Positions 1 to 64,000 of a stretch of 64,000 bases of DNA are shown piece after piece (position 1 is the stretch's first letter; every line of letters begins with the position of its first letter). This DNA comes from Anaerolineae bacterium (GTDB lineage: Bacteria; Chloroflexota; Anaerolineae; Anaerolineales; Villigracilaceae). Location: positions 1 to 64,000 of the forward strand of contig JAFLCE010000004.1 of the NCBI GenBank assembly GCA_017303655.1, read 5' to 3'. The notes below the pieces were generated by a model that did not search any database, was not told where the DNA came from, and saw only the letters and a list, made by a program, of their open reading frames with translations. The translations under genes were made by a program, and so were the position numbers.

Positions 1-814
1 TGTAAAAGTCGGAGATCGCGTCTGTTTGCATTACAACCTCTCCTGCGGCGATTGTTATCACTGCTCCACCGGCAATGATCAATTTTGTGAAAAGGTTTTG
101 ATGATCGGGCACTACACCAATGGCGGTTATGCCGAATACATCGCTGTGCCTGCTCGCAATGCGATTCACTTGCCCGATGAAATTCCTTTCGAGCAAGGCG
201 CGACTCTCATGTGCGCCAGTGCCACGTCCTTTCATGCACTGCGTAAGAGCCGCCTCAAGGCAGGGGAACGTGTAGCAATTTTCGGCGCGGGCGGACTCGG
301 TCAGTCTGCCATACAACTGGCAAAAGCTTTCGGCGCGGTTGCAGTCTATGCGGTGGATATCAATCCCGATAAATTAAAACTCGCCAAACAATATGGCGCG
401 CTTCCTATCAACGCAAAAGAAGTGGATGCGGTTGCTGAGATCAAACGCCTTACTCAAAACAAAGGTGTAGATGTCGCCATTGAAATGATCGGCTTGCCGC
501 AAACCATGAGGCAGGCGTTGCAAGTGGCAGGCGTGATGGCGCGCGTGGTCATCGTTGGTCTGGCGAACAAGCCGCTCGAAATAAATACATACACTGAATT
601 GCTCGGAAATGAAGTTGAACTCATTGGCTCGAACGACCATCACTTGCAGGAGCTTTCAACTCTGGTAGAAATGGCTCGCAAAAAAATCCTCGATACAACG
701 AACATCGTCAGCCGCACCGTGCCATTGGATGCAGATGCGATCAACGCCGTGCTGGATGACCTGGAACACTTCGGCAGCGACATCCGCACTGTGATCGTTC
801 CCGCCTCAGACTAA
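1..814 (+). CDS. Zinc-dependent alcohol dehydrogenase (MDR family), 5'-truncated
   Basis: The frame is already open at base 2 and ends at a TAA at 814, so the N-terminus lies outside the window. The visible part begins in the GroES-like domain, with the four-cysteine structural zinc loop CGDCYHC-x7-C. A Rossmann fold with GAGGLGQSAIQLAKAFGA follows, and an acidic residue in AVDIN after the second strand suggests NAD(H) preference. The family oxidises alcohols or polyols to aldehydes or ketones in the cytosol. The substrate cannot be read from the sequence, and the catalytic zinc cysteine is probably upstream of the window. The next gene starts 49 bp downstream. Confidence 0.9.
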   Translation, partial: VKVGDRVCLHYNLSCGDCYHCSTGNDQFCEKVLMIGHYTNGGYAEYIAVPARNAIHLPDEIPFEQGATLMCASATSFHALRKSRLKAGERVAIFGAGGLGQSAIQLAKAFGAVAVYAVDINPDKLKLAKQYGALPINAKEVDAVAEIKRLTQNKGVDVAIEMIGLPQTMRQALQVAGVMARVVIVGLANKPLEINTYTELLGNEVELIGSNDHHLQELSTLVEMARKKILDTTNIVSRTVPLDADAINAVLDDLEHFGSDIRTVIVPASD

Positions 815-863
815 GCCGATACTTGATTCAGTTTCGACGATATAATCCACACCGAAGGCTTTC

Positions 864-1595
864 ATGACAAATCAAACTCCCTCCATCAAACTCTACTCTA
901 AACGTATTCTGCTCTTTCTATTTGCCGTTATCATCGCATTAGTCTCTTTCAGTATTTGGGGACAACACATGCGCTTCTTCGGCGTAGCAGATATCCGCGG
1001 TGCATGGCATGAGTTTCTTATCGACCAGATGATCAACAATTTCTATCTCGATTACGAAGGCAATGTTCCCACCTATATCAACGCATTGCTGTTATTTATT
1101 CCTTCGCTCCTTTTGGCGGGCATCGGCGCATGGAAAAGTTCCATCCGCGACAAATTCCGCTTTCATTGGAATGGTCTAGCGCTCATCTTCTTCTTGCTCT
1201 CCATCGACGAGACGGCTTCCTTTCATGAAGAACTCATCAAACCGATGCGTGCGGTCTTTGGTTCAGAGGGTATTTTCTATTTTGCTTGGATCATCCCCGG
1301 CATGATCGCCATCGCCTTGTTCGGCTTGACCTACCTGATGTACTTCCTGCATCTCGAAAATAAATTTAAATTGCTATTTTTTCTCTCCCTCGGCGTGTAC
1401 CTCGGTGGCGTCATCGGCGGTGAGATGGTCAGCGGATACTTTGCCGCCAATCTCGGCATAAAAAATTATACCTATGCTGTTGTCGCCAGTCTCGAAGAAT
1501 CAGTAGAGATGATCGGTTGTTCTCTTATTATTTACTCACTACTTGAATACATCAAACACTATTTACCCGAAGGCTTGACCTTTAATCCGTCATGA
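864..1595 (+). CDS. Six-helix membrane protein with DExxxxHEE and EExxEM motifs
   Basis: A 243-residue integral membrane protein with about six hydrophobic segments (near residues 13-31, 72-92, 103-119, 138-160, 168-190 and 205-225). I do not recognise the family by name. Charged residues sit in or beside the helices: D115-E116, H121-E122-E123, E187, and E211-E212-x2-E215. That pattern suggests an intramembrane metal or heme site, which is inference. The gene overlaps the following cytochrome b5-like gene by 4 bp, so the two are translationally coupled. A redox partnership is plausible, with the b5 protein donating electrons to the membrane protein. Confidence 0.75.
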   Translation: MTNQTPSIKLYSKRILLFLFAVIIALVSFSIWGQHMRFFGVADIRGAWHEFLIDQMINNFYLDYEGNVPTYINALLLFIPSLLLAGIGAWKSSIRDKFRFHWNGLALIFFLLSIDETASFHEELIKPMRAVFGSEGIFYFAWIIPGMIAIALFGLTYLMYFLHLENKFKLLFFLSLGVYLGGVIGGEMVSGYFAANLGIKNYTYAVVASLEESVEMIGCSLIIYSLLEYIKHYLPEGLTFNPS

Positions 1596-1849
1596 TCCCT
1601 GAACGAATCGTTTCTCTCCCTGAACTCAAACGCAACACCGGTGAACGCGGCTCACGCATGTGGATCGCCCATAACGGCATCGTCTATGATGTGACTGACT
1701 GTCCCAAATGGCGTTTGGGCTTGCATGAATTTCTGCACTTTCCTGGGCAAGACCTGACCAGTGAGATGGAAGATGCCCCGCACATGGAAGAAGTATTTAA
1801 ACATGACTGCGTGAAGATCGTTGGCAAGTTGGAAAGTTTGCAGGTTTAA
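1592..1849 (+). CDS. Small cytochrome b5-like heme-binding protein
   Basis: An 85-residue protein matching the short prokaryotic cytochrome b5-like family (the predicted heme/steroid-binding type). It shows an aromatic-rich start to the fold (MWIAHNGIVYDVTDC), a W-x3-GLHEFLHFPGQDLT segment with candidate ligands H45 and H49, and APH-like DAPHMEEV with H64. No signal peptide or anchor is seen, so it should act on the cytoplasmic face. ATG overlaps the stop of the upstream membrane-protein gene. Heme binding follows from the family and was not tested. The 3' end of the gene forms one arm of an inverted repeat. Confidence 0.8.
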   Translation: MIPERIVSLPELKRNTGERGSRMWIAHNGIVYDVTDCPKWRLGLHEFLHFPGQDLTSEMEDAPHMEEVFKHDCVKIVGKLESLQV

Positions 1850-1888
1850 AGTTTCTCAACTTTTCAACTTACTAACTTTCAAACTTTC
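1832..1888. repeat. Inverted repeat containing an 8-nt periodic array
   Basis: GAAAGTTTG at 1832-1840 is matched by CAAACTTTC at 1880-1888, so a stem can form across the cytochrome b5 stop codon. Between the arms, AACT recurs exactly every 8 bases (starting at 1858, 1866, 1874 and 1882). The hairpin could end the upstream transcript, but no U-tract follows. Confidence 0.6.
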
Positions 1889-1911
1889 AGACCTAAAAGG
1901 AATTAACTAAA

Positions 1912-3624
1912 ATGACCTCCCTAAAATGGTGGCAAATCGCTGTCTTTTATCAAATCTATCCCCGCTCCTTCGCAGATGGTAACGGTGACGGCATCGGCGA
2001 CTTTAAAGGCATTACAGAAAAACTTGACTATCTCGCCAACCTCGGCATCGACGCCATTTGGCTCTCGCCTCATTTCCCCTCCCCCAACTGGGATTGCGGC
2101 TACGACATTTCCGACTATGTAAATGTCGCGCCGGAATACGGCACACTGGAAGATTTCAAAACCTTCCTCAAAGAATCTCACAAGCGCAACATCCGCGTCG
2201 TTCTCGACCTCGTGCTGAATCACACTTCCGATGAACATGCCTGGTTCGTTGAATCAAAGTCCAGCCGCGACAACCCCAAAGCAGATTGGTACGTGTGGGT
2301 CGATACGCCTCCGAACAATTGGCAATCCTGCTTCGACGGTGATGCGTGGACCTACGTCCCGGAACGTAACCAGTATTACTATCACTACTTTATGAAGCAG
2401 CAGCCAGATCTGAACTGGCACAACCCCGAAGTCAAACAAGCCATGTGGGACGCCGTCCGCTTTTGGCTTGGCCTCGGTGTAGACGGCTATCGCCTCGACG
2501 CAATCGGCACGGTCTTTGAAGATCCGAATCTTACGCCGCATACTGTCCCCATGAATCTCGCCGAATTAAGACGTTTCTCTGAAACCGCCCAAACGGACGA
2601 AGAGAAAAAACTCAAAGACCAATACTGGCTTGACATGTTCAAAAATCAGTATGGTCAGGCAGGGGTACACGAGCTGATGAAGGAATTGCGCGCCGTCATT
2701 AACGAATATGATGGTGACCGTATGTTGGTTGGCGAGGATGACAATATCGACTATATGGGCAATGGCAACGATGAACTTCATCTCGTTTTCAATTTTCCGC
2801 TGGCAAATACCAACCGCATCACACCAGTTCATATTCGTCAAAACCAAAGCGAGCGTATTGCTCGCTTGAATCAATTGGCAGTGGAAGGCTGGGCATGTAA
2901 CACCCTCGGCAACCATGACCGCTCACGCATCTACACAAACTATGGCGATAAACTTCACGATGCCGAACTCGCCCGCCTCAACGCCGCCCTCGTGCTGACT
3001 CTGCCAGGGACGCCTTTCCTGTACAACGGAGAAGAGATCGGTATGACCGATTACTTCCTGCCGCATATCTCTCAGGTGAAAGATACGATGGGCTCATGGT
3101 ATTACCATACCATCGTCACCGAAATGGGCGTGGACCCGGAAGAAGCCATGTTCCGTACTGCCGAAATGACCCGCGACAAAAACCGCACGCCCATGCACTG
3201 GTCGAACAAATCAAATGCAGGCTTCTCGCCTGAAAATGTAGAACCCTGGCTGCCCATTAACCCAAATTACAAGGCAGGCATCAACGTCCATGATCAAGAG
3301 CACAACCCAGACTCTCTTTTAAACTACTACAAACACCTGCTCAAAATCCGCAAAGCGGCTCCTGCTCTGGTAGAAGGTGACTATATTCCGCTGCATGAAA
3401 CCGCCGAGGAGTATTTTGCCTTCCTTCGAAAATCTGAAAAACAAAGCGTATTGATCGTGCTGAATTACTCTGAAAAAAGGCTGGAGTTAAATTTCTCAAA
3501 AGAGTTGACTGACAAAAAGCTTCATACCCTCTTCACCAGTGGAGTCCGCTCGCAAGTGGACCGCGCAACAGGAAAACTCACGATCGCGCCATTTGAAGTC
3601 TTCATCGCGGAATTGAAGGGATGA
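1912..3624 (+). CDS. GH13 alpha-glucosidase / oligo-1,6-glucosidase
   Basis: A 570-residue glycoside hydrolase family 13 enzyme of the alpha-glucosidase subgroup, close to the usual length. It contains all the family signatures: DLVLNHTSDEH near residue 99, GYRLDAIG with catalytic nucleophile D196, general acid/base E275 in VGEDDN, and the transition-state stabiliser in NTLGNHDRSR (H335-D336). There is no signal peptide, so it hydrolyses alpha-glucosides or isomalto-oligosaccharides in the cytosol. An AAAAGGAATT ribosome-binding region precedes the ATG. The stop overlaps the next start by 4 bp. Trehalose synthase or sucrose-active relatives share this fold, so the exact substrate is open. Confidence 0.92.
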   Translation: MTSLKWWQIAVFYQIYPRSFADGNGDGIGDFKGITEKLDYLANLGIDAIWLSPHFPSPNWDCGYDISDYVNVAPEYGTLEDFKTFLKESHKRNIRVVLDLVLNHTSDEHAWFVESKSSRDNPKADWYVWVDTPPNNWQSCFDGDAWTYVPERNQYYYHYFMKQQPDLNWHNPEVKQAMWDAVRFWLGLGVDGYRLDAIGTVFEDPNLTPHTVPMNLAELRRFSETAQTDEEKKLKDQYWLDMFKNQYGQAGVHELMKELRAVINEYDGDRMLVGEDDNIDYMGNGNDELHLVFNFPLANTNRITPVHIRQNQSERIARLNQLAVEGWACNTLGNHDRSRIYTNYGDKLHDAELARLNAALVLTLPGTPFLYNGEEIGMTDYFLPHISQVKDTMGSWYYHTIVTEMGVDPEEAMFRTAEMTRDKNRTPMHWSNKSNAGFSPENVEPWLPINPNYKAGINVHDQEHNPDSLLNYYKHLLKIRKAAPALVEGDYIPLHETAEEYFAFLRKSEKQSVLIVLNYSEKRLELNFSKELTDKKLHTLFTSGVRSQVDRATGKLTIAPFEVFIAELKG

Positions 3625-3893
3625 GCGAAGAACGTCCCCGCCCCAAGGCATTCGCCACCCTATGCGGACGTATTTTCCGCGATGCCGACCCGCAGTATTT
3701 CCCTGTGGCACAGCATAAAGGGAAGAAAATTTTACTTTGCACTGAAGCCTGCCTAGGCGCGTTTCTCGCCGACCCAGATATCTTCTGCAAAGTACACCGC
3801 AATTCTGATAAAGCTGCGGCACGCATGAAAGCTGAGATCGAACACCTTATTGGTCTTTGGAGTACGTATGATTCCTCCACGAAAAGCGATTGA
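3621..3893 (+). CDS. Small YHS-like metal-binding domain protein
   Basis: A 90-residue protein starting in an ATGA overlap with the GH13 stop. It contains ATLCGRIFRDADPQYFP followed by GKKILLCTEACLGAFLADPD, the layout of a YHS domain (CGM...Gk..yFCs..C...F..dP). C15, C40 and C44 are candidate metal ligands. Its role may be metal binding or delivery; the substrate is unknown. The gene overlaps the start of fdhD by 26 bp in another frame, which suggests coupled expression. Confidence 0.65.
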   Translation: MSEERPRPKAFATLCGRIFRDADPQYFPVAQHKGKKILLCTEACLGAFLADPDIFCKVHRNSDKAAARMKAEIEHLIGLWSTYDSSTKSD

Positions 3894-4641
3894 GTACGAA
3901 CGTTATGAATTCAAAAAATGGGAACACTTCGACGCAGAAACCATCGTCGAGACACCCGTTTCACTGACGGTGAACGGTCAAGTGTGGATCTCGTTCATGT
4001 GTACGCCCCTCCACCTCGAAGAACTGGCGGTGGGATTTTTATACAATGAAGGCATCATCAAAAGCATGGACGAGGTCGCGGATGTCCGTTTGTGTGAACA
4101 TGGGGATAACGTGGATGTCTGGCTGCATCGTTCTGTGGAACAGCCGACAAATTGGCGCAGAACATCCGGCTGTACAGGCGGTGTAACTGCTGTTGACCTT
4201 CTGGCGAAACCAAATGTCGATTTCTCAGCGAACAAGTTCAAGGTCCAGCCAGAAGCGGTAATGGAGATGGTAGAGAAGTTATTCGAGTCGCAAGAGCTAT
4301 ATCGCGACACGGGCGGAGTCCATACATCCGCTTTAAGTGATGGGAATAGGGTCGTCTTTGCAGCAGACGACATTGGCAGGCACAACACGCTCGATAAGAT
4401 CGCAGGCATGTGCCTGATGCAGAATGTCTGGCCCGAAAACCGCATCCTCATCACTACCGGACGCATCAGCTCGGAAATGCTGCAAAAGGCGGCGCAATTG
4501 AATGCCCTCATTTTGATCTCGCGCACCTCCCCATCATCTCTATCCATTGAGATGGCGCAGCGATATGGGATTACTTTGATCGGCTATGCTCGGAAACATC
4601 GTTTCAACGTATATTCGTGCGGGGAAAGGATTGGGTTGTAA
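3868..4641 (+). CDS. fdhD: FdhD, sulfur-carrier factor for formate dehydrogenase
   Basis: A 257-residue FdhD-family protein. In known members it passes sulfur from a cysteine desulfurase to the molybdenum cofactor of formate dehydrogenases. Recognisable segments are CTPLHLEELAVGFLYNEGII, TSGCTGG, GGVHTSAL, ADDIGRHNTLDK and TTGRISSEM. The mobile-loop motif has one cysteine (C102), where some homologues have CxxC. I chose the ATG at 3868, with GGAG at 3859-3862, over an upstream TTG at 3850. No formate dehydrogenase catalytic subunit is in the window, so its client is elsewhere, or it serves another molybdoenzyme. Confidence 0.92.
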   Translation: MIPPRKAIEYERYEFKKWEHFDAETIVETPVSLTVNGQVWISFMCTPLHLEELAVGFLYNEGIIKSMDEVADVRLCEHGDNVDVWLHRSVEQPTNWRRTSGCTGGVTAVDLLAKPNVDFSANKFKVQPEAVMEMVEKLFESQELYRDTGGVHTSALSDGNRVVFAADDIGRHNTLDKIAGMCLMQNVWPENRILITTGRISSEMLQKAAQLNALILISRTSPSSLSIEMAQRYGITLIGYARKHRFNVYSCGERIGL

Positions 4642-4937
4642 TGGCAAAAAAGGACAAAGATGAAACCCCAATACAATTTAGCGACCCAAGCTGGGGAACA
4701 AAGGGGAGCAGAGTGCCAATTCCGTTAAATCAGAGAGGTTGGAAATATAAAAATTACTCATACAATAATCCCAACCCAATGGGTGCGGCATTTGCAATCT
4801 TTATGTTGCTTGTAAGTATAGCTTTGTTGTTACTTATATTTACAAACCCTGAAGCAGAATATGTTTGGATACTGGCAATTGCTTGTATAACAATTACTGT
4901 ATTTATGTTCTTGTCTAACTTTCGACAAACTAAGTAG
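4641..4937 (+). CDS. Small membrane protein, two transmembrane helices
   Basis: A 98-residue protein of unknown function. A charged, proline-rich cytoplasmic N-terminus of about 50 residues is followed by two hydrophobic helices (AFAIFMLLVSIALLLLIF and YVWILAIACITITVFMFL). The ATG at 4641 shares its A with the fdhD TAA stop, which points to translational coupling. Base composition turns AT-rich from here to about 5190, unlike the flanking genes. I do not recognise a family. Confidence 0.6.
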   Translation: MAKKDKDETPIQFSDPSWGTKGSRVPIPLNQRGWKYKNYSYNNPNPMGAAFAIFMLLVSIALLLLIFTNPEAEYVWILAIACITITVFMFLSNFRQTK

Positions 4938-5056
4938 TCGAGTGAAAGAAATTTCACATGCTATATTAGCGCAAGTAAATCTATAGAAATCAAATAAAAA
5001 GAATAATGTGAACAACAAATATATCGCCCAATGATGAAGTTTATTATTTATGTTTT

Positions 5057-5074
5057 TGTGAAATTTTTCACAAT
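5057..5074. promoter_or_regulatory. Rex-type operator upstream of the regulatory cassette
   Basis: The 18-bp palindrome TTGTGAAATTTTTCACAA fits TTGTGA-N6-TCACAA, the redox-sensor Rex consensus. It lies 118 bp before the first gene of the regulatory cassette, in the 255-bp gap 4938-5192. The rest of that gap is AT-rich, with no gene seen. Rex releases DNA when NADH/NAD+ is high, so this would derepress the cassette under reducing conditions. Binding is inferred from the match. A second copy lies at 7709-7726. Confidence 0.75.
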
Positions 5075-5192
5075 ACAGGAGGATAGTCACCCGTCTAGCA
5101 TGAAGAATGAGACTTACCTAAATAGACAAGATAGAGAATAATTTTATAGAGATAATTTTAATAAGCGGAGCATTGAAAGGGCGACCCGGATT

Positions 5193-5558
5193 ATGAATAT
5201 GAATCTAAAAGAGATTATTACTATTTGCCAAGGCGAAATACTCACGCCAGAATTGGATACGAACGTAAACATCCACGGTGGTTGTTGTGCCGACCTGATG
5301 AGCGACGTACTGGCGTACAGCCGTCCGCGGGCGGTACTGATCACCGGGCTGACCAACCCACAGGTAGTCCGAACCGCGCAGATCGCAGATTTCCGCGCCA
5401 TCATTTTCATCCGCGGGAAAAAGCCGCAGCCTGAAACCGTCGAGATCGCGCTTCATGAAAACATTCCACTCATCTCCAGCCCGCTTGGGATGTTCGAACT
5501 CAGCGGCATACTGCATGACGCCGGATTAAAAAGCTACGAAGGCAATGACACCAACTAA
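5193..5558 (+). CDS. DRTGG-domain protein (first copy), hydrogenase-associated
   Basis: A 121-residue protein similar to the stand-alone DRTGG-type domain proteins that accompany hydrogenase operons. It shares a GG-x3-DL-x-S-x-V segment (HGGCCADLMSDVLAY) with the paralogue at 6550, followed by alternating beta/alpha repeats. It is probably a nucleotide- or ligand-sensing domain; no enzymatic motif is seen. The ATG at 5193 lacks a strong Shine-Dalgarno sequence and a second ATG lies two codons on, so the start is approximate. It overlaps the next gene by 14 bp. Confidence 0.7.
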   Translation: MNMNLKEIITICQGEILTPELDTNVNIHGGCCADLMSDVLAYSRPRAVLITGLTNPQVVRTAQIADFRAIIFIRGKKPQPETVEIALHENIPLISSPLGMFELSGILHDAGLKSYEGNDTN

Positions 5559-6546
5559 TAAGCCCACCGAGCAGGAAAAGTTTGGGCGACATCGTCCAGT
5601 CACTGACCTTGATGCGCATGAGATCAACCGCATCGAGGAACTTTCGTATGACCTGAAGATCCACGAAGTGATGAATGCAAACGTTATCACCACTTCGCCG
5701 GATGTGCCCATTGCCAGTGTCTTGGAATTAATGCGGGTAAATCGCATCTCAGGTGTGCCAGTGGTACAAGATGAAAAACTGGTGGGGATTATCAGCCTCG
5801 AAGATATTGTTCGCGCTTTGCAAAGCAATGAACTCGCTGAACCTGTAAAAAAATATATGACCGGAAAATTGGTCACTGTTCGGCATTCAGATAGTATCGT
5901 CGAAGCCATCAAGAGATTTACCGAAAAAGGGTTGGGACGATTACCAGTTGTGGATGAAGCCAACAACCTGAAAGGCATCATCACCAAAGGCGACATCACA
6001 CGCGGAATCCTGCGTGCAGTGCAACATGATTACAAAGAAGAAGAAGTCCGCCGCTATCGAGCTAGTCACCTTTTTGAAGACATCAACTCTGACCGCACCA
6101 CGCTTGTCCTTCGATACAACATCAAAGTTGGAGATTTCACGCACGGGGGCAACGCCTCTAGCCATATCAAACGCGCATTGCTCCGCCTCGGTGCAGACCA
6201 GCAACTGGCACGGCGCTGCGGCATCGCCGCCTATGAAGCGGAAATGAATCTCATTATTCATACCACCCACGGCGGCGTCCTCAAATTGGAAGTGGAACCA
6301 CATCGCATCATCATCTCCACCAGCGATGATGGTCCTGGCATTGCAGACATTGAAAAAGTTCTGCAGCCCGGCTACTCCACCGCCAGCGACAAAGTCCGCG
6401 AAATGGGGTTTGGCGCGGGCATGGGTTTGGTCAACATCAAACGCTGCGTAGACAAAATGGAACTCGAATCGACTCTCGGAAAAGGCTCCAAGCTCATCAT
6501 GCGCATCGCGGTTCCATCTGAAGTTCTTAAAGGCAAAAGAGAATAA
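5545..6546 (+). CDS. CBS-pair protein fused to a GHKL ATPase (anti-sigma-like)
   Basis: A 333-residue fusion. Residues about 40-160 form two CBS motifs (IHEVMNANVITTSPD; VKKYMTGKLVTVRHSD), which normally bind adenine nucleotides. Residues about 190-330 form a histidine-kinase-like ATPase related to RsbT/RsbW: an N-box-like AYEAEMNLIIH, the G1 box DDGPGIAD and the G2 box GFGAGMGLVNIK. No phospho-acceptor histidine domain is present, so a switch-kinase or anti-sigma role is more likely than a classical sensor. This fusion is typical of [FeFe]-hydrogenase operons. It may report adenylate charge to hydrogenase expression or assembly; that is inference. Confidence 0.85.
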   Translation: MTPTNKPTEQEKFGRHRPVTDLDAHEINRIEELSYDLKIHEVMNANVITTSPDVPIASVLELMRVNRISGVPVVQDEKLVGIISLEDIVRALQSNELAEPVKKYMTGKLVTVRHSDSIVEAIKRFTEKGLGRLPVVDEANNLKGIITKGDITRGILRAVQHDYKEEEVRRYRASHLFEDINSDRTTLVLRYNIKVGDFTHGGNASSHIKRALLRLGADQQLARRCGIAAYEAEMNLIIHTTHGGVLKLEVEPHRIIISTSDDGPGIADIEKVLQPGYSTASDKVREMGFGAGMGLVNIKRCVDKMELESTLGKGSKLIMRIAVPSEVLKGKRE

Positions 6547-6549
6547 ACC

Positions 6550-6888
6550 ATGAACCTGCAAACCATCATCGATCAACTTCAACTCACCGTCCTCACCTCA
6601 CCGCGTGACTTCACCAGCATCACCCCGCAAGGTGGTTATACATCAGACTTACTCTCCTGCGTGATGGCAGGTGCAAAGGTCAACAACCTTTGGATCACCT
6701 TGCAAGCGCACTTAAACATCGTTGCCGTTGCAGCCATGCTGGATGTTGCCGCCGTTATCATCACCGAAAACGCCATCCCCGACGAAGCCACTCTTGCAAA
6801 AGCCAATGAACAAGGCGTTATCCTGCTTTCCACGTCCAAGTTCAGTTATGAGATCTGTGGAACGCTTTGGGAAATGAACATCCGGTAG
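6550..6888 (+). CDS. DRTGG-domain protein (second copy)
   Basis: A 112-residue paralogue of the protein at 5193, carrying the related QGGYTSDLLSCVMAGA segment and a C-terminal STSKFSYEICGTLWE that matches SSPLGMFELSGILHD in the first copy. No catalytic residues are recognised. The gene starts 4 bp after the CBS-ATPase and ends 2 bp before the PHP gene, so it is in the same operon. Two diverged copies flanking the ATPase suggest a heteromeric sensory complex, which is inference. Confidence 0.7.
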   Translation: MNLQTIIDQLQLTVLTSPRDFTSITPQGGYTSDLLSCVMAGAKVNNLWITLQAHLNIVAVAAMLDVAAVIITENAIPDEATLAKANEQGVILLSTSKFSYEICGTLWEMNIR

Positions 6889-6890
6889 AA

Positions 6891-7643
6891 ATGAAAACCT
6901 TTCGCGCGGACCTGCACGTTCATACCGTCCTCTCGCCCTGCGCAGAGGTGGAAATGATCCCGCCTCTCATTGTGCAAACGGCGCTTGAGAATCAAATTGA
7001 CATCATCGCCATCACCGACCACAACGCCAGCGCCAATGTGCGTGCCGTTCAAAAAGCAGCAGATGGAACCGGGCTCACCGTCCTACCTGGAATGGAAGTG
7101 CAGACTCACGAAGATGTTCACATGCTCTGTCTCTTCGCCTCTTTGCTGGACCTCGAAAGCTGGCAGCACAAAGTGGACCTTTCCCTCCCCGATGCCTTAA
7201 ACCAGCCCGAGCATTTTGGCGAGCAATATGTTGTGGATGAAAACGGTGAATACATTCGCACTGAAAACAGATTGTTGTTAACTGCTACAGAATTTTCAAT
7301 TGAAGAAGTCATTGAGCAGGTAAATGAGTTGGGCGGTCTTGTCATCCCTGCGCATGTAGACCGCAAATCATTCGGCTTGTTCCCCACCCTTGGCTTCCTA
7401 GCAGATTGGTGGCACTTCCCCGCTCTGGAAATATCCCGCCACATTACCGCAGAAGCTCTTCATGAAAAATTCCCATCCTCCAAAAATAATGTGCTTATCC
7501 AAAGCGGAGATGTACATCGGCTGGACGAGTTCTTAGGAACAACACATTTCGAGATCGAGGCACCAACGGTTGATGAGATAACCAAAGCGTTTTGTGGGGA
7601 AAATCAACGCAGTGTGCAGATCAAACGTCCCAAAATTGACTGA
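6891..7643 (+). CDS. PHP-family metal-dependent phosphoesterase
   Basis: A 250-residue PHP-domain protein. Metal-ligand motifs are visible in order: DLHVHTVLSPC, ITDHNAS, PGMEVQTHEDVHMLCLF, IPAHVDR and SGDVHR. The family hydrolyses phosphoester bonds using two or three metal ions, and the natural substrate here is unknown. I chose the ATG at 6891, just after the previous stop, over an upstream TTG at 6867. PHP genes sit at this position in many [FeFe]-hydrogenase operons, so it may process a regulatory nucleotide or cofactor. That is inference from context. Confidence 0.85.
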   Translation: MKTFRADLHVHTVLSPCAEVEMIPPLIVQTALENQIDIIAITDHNASANVRAVQKAADGTGLTVLPGMEVQTHEDVHMLCLFASLLDLESWQHKVDLSLPDALNQPEHFGEQYVVDENGEYIRTENRLLLTATEFSIEEVIEQVNELGGLVIPAHVDRKSFGLFPTLGFLADWWHFPALEISRHITAEALHEKFPSSKNNVLIQSGDVHRLDEFLGTTHFEIEAPTVDEITKAFCGENQRSVQIKRPKID

Positions 7644-7675
7644 CAACCTACACCACAGTCATATGACATCCTTCA

Positions 7676-7704
7676 TTGACTGATTCGGGATGAACCATTA
7701 AACT
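7676..7704 (+). promoter_or_regulatory. Candidate promoter of the hydrogenase catalytic operon
   Basis: TTGACT at 7676-7681 and TAAACT at 7699-7704 are separated by 17 bp, a good sigma-70-type arrangement. Transcription would start near 7711, inside the Rex operator. An alternative uses TTGTGA (7709-7714) and TATAAA (7732-7737), also with a 17-bp spacer, but it leaves almost no leader. Confidence 0.5.
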
Positions 7705-7708
7705 ATGT

Positions 7709-7726
7709 TTGTGAAAATTATCACAA
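7709..7726. promoter_or_regulatory. Rex-type operator of the hydrogenase catalytic operon
   Basis: TTGTGAAAATTATCACAA matches TTGTGA-N6-TCACAA, with the same half-sites as the copy at 5057. It covers the predicted transcription start of the promoter at 7676-7704 and ends 19 bp before the HydC ATG, a position suited to repression. Rex would couple hydrogenase synthesis to NADH/NAD+. The rex gene itself is not in the window. Confidence 0.8.
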
Positions 7727-7745
7727 TACTTTATAAAGGCATACA

Positions 7746-8252
7746 ATGACACGGCGACAAAGAGAAATCCCTGAGAACGACCCCCTGAACAAAGAAAACC
7801 TAAAACTGCTGATAGACCAGGCGATCCTTGAAAACAAAGACCGCCCCGGCGCAGTGATGCTTGTCTTGAATGAAATCCAGTCAAAGATCGGACACGTCTC
7901 CCCTTGCATGCAAGTGTATATTGCACAGAGCTTGAAGGTCCCGCAGGGGCAAGTCCACGGCGTGGTGACGTTCTATTCATTCTTCAAGACCAAACCCAAG
8001 GGCAAACACACCATCAAGTTCTGCTTGGGTACGGCTTGCTATGTGGCAGGTGTTCCGCAGCTGATTGAAAAAGCCAAGCAGATGTTGAACATTGACCTCG
8101 GCGAGACCACGCCTGACGGACAAATCACGCTCGAAGAATGCCGCTGCGTAGGTGCATGCAGTCAGGCTCCTGTCGTCGTGGTGGACGAAGAAGTACAAGG
8201 CAAATTACGCCCGAATAAGTTCCCGCAGGTGTTGAAGAAGGTTCAAGGATAA
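7746..8252 (+). CDS. hydC: HydC / NuoE-like [2Fe-2S] subunit, first copy
   Basis: A 168-residue thioredoxin-fold [2Fe-2S] protein of the NuoE/HydC family. The cluster ligands are C93-x4-C98 (CLGTAC) and C134-x3-C138 (CVGAC). A helical N-terminus carries the family segment GHVSPCMQVYIAQSL. In trimeric hydrogenases this subunit docks on HydB and carries an off-pathway or relay cluster next to the flavin. It is the first gene after the Rex-controlled promoter and lies 2 bp before the ATPase gene. The paralogue at 11129 shares only the core motifs, so the two copies are not a recent duplication. Confidence 0.9.
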   Translation: MTRRQREIPENDPLNKENLKLLIDQAILENKDRPGAVMLVLNEIQSKIGHVSPCMQVYIAQSLKVPQGQVHGVVTFYSFFKTKPKGKHTIKFCLGTACYVAGVPQLIEKAKQMLNIDLGETTPDGQITLEECRCVGACSQAPVVVVDEEVQGKLRPNKFPQVLKKVQG

Positions 8253-8254
8253 CC

Positions 8255-8824
8255 ATGCGCGAAATCGCTTTGCATCTTTTGGATATTGCTGAAAACAGCG
8301 TCGCGGCAGAAAGCCGAAATATCCGCATGGATGTGATCGAAGACCTGCATAATGACTTGCTCAAAGTCAGCGTGACTGATGACGGCAGAGGCATGGATGT
8401 AGAAACTGCCAAGCGTGTTCTTGATCCGTTCTACACCACGCGCACCACACGCAAAGTTGGGTTGGGCATTCCGCTCTTAAAGTTGGCAGCAGAAAGCTCG
8501 GGCGGCGGATTAACTCTGGAAACAGAATCAGGCAAAGGCACGCGCATTGAGGCGTCGTTCCGTCACAGTCACATTGACCGAATGCCGCTGGGCGATGTCA
8601 GTACTACATTCCTGACCTTGCTGGTTTCTTATCCGCATATTCATTGGATCTTCAAATATCAAACGACAGCAAACAACGGCTCAACCAAAACGTTTGAGTT
8701 GGATGATGAAGAAATCAAAGCCGTACTCGGTGACACGTCATTTACTGAGCCGGATGTGTTGAAAATTTTACGCGGGATGATTGAGGAAGGCATTGCCAAC
8801 CTCACCCTGCAAACGGAGTTTTAA
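8255..8824 (+). CDS. Hydrogenase-associated GHKL ATPase
   Basis: A 189-residue protein. Residues 1-110 form a histidine-kinase-type ATPase domain: an N-box-like LLDIAENSVAA, DDGRGMD, and a GLGIPLLKLAAESSGG lid. About 80 residues with no recognised motif follow. It has no transmembrane, sensor or phospho-acceptor part. The same small ATPase sits between hydC and the [2Fe-2S] protein gene in many [FeFe]-hydrogenase operons. The role is unproven; signalling or assembly is likely. Confidence 0.8.
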   Translation: MREIALHLLDIAENSVAAESRNIRMDVIEDLHNDLLKVSVTDDGRGMDVETAKRVLDPFYTTRTTRKVGLGIPLLKLAAESSGGGLTLETESGKGTRIEASFRHSHIDRMPLGDVSTTFLTLLVSYPHIHWIFKYQTTANNGSTKTFELDDEEIKAVLGDTSFTEPDVLKILRGMIEEGIANLTLQTEF

Positions 8825-8836
8825 AAAGGAGTAATC

Positions 8837-9205
8837 ATGCCAGCCATTAAATCGTTGGAAGAACTGAAGCGTGTTCGTGAAGAAGCGCTTGCCAAGAAAC
8901 AAATGAAAGCCGCGCCAGGAAGCGTGCAAGTGATCGTTGCTATGGGCACGTGTGGAATTGCAGCCGGTGCGCGTGACACGATGAAGAGCGTGTTGAATTA
9001 CATCGAAGCGCAACACCTTAGCGGCGTGACCGTGACCCAGACTGGGTGCATGGGCATGTGCGAGCAGGAACCGATCGTGCAGGTCATCTTTGGTGAGCAA
9101 GCTAAGGTGACGTATGGAAAAGTCAACGCCGATGTTGCGGCGCAGATCATGAAACAGCATGTGCAAGGCGGAATGCCTTTGAAGGACCACGTTTTACCTA
9201 TATAA
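8837..9205 (+). CDS. Thioredoxin-like [2Fe-2S] ferredoxin-domain protein
   Basis: A 122-residue protein with an N-terminal helix followed by a thioredoxin-like ferredoxin fold. It contains GTCGIAAGA (C39) and GCMGMC (C71, C75). Only three of the usual four ligand cysteines are obvious, so cluster binding may need another residue or partner. Homologues are encoded beside hydB in trimeric hydrogenase operons. It is preceded by AAAAAGGAGT. A palindromic repeat separates it from hydB. Confidence 0.8.
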   Translation: MPAIKSLEELKRVREEALAKKQMKAAPGSVQVIVAMGTCGIAAGARDTMKSVLNYIEAQHLSGVTVTQTGCMGMCEQEPIVQVIFGEQAKVTYGKVNADVAAQIMKQHVQGGMPLKDHVLPI

Positions 9206-9208
9206 CCA

Positions 9209-9278
9209 TGTCATGCTGAGTGAAACGAAGCATCTCTACGGTTATCTAAGAGACCCTTCGCTAACGCTCAGGGTGACA
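9209..9278. repeat. REP-like imperfect palindrome before hydB
   Basis: A 70-bp inverted repeat. The left arm starts TGTCATGCTGAG and ends GAAGCATCTC; the right arm runs GAGACCCTTCGCT to CTCAGGGTGACA. Read on the other strand the right arm gives TGTCACCCTGAG, so the arms match with a few changes. It resembles dispersed intergenic palindromes common in bacteria. It sits inside the operon and may form an mRNA hairpin that separates hydB from upstream genes. Confidence 0.75.
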
Positions 9279-9297
9279 GTATCGGAGAATAGTTTTT

Positions 9298-11079
9298 ATG
9301 CCTTTTTATCGATCTCATGTTTTAGTATGTGTTGACCCAGAGTGCCTTGCTAAGGGTGCTCATGAAGTGGTAGATGCTTTGCAAGACGAACTCGTTGCAC
9401 AAGGTTTATTGGACGAGATTCAAGTTCTTGAAACCTCCCGCATTGGTAGTTGTTCTGATGGTCCTGAAATGATGGTCTACCCGGATGGTGTGCATTATGT
9501 CGGCATGACCGCTGACGATGTGCCATTCTTGGTGGAAGAGCATTTTCTCAAAGGACGTATTGTTGAGAAGTTCCGCGAAGTTCATAAGCCAATCGTTGAT
9601 GAAGAGTTAGGTCCGCTGCGCCCGAAGGAAGTGCGTGTGGTGCTTCGCAACTGCGGCGAGATCGACCCGATGAACATCGAAGATTATCTCGCTGTGGATG
9701 GTTATCAGGCGCTGGGCAAAGTCATTGGTGAGATGACACCGGAACTGGTTATTGAAGAAGTGACCAAATCCGGTCTGCGCGGACGTGGTGGCGCGGGCTT
9801 CCCTGCCGGACGCAAATGGGGACTCACCCGCCAGGTACCTGGTGATATCAAGTACATGGTCTGCAATGCAGACGAAGGCGACCCGGGCGCATTCATGAAC
9901 CGCCGTGTGTTGGAAGGTGATCCGCATTCGGTCATTGAAGGCATGATCATCGGCGCGTATGCCGTCGGTGCGAGCTATGGTTACATCTACTGCCGCGCAG
10001 AATATCCGTTGGCGGTGGAAACGCTCAATGTAGCGATCACTCAGGCGCGCGAATTTGGCTTTTTGGGAAATAACATCCTCGGCACCGACTTCAACTTTGA
10101 CCTTGAAGTGCGCGTGGGGGCAGGGGCATTCGTGTGCGGCGAAGAAACAGCTCTGATGGCATCTATCATGGGTAAGCGTGGAGAGCCGCTTCCGCGTCCT
10201 CCATTCCCTTCTGTGAAGGGCGTGTGGGGTAAGCCGACAAATAACAATAACGTGGAGACCTACGCCAACATTCCGCAGATCATCGTCAAAGGTGCGGACT
10301 GGTACGCCAGCATGGGCACGGAACGCTCGAAAGGCACCAAGACCTTCGCAGTTGGCGGCAACGTTGCCAAGCCGGGTCTGATCGAAGTACCGATGGGCAT
10401 TACCCTGCGCGAAATTATTTTCGATGTAGCGGGCGGAATCAAAGACGGACGCACATTCAAAGCCGTGCAAACCGGCGGACCCATGGGCGGATGTCTCACC
10501 ACGGAACACCTTGATCTACCGCTCGATTACGAAGCGCTGAGCCAAGCCGGTTCGATGATGGGTTCAGGCGGTTTGGTTGTGATGGATGAAACCTCCTGCA
10601 TGGTGGACATCGCCCGCTTCTTCATGGATTTTACGCAAGCAGAGTCTTGTGGGAAGTGTACGCCCTGCCGTGTGGGTACGCGCCGCATTTTGGAACTACT
10701 GCAGAAAATTTGTGATGGCAAAGGTGAGCATGGCGATCTCGAAAAACTCGAAGATCTGTGCCACGAAGTTGCCAAGAACAGTCTATGCGGACTTGGTCAA
10801 GGCGCGCCGAATCCTGTACTCAGCACGCTCAAGCACTTCCGTCATGAGTATGAAGCGCATGTGTATGACAAGAAATGTCCGGCAAAAGTCTGCCGCCCGC
10901 TCATTCGCTTTGAGATCGAGCAATCCTGCACTGGTTGTATGGTCTGCGCCAGGAACTGTCCGGTGGAAGCCATCAGCGGCGAGCGCAGGCAGATGCATCA
11001 CATTGATCTCAACAAATGCATCCGTTGCGGCATTTGTATGCAAGTTTGTAATTTCAACGCAGTATCGGTTTTGTCGTAG
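9298..11079 (+). CDS. hydB: HydB-type flavoprotein with ferredoxin tail (NuoF-like, first copy)
   Basis: A 593-residue NADH- and FMN-binding subunit. The N-terminal thioredoxin-like domain (1-95) has C11, C16 and C52 but lacks the fourth usual ligand (RIGSC instead of a GCxGxC-type motif). The FMN/NADH core has GRGGAGFPAGRKW (162-174) and CNADEGDPGAF. A [4Fe-4S] site is formed by C451, C454, C457 and C497. The C-terminal tail holds two [4Fe-4S] motifs (C544/547/550/554 and C574/577/580/584). This architecture is that of HydB from electron-bifurcating hydrogenases, where FMN splits electrons between NAD(H) and ferredoxin. Bifurcation here is inference. Confidence 0.92.
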   Translation: MPFYRSHVLVCVDPECLAKGAHEVVDALQDELVAQGLLDEIQVLETSRIGSCSDGPEMMVYPDGVHYVGMTADDVPFLVEEHFLKGRIVEKFREVHKPIVDEELGPLRPKEVRVVLRNCGEIDPMNIEDYLAVDGYQALGKVIGEMTPELVIEEVTKSGLRGRGGAGFPAGRKWGLTRQVPGDIKYMVCNADEGDPGAFMNRRVLEGDPHSVIEGMIIGAYAVGASYGYIYCRAEYPLAVETLNVAITQAREFGFLGNNILGTDFNFDLEVRVGAGAFVCGEETALMASIMGKRGEPLPRPPFPSVKGVWGKPTNNNNVETYANIPQIIVKGADWYASMGTERSKGTKTFAVGGNVAKPGLIEVPMGITLREIIFDVAGGIKDGRTFKAVQTGGPMGGCLTTEHLDLPLDYEALSQAGSMMGSGGLVVMDETSCMVDIARFFMDFTQAESCGKCTPCRVGTRRILELLQKICDGKGEHGDLEKLEDLCHEVAKNSLCGLGQGAPNPVLSTLKHFRHEYEAHVYDKKCPAKVCRPLIRFEIEQSCTGCMVCARNCPVEAISGERRQMHHIDLNKCIRCGICMQVCNFNAVSVLS

Positions 11080-11088
11080 TCACTTTTT

Positions 11089-11110
11089 CTGTTATTGCTC
11101 GCAATGACAG
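11089..11110. repeat. Short hairpin between hydB and the second nuoE-like gene
   Basis: CTGTTATTGC and GCAATGACAG form a 10-bp stem with one wobble pair and a two-base centre. The GCAATGAC arm resembles dispersed GTCATTGC palindromes, so it may be a repeat remnant. No U-tract follows, so it is unlikely to be a full terminator. Confidence 0.45.
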
Positions 11111-11128
11111 AAGTAGAAAAGAGGTTGA

Positions 11129-11620
11129 ATGTACGCTCCAGCGGTTGAACGTGAAATCAAGGAAGTCGTTCAGGAAGCCATTGAAAAGCATGGGTACGGA
11201 CGCGATGCGTTTATCCCGATCCTCAGCGAGATCAACCATGAACTTGGGTATATCCCTGCGGAAGCAATTCGAGAAGTGAAGGCACAGATCAATCATGATG
11301 GCAGTTTCGTCTCACAAGGACAGTTGTACGGGCTGGCGAGTTTTTACGACATGCTTTCCACCCAGCCGCGCGGACGGCACGTCATCAAGTTCTGTGAGAA
11401 TGCGCCCTGTCATATCGTGGGCGGCAAAGTCATTTGGGATGCCCTGCGCGAAACACTTGAACTTGACAATGGCGAAACCACGCCTGACAAGAAGTGGACG
11501 CTCGTCACCACATCGTGCATTGGCTTGTGCAGTGTCGGTCCCGTGTTATTAGTTGATGATGACATGTACGGCAATGTCACAGTCGAACAACTGCCCGAAA
11601 TTTTGGGGCATTACGAATAG
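11129..11620 (+). CDS. NuoE/HydC-like [2Fe-2S] subunit, second copy
   Basis: A 163-residue NuoE-family protein with C89-x4-C94 (CENAPC) and C130-x3-C134 (CIGLC), the canonical spacing, and the typical N-terminal HELGYIPAEAIREV helix. It is closer to standard NuoE/HoxE than the copy at 7746. It lies 9 bp before the second NuoF-like gene and probably forms its own pair with it. A second flavin/[2Fe-2S] pair in one hydrogenase operon is the unusual point. Confidence 0.9.
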   Translation: MYAPAVEREIKEVVQEAIEKHGYGRDAFIPILSEINHELGYIPAEAIREVKAQINHDGSFVSQGQLYGLASFYDMLSTQPRGRHVIKFCENAPCHIVGGKVIWDALRETLELDNGETTPDKKWTLVTTSCIGLCSVGPVLLVDDDMYGNVTVEQLPEILGHYE

Positions 11621-11629
11621 GAGCCAGCC

Positions 11630-13273
11630 ATGAAAACCAAACGTGCCATGATGTTGGTCTCCACAGATCCAGAGAGTATGAGGCTTGGGGCGAGCGAACT
11701 GCTCGAAAATCTGAAAGAGGCGTTGGAAGCCTATCAATTGCAAGACGAAGTCGATATCGCCGAGATCAGCGACATCGAGCGGACAAATATCCTCCCCTTC
11801 GTTATGGTCTACCCCGAAGCCGCCATCTATGGACCGGTGAAACCGGGCGATGCGCGCTACTTGGTGGAAGAACATCTTTACAAGGGACGCGTTGCTGAGG
11901 ATTTGCTTGCTCCGCCCAAACAGTTGACGGGACAGATCGGTTCTCTCCGCGCTCATAAAGGATACAACCCATCGGAGCAGCGCATCGTCCTTGAGCGTGC
12001 CGGGCGCATCGACCCGGAGAACATTGAGGATGCGATCGCCCATAATGCATATGAAGCGCTCGGCAAAGTGCTGAGCGAAATGACGCCGGAGCAAGTCCTT
12101 GACATGGTTGAACGCTCAGGTTTGCAAGGACGTGGCGGCGCAGGCTTTTTGACAGGACGCAAATGGAAATTTGTGAAATCGGCAAAAGGTGAAAAGAAAT
12201 ACGTCATCTGCAATGCCGATGAGAGCGAGCCGGGCACGTTCAAAGATCGCATCGTACTTGAAGGCGACCCGCATGTGATACTCGAAGCGATGGCAATTGC
12301 CGGGTACGCCGTCGGTGCAGACGAAGGCTACGTTTACATTCGTGGTGAGTATGGTCATGCGTATCGCCGTCTGCAACATGCGATCGAACAGGCTGAGGAA
12401 TTTGGTTTCCTCGGCAAGAACATTTTCAATACGAACTTTAACTTTCACATTCATCTGCACGCGGGTGCAGGCGCGTATGTCTGCGGTGAAGAGACCGCGC
12501 TGATCGAATCGATTGAAGGCAAGCGCGGCGAGCCACGCCCTCGCCCACCCTACCCCGTCACACGCGGATTGTGGAACCGACCAACAACAGTCAACAATGT
12601 GGAGACGTTGGCGAATATTCCCGCTATCATCTGCAACGGCGCAGAGTGGTATCGCTCATTCGGCACACCGTCCAGCCCGGGTACGAAGGTCTACACCATC
12701 ATGGGCAATGTCAACTTTAGCGGCGTGATCGAAGTACCCATGGGCATTACCTTGCGCGAGGTCATCAACATCTATGCCAAAGGCATGAAACCCGGCAGTG
12801 TGCTGAAACTTGCTCAAACTGGCGGCAGCAGCGGCTCGATCATCCCCGCTTCGTTACGAGACGTTCCAATGGACTTCGAGTCCTTCCGCAAAGCAGGTGT
12901 TTCACTTGGTTCCGGCGCATTACTGATCTGTGACCAACACACCTGCATAGTAGACCTAGTGAAAGTACTTTTGCAATTCTTTCGCTTTGAGTCGTGCGGC
13001 AAATGCACACCCTGCCGCGTGGGCACGCAACGCTCCTATGAGATCGTGGATCGCATCTCGAAGGGACAGGGCAAGTTGGAAGATTTAGATACGCTTCAAA
13101 ACCTGATCTCAGAAATGGAACGCGCCTCGAACTGCGGGCTTGGTCAGACCGCCACAGTGCCGATCCGCGACATGCTCAAGCATTTCCGCACTGAGGTAGA
13201 AGCGCACATTCAGTTGGGAAGTTGCCCGAATGGCGTGTGTGAAATGAATTTAGTAGCCGAACATATTGGATAA
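11630..13273 (+). CDS. NuoF-like flavoprotein without ferredoxin tail, second copy
   Basis: A 547-residue NADH-binding flavoprotein. It keeps the FMN/NADH core (GRGGAGFLTGRKW near 168-180; CNADESEPGTFKDR, the NuoF-type version) and the [4Fe-4S] cysteines C456, C459, C462 and C502. The N-terminal thioredoxin-like domain (1-95) is present but has no cysteine, so it cannot hold a cluster. The protein stops after the [4Fe-4S] domain, without the ferredoxin tail of the first copy. It should exchange electrons with NAD(P)H but not directly with ferredoxin through a C-terminal domain. Its signature motifs differ from the HydB at 9298, which suggests separate origins. Confidence 0.9.
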   Translation: MKTKRAMMLVSTDPESMRLGASELLENLKEALEAYQLQDEVDIAEISDIERTNILPFVMVYPEAAIYGPVKPGDARYLVEEHLYKGRVAEDLLAPPKQLTGQIGSLRAHKGYNPSEQRIVLERAGRIDPENIEDAIAHNAYEALGKVLSEMTPEQVLDMVERSGLQGRGGAGFLTGRKWKFVKSAKGEKKYVICNADESEPGTFKDRIVLEGDPHVILEAMAIAGYAVGADEGYVYIRGEYGHAYRRLQHAIEQAEEFGFLGKNIFNTNFNFHIHLHAGAGAYVCGEETALIESIEGKRGEPRPRPPYPVTRGLWNRPTTVNNVETLANIPAIICNGAEWYRSFGTPSSPGTKVYTIMGNVNFSGVIEVPMGITLREVINIYAKGMKPGSVLKLAQTGGSSGSIIPASLRDVPMDFESFRKAGVSLGSGALLICDQHTCIVDLVKVLLQFFRFESCGKCTPCRVGTQRSYEIVDRISKGQGKLEDLDTLQNLISEMERASNCGLGQTATVPIRDMLKHFRTEVEAHIQLGSCPNGVCEMNLVAEHIG

Positions 13274-13302
13274 AAAAATCCGGTAATTTTAAAGAGGATT
13301 AC

Positions 13303-15276
13303 ATGGTTCAAATAACGATCAACAAACAACAGATTGACGTCCCCGAAGGAACGACGGTTCTGCGTGCAGCAGAGATGGCGGGGATTAACATCCCACGTCT
13401 ATGCGACCACAAGGAACTAACCCCTTACGGCGGCTGCCGCTTGTGCATTGTGGAAGTACAGGGCGTGCGTGTGCCGATGGCATCTTGTACCCTGCCAGTC
13501 AGCAATGGCATGGTGGTGGAAACCGAAACTGATGCGCTCAAGAAGTCGCGTCAGTTCGTGCTCTCCATGCTGTTCAGCGAACGCAATCACTTCTGCCCGT
13601 TCTGCCAGGTCAGCGGCGGAGATTGCGAACTGCAAAACGCCGCCTATCACGAAGAGATGGCCCACTGGCCCATTCAACCAGGCTGGAGTGATTTCCCAGT
13701 AGATACCTCGCATCCATATTTCGTGTTGGATAACAATCGCTGCATCCTGTGCCGCCGCTGTGTGCGTGCTTGCGCAGAGATGGCAGGCAATTTCACTCTC
13801 TCAGTCGCAGAACGCGGCGCGAAGAGCATGATCGTGGCAGATACTGATATTCCGCTCGGCGATAGCACGTGTATCAAATGCGGTTCGTGTGTGCAGGTCT
13901 GCCCGACCGGCGCGCTGATCGACCGCACCAGCGCCTATCAGTCACAAGATAAGAATTTGCAGGAAATCAAATCGGTGTGCGTGGGCTGTTCTGTCGGCTG
14001 CTCGATCAAGATCATGGTGCGCGATAACCGCATCGTGCGCATCGAAGGCGATTGGGATGGAGCCGTCAATCACGGCGTGATGTGTGAGTATGGACGCTAC
14101 ACCATCACCAATGAAAACCGCGTGCGTCTCACTGCTCCGTTGATGAAGAAGAATGGCAAACTCGAACCCGTCTCTTGGGATGAAGCGCTAAACGCTGTAC
14201 AAGAAAAAATGGCGAAAGAAAGTGTCGCGGCATTGGCGTCAACACGCTTGTCTGCGGAAACATTATCTGCTTTCAAAGATTTGTTCGAAACCAAACTTCA
14301 CAGCAAACTCGTGACCAGCATCGAAGAAGGCGTACCGACTGAGTCGGTGGCAAAATTCGCCGAAACGCACGAAGGCTTTGAAGGCAAACTCGACGCTCTG
14401 AAAACTGCGGACACCGTACTCTGCGTTGGCGCGAACGTCAATCGCAGCCACATGGTAGCGGGATTTTTATTCAAACGCAATTTAAACGCTGGTGTGAACT
14501 TGATCAACATCGACCCGGATGAAACTTCGCTGGATGAAGTTACCCGCGTCGCGCTTAAGCCGAAAGCTGGTTCTGACCATGTGCTGATTCTTGCGCTGCA
14601 AGCGATCATTGCAAAAGAAGAACTGGAACGCAAGTCCCTGAACATCACAGATGCTGATGCCCGCATCAAGAAAGCCGTTACTGAAACCGGCATCTCCGAA
14701 GCGGACTTGAGCAAAGCCGCGCGCTTGCTGGCACACGCCATCTCACCGATGATCGTCTTTGGTAAGGGCGTCACCGCTCAACGCGATGAAAAACTGATCG
14801 AAGCGCTGTACCAGCTTGCAGTCCAAGTGGGAGCCGTAGATGGCGAACGCAGCAACATCCTTTCGGTTAAGGGTGAAGCCAATAGCCAATCCGCTTCGTT
14901 GATGGGACTCGAGCAGCCATTCAATCCCAATGGTGAGAAGGTTATGTATCTTGCCGTTGGTGATGATTATGCCTCGAAGAAGTTGGTAGAGAAAGCATCC
15001 AAGTCTTCGTATTTGGTAGTGCAGGCGAGTTACGAATCGAAACTTACTGAGCAAGCCGATGTGGTGTTGCCGGTGAGTAATTGGGCAGAACAAGAAGGTC
15101 ATTACATCAATCTTGATGGACGCATCCGTAAAGCCGAGAAGGCTGTGACCGCGCCGGAGAATGTACGCGACAATTTGGACGTGCTGACCGAACTTGCCAA
15201 ACGAATGAAATTGACCCTGGATGCAGATTGGAAAAAATCCATCCGCGAACGCAAATCTAGCGTGGCATTGAATTGA
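13303..15276 (+). CDS. NuoG/HydA-like multi-cluster electron-transfer subunit
   Basis: A 657-residue iron-sulfur protein. Clusters in order: [2Fe-2S] C34, C45, C48, C62; His-Cys3 [4Fe-4S] H96, C98, C101, C108; [4Fe-4S] C147/150/153/157; [4Fe-4S] C190/193/196/200; and a further [4Fe-4S] C226, C229, C233, C261 at the start of a molybdopterin-oxidoreductase-like domain. That domain is short, and after the last cysteine reads MCEYGRY rather than the KGR-type motif of formate dehydrogenases, so it is probably catalytically dead, as in NuoG. It should wire the flavin subunits to the [NiFe] module encoded 7 bp downstream. No [FeFe] H-cluster motif is present. Confidence 0.88.
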   Translation: MVQITINKQQIDVPEGTTVLRAAEMAGINIPRLCDHKELTPYGGCRLCIVEVQGVRVPMASCTLPVSNGMVVETETDALKKSRQFVLSMLFSERNHFCPFCQVSGGDCELQNAAYHEEMAHWPIQPGWSDFPVDTSHPYFVLDNNRCILCRRCVRACAEMAGNFTLSVAERGAKSMIVADTDIPLGDSTCIKCGSCVQVCPTGALIDRTSAYQSQDKNLQEIKSVCVGCSVGCSIKIMVRDNRIVRIEGDWDGAVNHGVMCEYGRYTITNENRVRLTAPLMKKNGKLEPVSWDEALNAVQEKMAKESVAALASTRLSAETLSAFKDLFETKLHSKLVTSIEEGVPTESVAKFAETHEGFEGKLDALKTADTVLCVGANVNRSHMVAGFLFKRNLNAGVNLINIDPDETSLDEVTRVALKPKAGSDHVLILALQAIIAKEELERKSLNITDADARIKKAVTETGISEADLSKAARLLAHAISPMIVFGKGVTAQRDEKLIEALYQLAVQVGAVDGERSNILSVKGEANSQSASLMGLEQPFNPNGEKVMYLAVGDDYASKKLVEKASKSSYLVVQASYESKLTEQADVVLPVSNWAEQEGHYINLDGRIRKAEKAVTAPENVRDNLDVLTELAKRMKLTLDADWKKSIRERKSSVALN

Positions 15277-15283
15277 GGACCTT

Positions 15284-15826
15284 ATGACTAAACCGAAGAT
15301 CGCTACTGATTGGATGTGCGGCTGCGCAGGCTGCCACATGTCATTGCTCGATATGGATGAGCGCATTTTGAAGATCGTCGAACTTGCAGATTTGCGTTCG
15401 TCCCCTATCACAGATTTAAAAGAGCCTGATGCCAGCGGCGTGGACGTGGGCGTACTCGAAGGCGCTATCAACAATACCGCCAGCGAAGAAGTGGCACACC
15501 GAATGCGAGATCGCTCCAAGATTTTGGTGGCACTCGGCGACTGTGCTGTATTTGGCGGCGTGCCTGCGCTGAGAAATTTCTGCGGAGTTGAAGCGGCACT
15601 GCGCCGTGCCTATGTGGAAGCCGAAAGCAACGAAGCAGGCAGTCAAATCCCTAATGATCCTGAATTGGCGACCATGACACAAACACGTGCCATTCATGAG
15701 GTTGTCCCCGTCGATTACAACGTGCCGGGTTGCCCGCCCGACCCGGATGTGATCTTTTATGTGCTTTCAGAACTGGCGCAGGGGCGCAAGCCGGACCTGA
15801 AAGATGATTTATTGCACTGGCATTAG
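15284..15826 (+). CDS. hoxY: [NiFe] hydrogenase small subunit (HoxY/HydS-like)
   Basis: A 180-residue small subunit of the cytosolic group-3 type. One proximal [4Fe-4S] cluster is indicated by C14-x2-C17 (CAGC), C87 (GDCAVFGGVPALRN) and C150 (PGCPPDPD). There is no Tat signal and no medial or distal cluster, so the enzyme is soluble and passes electrons directly to the NuoG-like partner. It lies between that gene and the large subunit. The short length matches HoxY and the HydS of bifurcating [NiFe] enzymes. Confidence 0.93.
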   Translation: MTKPKIATDWMCGCAGCHMSLLDMDERILKIVELADLRSSPITDLKEPDASGVDVGVLEGAINNTASEEVAHRMRDRSKILVALGDCAVFGGVPALRNFCGVEAALRRAYVEAESNEAGSQIPNDPELATMTQTRAIHEVVPVDYNVPGCPPDPDVIFYVLSELAQGRKPDLKDDLLHWH

Positions 15827-15833
15827 AAGTGTT

Positions 15834-15868
15834 GAATACAGAATGCAGAATGATGAATGAGGAATAAT
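15834..15868. repeat. Five-unit heptad array abutting the large-subunit start
   Basis: Five consecutive 7-mers each begin with GAAT (for example GAATACA, then GAATGCA). The last units supply the purine-rich GAGGAAT used as ribosome-binding region for the ATG at 15871. Copy-number change here would alter translation-initiation spacing. Confidence 0.75.
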
Positions 15869-15870
15869 TT

Positions 15871-17298
15871 ATGACTACACAAAAAATTACCATTGAACCT
15901 GTCACGCGCATTGAAGGTCATGCCAAGGTGACCATTCACATGAAAGATGACAACACCGTTGACCATGCTTATATGCACGTCAACGAGTTCCGCGGTTTTG
16001 AAAAATTCTGTGAAGGGCGTTTGTACTTTGAAATGCCACAGATCACGCCGCGCATTTGTGGCATCTGCCCGGTGAGCCATCACCTTGCGGCTGCCAAAGC
16101 CAGTGATGCGTTGACGGGGCAAACTCCGCCGCGCCCGGCAAAACTCCTGCGCGAATTGATGCACATGGGCCAAGTCATTCAAAGTCATGGCATGCACTTC
16201 TTCGAACTGGCTGGTCCCGACCTGTTACTTGGTTTCGATGCCTCACCGGAAATTCGCAGTGTAGTGGGCTTGATCGGTGCGAATCCCGAATTGACGGTCA
16301 AAGCGGTGCAGTTGCGCAAGTTCGGTCAGGAGATCATCAAAACCCTTGGTGGTCGGCGCTTGCACCCAGTATTTGCTGTGCCGGGCGGCGTGAACAAAGC
16401 CTTAACGATACAGGAACGCGACTCTATTCTGCAAGGTGTGGACACTGCTGTTGAAACGTTGCAGCTGGGCATCCAGATCATGAAGGATTGGGCAGCGAAG
16501 AATATGGAAGATATCAACAAGTTTGCCGTCTTCCCCACTGGCTATTTCGGTCTGACCACCCCAGAAAACGGACTTGAACTTTACGACGGCGATATCCGCC
16601 TGATCAGCCGCGAAGGCAAGGAATTGGAACGCTTCCAGGTTACGAATTATCTCGACCATATTGCGGAACACGTAGAGCCGTGGTCCTACCTCAAATTCCC
16701 ATATTACAAAAAACTGGGCTATCCCGATGGGGTCTATCGCGTCGGTCCGCTGGGGCGCTTGAACCTCGCCGAGAAAATTGATACGCCGCTGGCAAATGAA
16801 GAACTCAAGATCTTTAAGAGTCTCAACAACGGCAAACCTGTCGAGAACACCTTGTACTATCACTATGCCCGTCTGATCGAAGCCTTATTCGCAGTCGAAC
16901 GTGCGCGCATGCTGTGCGAAGACAAAGATATCACCAGCACTGACATCCTTAATACGCGCAAGAATTACACCGGTCATGGTGTCGGCGTACTCGAAGCCCC
17001 GCGCGGAACACTCATCCACGATTACACGGCGGATGAGAACGGCAAACTGCTGAAGGTGAATCTGATCGTTTCGACCGGTCACAATAACTGGGCGATGAGT
17101 AATGCGGTAGACAGCGTCGCCAAGACCTACGTGAAGGGACCGGACGTCAGCGAAGGAATGCTCAACCGTGTCGAAGCCGCCATCCGCGCGTATGACCCGT
17201 GCCTGTCCTGTTCCACTCATGCCGTCGGGCAGATGCCCATTCAGGTTGACTTTATTGCCTCAGACGGTACAATGATTAAGACACTGAAACGTGATTAA
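15871..17298 (+). CDS. hoxH: [NiFe] hydrogenase large subunit (HoxH/HydL-like)
   Basis: A 475-residue catalytic subunit. The L1 motif [11 protein letters not shown] gives C63 and C66; the L2 motif DPCLSCSTH gives C444 and C447, ending at H450. Together they ligate the Ni-Fe(CN)2CO site. The conserved E15 in RIEGH near the N-terminus is present. After H450 comes a 25-residue tail that should be cut by the maturation protease encoded at 17871. The family is group 3 (soluble, NAD(P)-linked). The reaction is reversible H2 oxidation or evolution, and the fermentative context favours evolution, which is inference. Confidence 0.95.
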
Positions 17299-17352
17299 AG
17301 TTTAGAGGTGTTGTCGTCTCTCGTTCCATCTACTGAACCAAGGAGTTCAATC

Positions 17353-17799
17353 ATGACGACTGTCCGAAAAATTATAGAAAACAAAGCCCGCACAGAAGTG
17401 TTCACCGTTCCTATTGATGCCACGGTTCTAAGCGCTTTGAAAGTAATGGATGAAAGCAATGTCGGGGCTGTGTTGGTGACGGAGAACGAGAAGATCGTAG
17501 GCATCTTCACCGAACGGGATTATGCCCGGCGGGGTGAACTCAAAGGCAGGCACGCCGAAGATACTCTCGTCCACGATTTGATGAGCACAAGCCTTGTGAT
17601 GGTTAAACCAGAGACATTACTAACAGAATGCGCCGATCTGATGTACAAATATCACGTCCGACACCTGCCGATTGTAGACAAGGATAAATTGATCGGCATC
17701 GTCTCAATCCGCAGGCTGGCAGAAGCGTTGCTAGCTGAAGATAAAGGGACGATCTCCAAACTTGAGCATTACATTCTCGGCACAGGATATGGCGAGTGA
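17353..17799 (+). CDS. Stand-alone CBS-domain pair protein (first copy)
   Basis: A 148-residue protein consisting almost wholly of two CBS motifs (VFTVPIDATVLSALKVMDES; LVMVKPETLLTECADLMYK) with the typical GIFTERDYARR and GIVSIRRLAEAL ends. I chose the ATG at 17353 because AAGGAG precedes it at 17340; an in-frame upstream ATG lacks such a site. CBS pairs bind AMP, ATP or similar ligands and regulate partners. It lies between hoxH and the maturation protease and is clearly paralogous to the protein at 24315. Confidence 0.8.
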   Translation: MTTVRKIIENKARTEVFTVPIDATVLSALKVMDESNVGAVLVTENEKIVGIFTERDYARRGELKGRHAEDTLVHDLMSTSLVMVKPETLLTECADLMYKYHVRHLPIVDKDKLIGIVSIRRLAEALLAEDKGTISKLEHYILGTGYGE

Positions 17800-17815
17800 A
17801 TTAATTAATATTTGA

Positions 17816-17846
17816 GACTTCCGAAGTCTTGAAGGCTTCGGAAGTC
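17816..17846. repeat. Stem-loop repeat, GACTTCCGAAG family (copy 1)
   Basis: GACTTCCGAAG and CTTCGGAAGTC form an 11-bp perfect stem with a 9-nt loop. Nearly the same stem occurs at 54605-54637. It lies between the CBS gene and the protease gene and has no U-tract, so it is a dispersed repeat or mRNA-processing hairpin rather than a clear terminator. Confidence 0.7.
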
Positions 17847-17870
17847 CGATAATAAAATTTTAGAGGTTGT

Positions 17871-18371
17871 ATGAAAAAAATTTTACTATTAGGCTATGGG
17901 AATCCCGACCGGGAGGATGATGGTGTTGCCTGGCATATCCTGCGGGCATTGGCAGTCAAAATGGGACTGCCCGCACCTGATTCGTACGAAGATGATTTTC
18001 CTGAAAACCCACATGTTGATTTCGGCTTCTATCTTCAATTGACGCCGGAAATGGCGGAAGATATTTCTGAGTATGAATACGTCTGCTTTGTGGATGCGCA
18101 CACGGGCAATATTCCAGAGGAAGTGCGCATCATTGATGTGGAAAGTGATTTTCAAAAGTCGCCGTTCACGCATCACCTCACAGCACAATCACTGCTTTCC
18201 ATTTGCGAAACTTTATATAACACCAAGCCCGAATCTGCACTGCTTTCAGTACGCGGATATCGCTTTCTGTTCTCACGGACACTCTCCGAGCCAACATCCA
18301 CGCTGGTGACGGAAGCCGTGGAATTGGTCTGGGCGTGGATGAATGCCCGAGAATCACTGAAACAGGCTTGA
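17871..18371 (+). CDS. Hydrogenase maturation endopeptidase (HyaD/HoxW type)
   Basis: A 166-residue member of the HyaD/HybD peptidase family. It has the N-terminal GYGNPDREDDGVAWH motif carrying an acidic nickel-sensing residue, VDAHTG in the centre, and the HHLTAQSLL segment with a metal-ligand histidine. The enzyme checks nickel in the immature large subunit and removes its C-terminal tail. The natural target is HoxH at 15871, which has a 25-residue extension. An AGAGGTTGT ribosome-binding region precedes the ATG. Confidence 0.88.
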   Translation: MKKILLLGYGNPDREDDGVAWHILRALAVKMGLPAPDSYEDDFPENPHVDFGFYLQLTPEMAEDISEYEYVCFVDAHTGNIPEEVRIIDVESDFQKSPFTHHLTAQSLLSICETLYNTKPESALLSVRGYRFLFSRTLSEPTSTLVTEAVELVWAWMNARESLKQA

Positions 18372-18411
18372 GATTAAGTCTGAGCCGTTTATCCTCTTTA
18401 TAGGTTGAAAC

Positions 18412-18756
18412 ATGCATGAACTAGCCGTCACCGAATCCTTATTAAAAATTGCGCTTGACTATGCTGAAAAAGCAAATGCCAAGCAAGTCACTACTCTGAA
18501 CATCGTCATCGGCGAGCTCTCGAGCATGGTGGATGATTCCATTCAGTTCTATTGGGAGACGATCGCCAAAGATACAATCGCCGAAAAAGCTGTGTTGAAC
18601 TTTCGCCGTATTCCGGCAGAGTTGCAATGCATGACCTGTTTTACAAAATATCACCCCACTGATAAGGAACTTATCTGCCCGCAATGCAGCGGCGTAGGTG
18701 CCAAGATCCTCGCGGGGGAAGAGTTCTTTCTAGAGACCATTGACATAGAAAGTTGA
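18412..18756 (+). CDS. hypA: HypA nickel metallochaperone
   Basis: A 114-residue HypA. The N-terminal MHE binds nickel, and the zinc loop is formed by two CxxC motifs (CMTC and CPQC) near residues 70-95. It delivers nickel to the large subunit together with HypB, which is encoded next. The length is standard. Confidence 0.95.
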   Translation: MHELAVTESLLKIALDYAEKANAKQVTTLNIVIGELSSMVDDSIQFYWETIAKDTIAEKAVLNFRRIPAELQCMTCFTKYHPTDKELICPQCSGVGAKILAGEEFFLETIDIES

Positions 18757-18839
18757 CCGGGCAAAATACGGAAGAAAATCATCTAAATTGTGGGAAAAAG
18801 AGACTACTTCATATTTAGGGTCGGTCGTAGAATAAACAT

Positions 18840-19496
18840 ATGACCCAAAGAATCCAAGTTGTAGAAAATATTTTAAATGCCAATGACCGCCTCGCGGAAG
18901 AAAATTTCGCGCGCATCGAAGCAGCGGGTGTATTCTCTATCAATATCATCGCTTCGCCTGGCGCAGGCAAGACCTCGCTGATCGAAAAAACATTGCCGTT
19001 ACTTAAAGACAAATTACGCGTTGCCGCCATCGATGGCGATATCGCTACCTCCATTGATGCAGATCGTGCGGCGGCGGCGGGAGCGGGAGCCTCTATTCAG
19101 ATCAACACGGGCGGAGATTGTCATCTCGATGCGGTCATGTTACGCGGTGCGCTCGAACAACTCGACCTTACGCAGTTCGATCTGCTCATTGTTGAGAATG
19201 TTGGCAACCTCGTTTGCCCGGCAAACTTTAAACTTGGCACACACAAAACTGTGCTGGTGGCATCTGTACCTGAGGGCGATGATAAGCCGTATAAATATCC
19301 CGGCACTTATCGCGGCGTGGATGCGCTCGTCGTCAACAAGATCGACCTGCTGCCCTACGTAGACTTCCGCATGGATTACTTCACTCAAGGTGTGCAAGTC
19401 CTCAACCCAAACGTCACCACATTCCCAATTTCCTGCCGCACGGGTGAAGGTCTCGATGCCTGGGTGAGTTGGCTCATTGATCGCGCAAGGAAATAA
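18840..19496 (+). CDS. hypB: HypB GTPase for nickel insertion
   Basis: A 218-residue SIMIBI-class GTPase. The Walker A is SPGAGKTS, the metal site contains GGDCHLDA, and the specificity motif is NKID. It lacks the histidine-rich N-terminal nickel store of some homologues. It hydrolyses GTP to drive nickel transfer from HypA. The stop overlaps the hypF start by one base. Confidence 0.95.
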   Translation: MTQRIQVVENILNANDRLAEENFARIEAAGVFSINIIASPGAGKTSLIEKTLPLLKDKLRVAAIDGDIATSIDADRAAAAGAGASIQINTGGDCHLDAVMLRGALEQLDLTQFDLLIVENVGNLVCPANFKLGTHKTVLVASVPEGDDKPYKYPGTYRGVDALVVNKIDLLPYVDFRMDYFTQGVQVLNPNVTTFPISCRTGEGLDAWVSWLIDRARK

Positions 19497-21799
19497 TGGA
19501 TGGTCTAAAGGTTCACATCACGGGTGTTGTGCAAGGGGTTGGCTTCCGTCCGTTTGTATATAACCTTGCCGTGAGTTTGAATCTAAAAGGCTGGGTCAAG
19601 AACACTTCCGCAGGTGTAGTGATCGAAGCCGATGGGGATAAAGAAAAATTGGATCTGTTCTTGCAAAAATTGCGAGACGATGCCCCGCCCCTCTCGCGCA
19701 TAGACGACTTCACCGCCTCATTCGGACCCGGTAACGGCTTCACCCAATTTGGCATTATCCATTCTGAAAGCGTGGACGGCGCGTTCCAGCCCATCTCCCC
19801 AGACGTCGCCATCTGCGACGACTGTCTGCGCGAACTCTTCGACCCGAATGACAGACGCTATCGTTATCCCTTCATCAACTGCACCAACTGCGGACCGCGT
19901 TTCACCATCATCAAAGACATTCCCTACGACCGTCCATTTACGACGATGGCGGGTTTCAAGTTATGTCCCGATTGCGAGCGCGAATATAAAGACCCGACAA
20001 ATCGACGTTTCCATGCGCAGCCGGTGGCGTGCCCCGTGTGTGGACCGAGGGTTTGGTTGGAAATGCAGAATGCAGAAGGTGAAAAGCAGATTGATAGCAA
20101 TGAAGCCTTCACTGAGACACAGCGCCTTCTTATCGAAGGTAAGATCGTCGCCATCAAAGGCTTGGGCGGATTTCATCTCGCTTGCGATGCGACAAATGCA
20201 GATGCGGTGAGTAATCTCCGTGCCCGAAAATTGCGTGTGGACAAACCCTTCGCGTTGATGATGCCTGATCTGGAAAGCATCGAACAACATTGCTTTGTCA
20301 GTGATGATGAGAAAAATCTGCTCACTTCCCCAGCCCGCCCAATCGTTTTGCTAAAGAAGAAACCCGAATCAACGATTGTTGAAGAAGTTTCGCCAAAACA
20401 ATCTTGGCTCGGGGTGATGCTACCCTATACGCCGCTTCACCATTTACTATTCACCAATTCACTATTTACTACCCTTGTAATGACCAGCGGAAATATTTCC
20501 GAAGAACCGATTGCCACAGATAATACCGAAGCCCGCGAACGTCTCGCCAAACTTGCGGATGCGTTTTTGATGCATGACCGTGACATCCATATCCGATGTG
20601 ACGATTCGGTCGTGCGAGTTTTCGAAGACAATCGGAAATCGTCAATCGTAAATCGTAAATCGATTTACCCAATAAGACGTTCTCGCGGCTACTCCCCATT
20701 TCCAGTCAAACTTCCGTTTGAAGTTCCCCAACTCCTTGCAACGGGCTCTGAACTCAAAAACACCTTCTGCATCACGAACGGAAATTACGCTTTTCTCAGC
20801 CATCACATTGGGGACATGGAGAATTACGAGACGCTAAAATCCTTTGAGCAGGGCGTGGAACATTTCGAGCATTTATTCCGCGTAAAGCCTGTGGCAATTG
20901 CATATGATATGCATCCTAATTACTTGGCTACGCGCTACGCAATTGAGCGAGCCGAACGAGAAAACCTGCCCACAATTGCAGTTCAACATCACCACGCGCA
21001 TGTTGCGGCGTGTATGGCGGAGCATGGACTGACCGAGCCGGTCATCGGTGTGTCATTTGACGGGACAGGGTATGGCGATGATGGCGCGATTTGGGGCGGT
21101 GAGTTTTTGGTGGCGGATTGTAAAACCTATAAACGGATGTTTCATTTGGAGTATTTCCCTTTACCCGGCGGGGATGCAGCGATCAAGAAACCAGCGCGGA
21201 CAGCGTTGGCTTTGCTGTGGAGTCTCGGCTTGGAATGGGATGATGCGCTTGAATCGGTGAAAGAGTTTTGTTCGGAAGATCAAGTGACGTTGCGGTTACA
21301 ACTTGAAAAGAAAATCAATACACCAATGACTTCATCAATGGGAAGACTTTTCGATGCGGTTTCGGCGTTGGCGGGTGTGAGACAAAAAGTCAACTACGAG
21401 GGGCAGGCGGCGATTGAGTTCGAGGCAATGGCAGATTCGGCTGAGGCGGGGCACTATGTCTTTGGTGTTGAATCAGGTCAAGTACGGGTAAGAGGCGCGG
21501 TAGAGGCGTTGGTCAATGATGTGATGGCGGGAGTCCCCATATCAAAAATATCCGCTCGGTTTCATAATGGGCTGGCAGAGTCGGTGCGAGAGACAGTTCA
21601 AAAAATCAGCGGAGAAACGTCACTTCGAAGAGCGATTCTCTCTGGCGGAGTTTGGCAGAATATCACACTATTACGACGAACATTATCACTATTAAGAAAT
21701 GACGGTTTTGAAGTATACATACATCGAGAGGTTCCGACGAACGATGGCGGACTCTCGTTGGGGCAAGCGGTGATCGCCGCATCAAGATTGAGAGGTTGA
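19496..21799 (+). CDS. hypF: HypF carbamoyltransferase
   Basis: A 767-residue HypF that makes the carbamoyl precursor of the cyanide ligands. Domains in order: acylphosphatase-like (VQGVGFRPFVYN), two zinc fingers (CDDC...CTNC and CPDC...CPVC), a YrdC-like domain (KGLGGFHLACDA) and a Kae1-like domain with HHHAHVAACMAEHG. Two stretches are built from 7-nt DNA repeats and encode atypical residues: LFTNSLFTT near 317-325 and NRKSSIVNRKSI near 380-391, the latter an insertion before the conserved PIRRSRGY. The frame is intact. Confidence 0.95.
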   Translation: MDGLKVHITGVVQGVGFRPFVYNLAVSLNLKGWVKNTSAGVVIEADGDKEKLDLFLQKLRDDAPPLSRIDDFTASFGPGNGFTQFGIIHSESVDGAFQPISPDVAICDDCLRELFDPNDRRYRYPFINCTNCGPRFTIIKDIPYDRPFTTMAGFKLCPDCEREYKDPTNRRFHAQPVACPVCGPRVWLEMQNAEGEKQIDSNEAFTETQRLLIEGKIVAIKGLGGFHLACDATNADAVSNLRARKLRVDKPFALMMPDLESIEQHCFVSDDEKNLLTSPARPIVLLKKKPESTIVEEVSPKQSWLGVMLPYTPLHHLLFTNSLFTTLVMTSGNISEEPIATDNTEARERLAKLADAFLMHDRDIHIRCDDSVVRVFEDNRKSSIVNRKSIYPIRRSRGYSPFPVKLPFEVPQLLATGSELKNTFCITNGNYAFLSHHIGDMENYETLKSFEQGVEHFEHLFRVKPVAIAYDMHPNYLATRYAIERAERENLPTIAVQHHHAHVAACMAEHGLTEPVIGVSFDGTGYGDDGAIWGGEFLVADCKTYKRMFHLEYFPLPGGDAAIKKPARTALALLWSLGLEWDDALESVKEFCSEDQVTLRLQLEKKINTPMTSSMGRLFDAVSALAGVRQKVNYEGQAAIEFEAMADSAEAGHYVFGVESGQVRVRGAVEALVNDVMAGVPISKISARFHNGLAESVRETVQKISGETSLRRAILSGGVWQNITLLRRTLSLLRNDGFEVYIHREVPTNDGGLSLGQAVIAASRLRG
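20436..20471. repeat. Heptad array within hypF (first)
   Basis: Units such as TTCACCA and TTTACTA alternate with a 7-bp period (one extra base interrupts it at 20457). The same type of array is found in spacers of this window, but here it is translated in frame as part of the YrdC-like domain. Confidence 0.65.
20630..20664. repeat. Heptad array within hypF (second), AATCG-based
   Basis: Five consecutive 7-mers begin with AATCG (for example AATCGTC, then AATCGTA twice). They encode about 12 extra residues between the DDSVVRVF and PIRRSRGY segments, which are nearly adjacent in ordinary HypF proteins. Confidence 0.75.
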
Positions 21800-21800
21800 A

Positions 21801-22055
21801 ATGTGTTTAGGAGTTCCCGGCAAGATCGTGGATGTTTATGAAAAAAACGGTTTGAAAATGGCGAAGGTCGATTTTGGGGGAGTCTTCCGTGAGGCATGTT
21901 TGAGTTATGTGTCCGAAGCAACTGCTGGCGAGTATTGCATTATTCATGTGGGTTTCGCGATCAGCTTATTGAGCGAAAAAGATGCAATGGAAACGTTGGA
22001 ACTTTTAAAAGAGATGGGGACGTTCGAAGAAGAGTTAGGAACGGAAGCGCCGTGA
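21801..22055 (+). CDS. hypC: HypC chaperone
   Basis: An 84-residue HypC with the essential N-terminal MCLGVPGKI, whose Cys2 binds the Fe(CN)2CO unit with HypD and delivers it to the large subunit. The start lies 1 bp after hypF, and its stop overlaps the GTG of hypD. Confidence 0.95.
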
Positions 22056-23161
22056 AGTATGTGACTGAATATCGCGACGCGGCATTGGTGAAAGGTGTGA
22101 TCGAAGAGATCCGCCGCACTGTGACGCGCCCGTGGACGTTGATGGAAATTTGCGGCGGGCAGACACATTCAATTGTGCGTCATGGTATTGACCAATTACT
22201 GCCGCCTCAGATCGAACTGGTGCATGGTCCTGGTTGCCCAGTGTGTGTGACTCCGCTGGAGCTGATCGATAAAGCATTGTCGATTGCGGCGCGACCTGAT
22301 GTGATCTTCTGCTCGTATGGTGACATGCTGCGCGTGCCCGGCTCGAGCCGTGACCTGTTCTCGGTCAAAGCCCAGGGCGGGGATGTGCGCGTGGTTTATT
22401 CTCCACTTGATGCAGTGGCTCTCGCAGAGAAGAACCCAGATAAGCATGTCGTTTTCTTTGCGATTGGTTTTGAGACTACCGCCCCACCCAATGTGATGAG
22501 TGTCTTGCAAGCACAGCGACTTGGACTTAAAAACTTTTCGGTCTTGGTTTCGCATGTGCGCGTGCCACCTGCCATCAGCGCAATTCTGAGTTCGTCGTCC
22601 AACCGCGTCCAGGGATTTTTGTTGGCGGGGCATGTCAACGCGGTGATGGGCTATCATGAGTATCCGCCCTTGGTGGAGAAATTTGGTATTCCGATGGTCG
22701 TCACTGGCTTTGAGCCGCTCGATCTTGTGCAGGGAATTTTAAAAACAGTGCAACTGCTCGAAGAAGGCAAAGTGGAAGTTGCCAATGCCTATCAACGCGC
22801 TGTGACATATGAAGGCTTGAAGCCCGCGCAAGATGCCATTAACAAGGTCTTCTTGGAATGTGACCGCAAGTGGCGCGGGATTGGAATGATCCCCATGAGT
22901 GGCTGGGGTTTGCGAGCTGAGTTCGATGAATTCAACGCCGAGAAACGATTTGACGTGGAAGCCATCCATGCAGAAGAGTCTCCGCTCTGTATTGCAGGGC
23001 AAATTCTGCAAGGCTTGAAGAAACCGCATCATTGCCAGGCGTTTGGAAAGCAATGCACGCCAGAAAATCCGCTTGGGGCGACGATGGTTTCGTCCGAGGG
23101 AGCGTGTGCGGCATATTACAAATATGGTCGTGTTGACCTCCATCAAAGTGTGACATCATGA
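22052..23161 (+). CDS. hypD: HypD, scaffold for Fe(CN)2CO assembly
   Basis: A 369-residue HypD. Diagnostic motifs are [37 protein letters not shown] and a C-terminal [4Fe-4S]-type cysteine set ([28 protein letters not shown]). I set the start at the GTG at 22052, which overlaps the hypC stop in a GTGA arrangement and gives the expected length; a much longer upstream frame is a shadow over hypC. Confidence 0.94.
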
Positions 23162-24222
23162 ACGAAGAAACTGTAAACATTGAAGGCGCAGTATGTGCTC
23201 CGCCGTTAACGCATAACGAACAAATTGTGATGGGTCATGGCGCGGGCGGACGGATGAGTCACCAGTTGATTCAGAAGGCGTTCGTGTCTGCGTTTCAAAA
23301 TACGGCATTGAATGCTGGCGATGATGCGGCGTTGGTGGAAGCGGGGTTGCGACAGAAGTTATCCATTAGCACCGATTCTCATGTGGTCTTTCCGCTCTTC
23401 TTCCCCGGTGGCGATATCGGCAAATTATCCGTGTGTGGCACGGTCAACGATGTGGCAATGCTTGGTGCAAAACCGTTATATCTTACGGCTGGATTCATCC
23501 TCGAAGAAGGTCTTTCAATGGATACGTTGAAGCAAGTCATTGAGTCTATGCGGGAGGCGGCGGAAGAAGCGGGTGTGCAGATAGTGGCTGGTGATACGAA
23601 GGTTGTGCAAAAAGGCAAAGCGGACGGAATGTACATCACCACGGCGGGAATTGGTTTGGTGCGCGAAGACGTAAACGTCAGCGGGGCGAATGCGAAGCCT
23701 GGCGACGTAGTGATCATTTCAGGAACAATGGGCGATCATGGCATTGCCGTCCTCGGCGCGCGCGGAGAGCTTGGATTTCAATCCAGTTTACAGAGCGATG
23801 TCGCGCCGTTGAATCATCTGATTGCGGCGATGCTGGATGCGAGTCCGAATATCCATGTACTTCGCGACCCGACTCGCGGCGGATTGGCGACGACTCTGAA
23901 CGAGATTGTGGCGCAATCCAATGTAGGGATTCTCCTGCGCGAAGAAACGATCCCTGTCCACCCTGAAGTCAACGCAGCTTGCGAGATGCTTGGGTTCGAT
24001 CCGCTTTACGTGGCGAATGAAGGGAAGCTAGTGGCAATCGTCCCGAAGGAAGAGGCGGACAAGGTCTTGGCAGTGATGAAGTCCACAAGATATGGCGAAG
24101 GCGCAGTGGTCATCGGGGAAGTCATTGCAGAACCCAAAGGACGTGTGTTACTCAAGACCGTTTTAGGCAGCACTCGCATGGTGGATATGCTGGCTGGTGA
24201 GATGCTGCCGCGAATCTGCTGA
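23158..24222 (+). CDS. hypE: HypE, dehydratase forming the thiocyanate ligand donor
   Basis: A 354-residue HypE of the PurM/ATP-binding superfamily. It starts in an ATGA overlap with hypD. Visible motifs include [22 protein letters not shown] and [14 protein letters not shown]. It ends in PRIC, whose terminal cysteine is carbamoylated by HypF and dehydrated to thiocyanate. It completes an uninterrupted hypABFCDE set. Confidence 0.95.
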
Positions 24223-24233
24223 TATTAAAGGGA

Positions 24234-24276
24234 CAAACGTCATAAGAGAACAGGATGTTCTCCGTGTGACGTTTTG
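24234..24276. repeat. Nested inverted repeat after hypE
   Basis: An outer stem CAAACGTCA/TGACGTTTTG encloses an inner palindrome GAGAACA-GGA-TGTTCTC. No strong U-tract follows. It could be an mRNA hairpin that lowers expression of the downstream CBS gene, or an operator. It sits in the 92-bp gap 24223-24314. Confidence 0.55.
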
Positions 24277-24314
24277 ATTCCCGTATGATAAAAAGATTGC
24301 AAGGAGATGAAATC

Positions 24315-24761
24315 ATGACAACTGTCCGAAAACTTTTGGAAGATAAAGAATTTGCAACCAATTACTCCATTGAAGCCTCGCAAACCGTTTTAGACGCGAT
24401 CAAAGTGATGGCAGAAGCGCATATCGGCGCCGTGCTGGTGACAGAAAAAGGAAAGATCGTCGGGATTTATACAGAACGTGACTATTTGTATAAAGGCGAA
24501 GCATTGGGGCGGGTCGCCAAAGACACCAAGATCAAAGATGTGATGACCCCCAAGATGATCAACGTCACCATGGAAACGACGGTTGAACAGTGCATGGGAT
24601 TGATGAAGCAGTACAAGATCCGCCATCTGCCCGTGGTGGAAGGTGAACACTTTGTCGGTCTCGTCTCGATGCGCGATGTGATGGTTGCCACCATCGAGAT
24701 CAAGGAAAGCGAGATCCGCGGGCTGGAGAATTACATCATGGGGTCAGGGTTCCAGTCGTAA
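24315..24761 (+). CDS. Stand-alone CBS-domain pair protein (second copy)
   Basis: A 148-residue CBS-pair protein with the same MTTVRK start, length and GIYTERDYLYKGEALGR pattern as the one at 17353. AAGGAG at 24301-24306 supports the ATG at 24315 over one 30 bp upstream. Two related CBS proteins thus bracket the maturation genes. They may form a heteromer that senses adenylates, which is inference. An intrinsic terminator follows. Confidence 0.8.
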   Translation: MTTVRKLLEDKEFATNYSIEASQTVLDAIKVMAEAHIGAVLVTEKGKIVGIYTERDYLYKGEALGRVAKDTKIKDVMTPKMINVTMETTVEQCMGLMKQYKIRHLPVVEGEHFVGLVSMRDVMVATIEIKESEIRGLENYIMGSGFQS

Positions 24762-24777
24762 TTTTCGAACAAAGACA

Positions 24778-24807
24778 AAAAGAGACGCAAATGAATGCGT
24801 CTCTTTT
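24778..24807 (+). terminator. Intrinsic terminator ending the hydrogenase supercluster
   Basis: AAAAGAGACGCA pairs with TGCGTCTCTTTT around a 6-nt loop; the right arm ends in four T and is followed by ATT. Confidence 0.85.
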
Positions 24808-24847
24808 ATTATGTTTTCACAGCGGGTACTTTGGTAAAATCACGTCC

Positions 24848-26455
24848 ATGTCCTTTTCCAAAATCACCTCGGCGGTGCTTCTCGCCAGCCTGCTCGTTTC
24901 CTGCACGCGAAGCATCGAAGAACCCGCCACCTTCCCAACCTACGATCCGTTCATTTCTGCCAGCGGAAACACTCCCATTCCCAACAACAACCCAGCCAGT
25001 GTATCGACAGCCACAGTCGCTATCACGTTAACGCCTTCACCCACTGCAACCCGTCCACCCACACCGACAAGAGTTCCGTTGAGCATCTCGGCATTGTTCG
25101 GGTTTCAAAATCAGGCGTCATCCAGCTCCCCTACGCCCGATGCGGCGCGGATATTGCCCACTCCAAGACAAGACTCAAATGAATATGTCGTCCAACCGGG
25201 CGACACATTAGGAGACATCGCTCAACGCTACGGCATCAGCTTGCAAACCCTGCTGGATGCAAACAACATCAGCGATGCAAATCTCCTTGAAGTCGGCATG
25301 GTGCTGGTGATCCCTGCTCCGCAGCCTAGTGGCTCCGGTTCTGCACTAAAGATCATTCCTGATTCAGAACTGGTGAACAGCCCTTCGGTGATCGAATTCA
25401 ACCTAAGGAATTTCATCGCCAGCCAAAACGGATATCTCAATAGTTATGTCCAAGATGTAAATGGAGTCTTACTCAACGGCGCGGACATCATCGAAGCTGT
25501 CTCTACGAACTACTCGGTTAATCCGCGCATCTTGCTGGCTTTGCTCGAATATCAAAGCGGCTGGGTCACCAACCCGACTCCCGCCAACATTGACTATCCC
25601 ATGGGCTATATGGATGAAAGCCGCTCGGGCTTATACCGTCAGGTAACGTGGGCAGCCAACACTCTCAACCGCGGCTATTATCTTTGGAGAGCCAACGCCA
25701 TCTCCACACTTGTGTTGGCAGATGGGCAAGTCATTCCCATGGACCCCACCATCAATGCAGGGACAGCTGCCGTGCAATACTTTTTTTCTGAGGTCTCTGG
25801 CTACGGTGCCTGGCAATTCGATACCAGTGAAACCGGCGTGGTCGTAAGTTACTTCGTCTTCTTTGGTAACCCATTCCAGTACGCGATCGAACCGTTGATC
25901 CCCGCCACGCTTGCGCAGCCACTCATGTCACTCCCATTTTCATCCGGCGAGAGTTGGTACTTCACCGGTGGTCCGCATGGCGGTTGGGATTCCGGCTCTG
26001 CCTGGGGCTCTTTAGACTTCGCCCCGCCCGATAATCCTGCCAGTTGCAACTCAAGCAGTTTATGGGTCACTGCCATGGCAGATGGCTTGATCACTCGCAC
26101 AGGCATTGGCTCTGTCATTCAAGACCTCGATAACGACGGCTACGAACAAACTGGCTGGGTAATTTTATACATGCACATCGCTGCCGCTCAACGTGTGCAG
26201 CCGGGTGAATATATTTTTGCCAACGAACGCGTGGGGCATCCCTCTTGTGAAGGCGGGTTCTCAAATGCAACCCACGTTCATATTGCACGCAAATACAACG
26301 GCGAATGGATCGCCGCCGATGGTGCCATTCCTTTTGTGCTCGACGGCTGGGTCTCCAGTGGCAATGGCTACGAGTATGACGGCTTCCTCACCCGCGGCGG
26401 TGCCAGCATCGAAGCCATCGACGGCGCGTCTGAAGAAAATCTCATTACCCGCTAA
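24848..26455 (+). CDS. LysM and M23-like peptidase lipoprotein (tandem copy 1)
   Basis: A 535-residue lipoprotein. The signal ends in the lipobox LLVSC (Cys19), which is why I start at the ATG at 24848. A low-complexity Thr/Pro linker (about 40-80) leads to one LysM domain (112-156, YVVQPGDTLGDIAQRYGIS), a central region of unknown fold, and a C-terminal M23-like domain. That domain carries GGPHGGW, LDFAPP and HVH (476-478), the candidate zinc ligands. The first His and the Asp are farther apart than in the usual HxxxD. It is probably anchored outside the membrane and acts on or binds cell-wall glycan. Two paralogues follow. Confidence 0.85.
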   Translation: MSFSKITSAVLLASLLVSCTRSIEEPATFPTYDPFISASGNTPIPNNNPASVSTATVAITLTPSPTATRPPTPTRVPLSISALFGFQNQASSSSPTPDAARILPTPRQDSNEYVVQPGDTLGDIAQRYGISLQTLLDANNISDANLLEVGMVLVIPAPQPSGSGSALKIIPDSELVNSPSVIEFNLRNFIASQNGYLNSYVQDVNGVLLNGADIIEAVSTNYSVNPRILLALLEYQSGWVTNPTPANIDYPMGYMDESRSGLYRQVTWAANTLNRGYYLWRANAISTLVLADGQVIPMDPTINAGTAAVQYFFSEVSGYGAWQFDTSETGVVVSYFVFFGNPFQYAIEPLIPATLAQPLMSLPFSSGESWYFTGGPHGGWDSGSAWGSLDFAPPDNPASCNSSSLWVTAMADGLITRTGIGSVIQDLDNDGYEQTGWVILYMHIAAAQRVQPGEYIFANERVGHPSCEGGFSNATHVHIARKYNGEWIAADGAIPFVLDGWVSSGNGYEYDGFLTRGGASIEAIDGASEENLITR

Positions 26456-26497
26456 CTCACATCGCATTAACGTAAGTGGTTATAATTCATCCTACAT

Positions 26498-28129
26498 ATG
26501 CAACGTATCTTAGCCATTTTCATCACAGGGGCGATGATCATTTCCGCCTGTGGAAGTTCGCCTTCTTTATGGGGCGTGTCCAACACTCCAACTCCTTTCT
26601 CCTCTCAGGCAGCGCCTCAGGTCGACCCGTTTGCTTTTCAAGACGAACCGATCATTTTCCCCACCTCGACCATTCCGCCCTTCATCGAGACACAAGCTGC
26701 CGCATCGCCTACGCCCACAACCACACCAGCAAAAACCTCTCTTCAAGTTGAGCCAACACTAACCCTGCCAGCGCCGCTGAATGATTCAGCGCCCTTTCTT
26801 TATTATGCCCAAAGTGGAGATATGCTCTCTGCCGTGGCAAAACGTTTTAACGTCAGTGAAACCGAGATCATCTCAGATGCAGATCTCACCAAAACCACGT
26901 TGATCGCCCCTGGGACTTTGCTGGTAATTCCAAACAACATCACCGAAGCCACCACGCCCAATATTCAACTCTTGCCAGATACTGAATTCGTCTTCTCTGC
27001 CACTTCACTTGATTTTGATACACAAGCCTATGTGCTTGAACAAGGTGGGTATCTCAGCACATTTCGTGATTATCTCGGCTCCAGCGGCTGGCTCGAGGGC
27101 TACAGCGCCATTGACCGCCTCGCTGTTGAGAATTCGATCAATCCGCGTTTGCTACTTGGCATTCTAGAATACGAAGCCCGTTGGGTGCGTGGTCAACCTA
27201 TTGACTTGCTGCACACTGAATTCCCCATGGGCTTCAATGACTATCGCTACAAAGGTATGAGCGTGCAAATGACCTGGGCGATTAACACCATGTCGATTGC
27301 ATATTACGGTTGGCGGGCGGGCAGCATCACCCAACTTGAATTTCCCGATGGCACAAAACTACGCCTTGACCCGCGCCTGAATGCCGGGACAGTTGCCATT
27401 CAATATTTATTCTCCCGATTGCACAGTCAATCGCAATGGTCTCAGATCGTCAATCCAGAATCAGGTTTTCCCGTCCTCTATCAAGAAATGTTCGGTGATC
27501 CGTGGGCACGTGCCGAATTGGTCGGTCCCATCTTTCCGCCCGGGTTGATCCAGCCGCCACTTGCCCTGCCATTTGAACCAAATGCAAAGTGGAGCTTCAC
27601 GGGCGGTCCGCATAATGGCTGGGGACAAATCAACCCTAATATTTACGGGCAATCGCACAGTGTTTTCTCTGCCATCGATTTTGCTCCGGCTGCAAGCAAA
27701 ACAGGTTGTTATCCAAATGATGCCTGGGTGGTTGCCTCTGCGCCCGGGCTGGTGATCCGTTCTGATAATGGCGTTGTCACCCTTGATCTGGATGGCGACG
27801 GATACGAACAAACCGGTTGGAACCTGCTCTATTTACACCTCGCAACCAAAGACCGCATCCCTGCAGGTACGTATCTCGAAACCAATGATCGAATCGGGCA
27901 CGCCTCCTGTGAAGGTGGCGTCTCTACAGGTACTCACTTACACTTTGCGCGCAAGTTCAACGGCGAATGGGTCACAGCCGATGGACCGATTCCATTCGTT
28001 CTCAGTGGCTGGCGTGTGATCGCTGGTGAAGAACCCTACAAAGGACAATTGGTCAATGGAGATCGCGTGGTCACTGCCGACTTACTCAGCCAGGCGTGGT
28101 CGAATATCATCCGCGAAGAAGATGAATAA
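26498..28129 (+). CDS. LysM and M23-like peptidase lipoprotein (tandem copy 2)
   Basis: A 543-residue paralogue with the lipobox IISAC, a Pro/Thr linker, a LysM-type repeat (YYAQSGDMLSAVAKRFNVS) and the same central and C-terminal modules. The C-terminal metal-site residues are kept as GGPHNGW, IDFAPA and THLHFARKFNG. The His-to-Asp spacing is longer than in copies 1 and 3 because of an insertion with IYGQSHSVF. It overlaps copy 3 by 8 bp and is probably co-transcribed with it. Confidence 0.84.
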   Translation: MQRILAIFITGAMIISACGSSPSLWGVSNTPTPFSSQAAPQVDPFAFQDEPIIFPTSTIPPFIETQAAASPTPTTTPAKTSLQVEPTLTLPAPLNDSAPFLYYAQSGDMLSAVAKRFNVSETEIISDADLTKTTLIAPGTLLVIPNNITEATTPNIQLLPDTEFVFSATSLDFDTQAYVLEQGGYLSTFRDYLGSSGWLEGYSAIDRLAVENSINPRLLLGILEYEARWVRGQPIDLLHTEFPMGFNDYRYKGMSVQMTWAINTMSIAYYGWRAGSITQLEFPDGTKLRLDPRLNAGTVAIQYLFSRLHSQSQWSQIVNPESGFPVLYQEMFGDPWARAELVGPIFPPGLIQPPLALPFEPNAKWSFTGGPHNGWGQINPNIYGQSHSVFSAIDFAPAASKTGCYPNDAWVVASAPGLVIRSDNGVVTLDLDGDGYEQTGWNLLYLHLATKDRIPAGTYLETNDRIGHASCEGGVSTGTHLHFARKFNGEWVTADGPIPFVLSGWRVIAGEEPYKGQLVNGDRVVTADLLSQAWSNIIREEDE

Positions 28130-29609
28130 ATTATTTTTCAATCCCAGCGCCAAGGTGGTCGCAGCGTTCATGCTGATCTGCACTGCCTGCGCTTCGCCCG
28201 CGAACTCACCCACGTCATCTACCCCAGCTTCTGTTGAAGAGAACAGTGCTATTGGAGTTCAACTCAACGTCACCCCCATTCCAACTCGTCCAGCCTTCAC
28301 ACCTGGTCAATTAGTGGATTACACCGCCCAAAGCGGTGATACCTTAACTGCACTTGCCAGTCGCTTCAACACGTCGGTGGATGAGATCCTCGCAACAAAT
28401 TCGTTTATTCCGCGTGATGCCACCACTATGCCGCCGGGTATGCCGATCTCAATGCCGATCTATTATCGGGCATTGTGGAGCAGTCCATTCAAGATTTTGC
28501 CAGATCATGCGTTTGTCAATGGACCCGCCAACAGCGGGTTTAGCACGGCTGCCTTCGTGGCTGCCCAGCCCGGGTGGCTGAGCAGTTATCGGTCATATGT
28601 GGGAGGCGAATGGAAGACCGGCGCAGAATTGGTAGATTACGCCGCGATCAATTACAGTCTGAATCCCAAACTGTTGTTAGCCATCCTTGAATACCAAGGC
28701 GGTGCATTGACTCAAAATGAACCGCCAGTGAAAAAACGCCTGCTCGGGTTTACCCGTCCGTTTTGGGATACACCCTACCTTCAATTGGTGTTGGCTTCGA
28801 ATGTACTCAATAATGGTTATTATGGCTGGCGCACAGGTTCGTTGATCGAGTTTGAAGATGTAGATGGAAATATCATCCGCCCTGACCCTTGGCAGAATGC
28901 TGGCTCGGCTGGGTTGCAGTTTTATTTTTCTCAAATATATTCCGGCGAGCAATATGCACAAGCAGTAAGCCCTGAAGGTTTGTACAGAACCTATGTAAAT
29001 CTTTTTGGAGAAGCATGGGATGAATCTCTGGTACTGATCCCCGGCAGTTTGCAGCAACCTGAATTACTTTTGCCTTTTCCCGCAGATCAAACCTGGAATT
29101 TTACAGGCGGACCGCATACAGGTTGGGGCACGGGCATTCCGTTCGCCGCATTGGATTTTGCTCCGCCATCTGAAAAATCTGGCTGCACCCCTGCCAAGGT
29201 AGAAAATTTTGCAACCGCCTCTGCCAACGGGTTGGTTGTTCGTTCGACCACAGATGGTCTCGCCCTCGACCTTGATCGTGACGGAGATGAACGTACTGGT
29301 TGGGTACTCTTTTATCTACATCTCGCTACAGAGGAACGCGCTCCGCTCGGCTCGGACCTGAAAGCGGGCGACAAGATCGGATATCCCTCTTGTGAAGGTG
29401 GACGTTCCACTGGAACCCATATTCATATTGCCAGAAAATACAACGGCGAATGGATCCCTGCCGATGGCGCTCTGCCTTTCGTGCTTAGCGGCTGGATTCC
29501 CCACAATGGTTTGGCAGCCTATCAAGGAACGCTCACCAAAGGCGGTCTGACGGTTATCGCCTGTGAGTGCGGTGATGCCTATACTTCTATTAGTGGAAAT
29601 TATCCCTAA
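28122..29609 (+). CDS. LysM and M23-like peptidase lipoprotein (tandem copy 3)
   Basis: A 495-residue third paralogue. I chose the ATG at 28122, which overlaps the copy 2 stop and gives a short lipoprotein signal (MLICTAC). LysM follows (DYTAQSGDTLTALASRFNTS), then the shared central region (AINYSLNPKLLLAILEYQGG) and the C-terminal GGPHTGW, LDFAPP and THIHIARKYNG. The divergence among the three copies suggests an old tandem duplication. A bidirectional terminator lies 20 bp downstream. Confidence 0.84.
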   Translation: MNKLFFNPSAKVVAAFMLICTACASPANSPTSSTPASVEENSAIGVQLNVTPIPTRPAFTPGQLVDYTAQSGDTLTALASRFNTSVDEILATNSFIPRDATTMPPGMPISMPIYYRALWSSPFKILPDHAFVNGPANSGFSTAAFVAAQPGWLSSYRSYVGGEWKTGAELVDYAAINYSLNPKLLLAILEYQGGALTQNEPPVKKRLLGFTRPFWDTPYLQLVLASNVLNNGYYGWRTGSLIEFEDVDGNIIRPDPWQNAGSAGLQFYFSQIYSGEQYAQAVSPEGLYRTYVNLFGEAWDESLVLIPGSLQQPELLLPFPADQTWNFTGGPHTGWGTGIPFAALDFAPPSEKSGCTPAKVENFATASANGLVVRSTTDGLALDLDRDGDERTGWVLFYLHLATEERAPLGSDLKAGDKIGYPSCEGGRSTGTHIHIARKYNGEWIPADGALPFVLSGWIPHNGLAAYQGTLTKGGLTVIACECGDAYTSISGNYP

Positions 29610-29628
29610 AAGAATTAAATCAAGTTAT

Positions 29629-29667
29629 ACAAAAACAACCGGTCATTACATGACTGGTTGTTTTTGT
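29629..29667. terminator. Bidirectional intrinsic terminator
   Basis: An 18-bp stem (ACAAAAACAACCGGTCAT / ATGACTGGTTGTTTTTGT, one G-T pair) with a 3-nt loop. T-rich ends in both directions suit the convergent genes on either side. Confidence 0.85.
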
Positions 29668-29696
29668 TTCCAATTCAAATACCCATTCATGTGTTA

Positions 29697-30272
29697 TTAA
29701 TCTTTTATGATATCAGGCACATACTTTTCAAGATTTCTCTTGGATATTCCCCCGATCCACATCAAGCGGACCTGCCCGGTACGATCAATAACATAGGAAC
29801 TTGGCAGGTTCATTGTCTTAAAGACAATCCCAGCTTGGCTGCCCGTATCAAGCCATACAGGGAAGGGCAATGCGAATTCCTTTACGAATGGCACGACCGC
29901 TTCCAAGGTTTCCCCTTGGTCAATGGCGATTAATTCAAAACCTTGTGAATGATATTTCTCGTAGAATGCTTTCAACGTAGGCATTTCTTCTGTACACGGA
30001 GGGCACCAGGTTGCCCATAAATTAACAAGGACAACACTTCCGCGATAATCAGATAAAGATGCTTCATCGCCTGCCAATGTAGTGAGAGTCAATTCGGGGG
30101 CAGGAAAATTCACCTCGGCGGGAACCGTTGAAAATTCAGTAGTAGATGCGTATGAGGCGGAGTCACGCTGTGTCATAAAAAAAGAGATACCCAAGGCAAG
30201 GAAGCCAAATCCGACCAGCATTAATGCAATGACACGCCCAGGAGAAGAGTGAGTATGTTGAAGTTCGTCCAT
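29697..30272 (-). CDS. Membrane-anchored TlpA-like thiol-disulfide oxidoreductase
   Basis: A 191-residue protein with one N-terminal membrane helix (about 14-33) and an external thioredoxin-like domain containing LWATWCPPCTEEMP, the TlpA/ResA-type active site. It should reduce or exchange disulfides outside the membrane, for example during cytochrome or lipoprotein folding. It is monocistronic and convergent with the lipoprotein genes. Confidence 0.9.
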   Translation of the reverse strand: MDELQHTHSSPGRVIALMLVGFGFLALGISFFMTQRDSASYASTTEFSTVPAEVNFPAPELTLTTLAGDEASLSDYRGSVVLVNLWATWCPPCTEEMPTLKAFYEKYHSQGFELIAIDQGETLEAVVPFVKEFALPFPVWLDTGSQAGIVFKTMNLPSSYVIDRTGQVRLMWIGGISKRNLEKYVPDIIKD

Positions 30273-30466
30273 TTTATGTTTTTTTACAAAAACTCAGGCA
30301 GATCAGTGCCGGAATATCTTTTCAAAAGATGAAATTTTCCTTATTTTAATCTTTACTAATTTATTCACAAAGTATAACAGACCATGCTTGACTCAATTTT
30401 GAATCGGGATGAATGTCATCCAGATTAGGATGGATGATACTAGCAGGTTATTTAGTGCTTGATTAA

Positions 30467-30472
30467 TATAAT
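30467..30472 (+). promoter_or_regulatory. Perfect TATAAT box 5 bp before a start codon
   Basis: TATAAT lies at 30467-30472 and the ATG at 30478, so transcription would start at or next to the ATG, with no room for a Shine-Dalgarno sequence. This suggests a leaderless mRNA. No good -35 is seen. The rest of the gap 30273-30477 is AT-rich, with a GGATGA-ATG-TCATCC palindrome near 30407-30421. Confidence 0.45.
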
Positions 30473-30477
30473 TTTAA

Positions 30478-30948
30478 ATGTTAACCGCTTTGCCTGAAAT
30501 ACCCCTTTTTGTTGACCTGAACGCCAAACAAGCAACATTGCTCAGAACCATGTTCGAAGATTTTAACTGCCAGCCCGGGACAGTGGTCTTTGAACAAGGC
30601 GAGCCATCTGTCCATCTCTATTTGATTCTCACGGGAAAAGTCATCCTTACCTACAAACCCTATGACGGTCCGCGCATTATCTTGACCCGTTTGAAAGATG
30701 GAGATGTCTTCGGCTGGTCTGCGATTGTGGGTGGAAATAAATATTCATCCAGCGTGGTCAGTGAAACAGCGTTGAGGTCGATCCGCATAGATCGCAACAG
30801 TTTACTAAACCTGCTCACGAATCAACCGGATACTGGTGAGATCCTTATTAACCGGCTGGCGCTTAATGTCTCACCGCGTTGGAAGAATGCACTCGAACAG
30901 ATCAAGCCTTTTATTCATACCGAAAGGATCAGCCATGGCAGTTACTAA
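30478..30948 (+). CDS. Cyclic-nucleotide-binding-domain protein without DNA-binding domain
   Basis: A 156-residue protein with one cNMP-binding fold of the Crp type (FEQGEPSVHLYLILTGKV; LKDGDVFGWSAIVGG), followed by a short helix. There is no helix-turn-helix, so it is not a transcription factor by itself. The phosphate-binding-cassette arginine is not obvious, so the ligand may not be cAMP. It overlaps the NifU-like gene by 14 bp. Confidence 0.8.
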   Translation: MLTALPEIPLFVDLNAKQATLLRTMFEDFNCQPGTVVFEQGEPSVHLYLILTGKVILTYKPYDGPRIILTRLKDGDVFGWSAIVGGNKYSSSVVSETALRSIRIDRNSLLNLLTNQPDTGEILINRLALNVSPRWKNALEQIKPFIHTERISHGSY

Positions 30949-31180
30949 ATCAATTGACCGCGAAAGCCAGGTCCGCCGTCTGCTCGAAAATCTGAGCGCG
31001 TATATTGAACAAGTCCATGGCGGGACGGTTGAATTCGTTTCACTCGAAGAGGATTTGCTGAAAGTCCGGTTGGGCGGCGCGTGCTTAAATTGCCCATTGC
31101 TGCCATCCACTTTACATGGCTGGGTGGAAGGCACTGTTCATCAGTTCTTCCCAGAGCTCAAAGTGGCTGAAGGAAAATAA
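30935..31180 (+). CDS. NifU C-terminal-domain protein (Fe-S scaffold)
   Basis: An 81-residue protein equal to the NifU C-terminal (Nfu) domain, with the cluster motif GACLNCP (CxxC) that carries a transferable [4Fe-4S] cluster. I chose the ATG at 30935 because it begins the domain directly and overlaps the upstream stop. Coupling to a cyclic-nucleotide-binding protein is unusual. Confidence 0.88.
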   Translation: MAVTKSIDRESQVRRLLENLSAYIEQVHGGTVEFVSLEEDLLKVRLGGACLNCPLLPSTLHGWVEGTVHQFFPELKVAEGK

Positions 31181-31182
31181 AA

Positions 31183-31209
31183 AAAGCCCCTGCAAATTGC
31201 AGGGGCTTT
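31183..31209 (-). terminator. Intrinsic terminator for the minus-strand operon
   Basis: AAAGCCCCTGCAA and TTGCAGGGGCTTT form a 13-bp stem. On the minus strand it runs into a T-tract (the complement of the A-run at 31177-31185), so it mainly ends the membrane-protein operon; it may also stop the plus-strand nfu transcript. Confidence 0.85.
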
Positions 31210-31226
31210 CAATTCACAGAAGTAGG

Positions 31227-32000
31227 TTATGCACGCCGGGTGAAATAGCGCAGGATAAGAAAAGCACCAAACACAATCAGCGCAACTGCCCAAAGGTAGC
31301 TGGCAATATTCAACAGGGATACAAGCCCTAGAACACCCAGGATTCCTAAAATTCCAGCAGGCCAATATGCCCATTGCATTTTTGCCAACACAGCGACGAG
31401 CAGGAAGGTAGCGGAGAGCCCCAGAAAAAAGATACCTGCTGTTTGGAATTCACCAAACCGCTCTGCGGCAACTGTCATTCCAGCCAGAGTAGTAAGCACC
31501 CCGCCAGGAATCAGCGCCCACCAACGTTCCGCGGGGTTGGACATGTATACGATGAAGAATGTCAAGCCGATACCGCCCAACACAATAGCACCTGAATAAT
31601 CCTCAAAATAGGTAGAGGCGAGGATCAACAGAGCGAGCGCAGATAAAACTCCGCCAGGGATGATCGCCCACCAACGACTGGAACGGTCAGTGAAGTAGAC
31701 ATACCAAAATCCGAGGGCGATGCTACCCAGAAAAACTGTGCCACCCAGATCTTCCAATACCTCGGGCAAAAGGATCAAGGTACCCAAACCCGCCAGTGTA
31801 AAGCCTGGGATAGCTGCCCACCAATTCGCGCCCCCACTGAACAACAACGTGAGAAACGCCAAACCGCCTAAGAGAAACGCGGCGCCCCAAAAATAATCGG
31901 AAGTATTTTCAAGATAGCCCATCGTCTGAGCCAAAGCCAACCCGCCGCCAATAATAAGCAGCAAACCGATCACAATTCGTGGATCAAATCGTTTCATCAT
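31227..32000 (-). CDS. Multi-pass membrane protein built of helix-pair repeats
   Basis: A 257-residue membrane protein. Short hydrophobic helices recur with a W-W-A-x-I-P-G motif between them (WWAAIPGFTLAGL; WWAIIPGGVLSAL; WWALIPGGVLTTL), so it is made of at least three internal repeats. I chose the ATG at 32000, preceded by AGGAG. Function unknown. It is the last gene of a three-gene operon whose other members share the same N-terminal membrane motif style. Confidence 0.75.
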   Translation of the reverse strand: MMKRFDPRIVIGLLLIIGGGLALAQTMGYLENTSDYFWGAAFLLGGLAFLTLLFSGGANWWAAIPGFTLAGLGTLILLPEVLEDLGGTVFLGSIALGFWYVYFTDRSSRWWAIIPGGVLSALALLILASTYFEDYSGAIVLGGIGLTFFIVYMSNPAERWWALIPGGVLTTLAGMTVAAERFGEFQTAGIFFLGLSATFLLVAVLAKMQWAYWPAGILGILGVLGLVSLLNIASYLWAVALIVFGAFLILRYFTRRA

Positions 32001-32008
32001 ATTAACTC

Positions 32009-32794
32009 CTATTTGATTTTCACCGAAACTGCACCGCCCTTGACCCAAATATCAACTGCATTTTCTGCGGTTGCAAAATCAGGCGATTCGTTGTTCGGAA
32101 AGCGGGATTTATCCACATGAAAGTCGCCTGCACCAATGGCACTCTTGGCACGAATGGATACACCCTCAGGGACGATCACGGTCAGGGAAGCGGCACCAAT
32201 GTCACAGTCCATTTTGAGGCGACCGCGTGCGGGCAATGTAAGGACAGTATCGCTGGCACCTGTCTTCAATTTGATATCGGTGATGGTCAGATCCTTCAAA
32301 TCGATCTCAGATTTGTTTGCGCCGAGGTTCATATCTAGTGAAGTTGGGACTGAACTATTAAGTGAAACATCCCAATCTAACTGAGTGCGGGAAAGAAAGT
32401 CGGGGAAAACAAAAGAATCATTTGCCGGGCGCAAATCGACAGTGAGGGTATCGCCATCCAGTTTGGATTTATGATCCACCCCGCCACTGAACGTTCCGTG
32501 CAAGATTTCGGTCACACTTGCGCCGCCATGCAGACGAAGCTCACCAGCACCATGGTTAAAGCGCAGGTTTGCAGAACGTGCGCCTTGCAGTTCAACACTG
32601 GCAGACTCAGTTTCGACATTGCGGCGGATAAAAACGCTGAGGAAAACCCAGACGCCAAAGCCTATTAAGAAGATAGGCCAGAAAAGACTCATAATAGAGT
32701 TTCCGTTGGGTAGGCGCAGTCCCATTTCACTGGCAAGCATCAAACCACCGACCAGCAATAAAATGCCGCCCCAAAATAATTGATTGCGACCCAT
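32009..32794 (-). CDS. LiaF-like membrane protein with toastrack-type domain
   Basis: A 261-residue protein. Two membrane helices (FWGGILLLVGGLMLASEMG; FWPIFLIGFGVWVFLSVFI) precede an external or cytoplasmic beta-helical domain rich in short beta repeats (LRFNHGAGELRLHGG; LDMNLGANKSEIDLKDL; MDCDIGAASLTVIVPEGV). This matches LiaF and related cell-envelope stress proteins. The ATG at 32794 follows GAGGAGAA. It probably senses envelope state; no cognate LiaRS pair is adjacent. Confidence 0.78.
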   Translation of the reverse strand: MGRNQLFWGGILLLVGGLMLASEMGLRLPNGNSIMSLFWPIFLIGFGVWVFLSVFIRRNVETESASVELQGARSANLRFNHGAGELRLHGGASVTEILHGTFSGGVDHKSKLDGDTLTVDLRPANDSFVFPDFLSRTQLDWDVSLNSSVPTSLDMNLGANKSEIDLKDLTITDIKLKTGASDTVLTLPARGRLKMDCDIGAASLTVIVPEGVSIRAKSAIGAGDFHVDKSRFPNNESPDFATAENAVDIWVKGGAVSVKIK

Positions 32795-32795
32795 G

Positions 32796-33326
32796 TTATT
32801 CTCCTCGGTTTCGGAAGGAACGATACAACCCGCTACCCAACACCCATAGCCCAAGCAAGATCAACAAGACAGCCGGTCCATAATTACCAAGGATGTTCCA
32901 ACCGCCAAGGAAACCCGCAAAGACAAGGAACAGAACGGCACTGACAACCATCAGGTTGAGTCCCTTTTTGAGGTTAGAAGCCGTGTTCTCGCCGAGCAGT
33001 CCTTGAAGCATTGTGCCAACGCCAATAAAGCCGGGGATGAGCGCCCACATATACGACCATGAGCCGTAATCATCTGTAGCCTGCTGGTAATAAAAGATTC
33101 CACCGATGCCTGCCACGATCGCAGCCGGAACAGCCAGCCCGGGCGAACCCGTTACAAGACCGAGGATAAGAATCCCTGCGCCGATCAACAGCATATTGGC
33201 GGGCCACTCGGTATATGGCTCAAAGAACTCGCGGAATTCGGGCATGGTCTGGTTGAGCAGGAACCAGCCGCCGACAAGGATCAAAATGATGCCGAGCACA
33301 AGTTGAGAACGACCTGTTTTGTTCAT
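32796..33326 (-). CDS. Membrane protein, six short hydrophobic segments
   Basis: A 176-residue membrane protein of unknown function, first in the operon with the LiaF-like gene. It opens with the same LVLGIILILVGGWFLLNQ style of helix seen in its neighbours and also has a MWALIPGFIG motif like the third gene. The ATG at 33326 is preceded by AGGAGAATT. The shared motif suggests that the three proteins work in one membrane complex (inference). Confidence 0.7.
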   Translation of the reverse strand: MNKTGRSQLVLGIILILVGGWFLLNQTMPEFREFFEPYTEWPANMLLIGAGILILGLVTGSPGLAVPAAIVAGIGGIFYYQQATDDYGSWSYMWALIPGFIGVGTMLQGLLGENTASNLKKGLNLMVVSAVLFLVFAGFLGGWNILGNYGPAVLLILLGLWVLGSGLYRSFRNRGE

Positions 33327-33401
33327 ATTAATTCTCCTGGATGGGTTAAGAATAGTGTAGTACGTTTCAGAAAAAAATGAAAGCCTGGGAAGATATACGC
33401 A

Positions 33402-33420
33402 GAAAAACCGCCTCGGTTTC
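33402..33420 (-). terminator. Short intrinsic terminator after the methyltransferase gene
   Basis: On the minus strand GAAACCG-AGG-CGGTTT is followed by TTT. The 6-bp stem overlaps the stop codon of the methyltransferase gene. Moderate strength. Confidence 0.5.
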
Positions 33421-34303
33421 AGCGGCTGCCCAGCCACAAGCCAAATTGAGCCGGTTCCCGCCCGCCGCGCAGCCATGCTACAAGCGGCTTCAACGCCCAG
33501 CGTAAACCATAAAATGGCACCACATGCTGCCAGCGAATACCCAAGTTTTGCCCCAACGCCTGCAAGCGGTCATAAGTCAGAAAGCCTTCACTTTGAATGG
33601 CATCCGAAGCGAATCCGTAACGAGCCAAGAACTGCTGTTTGCGTTCTGCGAGCATCATCTTCCCCGAGTATTCATCCTTATACACAGGGGAATCCATGAC
33701 GACCAACATCCCTTCAGAGCGAAGCACTCGCAGCGACTCGGCAAGAGTCTGCTCATAGCTTTCAGCGTAATGCAGTGACGCATTGAAGATCACCACATCC
33801 ACAGATGCCTCAGGAATCGGCAAAGCCGTGAACTCTGCCTGAATAGGAGTGAACACTGACTCGTAATGTTTCCAGGCGCTCAAGCCATCTTCAGCGTTCA
33901 CGAGCAAGTCCACGGCACAGACGGTATGCCCAGCCAACGCCAATCGGTTCGAGAGCCAGCCATTACCAGCGCCTAAATCTAAAACAGTTGATTTCGCAGA
34001 AAGCATCTTTGTTAAAGCATAAAAACTTGCCGAGCGAATTTTCCAATCTTTAGAAAATCTTCCACTTAAATCTTGAAACGGGAGGGCGCGATAGTAAGAA
34101 ACCTCAGCGGAGAAGCGACCTTCGAAGCGCCGCACCGCTTCATAGTCTGTAATGAAGCGGGCATAATGTGACTCGCGCTCAGGCAGCAGGAATCGCCAGA
34201 CTCCATCTATTTGACGGAAGACCAGCGCATCTTTCTCACATCGAAGTTGGTCTGGCGCTTCGAGCGTCAACTCACCCTTGCAGCGCGGACAAATTAATCT
34301 CAT
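33419..34303 (-). CDS. SAM-dependent methyltransferase with N-terminal zinc ribbon
   Basis: A 294-residue class I methyltransferase. An N-terminal CPRCKGEL...C motif suggests a small zinc ribbon. The SAM site is VLDLGAGNGWLSNRLA (motif I), and FNASLHYAESYEQTL marks the post-motif region. The target is unknown. Its position at the end of a glycan operon suggests methylation of a sugar or lipid intermediate, which is inference. Its start overlaps the nucleoside phosphorylase stop by 4 bp. Confidence 0.82.
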   Translation of the reverse strand: MRLICPRCKGELTLEAPDQLRCEKDALVFRQIDGVWRFLLPERESHYARFITDYEAVRRFEGRFSAEVSYYRALPFQDLSGRFSKDWKIRSASFYALTKMLSAKSTVLDLGAGNGWLSNRLALAGHTVCAVDLLVNAEDGLSAWKHYESVFTPIQAEFTALPIPEASVDVVIFNASLHYAESYEQTLAESLRVLRSEGMLVVMDSPVYKDEYSGKMMLAERKQQFLARYGFASDAIQSEGFLTYDRLQALGQNLGIRWQHVVPFYGLRWALKPLVAWLRGGREPAQFGLWLGSR

Positions 34304-35079
34304 GCACCCTCGTTCAGAGTTTGAATTACAGCGCGATATGCAAACTCAAACGAACGATTGATCCGTTTCATATCGCTGGGCATTTCCCATGTCAGATTCG
34401 CCAGTTTATCCGCCGCCACCACCACCGCCGATGCCTGCACACCGCGCACCTTTGCAAGCGCAAACAATGCGGCAATCTCCATTTCAACAACCTGAATCCC
34501 TTCGGCTTGATAGCAGAGAATCTCCTCACGCGTCTCACGATAGGGCGCATCGGTCGTCCATGTTGCGCCGACTGCTATTTTTTCTGTGTTGATATTTAGA
34601 TTCTGTTTCAATGCCTCAGTTAGTGAAGCATCTGCATTTACATGTTTTTCTGCAGGTAGGTAATGATGTGACACGCCTTCATCACGGATCGCTTGGTCTA
34701 CAAGCACAATATCGCCAGTGTTCAATGACGTCTGCAATGCGCCGCCCCATGAAAGTATGATGAAGCGCTTCACTCCCCAAGCCATCATCTCTTCTGTCAG
34801 CGAAGCTACCACCGGCGCACCAATGCCAAAATTGGAAAGCACCCCCACCCGTCCGCGTGTAGAACGGACAAGATAAAAGTCGCCCATAACTTTACCTACT
34901 TTTTGAACTGGCACCTTCCAACGTAATTGATAGGGCAAATCATTTTTGAGGCATAGGATCAAACCTTCGGGCGCATCCACCTTGGGGAAATTCCCAAAGC
35001 GCTTGCGCATGGAAATCGTATCTTCAGGGCGCATGACGGGCTCACCTTGGTACTTTTCAGGGAAGTTTGGTAGTGACAT
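34300..35079 (-). CDS. Nucleoside phosphorylase (uridine phosphorylase-like)
   Basis: A 259-residue PNP/UDP-family enzyme. The phosphate and ribose pocket motifs NFGIGAPVV, SWGGALQ and EMEIAALFALA are visible. It cleaves a nucleoside with phosphate to base and ribose-1-phosphate. The base preference is not certain. The ATG at 35079 has GGAG upstream and overlaps the flippase gene end by 23 bp. A role linked to nucleotide-sugar salvage is possible. Confidence 0.85.
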   Translation of the reverse strand: MSLPNFPEKYQGEPVMRPEDTISMRKRFGNFPKVDAPEGLILCLKNDLPYQLRWKVPVQKVGKVMGDFYLVRSTRGRVGVLSNFGIGAPVVASLTEEMMAWGVKRFIILSWGGALQTSLNTGDIVLVDQAIRDEGVSHHYLPAEKHVNADASLTEALKQNLNINTEKIAVGATWTTDAPYRETREEILCYQAEGIQVVEMEIAALFALAKVRGVQASAVVVAADKLANLTWEMPSDMKRINRSFEFAYRAVIQTLNEGA

Positions 35080-36232
35080 ACTTTCTCCATTGAAGCCACA
35101 ATAGCACCGCATGAACTAACTCAGCGAATAAAACCGCCAATGCAGAACCCACGCTGTCAAATTGAATAGTCAAACCGATTAGCAACAAGAGCAGTACAGT
35201 TAATGCAACTAAAAGAGAATGTAAGACCGGTGTCTCATATCCCAAGGCGACCAAACCCAGCGAGGTGTACGTCACCAGCACGTACAGCGGGATGCACCAC
35301 ACTAGCACACGTAACACAGGCACAGCAGGCAAAAATTCCGCGCCGAACAAAAAGGGGACGATAAGCCCGGCAAAAAAATATAACAAGACAGAGATCAAAA
35401 ATCCTACACTCAAAAGCGGAGCTAAGCCCTTGTGCTCTTTTCCAAAATTATCGTCACGCGTCATTTCCGGGTACATGACTGTGAAGGCAGAAAGATGTCC
35501 CAACTTGCCAGCTTCTGTCACCCGCGTTGCCGCAGAGAAGAACCCCGCCTCGGCAAATCCCGAAACGACTGGAAGCAGCATGAGGGGAATTTTTTCATAC
35601 ATCAACCGCAATGTACCGATCACTGCCATAGATAAGCTTTCTTTTAGTAAAGCGAAGGAACGAACCATGGAAAGAAATTCAAGCCGTATCACAACATGTC
35701 CGTTTGCCCAGATGGCGATCAGAACATGTGTCAATAATAAGGCAAGGATCAAAAAATCAAGATCTCCCTGAGTCGTCCATAACACCGCGACAGCAAAGAA
35801 TTGTAAGAAAGCCATCAATAACTGTGCGATGGAATACATTGCCATTTGTCCTCGGGCACGGATCGCGATGGTAAAGATCGAATAGAAGGAAAGCGGAAAA
35901 AGCGCCAGCGTATAAAACTTCACCGGGAAAGGGATCGAGATGAATTGCCCCACAAAAAACACCGCACCGCTATATACCAGAGATAAAAATAATTGTCCGC
36001 CCAGCCCATCAGTCAACAACCAGGGCACATCGGTGACAGATAATTTGCGAATCAGGATCATATCCATGCCAAAGTTCGTGAAGGCATTGCCGATCAACAA
36101 AACAGCCGAAGCCAGCGCATATTCCCCAAAACCCTCCGCACCCAAATAACGGGCAAGCATGATATTGGAAATAACCGCCAAGCCCTGTGCGCCATAGCGT
36201 GAGAGAACCGTCCAGGTGATATTTTTCAACAT
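35057..36232 (-). CDS. Polysaccharide flippase (Wzx-like)
   Basis: A 391-residue multi-helix membrane protein of the MATE/Wzx superfamily. It has the typical N-terminus SRYGAQGLAVISNIMLARYLGAEGFG-like pattern (LGAEGFGEYALA) and about ten to twelve helices. It should flip lipid-linked glycan repeat units across the membrane. It fits with the nearby glycosyltransferases and ligase. It is slightly shorter than many Wzx proteins, which usually have 12-14 helices. Confidence 0.85.
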   Translation of the reverse strand: MLKNITWTVLSRYGAQGLAVISNIMLARYLGAEGFGEYALASAVLLIGNAFTNFGMDMILIRKLSVTDVPWLLTDGLGGQLFLSLVYSGAVFFVGQFISIPFPVKFYTLALFPLSFYSIFTIAIRARGQMAMYSIAQLLMAFLQFFAVAVLWTTQGDLDFLILALLLTHVLIAIWANGHVVIRLEFLSMVRSFALLKESLSMAVIGTLRLMYEKIPLMLLPVVSGFAEAGFFSAATRVTEAGKLGHLSAFTVMYPEMTRDDNFGKEHKGLAPLLSVGFLISVLLYFFAGLIVPFLFGAEFLPAVPVLRVLVWCIPLYVLVTYTSLGLVALGYETPVLHSLLVALTVLLLLLIGLTIQFDSVGSALAVLFAELVHAVLLWLQWRKYVTTKLP

Positions 36233-36261
36233 TGGGTTTCTACATGACGCAATCGATATAC

Positions 36262-37665
36262 CTAGCGCACAAAGTTTCTTAAGCGCAATTCAGCCCGCAC
36301 CCAGCCTAATGCATAATATGGCGAAAGCAGCATACCGCGCAGGTCGGTTTTCTTCCATGCCTTGCGCAAGCGGAATTCGTGATGCACCCGCCCATGTAGA
36401 ATACGATAGAACTCCTGTGGGAACGGTCCATGATAGAGCATGGCAAGATCGTCCGAATCTACCCAGTTTTGTTTTTCGCCCAATTCCAGTTTTACACGCT
36501 CGTAGAACTTCGTCCCCGGCAACGGATATGAAACGGAAATGCCGATGTCATCGGGCATACACTCGCGCACCATCTTCAAGGTCAATTGCACATCATCCCA
36601 AGTCTCGCCGGGGTAACCAAATTGCAAAAAGAACCCGACTTTAATTCCATGCGCATGCAACAGATCAGTCGCGCGATAAATATCTTCCACCTGATCGCCC
36701 TTATCCATCGCATCCAGAATTTTTTGCGAACCCGATTCCGCACCAACCCACACGATCTGACAACCCGCCTTCGCCAGCGCCGCCGCCGTTTTCTCGGTCA
36801 CCAAGTCAGCACGCTTCAAACACTTGAAAGGAGTCACCGCATCGTTCTCGATGAGCAGATCAGCAAAGCGCTCCGCCCAATTGGGCTTCAACCCAAAGAT
36901 ATCATCCGCGAACCAAATATGATCCGGCGCAAAATTTTCCTTGAGCCATTTCATCTCCGCTGCCACATTCTCAGGCGAGCGCGAGTTATAGCGCTGCCCC
37001 CAGATCGGCTTGGCACACCAATTGCAATGATACGGGCATCCGCGCGTGGTAACCATATTCATAGAAAAGTAACCATGGCGTTCGAGCCAGAGCTTTTTAT
37101 ATTTCTCTATATCCACCAAGTCCCAGGCAGGGAATGGCAAGGCGTCGATATTTTTGATGTCGGGACGACGAATAGCATGAAGAGTGAAACGTGAAGCCTG
37201 ACCGATGACTTCGCTCGCATCTTTCCCCGCCGAAAGCTGACTCAGCAGTTCTGCCAGCGTTTCTTCGCCTTCACCGAGGATGCAGTAATCCGCGCCCTGC
37301 GCGAGATAGTGATCGGAATGATCCGTAACATCCGCGCCGCAAAGGATGACGACACATCCGCGCTCTTTCGCCATGCGGATCATCGTAAATGCGGCTTCAC
37401 GCATCCGTGAGAGACACATCTTGGAGAGATAATTAAAATTATCTTCATAGATGACCGCGTATTGAGGTGTATGGTCATCAAGCGACTGCGCCCATTCCTG
37501 TTCAGATTCTGCCAGTATGGCATCGAACAGAGCAACCGTATATCCTTTTTCACGGATATAACTCGCCGCATACAACGTCCCCAATGGCGGGTAGGGCTGC
37601 ATAGCTCGCCAAAGTTTTGGGTCAAAGCGCAGGTAATAGGATTGTCCAAATAAGACCTGTGTCAT
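36262..37665 (-). CDS. B12-binding-domain radical SAM protein
   Basis: A 467-residue enzyme. The N-terminal part resembles a cobalamin-binding domain (QPYPPLGTLYAASYI; ILGEGEETLAELL). The radical SAM motif is GCPYHCNWC (CxxxCxxC), followed by WFADDIFGL and GAESGSQKILDAMDKG, typical of this class. Members methylate or rearrange unreactive carbons; the substrate here is unknown. It overlaps the upstream gene by 4 bp and sits among glycan genes, so a lipid or sugar modification is likely (inference). Confidence 0.88.
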   Translation of the reverse strand: MTQVLFGQSYYLRFDPKLWRAMQPYPPLGTLYAASYIREKGYTVALFDAILAESEQEWAQSLDDHTPQYAVIYEDNFNYLSKMCLSRMREAAFTMIRMAKERGCVVILCGADVTDHSDHYLAQGADYCILGEGEETLAELLSQLSAGKDASEVIGQASRFTLHAIRRPDIKNIDALPFPAWDLVDIEKYKKLWLERHGYFSMNMVTTRGCPYHCNWCAKPIWGQRYNSRSPENVAAEMKWLKENFAPDHIWFADDIFGLKPNWAERFADLLIENDAVTPFKCLKRADLVTEKTAAALAKAGCQIVWVGAESGSQKILDAMDKGDQVEDIYRATDLLHAHGIKVGFFLQFGYPGETWDDVQLTLKMVRECMPDDIGISVSYPLPGTKFYERVKLELGEKQNWVDSDDLAMLYHGPFPQEFYRILHGRVHHEFRLRKAWKKTDLRGMLLSPYYALGWVRAELRLRNFVR

Positions 37666-38609
37666 GCGCGGGGTTCTCCTTCACTTAATAAAGCTAAACG
37701 TTCGTTAAAAGAATTTTCTGTCCCCCGGCGATGGTCGTGAAAATTCCCCTGGCACAGATCAGCAGAAAAATTAGCTTCTATGCCTGTGCCATATGTGTGC
37801 ATTATTTTTTTCAATTGCAGGTTCATCGACCAACCTTCGAGGGCATCACCTAATTTTCCTCGAAGTGGAATTTCAAGCCATTGTTGAAAAACGGATGTTG
37901 ATTTCACTTCAGGAGTCAGAGCTGGTGCCGAGTCTGCATTCGGCAAAAAGGATTTTGTCCACGTATTGGCTGCACGCAAGCGTTGATATACATCCAAACC
38001 AGTCAGAGGAATCATCTGACACATTTCGCGCGCAGAATATAGATCACGTGGATGCCATTCAAGTGCCGATTCAGAAACTAATAAATTGACACAAATCCGA
38101 TCACCGAAGATACGCATGAGTCTGCCAAACAATACGGCGAAGGCTCTAGCCAGCCATAAACGCCCGGGCTGTGTTACGAGCATATAGTCCATGTCGGCAT
38201 CATGATTGAGGTTAAGCATTGCCAGTGACCCCGTCAATGTAACCATGCGAACGAAAGGTAATGACCCAAGAATAGCTCCATACCAGCAGGCACGTTGGAA
38301 TGCCGCACGTGACGCTTGCTCACGACCCATACGTGTGCGCACGATCTCATGCCGGGCAGCAAGAAAGTAGAATCCATTTTCGGTGGCGACCACGCTCATG
38401 TCGCTGAGGCAAGCCGCGAGGTCGGCAGGAGGCGCGGAGGCGGTCAAATATCGATGCAATTCGTCAAAGGTCAGGGGGTAATCAAACACGTCCGAATACG
38501 CTAAAGTTTCAAGGACGGCTTGTTGCAATATCTGTGAATTCGTCACGCCAAAACTATAATGCCCGAACATGCATCTGTCAAACACTTTGGGTTGTGTGAT
38601 TGATTCCAA
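37662..38609 (-). CDS. Nucleotidyltransferase-like protein
   Basis: A 315-residue protein. Its centre carries TGSLAMLNLNHDADMDYMLV, the GS-x10-D-x-D pattern of the polymerase-beta-type nucleotidyltransferase fold. An N-terminal helical region may be a winged helix (LETLAYSDVFDYPLTFDELHRYL). The substrate is unknown. The start is uncertain: the ATG at 38609, an ATG at 38570 or a GTG at 38546 are all possible, and the last leaves more room for promoters in the divergent gap. It heads a five-gene minus-strand operon. Confidence 0.65.
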   Translation of the reverse strand: MESITQPKVFDRCMFGHYSFGVTNSQILQQAVLETLAYSDVFDYPLTFDELHRYLTASAPPADLAACLSDMSVVATENGFYFLAARHEIVRTRMGREQASRAAFQRACWYGAILGSLPFVRMVTLTGSLAMLNLNHDADMDYMLVTQPGRLWLARAFAVLFGRLMRIFGDRICVNLLVSESALEWHPRDLYSAREMCQMIPLTGLDVYQRLRAANTWTKSFLPNADSAPALTPEVKSTSVFQQWLEIPLRGKLGDALEGWSMNLQLKKIMHTYGTGIEANFSADLCQGNFHDHRRGTENSFNERLALLSEGEPRA

Positions 38610-38635
38610 TGTGAGATAATTTTCGTTATTCCCGT

Positions 38636-39826
38636 ATGCATTTAGCCGTTGTTACTCCGTTTCCCCCAGCCATTACCGGTATTGGACAATATGGTTTTCA
38701 TACAAGTCGCTCGCTTTCAGACGCGAATGTTTTTGACCAAATTAGTGTTTTAGCAGGTGCGTCCAATGGCACGCCTGCTATTTTGAACATCCCCCATGTT
38801 GAAGTTGAATATCCGTGGCGGCTCGATCATGCAGATGCAGGCATGCACATCATGGCGGCGTTACAGCAAAAAAAGCCAGATGTGGTTTGGTTCAACTTAG
38901 GCGTGAGTTCTTTTGGCAGATCACCCTTGGCGAATCTTTCAGGCTTCTCGGCAGTCGGGCGTACTAGAAAGCTTGGTATCCCAACCGTTGTGACCTTACA
39001 CGAAATCGTTGAGCTTAGCGATCTGAGCGCTCTGCAAGCACCGGGTGGTATCTTCGCCAAAATGGGAGCGCGCTTGATCACACGCATGGCTTTACAAGCC
39101 GATGTGATCTGCCTGACGCTTAAGCAGTACACGCACTGGCTTTCAGAACACGACCCACATAAAAAAAGTATTCATATTCCGATCGGCTCTTATCATGAGC
39201 CTGATGTATTAACGCACATGGAAGGAGAAGAATTACTTTTCTTTTCCACTTTTGCACCGTTCAAGGGAATTGAAATTTTGATCGCAGCCTACGAACGACT
39301 GCTGCAAGAAAGACCAAACCTAACACTTACCATTGCCGGAGCAGAGCATCACCGTTTTCCAGGATACGCGCAAACGCTTATTGAAAAATACAGTGAATTA
39401 AAAAACATCCGCTGGCTGGTGGATGTGCCCGAAGATTCGGTTCGGTCTATTTTTGAGCGAGCCTCAATTGTGGTGTTACCCTATTCCGCATCGACCGGTT
39501 CCTCAAGCGTTTTGTATCAAGCCGCAACCTGGGGCAAACCCATCATCGCCAGTGACCTGCCCGAGCTTCGCTCCGCCGCAAAAGAAAGCGGACTGAATAT
39601 CGCTTTCTTTCAAACAGATAACGCCGATGACCTTGCGGTTCATATCAAGAACTTATTCGATCATCCCGAAGAACGGATGACTCAGCTTCGCCAAAATGCT
39701 GAGCGCATTCAAAACATCCATCCGCAAAATACGGCGAAACAATATATAGAAGCCTTCAACCTGGCGCTCTCCACAACTGGGAAAACCGCACGACTCAAAA
39801 GTATGCAGGAGCCTGATGCCGCGTAA
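38636..39826 (+). CDS. GT4-family glycosyltransferase
   Basis: A 396-residue GT-B glycosyltransferase. The N-terminus has VVTPFPPAITGIGQYGFH. The C-terminal donor domain has LFFSTFAPFKGIEILIAAYERL, EDSVRSIFERASIVVLPY and SSVLYQAATWGKPIIASDLPEL, the GT4 nucleotide-sugar site. It is cytosolic or membrane-associated and transfers an unknown sugar to a glycan lipid. It overlaps the next gene by 11 bp. Confidence 0.9.
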   Translation: MHLAVVTPFPPAITGIGQYGFHTSRSLSDANVFDQISVLAGASNGTPAILNIPHVEVEYPWRLDHADAGMHIMAALQQKKPDVVWFNLGVSSFGRSPLANLSGFSAVGRTRKLGIPTVVTLHEIVELSDLSALQAPGGIFAKMGARLITRMALQADVICLTLKQYTHWLSEHDPHKKSIHIPIGSYHEPDVLTHMEGEELLFFSTFAPFKGIEILIAAYERLLQERPNLTLTIAGAEHHRFPGYAQTLIEKYSELKNIRWLVDVPEDSVRSIFERASIVVLPYSASTGSSSVLYQAATWGKPIIASDLPELRSAAKESGLNIAFFQTDNADDLAVHIKNLFDHPEERMTQLRQNAERIQNIHPQNTAKQYIEAFNLALSTTGKTARLKSMQEPDAA

Positions 39827-41519
39827 AGTTTTATGGGCAATACTCATCGGCTCTGCCCTGCATGGGTTTTTCGTATTAACTGCACGGTATCACTGGAGCT
39901 ATGACGCCTATACCCATATGCTATTCGGCAATCATTACCGCGAAAACTGGTTCGGGCTATGGGAGCCGCGCTGGTATACCGGTTTTGAAGTTGTCTCCTA
40001 CCCGCCGTTGATCCATCAATTGGTCGGAGCATTTGCGTTTCTAGTTGGGTTCGAAGCCGCTTTCGCCATCATGCTATGGCTGATAACAAGCCTCGTTCCT
40101 TTAGCGATCTATTCTTGGAGTCACATCTTCATTGGCAAAACTGCCTCCGCCCATGCCGCGCTCATCTCTGCGATTCACCTGCCCATATTTGTAACAGCGC
40201 ATATCTTCGGGCAATTGCCGTTCCTGGCAGCTACCACATTAGCCTTATTTGAAATGTCTGCGCTCGCACTTTACTTAAAACATGGCAAGCCGCGGCATTT
40301 ATTCCTTGCCGTTGCGCTCACAGCCACAACCATGGCAGCACATCATGCTACTTTGATGGCGCAACCATTTTTAGGGTTTGCTGTCGTAGTCGCATATGTC
40401 GAAAGAGAGAATCTCAAAACAATTGCGTTACGCGTCACGCACTATCTTCTCCTCGCAATTCCAGCCGGAGTATTAGTCATCTGGCCGTTTTGGGCGTGGG
40501 GGCAAACGCAACAACTACAAACTCCCATTGACCATCTCTCGCGCTACAACTTTTTTCAGTCCGCACTCGCAGCCGCAATTTTCTTTTTACCGTATTACTT
40601 GCCGCTTGGTTTTATACTGCCATTCTTGGTTAAAAAAATAAATAAAAAACATTTCGGGCTCGCGTTTGCATTCCTGTTTTTTTTCATCATAGGGCTGGGT
40701 GGCACCACGCCACTACCGAAAATCCTATTAGGGAAAAATTGGGAATGGCTGACCTATGACCGCTTCGCCTTTTGGGCGAGTCTCCTCTTGGTCACATTTC
40801 TGGGAATGAACTTCGCCCGCCTCAAACAGCGCTGGCGGCTGACTCTCCCCTTCGGCTTTTTGCCACGCTGGAAGGTTAATCCCACCCATCTCATCATCGC
40901 GTTTCTCTTTTGCCTCTCCCTCCTCTCATGGACGACTCCATTCATGCTGCCACTTCAACCCAGCGAAATCGATATGCAGCCCATCGTATCCTTTTTAGAA
41001 GAAGACAACCACTCAGACTGGCGTTATCTCACCTTCGGCTTCGGCGACCAATTCGCCCACCTCAATTTATTGACCACCGCCACCACCATAGATGGGAGTT
41101 ATCACACTGCGCGCACCTTGCCCGAACTTCGTCAAAGCGGCATCGGTCAAATCGACACGACCTTCTGGGCATTGAAAGGGATTCCTGCCATCAGACCTAT
41201 TTTGCAAAAATCCGGCGAGCATGGCGTGCGTTGGGGCTTTGTAAATAAATGGGAATATGTCCTTGAGTTGAACAAGGCAGGTTGGAAATACAAACAAACA
41301 TTGAGTAATAACATTTCAGTTTGGGAAAACCCAAACGCCATCCGCCCCGAGCCATTTCAACCACCACAGGTAAGTAAACTCGAAAGCCTTTCGTGGGGAA
41401 TTTTGCCTATGTTCTCTTTATTCTGTACGGGTTGGTTAACTATTCTTTGCTTCAAACCGCTCCAGCGCCGCAGCAAAGGCGCCCCAACTCAGCCAGTGCA
41501 TCAACCGCCCTGGCACTAA
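39816..41519 (+). CDS. Large membrane protein, GT-C-like (glycan-associated)
   Basis: A 567-residue protein with about ten hydrophobic helices, then an extracytoplasmic domain (about 385-540) and one final helix. The N-terminal loop YHWSYDAYTHMLFGNHYREN with acidic residues after the first helix resembles GT-C glycosyltransferases, where that loop is catalytic. Function is inferred from architecture and neighbours. Its last 84 bp overlap the 3' end of the convergent O-antigen ligase gene. Confidence 0.75.
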   Translation: MPRKVLWAILIGSALHGFFVLTARYHWSYDAYTHMLFGNHYRENWFGLWEPRWYTGFEVVSYPPLIHQLVGAFAFLVGFEAAFAIMLWLITSLVPLAIYSWSHIFIGKTASAHAALISAIHLPIFVTAHIFGQLPFLAATTLALFEMSALALYLKHGKPRHLFLAVALTATTMAAHHATLMAQPFLGFAVVVAYVERENLKTIALRVTHYLLLAIPAGVLVIWPFWAWGQTQQLQTPIDHLSRYNFFQSALAAAIFFLPYYLPLGFILPFLVKKINKKHFGLAFAFLFFFIIGLGGTTPLPKILLGKNWEWLTYDRFAFWASLLLVTFLGMNFARLKQRWRLTLPFGFLPRWKVNPTHLIIAFLFCLSLLSWTTPFMLPLQPSEIDMQPIVSFLEEDNHSDWRYLTFGFGDQFAHLNLLTTATTIDGSYHTARTLPELRQSGIGQIDTTFWALKGIPAIRPILQKSGEHGVRWGFVNKWEYVLELNKAGWKYKQTLSNNISVWENPNAIRPEPFQPPQVSKLESLSWGILPMFSLFCTGWLTILCFKPLQRRSKGAPTQPVHQPPWH

Positions 41520-42797
41520 CATCCACGGATAATGATCGAACAGTCCAATCACCATCACAGCCAGAATCAAGACCAACCCCATTACGATGCCATCGTCCTG
41601 AAGATATCGTCGATTACGAAGCACACAATAGAAAGGCAGGATCATCGCCGCCACATAGAATACAGCGCCGGGAATGCCCGTTTCCATTGCTGCAGCCAAA
41701 ATGGAGACATGCGGCGGCTGGTAGCTCATCCGAAAGACCGGGTAATATGCCTGCATCGCAATCACCGAAGCGCCGAGTCCAATACCAGTCAAGGAGTTTT
41801 GTGCAAATATCTTGTGCGCCTGATCGTAAAGATATAAACGCTCCACTACAGCGCCGCGTTCCACCCGATTTTTGGCAAAGGAGTCGTCCACGTCAAAACG
41901 AGCAGCAATGTAATCACGATTATTTTGAATAAAAGGAACCAATACCAAAGCACAAGCCAATGTAAGGAATGCACCGCGCCAAAATCCCTGCGGATTGCGC
42001 TGTAAAACAGTAACGCAAAAAAGGAAAAAACTGCCTACCGCCAGCGCCGCCCATGCCGAACGCGAGTACGTCACCAGCAATGCGGCACTAGCCAGTATGA
42101 CTGCAATCGTTGCAAATATTCTCAGCCACTTTTCAGAGTCACGAGCCACGATTACGCACAGCAATGCCAACATTCCAAATGCAAGGCAGCCACCCAGAAT
42201 ATTTGGGTGGTCACTCAAACCATACGCACGCAAAAACCGGACGCCATCTACTTCAAGGATACTCATAAAAGGCGCATTTGGATCCAATGAATATTCGCCC
42301 AACCACCAAACGCCCAGATCACGCTGTGCCAGTGATTGCCCAATGGCGATCACAGATTGTAAGAAAACCTGTATACCAAGCGGAAGAGCAAACCAAACCG
42401 GAGTCTGAATCTCATTTACGATAAACAGATACAAAGCAAATAGAGCAACTAACCGCAACAAATGATAAAACGAGAGTGCAGTATCCAAACTTGAAATCCA
42501 TGAAAACAACGCAGCGGTCAACAAACCAAAGAGTGGCAGAGCGATGGATATATGCCCAAACGAGATATTGCGTTTATCAAGAAAAAGCGAGCATAACCAA
42601 AAAAGTAGTACCAGCACTTGCGCCGCATCCATGGCATAGAATAGGAAGTCGGTGTAATCACCATACACACCCAAAACGGGACGGGCTTGTGCAACAAGTC
42701 GCAGCCGAAACGGCAGCAAGATCAATAGAATCGCAAATGACCCACGCGCCAAGTGGAGAAATAAATTGGAGACTCTTTTATGAATATTCGTCAACAT
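41436..42797 (-). CDS. O-antigen ligase / polymerase-like membrane protein
   Basis: A 453-residue protein with about ten to twelve helices and the Wzy/WaaL-type pattern: a conserved loop GLSDHPNILGGCLAFGML, a long external loop after residue 300 containing RVERGAVVERLYLYDQA, and TGIGLGASVIAMQ. It should polymerise or ligate glycan units outside the membrane. The 3' ends of this gene and the plus-strand gene overlap by 84 bp. Confidence 0.83.
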   Translation of the reverse strand: MLTNIHKRVSNLFLHLARGSFAILLILLPFRLRLVAQARPVLGVYGDYTDFLFYAMDAAQVLVLLFWLCSLFLDKRNISFGHISIALPLFGLLTAALFSWISSLDTALSFYHLLRLVALFALYLFIVNEIQTPVWFALPLGIQVFLQSVIAIGQSLAQRDLGVWWLGEYSLDPNAPFMSILEVDGVRFLRAYGLSDHPNILGGCLAFGMLALLCVIVARDSEKWLRIFATIAVILASAALLVTYSRSAWAALAVGSFFLFCVTVLQRNPQGFWRGAFLTLACALVLVPFIQNNRDYIAARFDVDDSFAKNRVERGAVVERLYLYDQAHKIFAQNSLTGIGLGASVIAMQAYYPVFRMSYQPPHVSILAAAMETGIPGAVFYVAAMILPFYCVLRNRRYLQDDGIVMGLVLILAVMVIGLFDHYPWMLVPGRLMHWLSWGAFAAALERFEAKNS

Positions 42798-42847
42798 GTT
42801 CGGTGTTCAGCCGCAGCCAAGACATCACATTCTAATATAATTCAACA

Positions 42848-43945
42848 ATGCTAAACGTTGCCATTGTCCATGAGTGGTTGAGCACCTTCGGCGGAACCGA
42901 GCGCCTACTGGTCGAATCGCGAAAACTTTTTCCAAATGCAGATGTTTTCGCGCTCACGCACTTTCGTAAAAACTTTCAAAACACGGCTCTTGCTGATTTA
43001 ACTACGAAGACAACTTTTTTGCAAAATATCCCCGGAATTGAGCGGCATTATCGCAAGCTTTTGCCGCTCATGCCATTTGCGGTCGAGTCTTTGGATGTCA
43101 GCGCATATAACCTTGTGATCTCCCTCTCGCATGCCGTTGCGCACGGAGTCAAGACTCGCAGTCAGCAAACGCATGTATCCTATATTTCGACGCCCATGCG
43201 TTATGCCTGGCACATGCGGGATGAATATTTGAATCTCCATGGGCTGACCAATCCATTCGTGCGCCTCGCCGCCAACGGGACCTTGAACTTGTTGCGCCAG
43301 TGGGATATTTCTGCGTCTGTGAGGTCTGATTCGTTGGTCGCCAACTCCAAATGGACAGGCACCCACATCAACGAAGCTTGGAGCCGCACCTCTGAGGTTA
43401 TTTACCCGCCTGTCGATGTGGATCGCTTTTCACCTGCTGGTGAGCGGGATGAGTATTATCTACTCGTGTCAAGACTGGTTCCATACAAAATGGGAATTGA
43501 GATCGTAAAAGCGTTCAATGTATTAGGCATGCCATTAGTGATCGTAGGGGATGGTCCTGACCTGCCCGCCATACGCCGGATTGCCAAGGAGAATATCAAA
43601 CTGCTCGGCTATCAACCCGATAGCGTTGTCACCGACTTGATGAATCGCGCCAAAGCCTTTGTGTATATGGCAACCGAAGATTTTGGCATCGCCATGGTCG
43701 AAGCGCAGGCGGCGGGGTGTCCTGTCATTGCATATTACAAGGGCGGTGCATCTGAGATTGTCCGTGATGGAGAAACAGGTCTGCTATTTAAAGAACAGAC
43801 GGCTGAGTCATTAATTGAAGCTACCACACGATTTGAGACGATGAAATTAAACAGCAAAGCCGCATCCAATAATGCGGCTCGCTTTTCAGCAGAACGATTT
43901 CGGCGGGAATTTTCAGACCATATTGAAAAGAACTTGAAACACTAA
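42848..43945 (+). CDS. GT4-family glycosyltransferase (second)
   Basis: A 365-residue GT-B enzyme. The start VAIVHEWLSTFGGTERLL and donor motifs LVSRLVPYKMGIEIVKAFN, LGYQPDSVVTDLMNRAKAFVY, EDFGIAMVEAQAAGCPVIAY and GETGLLF mark the WbaZ/WbuB-like GT4 group, often mannosyl- or related transferases. The specific sugar is unknown. It is transcribed divergently from the ligase gene. Its stop overlaps the convergent LLM gene stop by 4 bp. Confidence 0.9.
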   Translation: MLNVAIVHEWLSTFGGTERLLVESRKLFPNADVFALTHFRKNFQNTALADLTTKTTFLQNIPGIERHYRKLLPLMPFAVESLDVSAYNLVISLSHAVAHGVKTRSQQTHVSYISTPMRYAWHMRDEYLNLHGLTNPFVRLAANGTLNLLRQWDISASVRSDSLVANSKWTGTHINEAWSRTSEVIYPPVDVDRFSPAGERDEYYLLVSRLVPYKMGIEIVKAFNVLGMPLVIVGDGPDLPAIRRIAKENIKLLGYQPDSVVTDLMNRAKAFVYMATEDFGIAMVEAQAAGCPVIAYYKGGASEIVRDGETGLLFKEQTAESLIEATTRFETMKLNSKAASNNAARFSAERFRREFSDHIEKNLKH

Positions 43946-44856
43946 AGCACAGCCTTCGCCAATGCTTCAAGTCCTTTGAGATCGTCTAGATCCAACCATT
44001 GCAGCATGATACGCTGGAGACCACTTTCCTCCAGTTTTTGCAATTGCGCTTTGACCACACTTGCAGACCCGGCGATCATTCCGCGCTGATGCATTTCTTC
44101 GAGAGATCGTCCACGTGCATCCAATTTTTGTTTCAGCGCTGAATCTGTATGACCAAAAAAGCAGCCCGTCATCATGGAGCGGCGCACAGAAGCCAAATCA
44201 CGGTTTTCTTTTTTCAAGGCTTCATCAATTCTCTGGTTTGCCTCTTTGAATTGTTCAGGCGTGAGGAACATGGCATTCCACTCATGTGCAAATCGAGCGA
44301 CCAGCTTCGGGGTGCGACTCCGTCCCACTCCGCCGATCAAGATGCGAGGTCCGCCAGGGCGAAGCGGGCGTGGGAGGAGAGTCGCTTCACGGAGTTGATA
44401 ATACGACCCGTCAAAAGAAAATGGAGAGTCGCTGTTCAAAAGTCCAGTGATGACTTGCAAGCCTTCCTCAAAACGGTCAAAGCGCGGCTTCGCATCCAAC
44501 AGGTCGAACCCAAAGAGGTGATGCTCACGTTCCTGCCAGCCTGCACCGAGACCGAGAGTCAATCGTCCGTTCGATAGATCGTCAACCGCGGAAGCCATGC
44601 GTGCGGTTAATGCGGGGTGACGAAACGAGACCGGCGAAACGAGCGGACCAAACTCGATGCGCTTCGTATTGGACGCCAACCATGTCAGTGAGACCCATAA
44701 CTCGAGCGAGTCTTTGTCAGGCGGGTTCATGTTGGTAAAGTGGTCGGAACGATACAAACCGACAAACCCCAGTTCTTCAACAAGCCGGGCGATAGTTTGC
44801 CAACGCGCCCAGTTCAATCCATTCTGACCTTCAAGCATGATCGCGATCTCAAGCAT
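43942..44856 (-). CDS. LLM-class flavin- or F420-dependent oxidoreductase
   Basis: A 304-residue TIM-barrel oxidoreductase of the luciferase-like class. Visible segments: GLYRSDHFT, FGPLVSPVSFRHPALTARMA, LGLGAGWQEREHH and GPRILIGGVGRSRTPKLVARFAHEWNA. The cofactor is reduced F420 or FMN, which the sequence does not settle. AAAGGAGTTCCC precedes the ATG at 44856. It is probably the last gene of the TetR operon. Confidence 0.86.
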   Translation of the reverse strand: MLEIAIMLEGQNGLNWARWQTIARLVEELGFVGLYRSDHFTNMNPPDKDSLELWVSLTWLASNTKRIEFGPLVSPVSFRHPALTARMASAVDDLSNGRLTLGLGAGWQEREHHLFGFDLLDAKPRFDRFEEGLQVITGLLNSDSPFSFDGSYYQLREATLLPRPLRPGGPRILIGGVGRSRTPKLVARFAHEWNAMFLTPEQFKEANQRIDEALKKENRDLASVRRSMMTGCFFGHTDSALKQKLDARGRSLEEMHQRGMIAGSASVVKAQLQKLEESGLQRIMLQWLDLDDLKGLEALAKAVL

Positions 44857-44919
44857 GGGAACTCCTTTTGCCTGAGTGTACTGCAAAGTCAGATAGATAT
44901 GCCTTTTGTACGGCTGAAA

Positions 44920-45372
44920 TTACCCGACCAAAGGCGGGAGTGCAACTTCTGCAGCACCGCCTTGAGCCTGGATCGCTAAATTTTCAAGAAGTAGTTTTGT
45001 GTCACAGTGAATGCGGATCGAGTCCGCTTTTGCCCACTTCAAGTGGATGATATGGATGCCCAGGTTTGCTCGCTTCTCGCCGTTGAGAAGGGTGTAATGA
45101 TCGTCCCATTCCACTAAGACAGTGGTATCCCAAGGCGTGCCTTGTACTACGATATTCTTGATGTCAAAATGAATATTCGGAAATATTCGGTAAAGTCGTT
45201 TATACCATTTACGCGTGACAGGCAGGGAAGTCCGTAAGCCAGAGAGTGCGTGTTCGCCAATGAACCAGTGTTCAAATGTTGGTGCGAGGCTGGCAAGAAT
45301 CGGTTCGTAATTGCCTTGATTTAGTTGGTTGAAAATCTCGCGCACCTTTGAACGCATAATGGCGTGATACAT
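44920..45372 (-). CDS. SnoaL-like / nuclear transport factor 2-fold protein
   Basis: A 150-residue protein with the NTF2-like cone fold: N-terminal helices (VREIFNQLNQGNYEPILASLAP), a hydrophobic pocket and C-terminal strands. SnoaL-like proteins bind or isomerise small polyketide-like or aromatic molecules. No catalytic residues can be assigned. I set the start at the ATG at 45372, just after the upstream stop. It belongs to the tightly packed TetR operon. Confidence 0.7.
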   Translation of the reverse strand: MYHAIMRSKVREIFNQLNQGNYEPILASLAPTFEHWFIGEHALSGLRTSLPVTRKWYKRLYRIFPNIHFDIKNIVVQGTPWDTTVLVEWDDHYTLLNGEKRANLGIHIIHLKWAKADSIRIHCDTKLLLENLAIQAQGGAAEVALPPLVG

Positions 45373-45374
45373 AC

Positions 45375-45830
45375 TTACATTCCGAGTCCGCGTGCCATGG
45401 CTGGGGCAGCAAAAAGAATCAAAATCAGACCGATGATTTCCAACCATAGCAAGAGGCGAATGTTCTTATACTCAGCGTCGGGAATCTCAGGCGACTTGTT
45501 TGCTTCCAGCACCGGATTCCACTTGATATAACGAATGGTGGGATAAATCGACAACAAGCCGATAATCACAAACAGCACTATTTTTGTCCAAAAGAGGTGA
45601 TTGGCAAAATAATAGGGTGAGCCTTTCTCAAAAAAGTACACGCGCAAGAAACCTGCGACTAGGACCAAACCAGCCGCAATGCCATACGCCAAATCAACGC
45701 GCTGAATATTGCGTGCTTCAGCAACAGTCAAATTCTTGCGATACGCTACGAACTCATACACTAAACAAGCCGCAACCGTGAAGGCAGCGATGTGATGCAA
45801 GCTTGCCATGATCGAATTTATGATAGCCAT
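45375..45830 (-). CDS. DUF2214-like four-helix membrane protein
   Basis: A 151-residue protein with four transmembrane helices and conserved charged residues at their ends (SIMASLHHIAAF; RVDLAYGIAAGLVLVAGFLRVYFFEKG; FWTKIVLFVIIGLLSIYPTIRYIKW). It matches the DUF2214 membrane family of unknown function. It may be a small redox or transport partner. It lies within the TetR-headed operon. Confidence 0.75.
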   Translation of the reverse strand: MAIINSIMASLHHIAAFTVAACLVYEFVAYRKNLTVAEARNIQRVDLAYGIAAGLVLVAGFLRVYFFEKGSPYYFANHLFWTKIVLFVIIGLLSIYPTIRYIKWNPVLEANKSPEIPDAEYKNIRLLLWLEIIGLILILFAAPAMARGLGM

Positions 45831-45854
45831 ATAAATCTCCTTTAATTTATTTGA

Positions 45855-46805
45855 TTATTTTTTCTCGGGGTGACTCTTATACCAAGCCACGGTCTCTTTG
45901 ATGGCATCCTTCATTGGCGTGGCTTTCATGCCAAAGGCATTCTCGAAACGGCTCGAGTCCACGATGAAGGGCTGCTCAAATTCATACATCATTTCAACGG
46001 TTTCTTTGGCTTCAGGAATAAATAAACCACCAATCCACATCATCGTTTTGCCCATTGCGCTGAACTTCGGCTCAATGCCCATCTCGGCGGCGATCATGGT
46101 CAACATTTCTCGCTGGGTGATTTTCGGGTTGTCATTTGGCACGTGCCAAGGCTTGCCATCCGCTTCATCGCGTTCGCCAAGGATGACCAGCGCCTTCCCG
46201 AAGTCTGGGATGTAGGTGTGTGTATGCGGGATATCGACGTTACCAACCAGACCAGCGGCTTTCCCGTGCAATAATGGATAAAACGTGCGCTCGCCCATTG
46301 CAGCTGTTGGCAGCCCCCATGGACCAAAGAAATCAGACCCACGCGCAGACGTCACGAGCAGCTTGCCGGCGCGATGTGCCTCGAAGGCGGCATTGCTGAT
46401 CTCACTGCGTACCTTGCCTTTACGTGTATGCGCGTTGTGCGGAAAGTCCTCGGTCTGCGGCTTGCCGTTTGTCTCGCCATACATGTACAAATTTTCAACC
46501 AACACCAATTTGGCATTACTTCCGGTCAACCCATCAATGATGGATTTTTGCAGGGAAGGGAATTTTTCGGGCCATTCAGTGTATTCCGGCTGTGAGGCTT
46601 GATAGACCACCTTGGCACCCCGCGTCACTTCTTTAACCTTAGTCGGATCGAACACATCTGACGCCACTACCTCCGCCCCGGCAGGGGCTTCGTCCATTTT
46701 GCCCGAGCGATTCACCATGCGGACAGATTCTCCGCGCTTGATGAGTTCGTTCATAATGGCGCGACCGATCGCACCCGTTCCTAAAACTACATGATTTATA
46801 GTCAT
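45855..46805 (-). CDS. NAD(P)-dependent epimerase/reductase (SDR, extended type)
   Basis: A 316-residue Rossmann-fold enzyme. The nucleotide-binding motif is VVLGTGAIGRAIMNEL (GxGxxG), followed by MVNRSG, and ENLYMYG, the tyrosine region of an extended SDR. It is closest to NAD-dependent epimerase/dehydratase or NmrA-like proteins. The substrate is unknown. AAAGGAAAATAGA precedes the ATG. It belongs to the TetR operon. Confidence 0.83.
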   Translation of the reverse strand: MTINHVVLGTGAIGRAIMNELIKRGESVRMVNRSGKMDEAPAGAEVVASDVFDPTKVKEVTRGAKVVYQASQPEYTEWPEKFPSLQKSIIDGLTGSNAKLVLVENLYMYGETNGKPQTEDFPHNAHTRKGKVRSEISNAAFEAHRAGKLLVTSARGSDFFGPWGLPTAAMGERTFYPLLHGKAAGLVGNVDIPHTHTYIPDFGKALVILGERDEADGKPWHVPNDNPKITQREMLTMIAAEMGIEPKFSAMGKTMMWIGGLFIPEAKETVEMMYEFEQPFIVDSSRFENAFGMKATPMKDAIKETVAWYKSHPEKK

Positions 46806-46816
46806 TCTATTTTCCT

Positions 46817-47668
46817 TTATCTCAACCAATCCAAAATGATCTTATTAACTTCATCAGGCTTTTCCTGATGCACAAAATGATCCGCATCCAACATCACGGT
46901 CTTCGGCTCATGCTTGAGCCAGCGCGCATTATGTTCATGACCCGACGCCAGTAAAAATCTATCGCGCTTGCCATGAATGACCAATGTTGGCGCTTCAATG
47001 ATCGGCAGGGTTTCATCCAACGCATACGGCTCACGCGGATAATTCAACTGATAGAACGAAGTAATTGCATCAGGGTCCGTGCCGCGATCTGCGCTCCAAT
47101 ATAGAGGCAGCGCAGGCATATCCATCAACAACCCGATCTGCCAGGGGCGAAACATTGGGCGCGCATTCTCAACTTGCATCTTGCGCGCATACTCACTCGC
47201 CTCGTGCTGTACGCCATGTTCTGCCAACTCTTCACGCATCGCATTGGGATGTGGAACGCTCAGGATGACAAGCTGACTCGTTAACTCGGAATGTTGCGCC
47301 GCGAAATGCCACGCCGTCCATGCCCCCGCATCATGACCGACGATCACAGCCTGCTCCCGTCCGAGATGCTTGATCAACGCCACGACATCTTCCACCAACT
47401 TCTCAACCCGATAACCATCCTTGGTTTGCGGCTTGCCTGATTCATTAAATCCGCGCTGGTCGATTGCTACCACCTGATAATTCGCAGACAATGCCTCAAT
47501 CTGATGACGCCACGAATACCAAAACTCAGGAATGCCGTGAATCAAGACCACCAGCGGACCTTCTCCTAGCGTGACGTAATGCAAGCGAATGCCGTCATTC
47601 TCGAAGAAACCATCCTGAACGCGTTTGGCAACAGGGTGGGCAAACGCCCAATTTTTTGTACGATTCAT
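46817..47668 (-). CDS. Alpha/beta hydrolase, epoxide-hydrolase-like
   Basis: A 283-residue hydrolase. The HGIPEFW motif (44-50) matches the oxyanion loop of epoxide hydrolases, and the nucleophile position is D113 in GHDAGAW, so an aspartate rather than serine attacks, as in epoxide hydrolases and haloalkane dehalogenases. Candidate catalytic His lies in DADHFVHQEKP near the C-terminus. It is cytosolic and would open epoxides or release halide. It belongs to the TetR operon. Confidence 0.86.
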   Translation of the reverse strand: MNRTKNWAFAHPVAKRVQDGFFENDGIRLHYVTLGEGPLVVLIHGIPEFWYSWRHQIEALSANYQVVAIDQRGFNESGKPQTKDGYRVEKLVEDVVALIKHLGREQAVIVGHDAGAWTAWHFAAQHSELTSQLVILSVPHPNAMREELAEHGVQHEASEYARKMQVENARPMFRPWQIGLLMDMPALPLYWSADRGTDPDAITSFYQLNYPREPYALDETLPIIEAPTLVIHGKRDRFLLASGHEHNARWLKHEPKTVMLDADHFVHQEKPDEVNKIILDWLR

Positions 47669-47681
47669 CTGCTGTGTCTCT

Positions 47682-48116
47682 TTACACGGGCGGAGCGGGC
47701 ATTTTGAAACCCGATTGCATCATCTCAGGCGCAGTATGTCCAGCCGTCTGCAACGTAGAAGGATGCTTAACCTTGGATAACTTGCCATTGATCAACATCT
47801 GTTGATGAGCTTCTTCCCAAGTCGGCAGTTGCGTGTCAGCCTGCTGCCAGCGAGCCACAGAAGCCTCATTGCAAATTTCAGAAAGAAGACGCATGGCGAT
47901 CTGATGCGCCCCAGAACTGCGATATTCTTTCATCTTTGCTTCGTCTGCCCAAATAGTTTTCGTCCACACAACATTATTTTTCTCAAAACGGGTTTCCACG
48001 CCCTGCACGCCGTCGGCTTTTTGAGCCTGGGTCATGGTACGCATGGCATGCAGCATGAAGAGCGGCATATAGAAAATGGAACGAACTCGAAGACGGGTAA
48101 TGGATACGGTATACAT
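47682..48116 (-). CDS. Dimeric alpha/beta-barrel protein (DUF3291-like)
   Basis: A 144-residue protein with a ferredoxin-like alpha/beta barrel pattern (VSITRLRVRSIFYMPLFM; NNVVWTKTIWADEAKMKEYRSSGAH). Similar proteins are annotated as DUF3291 or antibiotic-biosynthesis monooxygenase-like. No cofactor site is visible. It belongs to the TetR operon and could act on the same small molecule as its neighbours. Confidence 0.65.
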   Translation of the reverse strand: MYTVSITRLRVRSIFYMPLFMLHAMRTMTQAQKADGVQGVETRFEKNNVVWTKTIWADEAKMKEYRSSGAHQIAMRLLSEICNEASVARWQQADTQLPTWEEAHQQMLINGKLSKVKHPSTLQTAGHTAPEMMQSGFKMPAPPV

Positions 48117-48128
48117 TTCTAAACTCCT

Positions 48129-49436
48129 TTAGTTTGAATCTTTTTGATAAGGTGTGGCTCGAATTTTTTTCTCGGCACCGAATTTTTTTGCTGCCTGATT
48201 CCAGCCGAAGCCGCCCATCACTTTATATAACCAAGCAGGGATGATCGGTCTTGCCAACAGGTTACGAGCAGATTGCGGGATGGGCTTGCCCTGCAATAGT
48301 GATTCGGCTGCCAACTCGAGCGATTTCTTGATGGGAATTGCGCGTCCGCCTAAATCTCGGAGCGGGGTGCCATGAACGATGCCTTCTCCTGCACCAAGAG
48401 CAAGACCGCCTAGCCAGCCTAAACCGTTCTGGCGGGCAAACTCTGCACAAATGGCAAGAGCGTTGTCAGTGTGATGTGCCTCAGGGAAGCCGCAGTTAGC
48501 AATGGCGGCAAAACGCGCTGAAGTGGGATTTGTCTTGCGATGAATAGCGATCCGTTCCAACAGGGTGATGACCGGTGCGGGAAGTGTATCCACATAGAGA
48601 GGAAAAGCGAGTACGACAAGGTCGGCTGAGTCGAGTTCCGCAAACAGCTTGTCCATTTTGGCGGGTGAATTAAGTATGGTGTAGATATGAAAAGTCTGGA
48701 TCTCAACACCACGTTGGTTCAACTGTTCAAAGAGATACTCCCCCAATGAAGCAGAGGTGCTTTTCTTCGTGCGCGGACTTCCAACCAATAGAACGGCGCG
48801 TTTGATAGGAGCGGCAACAGTGGAAGAAAAAGTTGGATAAGGCAGAGCAGGCACGGGCGAGGAGGAAGCGTGGGCAATCGCATCGAGCCAGGATTCGGCT
48901 TGGGAGGTCAGATCAGAGTCTGAGGGTTGACCGGTTACCAATCCTGTCACTGTAGTTTTTGAATTCATGTTGATGGACATGCGCTGGACAAGATGGCGAA
49001 AGATGACTTCAGTTTGCGCGTCGGGTTCGTCCATCCACCCGACGACGAGGATATTGGGATAGCGGTCGTAACGAGCTTGGTGATGAGTTTCGCCGTGAAT
49101 GGATTTGAAAAATGGAGCGATGTTCTGGATTTGGTGATCGACCATGCGTTTGAGGGCGGAGGAATAACCGCCAAACGTGACCGGGGTGAGATAGATGACG
49201 AGGTCACTTTGGATGATCTGTTCGGCAATGATGCGATTGTCATCGTCGGTATTGCATACGCCAGGTGATTTCACCCAGCAGAAAAAATCTCCGGCACAAT
49301 TGCCGATCTTTTGTTCGCGCAAGACAATCGTTTGAGCATCCCAAGCGCGCTTGTTTAGGCTGGCTTCGAGGCTGGCAACCACCCGCCTACTGAGAGCATC
49401 ATTGGCATGGGAACCATCAAGGATGAGCGTTTTCAT
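48129..49436 (-). CDS. Tandem flavodoxin-fold FMN reductase fusion
   Basis: A 435-residue protein. Residues about 1-190 form an NADPH-dependent FMN reductase-like domain (MKTLILDGSHANDALSRRVV; LTPVTFGGYSSALKRMVDH), and residues about 215-400 form a second flavodoxin-like domain (AVLLVGSPRTKKSTSASLGEYL; LVVLAFPLYVDTLPAPVITLLE). Both FMN phosphate loops look intact. Single-domain proteins are the rule, so the double domain is unusual. It lies directly after tetR. Confidence 0.8.
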   Translation of the reverse strand: MKTLILDGSHANDALSRRVVASLEASLNKRAWDAQTIVLREQKIGNCAGDFFCWVKSPGVCNTDDDNRIIAEQIIQSDLVIYLTPVTFGGYSSALKRMVDHQIQNIAPFFKSIHGETHHQARYDRYPNILVVGWMDEPDAQTEVIFRHLVQRMSINMNSKTTVTGLVTGQPSDSDLTSQAESWLDAIAHASSSPVPALPYPTFSSTVAAPIKRAVLLVGSPRTKKSTSASLGEYLFEQLNQRGVEIQTFHIYTILNSPAKMDKLFAELDSADLVVLAFPLYVDTLPAPVITLLERIAIHRKTNPTSARFAAIANCGFPEAHHTDNALAICAEFARQNGLGWLGGLALGAGEGIVHGTPLRDLGGRAIPIKKSLELAAESLLQGKPIPQSARNLLARPIIPAWLYKVMGGFGWNQAAKKFGAEKKIRATPYQKDSN

Positions 49437-49438
49437 GT

Positions 49439-50128
49439 TTACTCCTTTATGAATTGTTTTTCAATGGATGCGATTTCGTAGGCGTAAAGCGCGGAACCGT
49501 CTACGCCGAAGGGCGGCATATTGCCAGAAACTTCCAGTGAAACCAACCCATGCACACGGCTCCAGATGATCATGGCAACAGAAAGAGAGAAGATTTCATA
49601 ATCGCCAGCGAAGCCGCGCCAAACATCAAACATCGGTTCATAACCAGGTTGGATCGAGGGGAAATTTTCTGCTTGCAATTTGTTGGCTATCCGCAATTCA
49701 TCAATAACGCTGACGAGAGCACTCAATGAGCGTGCGGCAGAGGGCAAGACTTCCCTCATCGGCGCTTGATAGTTGGGAATGGGCGTGCCAAAGATCAACT
49801 GATAGCGTTGTGGATAATCCAATGCCCATTGTCGGTAGGCAAAGCCAATTGCACGCAAACGCCCCACCAGGTCATCCCCTGTCTGAGCGTCGCGTGAGGC
49901 GATCTGGTAATCTCCAAAAGAAGTGTAGGCATCGATAATCAGGGCGGTGACGAGCGCATCGCGGTCTGGGAAGTAGTTGTAGATGGCAGGTGCGGTGATC
50001 TTCAATTCACGCGCAATGGCACGCAACGAAAGTGTGGACGCTCCGGTTTCGGCAATCTGTTTCCACGCCATGTCTTTGATGGCTTCTTGTAGATTGGGGA
50101 TCTGAGTTTTTTTGCTGGGTCTGACCAT
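49439..50128 (-). CDS. TetR-family transcriptional regulator
   Basis: A 229-residue regulator. The N-terminal helix-turn-helix is LSLRAIARELKITAPAIYNYFPDRDALVTAL, broken here as LSLRAIARELKI and TAPAIYNYFPDRDALV, followed by a helical ligand-binding domain of the WHG type. It heads the minus-strand operon 43942-50128, and direct repeats upstream look like its operator. It probably represses its own operon until a hydrophobic or electrophilic compound binds, which is inference. Confidence 0.9.
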   Translation of the reverse strand: MVRPSKKTQIPNLQEAIKDMAWKQIAETGASTLSLRAIARELKITAPAIYNYFPDRDALVTALIIDAYTSFGDYQIASRDAQTGDDLVGRLRAIGFAYRQWALDYPQRYQLIFGTPIPNYQAPMREVLPSAARSLSALVSVIDELRIANKLQAENFPSIQPGYEPMFDVWRGFAGDYEIFSLSVAMIIWSRVHGLVSLEVSGNMPPFGVDGSALYAYEIASIEKQFIKE

Positions 50129-50146
50129 TTTGGCTCCTGTTTTATC

Positions 50147-50179
50147 TTACAGTGTAAATATACAGTGTTTATTTACTGT
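50147..50179. promoter_or_regulatory. Candidate TetR operator, 13-bp direct repeats
   Basis: TACAGTGT occurs twice with 13-bp spacing (50148 and 50161) and a partial third unit, TACTGT, follows at 50174. The set also contains ACAGT-N8-ACTGT. It lies 19 bp upstream of the tetR start, in the 167-bp divergent gap 50129-50295. Confidence 0.6.
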
Positions 50180-50237
50180 TGTCAAGTAGATAAAATGAGA
50201 AGAAAGGATCAATTTCCAAAATTGGTGTAAAAAGGTA

Positions 50238-50267
50238 TTGACTTAATGTATGTTATAGCTTACATTA
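50238..50267 (+). promoter_or_regulatory. Promoter with overlapping inverted repeat
   Basis: TTGACT (50238-50243) and TACATT (50261-50266) are 17 bp apart. TAATGTA (50244-50250) and TACATTA (50261-50267) form a 7-bp inverted repeat across the spacer and -10. This looks like the operator of the plus-strand operon, perhaps bound by the XRE protein encoded at 50750. Confidence 0.6.
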
Positions 50268-50295
50268 TGAATACTAAAGCATACAGGAGTAAAAA

Positions 50296-50748
50296 ATGTC
50301 CTACCAAGAGAAAAACATCACCGTGTCGCTAGTCAGCCATTTATTCATCATGGTCTACTATCTGGTCAACCTATTCCCCATCATTCAATCGGGCGAGTGG
50401 ATCGCGAGTACGTTATACGGCTTATGGGCAATTGTGATCGGCGCCAATATCCTTGTGACCATCATCGGCAGTATCTTGACGAATATCCTGCTTACCATCG
50501 TTGAATCTATTCGGTCGCAGAAATATGAAGACCCGCGCTTCATCACAGATGAACGTGACAACTTGATCGAGCTAAAAGGCGTCCGCGTTTCATACATCAT
50601 TTTTTCAGTCGGTGTGCTGATCTCTATCTTTGCCTTCATTTTCGGTCAACCCGCTCTGATGATGATCAGCTTGATCTTCGTCTTCAGCATCCTCGCTGAG
50701 ATCGTCGGGGATATTGCCCAGATCACTCTCTACCGTCGAGGGCTGTGA
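50296..50748 (+). CDS. Four-helix membrane protein, XRE-operon-associated
   Basis: A 150-residue membrane protein with four helices and a charged cytoplasmic loop in the middle ([23 protein letters not shown]). The loop motif DERDNLIE is typical of small membrane proteins encoded beside XRE regulators (DUF2178-like). Function unknown. TACAGGAG at 50282-50289 precedes the ATG. It overlaps the XRE start in a TGACATG arrangement, so the regulator and membrane protein are co-translated. Confidence 0.75.
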
Positions 50749-50749
50749 C

Positions 50750-50977
50750 ATGGAGAAGCGACAAGTCCGCAACAACATCCGCAAATTGCGTTTCAGTAAC
50801 AACGAAATGACCCAAGAGCAACTGGCGGAAAAAGCAGGTGTGACGCGCCAAACCATCATCGCGCTTGAAGGTGGTAAGTATGCCCCCTCTCTGGAATTGG
50901 CGTTCCGTATTGCACTCGCATTCGGTGTGCCCCTACAAGAAGTATTTTCATATGAACTGGAAGGAGATACAAAATGA
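50750..50977 (+). CDS. Small XRE-family DNA-binding regulator
   Basis: A 75-residue Cro/C1-type helix-turn-helix protein: [20 protein letters not shown] followed by [19 protein letters not shown]. It has no effector domain. I chose the ATG at 50750, since the upstream alternative lies inside the neighbouring gene without added homology. It probably binds the inverted repeat at 50244-50267 and controls this operon. Confidence 0.88.
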
Positions 50978-51663
50978 ACACGAGCAAAAAAACCGCCGTA
51001 ATCGTAGGGATATTATTTCTCACCGCCATGATAGCGAGCCTTGTGGGCGGTGGTTTAGTGGAGTCGGTGCTATCTGCACCCAATACCTTCACTTCTATTC
51101 TTGAAAATGAAACTTTGTTGGTGGTTGGGGTGCTGCTCGAATTGGTCAATGCGATTGCCGTGATTGGAATTGGCTCCCTGATGTTTATGATATTGAAGCG
51201 ACAAAATGAAACCCTTGCGACTGGCTACCTCAGCCTTCGAATTGTAGAAGCGGTATTTTGCAGTGTGATTGTTATCAGTCCGTTATCGCTGATCAGATTT
51301 AGCCAGGCGTATTCAAGCGCTGGGGCGATTGGAGCAGATATTCAAATGGCAAGAGTATTGTCCATTGCAGAACGTGCGAGCGTGACCAACCTCTTGATTC
51401 CCGTCTTCTTTTGCCTGGGAGCCTTTTTGCTCTACACGTTGCTTTATCAATCAAAACTCTTGCCGCGCTTTATATCGGTCTGGGGCGGCGTTGCCACAGT
51501 GTTGATTCTGACATTGAATTTGCTATCCATATTCGGCTTGGAAATCGGAATAGGTATAAGTTTGATGTTTGCGCTGCCTATGATCTTAAATGAAATCTTC
51601 ATGGGCATCTGGCTGATCGTGAAAGGCTTCAATCCGCCCGCGGGGTTGCCGAGTCCGTTATAA
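50974..51663 (+). CDS. DUF4386-like membrane protein
   Basis: A 229-residue protein with six hydrophobic helices, matching the DUF4386 pattern ([61 protein letters not shown]). Family function is unknown. It starts in an ATGA overlap with the XRE gene. Confidence 0.8.
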
Positions 51664-51730
51664 CGGAAGAAATGCTGTGCTCGAAGCATGGCGATAATAA
51701 TCTTACAAGAAATCAAACAAGGAAAATACA

Positions 51731-52726
51731 ATGAAAGCCATTACTTATACTGAATATGGTTCCCCCGATGTTCTACAATTACGAGAAATCGCTAAACCAG
51801 AGCCGAAAGATAACGAGATCTTGATCCGCATCCACGCTACGAGAGTCAACTATGGAGACACGCTGGCGCGACGCTTCGGGAGCGTAACAACGAAAGAATT
51901 CAACATGCCAGGTCTCCTGCTGCTCCCCGCCCGGATGGAGTTTGGCATCCGCAAACCGAAAAAGTATATTCTCGGCAGTGAATTCTCTGGGGTGATCGAA
52001 GCCATTGGCAAGGAAGTAAAACGCCTCAAAGTCGGTGACGAGGTCTTCGGCTATCGCGGACCATTATTCGGCGCATATGCGGAATATCTCTGCATGCCCG
52101 AAATCGGACTGGTCACGCATAAGCCAAAGAACATGAGCTTTGAAGAAGCAACGCTCATCCCCTATGGCGCATTGACGGCACTGAGTCACCTCAAGAAGAT
52201 GAATATTCAACCCGGGCAGAAAGTTCTAGTCAATGGCGCTTCGGGTGGCATCGGCTCGGCGGGGGTACAACTTGCTAAATACTTCGGCGCAGAAGTGACT
52301 GGTGCGTGCAGCACGTTAAAACTAGCGTTCGTCCAAGCTCTCGGCGCGGACAAAGTTATTGATTACACCAAAGAAGATTTCACCCAAAATGGTGAAAAAT
52401 ACGATCTGATCTATGATATTCTCGGGAAAAGTTCATTCGATAAAAGCCAATCCTCACTTACCCCGACTGGCATTCACCTCTATGCCAGTTTCAAAGTAAA
52501 ACAACTGATTCAAATGATGCAGACTTCCAAGTCAACGGGCAAGAAAGTGATTTGTACATTCTCCTCCGAAAATCTAGATGATCTCAATTTCATCAAGGAG
52601 CTTGTGGAAGCTGGGAAATTCAAGACCGTGATCGACAAACGCTTTCCGCTCGAAGAAACTGCCGCAGCGCATCGATATTATGAATCAGGGAGAAATACGG
52701 GGAATGTGGTGATTTCAGTGAACTAG
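51731..52726 (+). CDS. Quinone oxidoreductase-like MDR enzyme
   Basis: A 331-residue zinc-free medium-chain reductase. The N-terminal domain has ILIRIHATRVNYGDTLARRFG and GSEFSGVIEAIGKEVKRLKVGDEVFGY; the Rossmann motif is VNGASGGIGSAGVQLAKYFGAEVTG. It lacks the structural-zinc cysteines, so it is an NAD(P)H:quinone reductase-type enzyme acting on alpha,beta-unsaturated carbonyls or quinones. It lies 67 bp after the DUF4386 gene and is probably the last gene of the operon. AACAAGGAAAA precedes the ATG. Confidence 0.9.
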   Translation: MKAITYTEYGSPDVLQLREIAKPEPKDNEILIRIHATRVNYGDTLARRFGSVTTKEFNMPGLLLLPARMEFGIRKPKKYILGSEFSGVIEAIGKEVKRLKVGDEVFGYRGPLFGAYAEYLCMPEIGLVTHKPKNMSFEEATLIPYGALTALSHLKKMNIQPGQKVLVNGASGGIGSAGVQLAKYFGAEVTGACSTLKLAFVQALGADKVIDYTKEDFTQNGEKYDLIYDILGKSSFDKSQSSLTPTGIHLYASFKVKQLIQMMQTSKSTGKKVICTFSSENLDDLNFIKELVEAGKFKTVIDKRFPLEETAAAHRYYESGRNTGNVVISVN

Positions 52727-52731
52727 AAAAA

Positions 52732-52764
52732 AGACCTCGGAGGTTTTTTTAACCTCCGAGGTCT
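52732..52764 (-). terminator. Strong hairpin terminator, GACCTCGGAGGTT type
   Basis: AGACCTCGGAGGTT and AACCTCCGAGGTCT form a perfect 14-bp stem with a 5-T loop. On the minus strand it runs into six T residues, so it ends the minus-strand transcript; it may also block the plus-strand one. It resembles the repeats at 17816 and 54605 in layout. Confidence 0.8.
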
Positions 52765-52772
52765 GATGATTT

Positions 52773-53000
52773 TCAGGGTATCTTCCTAAGAATTAAAAAC
52801 TTTGATTTATCTTTAACATACATACGATGCATATCCTTATCAATATTAATATTTAAACAAGAACAATAAGCATTATCCTTTGGCGTTGATGGAATAATCG
52901 TCTGGCAAATTTCGCATTTATAGAAAATATCCCTACCAATAATTGCTTCGCTAATATCTTTTATTTGAATATCAAGAACTTCATAATTTACTTTTTTCAT
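52773..53000 (-). CDS. Small zinc-ribbon-like protein
   Basis: A 75-residue protein with KCEIC and YCSC motifs, probably a single zinc ribbon. I do not recognise a family. The ATG at 53000 is preceded by AAGGAAATG and overlaps the stop of the AlkZ-like gene by 4 bp, so it is coupled to that gene. Base composition is AT-rich compared with its neighbour, which hints at a different origin. Confidence 0.6.
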   Translation of the reverse strand: MKKVNYEVLDIQIKDISEAIIGRDIFYKCEICQTIIPSTPKDNAYCSCLNINIDKDMHRMYVKDKSKFLILRKIP

Positions 53001-53848
53001 GTCATTTCCTTCAGCGTTAGCCATTCCCCCGAAATTTTGGGATGATCCGCTAAAACCAATTTACCTGCATCCACCAATTTCCCAATACCCTTCTTCACCA
53101 CCTCATTCCCCCACCCAAACAACTTCTGCACATCACGGACTTGCGCCGCACCCACCATATCAAAGTACAACTCAAGCAATTTTGCCCGTGCCTGCGACTC
53201 GCTGATCTTGCGCGCCTGCTCCGAAAGCTCAGGGAAGTGACTGGTGGTAATGGCATAGATGTGCGAATACTTCCATGCGCCTGCTTGTGCTACACCCACT
53301 GGCAAAATCTTGAAATCACGCTGCAAATATTCCAATGCTTTATTGAATTCTGAATCTTTGGCATTCGTGAGTTTCGACTCTTTCCGCAGGTCAATCGTAT
53401 GCATCGCACCTTTATCCAACAAGGCTTCATATACTTGCTTCGCAGACTGAGGCAAGCGTCCCGCTTGATAGGCAATCAGATAATCCTCTTCGGGCGAGCC
53501 GTAATTTTCAGATAGGGCATAAAAATATGGCGCAATTTCAAGCGAGATCATGGTTGCCTTGCCGCGTAATATTTTTCCGTAGTACCAGATCTTTTTATCG
53601 AGCGCGCCATCCTTCCAGCCCCACGTGATGTGACCTGGGTCATCGTGCTTGTCTGCAACCGGTCTATCGCCAGCGACTGCCGTCCATAACGAGGGTAGGT
53701 CAATGCCTTTGATGGGCCAGAAATAAGTAAAGCCGCGCTTGTTGACAAACGACAATGCTGCAGCGGGAGTCGAAACCCGTTTTTGCGGCGGCAGGTTGAA
53801 GGTCCGCGTGCGAAGCGTTTGTAGTTTTTTGAGGTTGATCGTTTTCAT
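52997..53848 (-). CDS. AlkZ-related winged-helix protein (DNA glycosylase-like)
   Basis: A 283-residue protein resembling the YcaQ/AlkZ family of winged-helix DNA glycosylases. A winged-helix segment (QSAKQVYEALLDKGAMHTIDLRKES) and a C-terminal helix-turn-helix (VQKLFGWGNEVVKKGIGKLVDAGKLV) are seen. True AlkZ members carry a QxQ or related catalytic motif; I do not see one clearly, so a repair role is uncertain. It is transcribed away from pgl. Confidence 0.6.
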   Translation of the reverse strand: MKTINLKKLQTLRTRTFNLPPQKRVSTPAAALSFVNKRGFTYFWPIKGIDLPSLWTAVAGDRPVADKHDDPGHITWGWKDGALDKKIWYYGKILRGKATMISLEIAPYFYALSENYGSPEEDYLIAYQAGRLPQSAKQVYEALLDKGAMHTIDLRKESKLTNAKDSEFNKALEYLQRDFKILPVGVAQAGAWKYSHIYAITTSHFPELSEQARKISESQARAKLLELYFDMVGAAQVRDVQKLFGWGNEVVKKGIGKLVDAGKLVLADHPKISGEWLTLKEMT

Positions 53849-53886
53849 CCGTCAAATTTTATCATTTGAGATACAATCGGCAAATT

Positions 53887-54597
53887 ATGTCCATCAAAAT
53901 TTTCAAAGATAGCGACGAATTAAGCCAATCCGCAGCCGAGGCATTTGCCGCACTTGCCAAACAATCCATCGCCGAACGCGGTCGTTTTCTCGTTTCACTT
54001 TCCGGCGGTAGCACCCCCATGAAATTATACGCACGGCTTGCGAATGAAAAAGTGGATTGGGCACATGTGCATTTTTTCTGGGGCGATGAACGCTGCGTGC
54101 CCGTGGATGACCCCGGCAATACCTTTGGCGTGATGCGTGAAATCTTTTTCGACAAAATTGGGACGACGAACATTCACCGCGTCGAATCGGAACTGGAGCC
54201 TGCCTCAGCTGCCCAAGCCTATGCCCACACCCTAAGCGGACTCGCTGAAGCGCCCTTCGACTTCCCGCGCTTCGACCTCGTGTTGCTCGGCATGGGCGAT
54301 GACGGTCACACCGCGTCCCTCTTCCCCGGTTCTCAAGTTGAAATAGACTCAGCAACCATTGCAGTAACGGCACATTATCAAGATCGCCCCGCTAACCGTG
54401 TCTCCTTGACCCCCAAGGTGTTCAATCAAGCCAGAGAGATTTGGTTTTTGGTCACTGGTGCAGGCAAGGCAGAGACGTTACGAAACGTCATTAAGGGCGA
54501 AAGAAACCTCGAGTTATACCCCGCACAGAGAATCCAACCTGTGAATGGAAATTTGATTTGGATGATCGACGAAGCGGCGGGAAGATTACTAAATTAA
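53887..54597 (+). CDS. pgl: 6-phosphogluconolactonase
   Basis: A 236-residue lactonase of the pentose phosphate pathway. Signatures are LVSLSGGSTPMKLYARLA, FFWGDERCVPVDDPGNTFG and LLGMGDDGHTASLFPG, the substrate phosphate and catalytic regions. I chose the ATG at 53887 over one 21 bp upstream. It hydrolyses 6-phosphogluconolactone made by Zwf, encoded two genes downstream. Confidence 0.95.
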   Translation: MSIKIFKDSDELSQSAAEAFAALAKQSIAERGRFLVSLSGGSTPMKLYARLANEKVDWAHVHFFWGDERCVPVDDPGNTFGVMREIFFDKIGTTNIHRVESELEPASAAQAYAHTLSGLAEAPFDFPRFDLVLLGMGDDGHTASLFPGSQVEIDSATIAVTAHYQDRPANRVSLTPKVFNQAREIWFLVTGAGKAETLRNVIKGERNLELYPAQRIQPVNGNLIWMIDEAAGRLLN

Positions 54598-54604
54598 AAT
54601 CAAT

Positions 54605-54637
54605 AGACTTCCGAAGTTTTAAAGACTTCGGAAGTCT
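54605..54637. repeat. Stem-loop repeat, GACTTCCGAAG family (copy 2)
   Basis: AGACTTCCGAAGT and ACTTCGGAAGTCT form a perfect 13-bp stem with a 7-nt loop. It is the same stem as at 17816-17846, placed between pgl and gnd, 23 bp before the gnd start. No U-tract follows. Confidence 0.75.
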
Positions 54638-54660
54638 GACAACCAAAGGAGTTTTACAAA

Positions 54661-55572
54661 ATGGAATTAGCATTAATTGGTTTAGGTAAAATGGGATTGA
54701 ACATGGCGACACGCCTCGTCCGCGGTGGACACCGTGTAGTTGGGTACGCCCGCACAAAGGAAAGTGTCGATGCTGCCATCAAAAATGGCGCAGAAGGCGC
54801 ATCGTCGCTGGAAGAAGCTGTTGGCAAGCTAAGCTCCTCCCCCAAGGTTGTTTGGGTCATGGTTCCGGCTGGAGCCACCACCACTGAGACCATCGAAAAA
54901 GTCGCCTCTTTATTGAAGAAAGGCGACATCATCATCGATGGTGGCAACTCGAATTACAAAGACACCATCAAGCACGCCGAAATGCTCGCAGCCAAAGGCA
55001 TCGACTTTGTCGACTGCGGCACAAGCGGCGGCATTTGGGGTCTCACCGAAGGCTACAGCCTGATGATCGGCGGCAAGGAAGAAGTGACCCAGAAATTGAA
55101 TCCCATCTTCGAAACACTGGCTCCCGGCAAAGAATTAGGTTGGGGACGCGTCGGTCCGCATGGCGCGGGTCACTACGTGAAGATGGTCCACAACGGCATC
55201 GAATATGGCTTGATGCAAGCCTTTGCTGAAGGCTTTGGCATTTTGAAAGGCAAGAAAGAATTCGGGCTTGATCTTTCGCAGATTTCACATATCTGGCAAC
55301 ACGGCAGTGTCGTTCGTTCGTGGCTGCTCGATCTCGCCGCCAATGCCCTCGACGAAGACACCGAACTCAAAGACATCAAGCCCTGGGTGGCGGACTCCGG
55401 CGAAGGTCGCTGGACGGTCTTTGAATCGATTGATCTCGACGTGCCCGCTCCCGTCATCACGCTGGCATTACAAATGCGTTTCGCCAGCCGTGACGAAGAG
55501 AATTACCCTGCCCGCATGCTCGCCGCGCTCCGCAATCAATTCGGCGGGCACGCGATCAAGAAAGCTGAATAA
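54661..55572 (+). CDS. gnd: 6-phosphogluconate dehydrogenase, decarboxylating (short GndA type)
   Basis: A 303-residue short-type enzyme (about 300 residues rather than 470). The nucleotide motif is LIGLGKMGLNMATRLVRGG with R in VVGYARTKE, DGGNSNYKDT marks the substrate site, and GHYVKMVHNGIEYGLMQ carries the catalytic lysine region. It converts 6-phosphogluconate to ribulose-5-phosphate, CO2 and reduced nicotinamide cofactor. AAAGGAG precedes the ATG. Confidence 0.94.
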   Translation: MELALIGLGKMGLNMATRLVRGGHRVVGYARTKESVDAAIKNGAEGASSLEEAVGKLSSSPKVVWVMVPAGATTTETIEKVASLLKKGDIIIDGGNSNYKDTIKHAEMLAAKGIDFVDCGTSGGIWGLTEGYSLMIGGKEEVTQKLNPIFETLAPGKELGWGRVGPHGAGHYVKMVHNGIEYGLMQAFAEGFGILKGKKEFGLDLSQISHIWQHGSVVRSWLLDLAANALDEDTELKDIKPWVADSGEGRWTVFESIDLDVPAPVITLALQMRFASRDEENYPARMLAALRNQFGGHAIKKAE

Positions 55573-55577
55573 AAGGA

Positions 55578-55621
55578 TGTAGAATGGTTAATGGGATAAG
55601 ACATCCATTAACCATTCTACA
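55578..55621. repeat. Perfect 17-bp stem-loop between gnd and zwf
   Basis: TGTAGAATGGTTAATGG and CCATTAACCATTCTACA form a perfect stem with a 10-nt loop. The right arm is part of the heptad array that leads into the zwf start codon. Confidence 0.75.
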
Positions 55622-55633
55622 TTAACCATTTTA
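55606..55633. repeat. Heptad array abutting the zwf start codon
   Basis: Four consecutive 7-mers begin with CATT (for example CATTAAC, then CATTCTA). The last one shares its final A with the zwf ATG. No Shine-Dalgarno sequence is present, and the hairpin above would sequester part of the region. Confidence 0.75.
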
Positions 55634-57111
55634 TGAATACTCCACTTTATAACGGGCTACTAACTACCATCGTCATCTTCGGTGCTTCCGGTGACTTGAC
55701 CCAACGCAAGCTGATCCCATCACTGTTTAATTTATTTCGCAAACGACGCACCCCGAAGAAATTTCAGATCTTTGGCTTCGGCGGAACTGCCTTTAGCGAT
55801 GAACAATTCCGCGAGCACCTCTATCAAGGTGTGAAAGAGTTTGCTGGGTACGAATTCAGCGACGAAGATTGGAACGTTTTCGCCCCCAACTTGCATTACC
55901 TGGCGGGCAAATACACCGAGCAAGAAGACTACAAAAAACTGGGCGAAGCTTTGACCGCTTCTGAAGAGGGAGATGCAAATCGTCTATTTTACATGGCGTT
56001 ACCGCCCACCCTCTTCCCCGCCATCATTGACAACCTCGATACCACCGGTCAACTGCACGAGAACGGCGGCTGGCGGCGCGTGGTGCTCGAGAAACCCTTC
56101 GGCACCGACCTCGCCACGGCAGTAGACTTAAATAAACAAGTCCATAAGGCGTTACAGGAAAAGCAGATCTACCGCATCGATCATTATCTCGGCAAAGAGA
56201 CTGTGCAGAACATCCTCTTCACACGTTTTGCCAATACCATCTTCGAGCCCATTTGGAATCGCAATTACATCGACCATGTTCAGATCACCGTATCAGAAAA
56301 GGTCGGCTTGGAACACCGCGCCGGTTTTTATGATGGCGTCGGCGTGTTGCGCGATATGTTCCAAAACCATCTGCTGCAAATCTTAACGCTGGTCGCCATG
56401 GAACCGCCTGCCTCGTTCAGCGCCAGTCACTTGCGCAACGAGAAGGTAAAAGTTCTCAGCGCCATCCAGCCCATGTCGCCCGAACAGGTGGCGGCGAATA
56501 CGGTGCGTGCGCAATACAAAGGCTACAAAAACGAAGACAAGGTCAACCCAAAATCCACTACGCCCACCTATGCGGCGCTGCGCTTATTCATCAACAACTG
56601 GCGTTGGAAGGGCGTGCCTTTCTATTTGCGCTCTGGAAAAAATCTCGCGGAGAAACAAACGCAGATTATTATCCAGTTTAAAGAACCGCCCACAACAATG
56701 TTTCCTATGCAGACCATGAAGCCAAACATACTTGTGCTTTACCTGCAACCCGATGAAGGCGTGCATCTGCGCTTTGAAGCCAAAGCGCCAGACACCGTCA
56801 ATGAAACCCGCTCAGTCGATATGGAATTTCACTACGACGATGCCTTTGGCAAATCGTCCATCCCCGAATCCTACGAACGCCTCTTGCTGGATGCCCTACA
56901 AGGCGACGCATCCCTCTTCACCCGCGCCGACGAAGTGGAAACCGCTTGGTCACTGATCGACCCAATTTTGCAGACTTGGGATACGCATCAGACTCCGCCG
57001 TTAGCTGTTTACAAACCAGGCAGCTGGGGTCCCCCTGAAGGCTACGACCTGCTCGCCCGAGACGGTCGCCGTTGGTTGAATGAAGAAGCCAGCATGATGC
57101 TGGAAAAATAG
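55633..57111 (+). CDS. zwf: Glucose-6-phosphate dehydrogenase
   Basis: A 492-residue enzyme of standard length. The NADP site is VIFGASGDLTQRKLIPSLF, and RIDHYLGKETVQN is the active-site signature carrying the catalytic His and Lys. It oxidises glucose-6-phosphate to the lactone hydrolysed by Pgl. The order pgl-gnd-zwf places the whole oxidative branch together. An intrinsic terminator follows. Confidence 0.96.
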   Translation: MNTPLYNGLLTTIVIFGASGDLTQRKLIPSLFNLFRKRRTPKKFQIFGFGGTAFSDEQFREHLYQGVKEFAGYEFSDEDWNVFAPNLHYLAGKYTEQEDYKKLGEALTASEEGDANRLFYMALPPTLFPAIIDNLDTTGQLHENGGWRRVVLEKPFGTDLATAVDLNKQVHKALQEKQIYRIDHYLGKETVQNILFTRFANTIFEPIWNRNYIDHVQITVSEKVGLEHRAGFYDGVGVLRDMFQNHLLQILTLVAMEPPASFSASHLRNEKVKVLSAIQPMSPEQVAANTVRAQYKGYKNEDKVNPKSTTPTYAALRLFINNWRWKGVPFYLRSGKNLAEKQTQIIIQFKEPPTTMFPMQTMKPNILVLYLQPDEGVHLRFEAKAPDTVNETRSVDMEFHYDDAFGKSSIPESYERLLLDALQGDASLFTRADEVETAWSLIDPILQTWDTHQTPPLAVYKPGSWGPPEGYDLLARDGRRWLNEEASMMLEK

Positions 57112-57149
57112 TTCTACAGAATGGGGTAAAGAACAGGTTAACAATACGC

Positions 57150-57181
57150 AAAGAGCACAACCATGACGGTTGTGCTCTTTT
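57150..57181 (+). terminator. Intrinsic terminator after zwf
   Basis: AAAGAGCACAACC and GGTTGTGCTCTTT form a 13-bp stem with a 5-nt loop (ATGAC), and the right arm ends in a run of T. The rest of the gap 57112-57312 shows no gene. Confidence 0.88.
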
Positions 57182-57312
57182 ATTCCCGCAACCAATCAAA
57201 ATAAACTCCGTACATAAACAAGGAAAACCAACAACTCCAAGTTGAGTTGAATAGAACACTTCCTATTACTCATTGTCAAAATAAATCATATATGTTTACA
57301 AAGGAAATTGCC

Positions 57313-58356
57313 ATGAAATCTCCAAAAATCATCATCACTCTTATCCTTGCCCTGGCGCTCGCAGCCTGCGGAACCACCACCGCAACACCCGAAGCCACGC
57401 CCATGCCCATCGTCGAAGCGTATGACACCATCATCGCCGAAGGTAAACTCGAACCGGTCTATTTTATTGAGGTTTCGCTCAATGCCAGCGGATTGGTCAG
57501 TGAAGTCAATGTGGCAGAAGGAGACACTCTCGCCACGGGAGATGTGATCGCCGCTGTGCAATCGGAAGAAGCACAGACATTGGAAGATGCACGTGCAAAA
57601 GCGTCACTTGAATTAACGGAAGCGTATCAGGAATATCAAGTTGCTCAAAGCAAACTAGATGATTATTACGTCCCATCACAGTTCAATGGGATGACTCCAC
57701 CCGAAGCCGTGGCAGCTATGTTGGAAAAGTTGAATGTAGAACGGACTAATTTTGAACCCTATCGTCATCTTGATGCAAAAAAGCTCAAACTTACAGACGA
57801 GGAAGAAAAGGGAGATAAACCTGTCCAAGGAATTGCCAAGGTCCGCAAAAAAGCATTAGACAACGCCTGGAATTTATATCGCACTGCCATCCGCTGGTTG
57901 GAATTGGAAACGAATTTCCAGAATGCACAGGTACGGCTCGCCAATGCTCAAAATGATTTCGATGCCTTACAAGATGCCTCGTATTCCGGTTTGCAAGCCG
58001 TACTTGCCAATGCAGAATTGCGCGCGCCGCATGCGGGTACGATTACAAATCTTGATCTACAAGTTGGTGAATACGCAGCCACAGGCACCCCGGTAGTGAC
58101 CATTGCAGACACGTCCAAATGGGTTGTGAAAACTAGTGACCTGACCGAGATCGATGTGGTCAATATTGAAGAAGGTCAAGCTGTCACCGTCAAATTAGAT
58201 GCGTTAGCGAGCATGGAATTCAAAGGCAATGTTCTTTCGATTAGTCAAGATTTTTCAGAAAATCAAGGCGATGTTGTCTATGAAGTTGCCATTCTCTTGA
58301 CTGACATCGACCCGTCGATGCGCTGGGGCATGACTGCCGTCGTTACCTTCGAATAG
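57313..58356 (+). CDS. HlyD/MacA-like periplasmic-type adaptor lipoprotein
   Basis: A 347-residue adaptor. The signal ends in the lipobox ALAAC. The lipoyl/barrel halves lie at about 40-85 (IIAEGKLEPVYFIEVSLNASG; EVNVAEGDTLATGDVIAAV) and 250-290 (LRAPHAGTITNLDLQVGEYA), flanking a coiled-coil hairpin. The ATG at 57313 follows AAGGAAATTG. It connects the ABC permease encoded downstream to the outside; in a single-membrane cell it may extend the exporter without an outer-membrane channel. Confidence 0.86.
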   Translation: MKSPKIIITLILALALAACGTTTATPEATPMPIVEAYDTIIAEGKLEPVYFIEVSLNASGLVSEVNVAEGDTLATGDVIAAVQSEEAQTLEDARAKASLELTEAYQEYQVAQSKLDDYYVPSQFNGMTPPEAVAAMLEKLNVERTNFEPYRHLDAKKLKLTDEEEKGDKPVQGIAKVRKKALDNAWNLYRTAIRWLELETNFQNAQVRLANAQNDFDALQDASYSGLQAVLANAELRAPHAGTITNLDLQVGEYAATGTPVVTIADTSKWVVKTSDLTEIDVVNIEEGQAVTVKLDALASMEFKGNVLSISQDFSENQGDVVYEVAILLTDIDPSMRWGMTAVVTFE

Positions 58357-58404
58357 CATACATCCCTAAAAGTATTTTTTCTTTAGGGAACGAAAGAGTT
58401 TTTT

Positions 58405-59547
58405 ATGGCAATTTCATTTTTCAAACCCAAAATAGATACGAGCAGCAATGACAAGCGTTCGATGATCGACTTAAGTCAGGTCAATAAGCTTTATAAAACC
58501 GCAGTTGGGAATTACCAAGCGCTTAAGAACGTGAACCTAAAAATCGAAGCAGGTGAGTTCGTCAGCATCATCGGCAAATCGGGCAGCGGCAAGACCACCC
58601 TATTGAATATGATCACAGGCATCGACCGTCCAACAGATGGTGAAGTCTGGGTCAATGGCACCGGCGTGCATGGACTGAATGAAAATCAAATGGCACGCTG
58701 GCGTGGCAAGAACCTTGGCATCGTTTTTCAATTCTTTCAACTGCTGCCAATGATCTCAGTCATTGAGAACATCATGCTGCCCATGGATTTCTGCCGAACC
58801 TACCCCATGCACGAGCGCCGCAAACGCGCCATGGACCTGCTCGAATTGGTGGATCTGGCAGACCACGCGCATAAACTTCCCACCGCCCTCTCAGGCGGAC
58901 AGCAACAACGCGTTGCCATTGCGCGCGCATTGGCAAACGACCCGCCAGTTGTGATCGCCGACGAACCCACTGGCAATCTCGACTCGAAAACGGCAGAGTC
59001 GGTCTTTGAGTTATTCAATGACCTCGTGGCAAAAGGCAAGACCATTATCATCGTCACTCACGACAGCGGGCTGGCAAAACGCACACACCGCACCGCCTTG
59101 ATCGCGGACGGAGAGATCGTCAACGAATATGTTGCCAAAGCCATGCCCACCCTCAGTCACGGTCAACTTTTGCAGGCGAGTAAATCTGCAAAGAAAATGA
59201 ATTTTGAAGCCGGAGCCATGATCCTTGCGGAAGGCACCAATGCAGATGCGTTTTACATCGTGACACACGGCACGGTGGAAGTGGTTTTACCGCGACCGAA
59301 TCAATCGGATGTGATCGCGCTTCAACTCGGACCGGGAAAAGTATTCGGCGAAATGGAGTTTTTCCACGAGACGAAGCATCGTGCTTCCATTCGCGCCTCC
59401 GAGTCTTCTGCGGTGGAAGTGCTCGCCATCGGGTATGACCAGCTTTCAGAATTGCTGAATCAGTCTGACGTTACGCGTGAGGCGTTGAATCAAATGGCGA
59501 ATAAACACAACGGTGAGAATCTATCCTGGCGGGGAGTCTCATCATGA
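58405..59547 (+). CDS. MacB-type ABC ATPase fused to a cyclic-nucleotide-binding domain
   Basis: A 380-residue fusion. The ATPase domain (about 20-245) has Walker A GKSGSGKT (57-64), signature [15 protein letters not shown] and Walker [13 protein letters not shown], the MacB/LolD type. A C-terminal cNMP-binding fold follows (about 268-370: [24 protein letters not shown] and [13 protein letters not shown]). Such a fusion could let a nucleotide tune export. It overlaps the permease start in an ATGA arrangement, so both are translated together. Confidence 0.9.
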
Positions 59548-61937
59548 TCGGCAGCCGTTGGAAAAAAGTCTGGGCTGATTTTTGGAGCAATCGCGGACGC
59601 ACCTTGTTGACCATCGTCACCATTGCGGTTGGCGCTTTTGCAGTTGGCTTCAACAGCAATTTGGGGCTATACATGAACGAAAGTATGGATGTGGACTATC
59701 TTTCTGCCAACCCATCTGAAGCGGAGGTGTACGCGTACCCTTTGAATGATGATATGGTAAAGAAAGCAAAGGAAATCCCCGGTGTGGATACGGTGGAAGG
59801 GTTCTCAAACACCAATGCCCGTATTTTGCTTGCAGATGGAAGTTATGCAAATATTATTTTCACAGCAGTAGATGACCCAAGTACTCTGACGTTGAACACA
59901 CTTAAACCTGCACTGGATGGAACGAGCATCCCGACGTATGGTGAAAAAGAGACTATTCTCGATGCAAGCGCAAGTTCATTGGGATATGAACCTGGTGATA
60001 CCTTAGTGATCGAACTTGCGAACGGTAAAAAACGCGAGATCAAACTTGGCGGATATATGCATGCAGTGACAGGCTTTCCTTACAACCTCGCGCAGCAAGT
60101 CAATGCATATGTGACCAAAGATACACTCGAATGGCTGGGCGGCGATATTGAAAATTATGGTCAGCTTTCGATCAGCGTTTCAGAGAAGCAAACCGATGCC
60201 GAGCATGTAACGACCGTAGCCCAAGCCGTGGCAGATGAGTTGAAACGTGCCGGTGCGACTGTGTATTTTGTCAGTGTCTATCAGCCAGGACATCATTTTG
60301 CATACAGCATTACGCAGGGTGTTTTCTTTGTATTGAATGTTCTTGGTTATCTAACAGTATTGTTGAGTGGATTTCTTATCGTTAATACCATTACGGCGCT
60401 GATGACTCAGCATACTCGCCAGATCGGCATCATGAAAGCAACCGGCGGAAGTACCATGCAGATCTTCGGCATGTATCTCGTATTGATCCTTGCTTTCGGC
60501 GTTGGTTCCTTGCTGCTCGCAGTTCCGCTGGCAAATGCCGTGGCAAAAACTATCGGCGGCGGCATGGCGCAATGGTTGAATTTCCACGCTGCACCGTATC
60601 AAGGCTATTCAAGTACGCTGATCCAGCAAGTGCTTGTGGCGCTCGTGGTTCCAGTACTGGCGGCGATCCTGCCGATCTATAACAGTGTCAAGATCACCGT
60701 CCGTGAGGCACTCAGCGATTATGGTTTGGGTGGCAATGCCAAACCCAAAGATGATTCGGTTAACAAGTCTTCGGTGTTAATTCCACGCCCGATCCGCATT
60801 TCGTTGCGGAATACGTTTCGGCGCAAGACAAGGCTAGGGCTAACCTTGTTCACATTGGTGCTGGGCGGGGCGGTCTTCATCGCCGTTTACAACTTATGGG
60901 AATCGTTCGATCAGGTGATCGAAGATATTCAAGGATATTTTCTGGCAGATATCAACATCTCATTCGACCGCGGATATCGATACGACAAAGTGGCGAATAT
61001 TGCCATGAGCATTCCCGGCGTGGAAGGTGCAGAAGGATGGTTGGAATATACCGGCACTTTGCAATCAGACGAAGAAGAAGCAGGCACACAGATATTATTC
61101 GTCGCGCCTCCTTCGACCTCGATCTTGATCGACCCCATCATCACATCAGGTCGCTGGTTACAGCCTGGCGATGAAAACGCGATTGTGATCGGCAATCACT
61201 TGCTACAGATCTTCCCAGACCTCAAGGTTGGCGATACATTGACCATTGAGATCGATGGCAAAGATACGATCTGGCATATCGTTGGTACCTACAGCATTAC
61301 CGGGAATGTCAGCCCGCCGCTGTTGTATGTAAACTATGAATATTTGAGCGTACTGGTTGGGCAACCTGAGATGGCATATTCACTCCGCGTTGTGACATCC
61401 CAACACGACTCACTAACCCAAAATCGCATCAACGATCAGCTACAGGCGGCGTTCGAAGAACGTGGAATCCAGATCCAATCAACCCAATTAGGCGCAGACT
61501 TCATCCGCGACCAAAAGGCGCAGACGGATGTCCTCGTCTATTTCATGCTGGTGATGGCATCGCTGATCGCCTTTGTCGGCGGACTGGGATTGATGGGCAC
61601 CATGAGCATCAATGTGCTGGAACGCACTCGCGAGATTGGTGTGATGCGTGCCATCGGCGCGAGCAATGGCGATATCCAGTCGATTGTCATCACAGAGGGC
61701 ATGGTGATCGGCATCCTCAGTTGGGCAATTAGTATTTTGATTGCCATTCCCATCACGAATGTCTTATGTTTTGGTGTAGGTATGGCGATCTTAACCGCCC
61801 CCATGCCGCCCATTTATGGAAGTGCAGGCGTGCTTGCCTGGCTGATCTTCACCATCGTACTGGGAACACTGGCTAGTGCAATCCCGGCAAGGCGCGCGTC
61901 CAGTTTGACTGTCCGAGATACGCTGGCATATGAGTAG
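59544..61937 (+). CDS. FtsX/MacB-type ABC permease, double module
   Basis: A 797-residue permease. It has two MacB-type halves, each with an N-terminal helix, an external domain, and three C-terminal helices (first set about 255-390; second about 665-790). The ATPase-coupling motif [19 protein letters not shown] in the first half and [19 protein letters not shown] in the second are typical of FtsX-fold permeases. It probably exports a lipid, peptide or drug; the substrate is unknown. Confidence 0.9.
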
Positions 61938-61941
61938 TTTT

Positions 61942-61977
61942 TTACGCATCACGAAGTACATACTTCGTGATGCGTAA
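61942..61977. repeat. Perfect 17-bp stem hairpin after the ABC permease
   Basis: TTACGCATCACGAAGTA and TACTTCGTGATGCGTAA form a perfect palindromic stem with a 2-nt centre. T residues precede rather than follow it, so it is not a standard intrinsic terminator. It may be a mobile-type palindromic repeat. Confidence 0.75.
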
Positions 61978-62078
61978 TTCGTAAAGAACCTCCCCACAAC
62001 TTACACACAATTCCTCCATTTCTTTGAAATACCTATATGGCAAAATGAATTCAAGTTTACAAAATGGAGGTAAACATC

Positions 62079-62522
62079 ATGAAAAATACAAAATGGATTT
62101 GGCGAGTGCTCGCCGTTATACTTACTTTAGTCGTGCTTGCCGGGGTTGGGTTGGCTGGGTTTCGCTTCGGCGTGATGCAGTCCGCGAACCTGACTGGCGA
62201 CGGAACGGCTTTCATGTTCCATCACGGACGCGGCTTTGATAATAGTGACACAGCCATGAGATTGGGCAGTATGCATGACGGCTCTGGCTCTCATCACTCC
62301 AACCGTGGGCATGACTTTGGCGGTGGACGTGGCGGGTTTTCCTTCTTCGGTCCGATCTTCGGGCTGTTGCGCCTGGCAGTACTTGGCGGGCTGATCTGGC
62401 TGGGTTACACCTTCTTGAAGCGCAGCGGCTGGCGAGTTGTGAACGTCAATACACGTCAACCGGTTGCTCAGGAAGCAGCACCAGTAGAACCGGAAGCCGA
62501 AGAGAAAAAAGACGAGGCGTAG
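62079..62522 (+). CDS. Small two-helix membrane protein with Gly/His-rich loop
   Basis: A 147-residue protein. One N-terminal helix (VLAVILTLVVLAGVGLAGF) is followed by a loop rich in glycine and histidine (HHGRGFDN; GSGSHHSNRGHDFGGG), a second helix (LLRLAVLGGLIWLGYTFL) and an acidic tail. The His-rich loop could bind metal; this is inference. The ATG at 62079 follows GGAGGT. It lies just upstream of the two-component genes. Confidence 0.65.
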   Translation: MKNTKWIWRVLAVILTLVVLAGVGLAGFRFGVMQSANLTGDGTAFMFHHGRGFDNSDTAMRLGSMHDGSGSHHSNRGHDFGGGRGGFSFFGPIFGLLRLAVLGGLIWLGYTFLKRSGWRVVNVNTRQPVAQEAAPVEPEAEEKKDEA

Positions 62523-62619
62523 TCCACTGTTCGTAACGCCACACCCACACCCGGCTTGAAAGAGGCGGGTGTTTTCAATCCACATAATATCTTCACAGCA
62601 TTTATGAGATAATCGCAAT

Positions 62620-63303
62620 ATGCCGCAAACTATCCTCATTGTGGACGACGAAAGACGCATGGTCTCGCTTTTGCAAAGTTACTTGCAGCAAGAGGGTTAC
62701 CATGTAGTCACTGCATACAACGGACGGGAAGCGTTGAGCGTTGCCCAAACAGAAAACCCTGACTTGGTTGTGCTTGATATTATGATGCCTGAAATGAATG
62801 GCATTGATTTCATGCAAGCCCATCGAGCCGAACGAAATACGCCCATCATCATGCTGACCGCGAAAGTGGAAGATGATGACAAGATTATCGGGCTGGAACT
62901 CGGCGCGGATGATTACGTGACCAAACCGTTCAAACCGCGCGAGTTGATGGCACGCATTCGAAATGTGTTGCGCCGCGCAGGAGTTAATGAACCCAAGGGC
63001 AAGGCGCTTAAAGCGTTGGATATTTCACTGGATCACGAATCACGCGAAGTGCTGGTGCGCGATCTCGCTATTGACTTGACCCCTTCTGAATTCGACCTGC
63101 TCGCAGCATTGATGACTTCACCCGGTAAAGTTTTTTCACGCCTCGACCTACTGGATGTGATCCAAGGCGTGCGCTACGAAGGCTATGAACGCACCATCGA
63201 TACGCATATCAAGAATTTGCGTGCCAAGATCGAAGCCGACCCGCGCAAACCAACTCATATTGAGACGGTGTACGGCGTGGGGTATCGTCTGCGAAAAGCA
63301 TAA
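62620..63303 (+). CDS. OmpR/PhoB-family response regulator
   Basis: A 227-residue regulator. The receiver has acidic D9-D10, phospho-acceptor D53 in VVLDIMMP, and ML-TAK. The C-terminal winged helix (about 130-225) contains LTPSEFDLLAALMTSPGKVFSR and RTIDTHIKNLRAKIE, the DNA-recognition region. It should be phosphorylated by the kinase encoded next. Confidence 0.94.
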   Translation: MPQTILIVDDERRMVSLLQSYLQQEGYHVVTAYNGREALSVAQTENPDLVVLDIMMPEMNGIDFMQAHRAERNTPIIMLTAKVEDDDKIIGLELGADDYVTKPFKPRELMARIRNVLRRAGVNEPKGKALKALDISLDHESREVLVRDLAIDLTPSEFDLLAALMTSPGKVFSRLDLLDVIQGVRYEGYERTIDTHIKNLRAKIEADPRKPTHIETVYGVGYRLRKA

Positions 63304-63360
63304 TGGATGGCGGACTGTAGACCATCAAATCGTCGTCCATCGTTTATCGTCTAAATAAAA

Positions 63361-64000
63361 ATGAAACTAACCACAAAACTAATTCTCTCATTCTTACTGA
63401 TCAGTGCCATCAGCACAGGCATTGTGATGCTATTAACGCGCGTCACTGCAAACCGCGAGTTTGATAATTTTATCAACAACCGCTATCAAGAAGAATTAGT
63501 AGAAGAACTTACCTGGTATTACCAAAGCAACCAAACGTGGGATGATGTTGAAGAGGAATTTGAACGATATGAGCATAATGGAGAAGATCATGGACCCGAC
63601 CGCGGGCTGGAATTCTATATTGTCAATGAAGATGGCGAGGTAATCGTGGCGGGCGGCGGGCGCACCACGGAAGAAAGGTGCAGCGCCGAAGAGCTTGCCA
63701 GTGGCACGCCGATAAATGTGAATGGCAAAACTGCGGGCATTCTCATCATCGAAGCGCCGCTCAACCGCAGCCCGGTTGATTATGAATTTTTACGAAGGCT
63801 GAACAGATCCATTTTCTTCAGTGCGATTGGCACATTTATGCTGGCGCTGATCCTTGGCATTTTGCTTTCGCGCAGCATTACACGTCCCATTCGTGAATTG
63901 ACCCAAGCCACCCACAACATGGCGAACGGTGATCTCAGTCAACAAGTGCCAGTACGCTCACGCGATGAGATCGGTGACCTGGCACAATCGTTTAACAAGA
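63361..64000 (+). CDS. Sensor histidine kinase, 3'-truncated by the window
   Basis: The frame is open from the ATG at 63361 to the window end (213 codons). It shows an N-terminal helix (LILSFLLISAISTGIVMLL), an extracytoplasmic sensor of about 130 residues with an acidic stretch (DDVEEEFERYEHNGEDHG), a second helix (FSAIGTFMLALILGILLS) and a HAMP domain (RSITRPIRELTQATHNM; VRSRDEIGDLAQSFN). The dimerisation and ATPase domains lie beyond the window. It pairs with the response regulator upstream. Confidence 0.9.
   Translation, partial: MKLTTKLILSFLLISAISTGIVMLLTRVTANREFDNFINNRYQEELVEELTWYYQSNQTWDDVEEEFERYEHNGEDHGPDRGLEFYIVNEDGEVIVAGGGRTTEERCSAEELASGTPINVNGKTAGILIIEAPLNRSPVDYEFLRRLNRSIFFSAIGTFMLALILGILLSRSITRPIRELTQATHNMANGDLSQQVPVRSRDEIGDLAQSFNK

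Follow-up and report, generated by a model that had tools for sequence, protein, structure and literature searches.

Why should an operon for a bifurcating-type [NiFe] hydrogenase, which already encodes one NADH head, carry a second NuoE/NuoF pair? The question is raised by positions 5193 to 17298 of the window, the 64,000-nucleotide stretch of Anaerolineae DNA that was analyzed. In the open reading frame translations we located thirteen genes there, all on the plus strand and in the order that a preliminary description had given, from a DRTGG gene through the [NiFe] large subunit, and their names are backed by family searches (Pfam and NCBIfam) and PDB matches. Intergenic gaps do not exceed about 100 bases, and no terminator-like site was found on the plus strand between 5193 and 17298. 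The run opens with a DRTGG-domain protein (5193 to 5558; PF07085, 25.5 bits against a cut-off of 25.2), a CBS-domain and HATPase protein (5545 to 6546; PF00571 and PF02518), a second DRTGG-like protein (6550 to 6888; PF07085 at 22.1 bits, below the cut-off of 25.2) and a PHP-domain protein (6867 to 7643; PF02811). Two further accessory genes lie between HydC and HydB, one for a HATPase protein (8255 to 8824; PF02518) and one for an HndB-like thioredoxin-fold [2Fe-2S] protein with three Cys residues (8837 to 9205; PF01257 at 23.5 bits, just under the cut-off of 24.8, and NF041612 at 41.8 bits, also below cut-off).

The hydrogenase itself is of a kind already known, an electron-bifurcating type described in recent years. 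Judged by their domains, cluster ligands and closest structures, the NuoE-like HydC (BfuC, E1; 7746 to 8252), the NuoF-like HydB (BfuB, F1; 9298 to 11079), the NuoG-like HydA (BfuA; 13303 to 15276) and the [NiFe] small and large subunits HydS (15284 to 15826; PF01058, with NCBIfam VhuG at 127 bits, below cut-off) and HydL (15871 to 17298; PF00374) form a NiFe-HydABCSL ("NiFe-Bfu") hydrogenase, bearing out the earlier proposal that a HydABC-type module is combined with [NiFe] catalytic subunits. The best match among PDB structures is Acetomicrobium mobile 7T2R for HydB (chain B, 841 bits), HydA (chain A, 282 bits) and HydL (chain D, 573 bits; the next match scores 408 bits). HydB has the Pfam domains PF01512, PF10531, PF10589 and PF00037, and HydC, which has four [2Fe-2S] Cys residues and falls in the E1 clade, has PF01257. 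We take these families to be equivalent to the InterPro names that define Bfu proteins (FMN, SLBB, 4Fe-4S and Fer4 for BfuB, thioredoxin-like for BfuC), and every one of these domains was found. HydB keeps the FMN/NADH site and the Bfu ligands, with CCCC at B1, CCHCC at B2 (C438, C476 or T, H525, C531 and C536 in A. mobile numbering) and eight Cys residues for B3/B4 in a ferredoxin arm made up of two C-terminal Fer4 motifs. HydA (657 aa) has a molybdopterin domain and no H-cluster domain, and its 19 Cys residues for A1 to A5 are kept in the window and in all 38 rows scoring above 300 bits; together with the [NiFe] subunits these are the features of BfuA. The [FeFe] catalytic domain PF02906 had no match in the organism's own genome (93.55% complete), so that a HydA with an H-cluster domain, the mark of trimeric [FeFe] hydrogenases, was found nowhere in it.

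The window enzyme differs from the A. mobile enzyme, with which it otherwise shares subunits and cluster sets, in its B5 motif, which reads C, C, Arg, C and so has three of the four Cys residues for the B5 [2Fe-2S] cluster, one of the six clusters in the NiFe-Bfu core. It is thus predicted to work like NiFe-Bfu, as a variant with an incomplete B5, and its HydABCSL part should turn over H2, NAD(H) and ferredoxin in a coupled, simultaneous manner. The A. mobile preparation consists of five subunits and its operon has three more genes, HydD, HydP and HisK; a second NuoE/NuoF pair is not mentioned for A. mobile in the sections of that report consulted (PMC8880783). Nor was a second pair in a Bfu operon described in the titles and abstract openings listed by searches of open-licence PMC papers. 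The surprise of the locus is not the NiFe-HydABCSL enzyme but the ferredoxin-free NADH module beside it.

This module consists of two NuoE- and NuoF-like subunits, E2 (11129 to 11620; PF01257, 134.7 bits) and F2 (11630 to 13273), the latter recognized by family search, ligands, signature residues and a clade of its own. E2 falls in the E2 clade, and its four [2Fe-2S] Cys residues are kept in the window and in each of the 42 rows assigned to E2, which include some few from other phyla. F2 has an FMN/NADH site together with the ligands of B1 and four of B2 type, but neither B5 Cys residues nor a ferredoxin arm (Fer4), and its N-terminal thioredoxin-like region is free of Cys. The two flavin modules described earlier are both present in this one operon. 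The pattern holds across the F2 class (39 members, window included), in which the B1 Cys residues are kept in all members, C438, H525, C531 and C536 in 37, and B5 Cys residues and the arm in none; the FMN/NADH motifs are invariant in the 15 F2 sequences aligned. F2 probably holds a B2-like cluster. The AlphaFold2 model of F2 (mean pLDDT of 69 from 15 sequences) is too weak for cluster geometry.

According to PMC7311640, non-bifurcating NADH-dependent beta subunits have T or S at position 232 and K, S or A at 234 of Thermotoga maritima HydB and lack GGPSG. All 39 F2 proteins have T/K at the equivalent positions and none has GGPSG (the window F2 has GGSSG), whereas A/M occurs in 43 of the 48 HydB proteins, including that of the window, which has GGPMG instead of the published GGPSG. 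These signatures track lineage, because A/M with GGPSG also occurs in 9/9 HoxF proteins without a ferredoxin arm. A third published mark of such subunits is Tyr at T. maritima position 367 (F/Y near FMN); in the likelier of the candidate columns, chosen with no T. maritima sequence in the alignment, F and Y each occur within either group, and the column does not separate them. We also rejected the idea that B2 ligands mark bifurcation, as at least four are kept in armless HoxF (L061, L062, L064, and L066) and in short NuoF (L074, L084, L087, and L088). In T/K, the missing GGPSG and the missing arm, F2 resembles the non-bifurcating HydB/HydC of Syntrophomonas wolfei and Syntrophus aciditrophicus (PMC7311640). 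Unlike them, F2 keeps the four B2 ligands (37/39), has the Cys-free N-terminal region and accompanies a bifurcating-type head with a [NiFe] or formate module.

F2 is, from its position in the trees, an old NuoF lineage and not a recent copy of HydB. The HydB and F2 clades are separate in the careful tree, with support of 100/100 and 100/99, and two F trees and one E tree reject E2F2 as a recent duplicate of HydC/HydB, the outcome that the preliminary description had named as fatal to its proposal. HoxF falls in the HydB clade and not with F2. A single origin of E2F2 across phyla was not upheld: the second NuoF of L072, L073, L075, L076, and L078 groups with F2 in the quick tree (support of 88), a grouping that the careful tree leaves unresolved, and that of L077 lies outside. 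The distances of F1, F2, HydA, and L correlate over 20 loci (Mantel r of 0.82 to 0.92), as do those of F1 and F2 over 33 loci (Mantel r of 0.77), both without an unlinked control gene. A relative-rate test of whether E2F2 has left its mark on HydA gave no HydA-specific relaxation in the F2-less lineage; the unique changes in F2-less L033 versus L032 were 35/18 for HydA, 14/6 for L, 17/7 for the CBS protein, and 11/20 for HydB.

To which enzyme, then, does each head belong? Among 30 relatives' loci (L031 to L060), chosen from matches whose [NiFe] large subunit shares 60% identity or more, HydB occurs together with E2-F2 in 16, and the gene order is therefore not due to chance. A HydL of this type lies within 12 kb of a full-length F2 at 34 of 57 places, and 16 of the 57 lie in genomes without a listed HydL of the type, some contigs ending too early to tell. 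Because E2F2 also adjoins the formate dehydrogenase gene FdhA, and because of these 16 places, E2F2 is not specific to [NiFe]. HydB, on the other hand, stands directly before HydA-S-L without E2F2 in seven loci (L033, L043, L052, L053, L055, L056, and L057). With this arrangement, and with HydB and L both best matching the A. mobile HydABCSL, HydC/HydB is the head that goes with the [NiFe] module, and the earlier claim that this module has E2F2 as its own pair is not supported. F2 is absent genome-wide in G111, G280, and G320, which keep HydB-HydA-S-L. G058 and G110 keep E2-F2-HydA-S-L, and HydB of the armed type was not found in these two genomes, where the best non-F2 matches score 553 and 634 bits versus at least 840 for the type and are armless NuoF proteins before an FdhA-like gene. 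The heads have thus been lost reciprocally, three genomes having HydB without F2 and two F2 without armed HydB, with HydA-S-L kept in all five. In G271, HydB-E2-F2 and G-S-L are on separate contigs. By its distribution, E2F2 is a mobile extra that related genomes have kept, moved or lost as a unit.

We lean towards a reading in which one HydA-S-L core has two NADH heads, one bifurcating with ferredoxin and one using NADH only. Head 1 (HydC/HydB), with FMN, B1, B2, and the B3/B4 ferredoxin arm, would couple H2 jointly to NAD+ and ferredoxin. Head 2 (E2/F2), with FMN, B1, the E2 [2Fe-2S] cluster, and a probable B2-like cluster but no arm, would exchange electrons with NADH alone. The parts, the lineages, the linkage, and the reciprocal losses are read from the sequences; the electron paths, the role of NADH, and a HydA common to both heads are what we infer. 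Electrons from the B1 of either head would enter the common HydA at A1 and pass to the [NiFe] site of S/L; a single HydA, having one A1 cluster, cannot accept the two heads at once by the known docking mode. Production or use of H2 could then run in two modes, with ferredoxin plus NADH or with NADH only, the latter being possible when partners hold H2 very low. The three redox ports proposed earlier are plausible as H2, NADH, and ferredoxin. Against this reading, 5 of the 33 HydB proteins adjoining F2 have a tail of GltD length in place of the ferredoxin arm, and the armless NuoE/NuoF pair of the FdhA-like operon in G058 and G110 might serve too. A wider picture is tentative: bifurcating HydBC and non-bifurcating E2F2 on shared HydA-S-L cores, joined in some relatives by formate dehydrogenase subunits, might form one two-headed complex, a hub for H2, formate, NADH, and ferredoxin that shifts between a coupled and an NADH-only mode.

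The arrangement suggests a single hydrogen-making core able to take its electrons from two different sources. An armed head and an armless head with four B2 ligands offer a ready-made comparison for which cluster makes bifurcation happen at the single FMN of Bfu enzymes. The two heads would also explain, in simple terms, how fermenters of the class may switch their H2 (or formate) metabolism from NADH-only to ferredoxin-coupled and back when partners hold H2 low.

Both heads might instead sit in one assembly, for example as the halves of the known dimer, one bifurcating and one NADH-only, with the second flavin tuning the first; we consider this rather unlikely. The order HydB-E2-F2-HydA (or FdhA) is kept in distant families, and in A. 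mobile two pentamers pair into a dimer (PMC8880783). A complete four-Cys B5 occurs in none of the 33 HydB proteins adjoining F2 (the window's class), versus six HydB proteins without F2 (L053 to L057 and L060), as if F2 had made B5 dispensable. However, the B5 decay lies on one branch of the HydB tree and therefore counts as one event; L033, L043, and L052 have a decayed B5 yet no F2, in other phyla, HydB next to a second NuoF has all four B5 Cys residues (L073, L075, L076, L077, and L078), and genomes that have lost one head, whichever it is, can retain the other. Less probable still is that E2F2 serves another enzyme, chiefly formate dehydrogenase, and is merely carried along in the hydrogenase operon. 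FdhA follows F2 in L152 (with one unassigned open reading frame between), L162, L164, and L185 (TIGR01591 at 796, 833, 644, and 850 bits, respectively; cut-off of 666) and lies between F2 and HydA in L040 and L050. The last two loci suggest a bifurcating core with formate and H2 sites, like the bifunctional FdhFeFe-Bfu of Clostridium autoethanogenum described in PMC9304861, from which the window operon differs in its two NADH heads and in having [NiFe] where that enzyme has [FeFe]. The window's own FdhA, however, lies at a distance of about 50 kb and has a NuoE-NuoF fusion and a NuoG-like partner of its own, and in G058 and G110 E2F2 is the sole head adjoining HydA-S-L, the FdhA-like gene there having another NuoE/NuoF pair.

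An operon so rich in nucleotide-binding accessory genes, and the position of E2F2 next to PHP and before HydC in L038, L039, and L071, would suit a non-catalytic NADH sensor or assembly factor working with the DRTGG, CBS, and HATPase proteins. We regard this as improbable, as the B1 and E2 [2Fe-2S] ligands are kept throughout, the FMN/NADH motifs do not vary, and E2-F2-HydA-S-L occurs in L046 and L181 without a recognized DRTGG, CBS, or PHP gene. It is just as hard to credit that the operon merely juxtaposes two enzymes with no relation to each other, one an orphan HydC/HydB head and the other E2F2-G-S-L as a plain NADH hydrogenase of the Hox kind. HoxEFUYH (group 3d) also joins an NADH diaphorase head to a [NiFe] pair, E2-F2-G-S-L has the same order, and L046 and L181 have it without HydB. 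Yet HydB stands directly before G-S-L in the F2-less loci, and the true Hox operons of the class have a HydB-clade HoxF, in contrast to F2, and a HoxU of about 250 aa, shorter than the 657-aa HydA; HydL, moreover, is nearer to 7T2R (573 bits) than to 5XF9 (406 bits).

Past HydL, the operon extends through a CBS-domain protein (17308 to 17799; PF00571), a hydrogenase maturation protease (17871 to 18371; TIGR00072, 55.1 bits against a cut-off of 47.45), HypA (18412 to 18756; PF01155), and further hyp genes to about 24.2 kb, all on the plus strand. From their translations, we take the genes at 18840 to 24222 to be hypB (18840 to 19496), hypF (19496 to 21799), hypC (21801 to 22055), hypD (within 21896 to 23161), and hypE (23158 to 24222). 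A CBS protein also follows HydL in L031 to L034, in two of them after the protease.

All thirteen genes of the operon lie on the + strand at 5193-17298 in the order given by the preliminary description, and Pfam and NCBIfam support each name, although the Pfam scores of two of them, the second DRTGG gene and the one for a small [2Fe-2S] protein, are slightly below their cut-offs. No terminator-like sites were found on the + strand within 5193-17298, and the thirteen-gene stretch is followed on its 3' side by genes for a CBS-domain protein and a maturation protease and by hyp genes. The [FeFe] catalytic domain is absent from the genome to which the window belongs (172 contigs, 93.55% complete). 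In a PDB comparison, the large subunit matched the NiFe-HydABCSL of Acetomicrobium mobile (7T2R) at 573 bits, with a methyl-viologen-reducing hydrogenase as the runner-up at 408 bits. HydB matched the same enzyme at 841 bits, and the NuoG-like HydA matched it at 282 bits (runner-up, 241 bits). The 19 Cys of HydA, assigned to clusters A1 to A5, were kept in the window and in 38 of 38 rows above 300 bits, one of which (L081) comes from outside such operons. Judged from its sequence, the hydrogenase core of the operon belongs to a known kind, HydABCSL. The available text of PMC8880783 describes the A. mobile enzyme as a dimer of pentamers with the electron path FMN-B1-A1-A2-A3-S1-[NiFe]. We rate HydABCSL as the known part of the system and the added second NuoE/NuoF pair (E2/F2, 11129-13273) as its variant feature; no description of this pair was found in searches of the open-licence PMC literature.

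The [NiFe] module had been described as carrying a NuoE/NuoF pair of its own, a reading that is not supported. Trees of both NuoF and both NuoE copies placed F2 apart from HydB and E2 apart from HydC (E1). In the careful tree, built from 50 rows and 412 columns, 13 F2 rows formed one clade (support, 100/99), and a second clade (100/100) took in the HydB rows, A. mobile HydB, and HoxF; a quick 91-row tree gave the same separation. Support in the NuoE tree (78 rows) was 97 for E2 and 99 for E1. The best PDB match of F2 was also 7T2R_B (573 bits). Among the F2 proteins of the class, the window included, the four B1 Cys were kept in 39 of 39, and C438, H525, C531, and C536 were kept in 37 (exceptions, L167 and L168). 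None of the 39 had Cys at the B5 positions or the ferredoxin arm, the eight-Cys B3/B4 part of HydB. F2 motifs that we take to be the FMN and NADH motifs were invariant in a 15-row alignment, and the four Cys of E2 were kept in the window and throughout the 42 rows assigned to E2, a set that includes rows from other phyla.

Residues separating bifurcating from NADH-only beta subunits are listed in the available part of PMC7311640. At the equivalents of T. maritima HydB 232/234, F2 has T/K in 39 of 39 sequences, which is the NADH-only pattern of that text, and 43 of 48 HydB rows have A/M, its bifurcating pattern; the remaining five are A/A in three cases, a broken frame in L058, and a short NuoF in L059. 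The HydB proteins here have GGPMG or GGPLG, whereas the same text gives GGPSG for that site. For the third residue criterion, the likelier column, whose placement is uncertain, contains both F and Y in each group (Y in the window HydB). These two points count against a simple reading of the residue signature, as do the HoxF proteins of the class: 9 of 9 combine A/M and GGPSG with the lack of a ferredoxin arm. The HoxF proteins of L061, L062, L064, and L066 also have the B2-ligand set. The B2 His is stated in the available text of PMC9304861 to be absent from non-bifurcating homologs, with which these ligands would conflict if these HoxF proteins do not bifurcate.

The window HydB contains B1, the B2 ligands C434, C472, H521, C527, and C532 (numbered as in this protein), and the eight Cys of B3/B4; of the four B5 Cys it has three, with Arg at the third position. 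The defining mark of the Bfu family in the available text of PMC9304861 is a HydB/HydC core that carries FMN and six clusters, and from this strict definition the window HydB deviates by the incomplete B5 alone. Because of the one missing B5 Cys, we call it a variant that would work like NiFe-Bfu. Within the class, the full B5 motif was missing in all 33 HydB proteins beside F2 (28 with the eight-Cys arm and 5 with a GltD-length tail) and retained in six without F2 (L053-L057 and L060). The motif was decayed in L033, L043, and L052 even though F2 is absent, and the full motif was also missing in L059 and the broken L058. L044 and L048 have a second, intact HydB further along the locus. Where HydB of other phyla adjoins a second NuoF, all four B5 Cys are retained. 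As placed on the tree, the B5 decay is a single event. A GltD/NfnB-like part (Fer4_20 plus Pyr_redox_2) is fused to HydB and replaces the ferredoxin arm in L034:9305-12379, L053:8988-12113, L059:12653-15901, and L058:9259-12210; HydB proteins of ~1020-1050 aa in L044, L048, L049, L050, L055, L056, L057, and L060 are like these fusions by length only. The fusions resemble the BfuB DPD_II plus FAD domains reported in Hydrogenedentota in the available text of PMC11406978.

The large-subunit search covered 396 genomes of the class, 227 of which had a match at 1e-60; the F2 alignment was also searched against the class genomes, and 68 hand-chosen loci were then retrieved. Among the 30 chosen [NiFe] loci with at least 60% identity (L031-L060), HydB was accompanied by E2-F2 in 16, including L038 and L039, where E2F2 lies upstream of HydC and not downstream of HydB. 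The rest comprised E2-F2 without HydB (L046), an F2 fragment (L045), only HydA-S-L (L036), and 11 loci without F2. Nine of ten further loci at ~50% identity (L061-L070) were Hox type. Among the matches listed, F2 was placed at 57 sites at >=780 bits, the contig-cut rows G310 and G385 being excluded. The [NiFe] large subunit lay <=12 kb from F2 at 34 of these sites and elsewhere or on another contig at 7, and none of this type was listed for 16. Contigs end early for some of the 16: in G324, HydA and S are followed by the beginning of L at the contig end (L186), and G143 has a [NiFe]-type HydA (L154). F2 at 1e-220 or better was found in 13 of 400 sampled phylum genomes, the window's own included; all 13 belong to the window's class, the share of other classes in the 400 not being stated. 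The best F2 on a named contig was from an Anaerolineaceae bacterium (L071), so that the window organism is probably a member of the Anaerolineae.

A second NuoE/NuoF adjoins [FeFe] HydA in one Cloacimonetes and one Elusimicrobia genome (L075 and L077) and lies within [NiFe] operons of two Bipolaricaulota (L073 and L076). Support of 88 in the quick tree suggests that the second NuoF of L073, L075, and L076 is akin to F2, a point not settled in the careful tree; that of L077 did not group with F2. A Halanaerobiales contig (L078:882-10475) encodes HydC, HydB (1011 aa), and [FeFe] HydA, then another NuoE/NuoF and another [FeFe] HydA, so that each head is followed by its own HydA.

In the proposed mechanism, two NADH heads would serve one HydA-S-L core: HydC/HydB would work with ferredoxin, and E2/F2 would use only NADH. 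According to the available part of PMC7311640, NADH-only hydrogenases with F2-like beta subunits exist. Since HydA has a single A1 docking cluster, the two heads probably take turns on it or sit on separate HydA copies of a dimer. HydB adjoins HydA-S-L, with F2 nowhere in the genome, in G111 (same genus, 99% complete), G280 (99%), and G320 (95%), where the best F2 matches are HydB itself. E2-F2-HydA-S-L occurs in G058 (95% complete; L181) and G110 (92%; L046), and a search with the window HydB found no HydB with a ferredoxin arm in either. Their best non-F2 matches scored 553 and 634 bits, compared with at least 840 for the F2-accompanying HydB type. These matches are NuoF proteins with GGPLG and no ferredoxin arm, encoded with NuoE before a split FdhA-like gene (L189:499-5640 and L190:2655-7945), and therefore point to a further armless head on an apparent formate dehydrogenase. 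From this reciprocal loss, and with the usual caution for incomplete genomes, each head appears able to serve HydA-S-L alone. Distances of F2, HydB, HydA, and L correlated at r values of 0.82-0.92 (20 loci), and F1-F2 distances correlated at 0.77 (33 loci), with L044, L048, L073, L074, L075, and L087 left out beforehand; because the comparison had no unlinked control gene, we read the correlations as shared descent and not as contact.

FdhA lies 3' of F2 in L152 (where an unassigned ORF intervenes), L162, L164 (644 bits, below the 666 cut-off), and L185, and it separates F2 from HydA in L040 and L050. The latter two contain co-directional HydB, E2, F2, FdhA, and [NiFe] HydA-S-L in one run (L040:4188-15922 and L050:721-15928), for which a joint formate/H2 bifurcating enzyme is possible. 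A fumarate reductase/succinate dehydrogenase-type flavoprotein (TIGR01812) is encoded after F2 at L155:10816-12537 (781 bits) and between E2 and F2 at L157:7408-9129 (765 bits). The window has FdhD/NarQ (PF02634) at 3850-4641, immediately upstream of the operon, and no FdhA above the family cut-off; the one in the genome is at C107:68675-70801. A separate NAD-linked formate dehydrogenase set on this contig, ~51-56 kb beyond HydL (L179:6613-11191), comprises a NuoE-NuoF fusion (558 aa), a NuoG-like protein (259 aa), and FdhA (738 aa), and is adjoined by genes that are presumably corrinoid and methyltransferase-like. A single in-frame TGA splits FdhA-like frames at L050:7940-7942, L155:17795-17797, L060:17261-17263, L035:1618-1620, L158:1260-1262, and L031:864-866, as would be expected for selenocysteine. 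The one stop checked in the FdhA-like frame of L056 is TAG.
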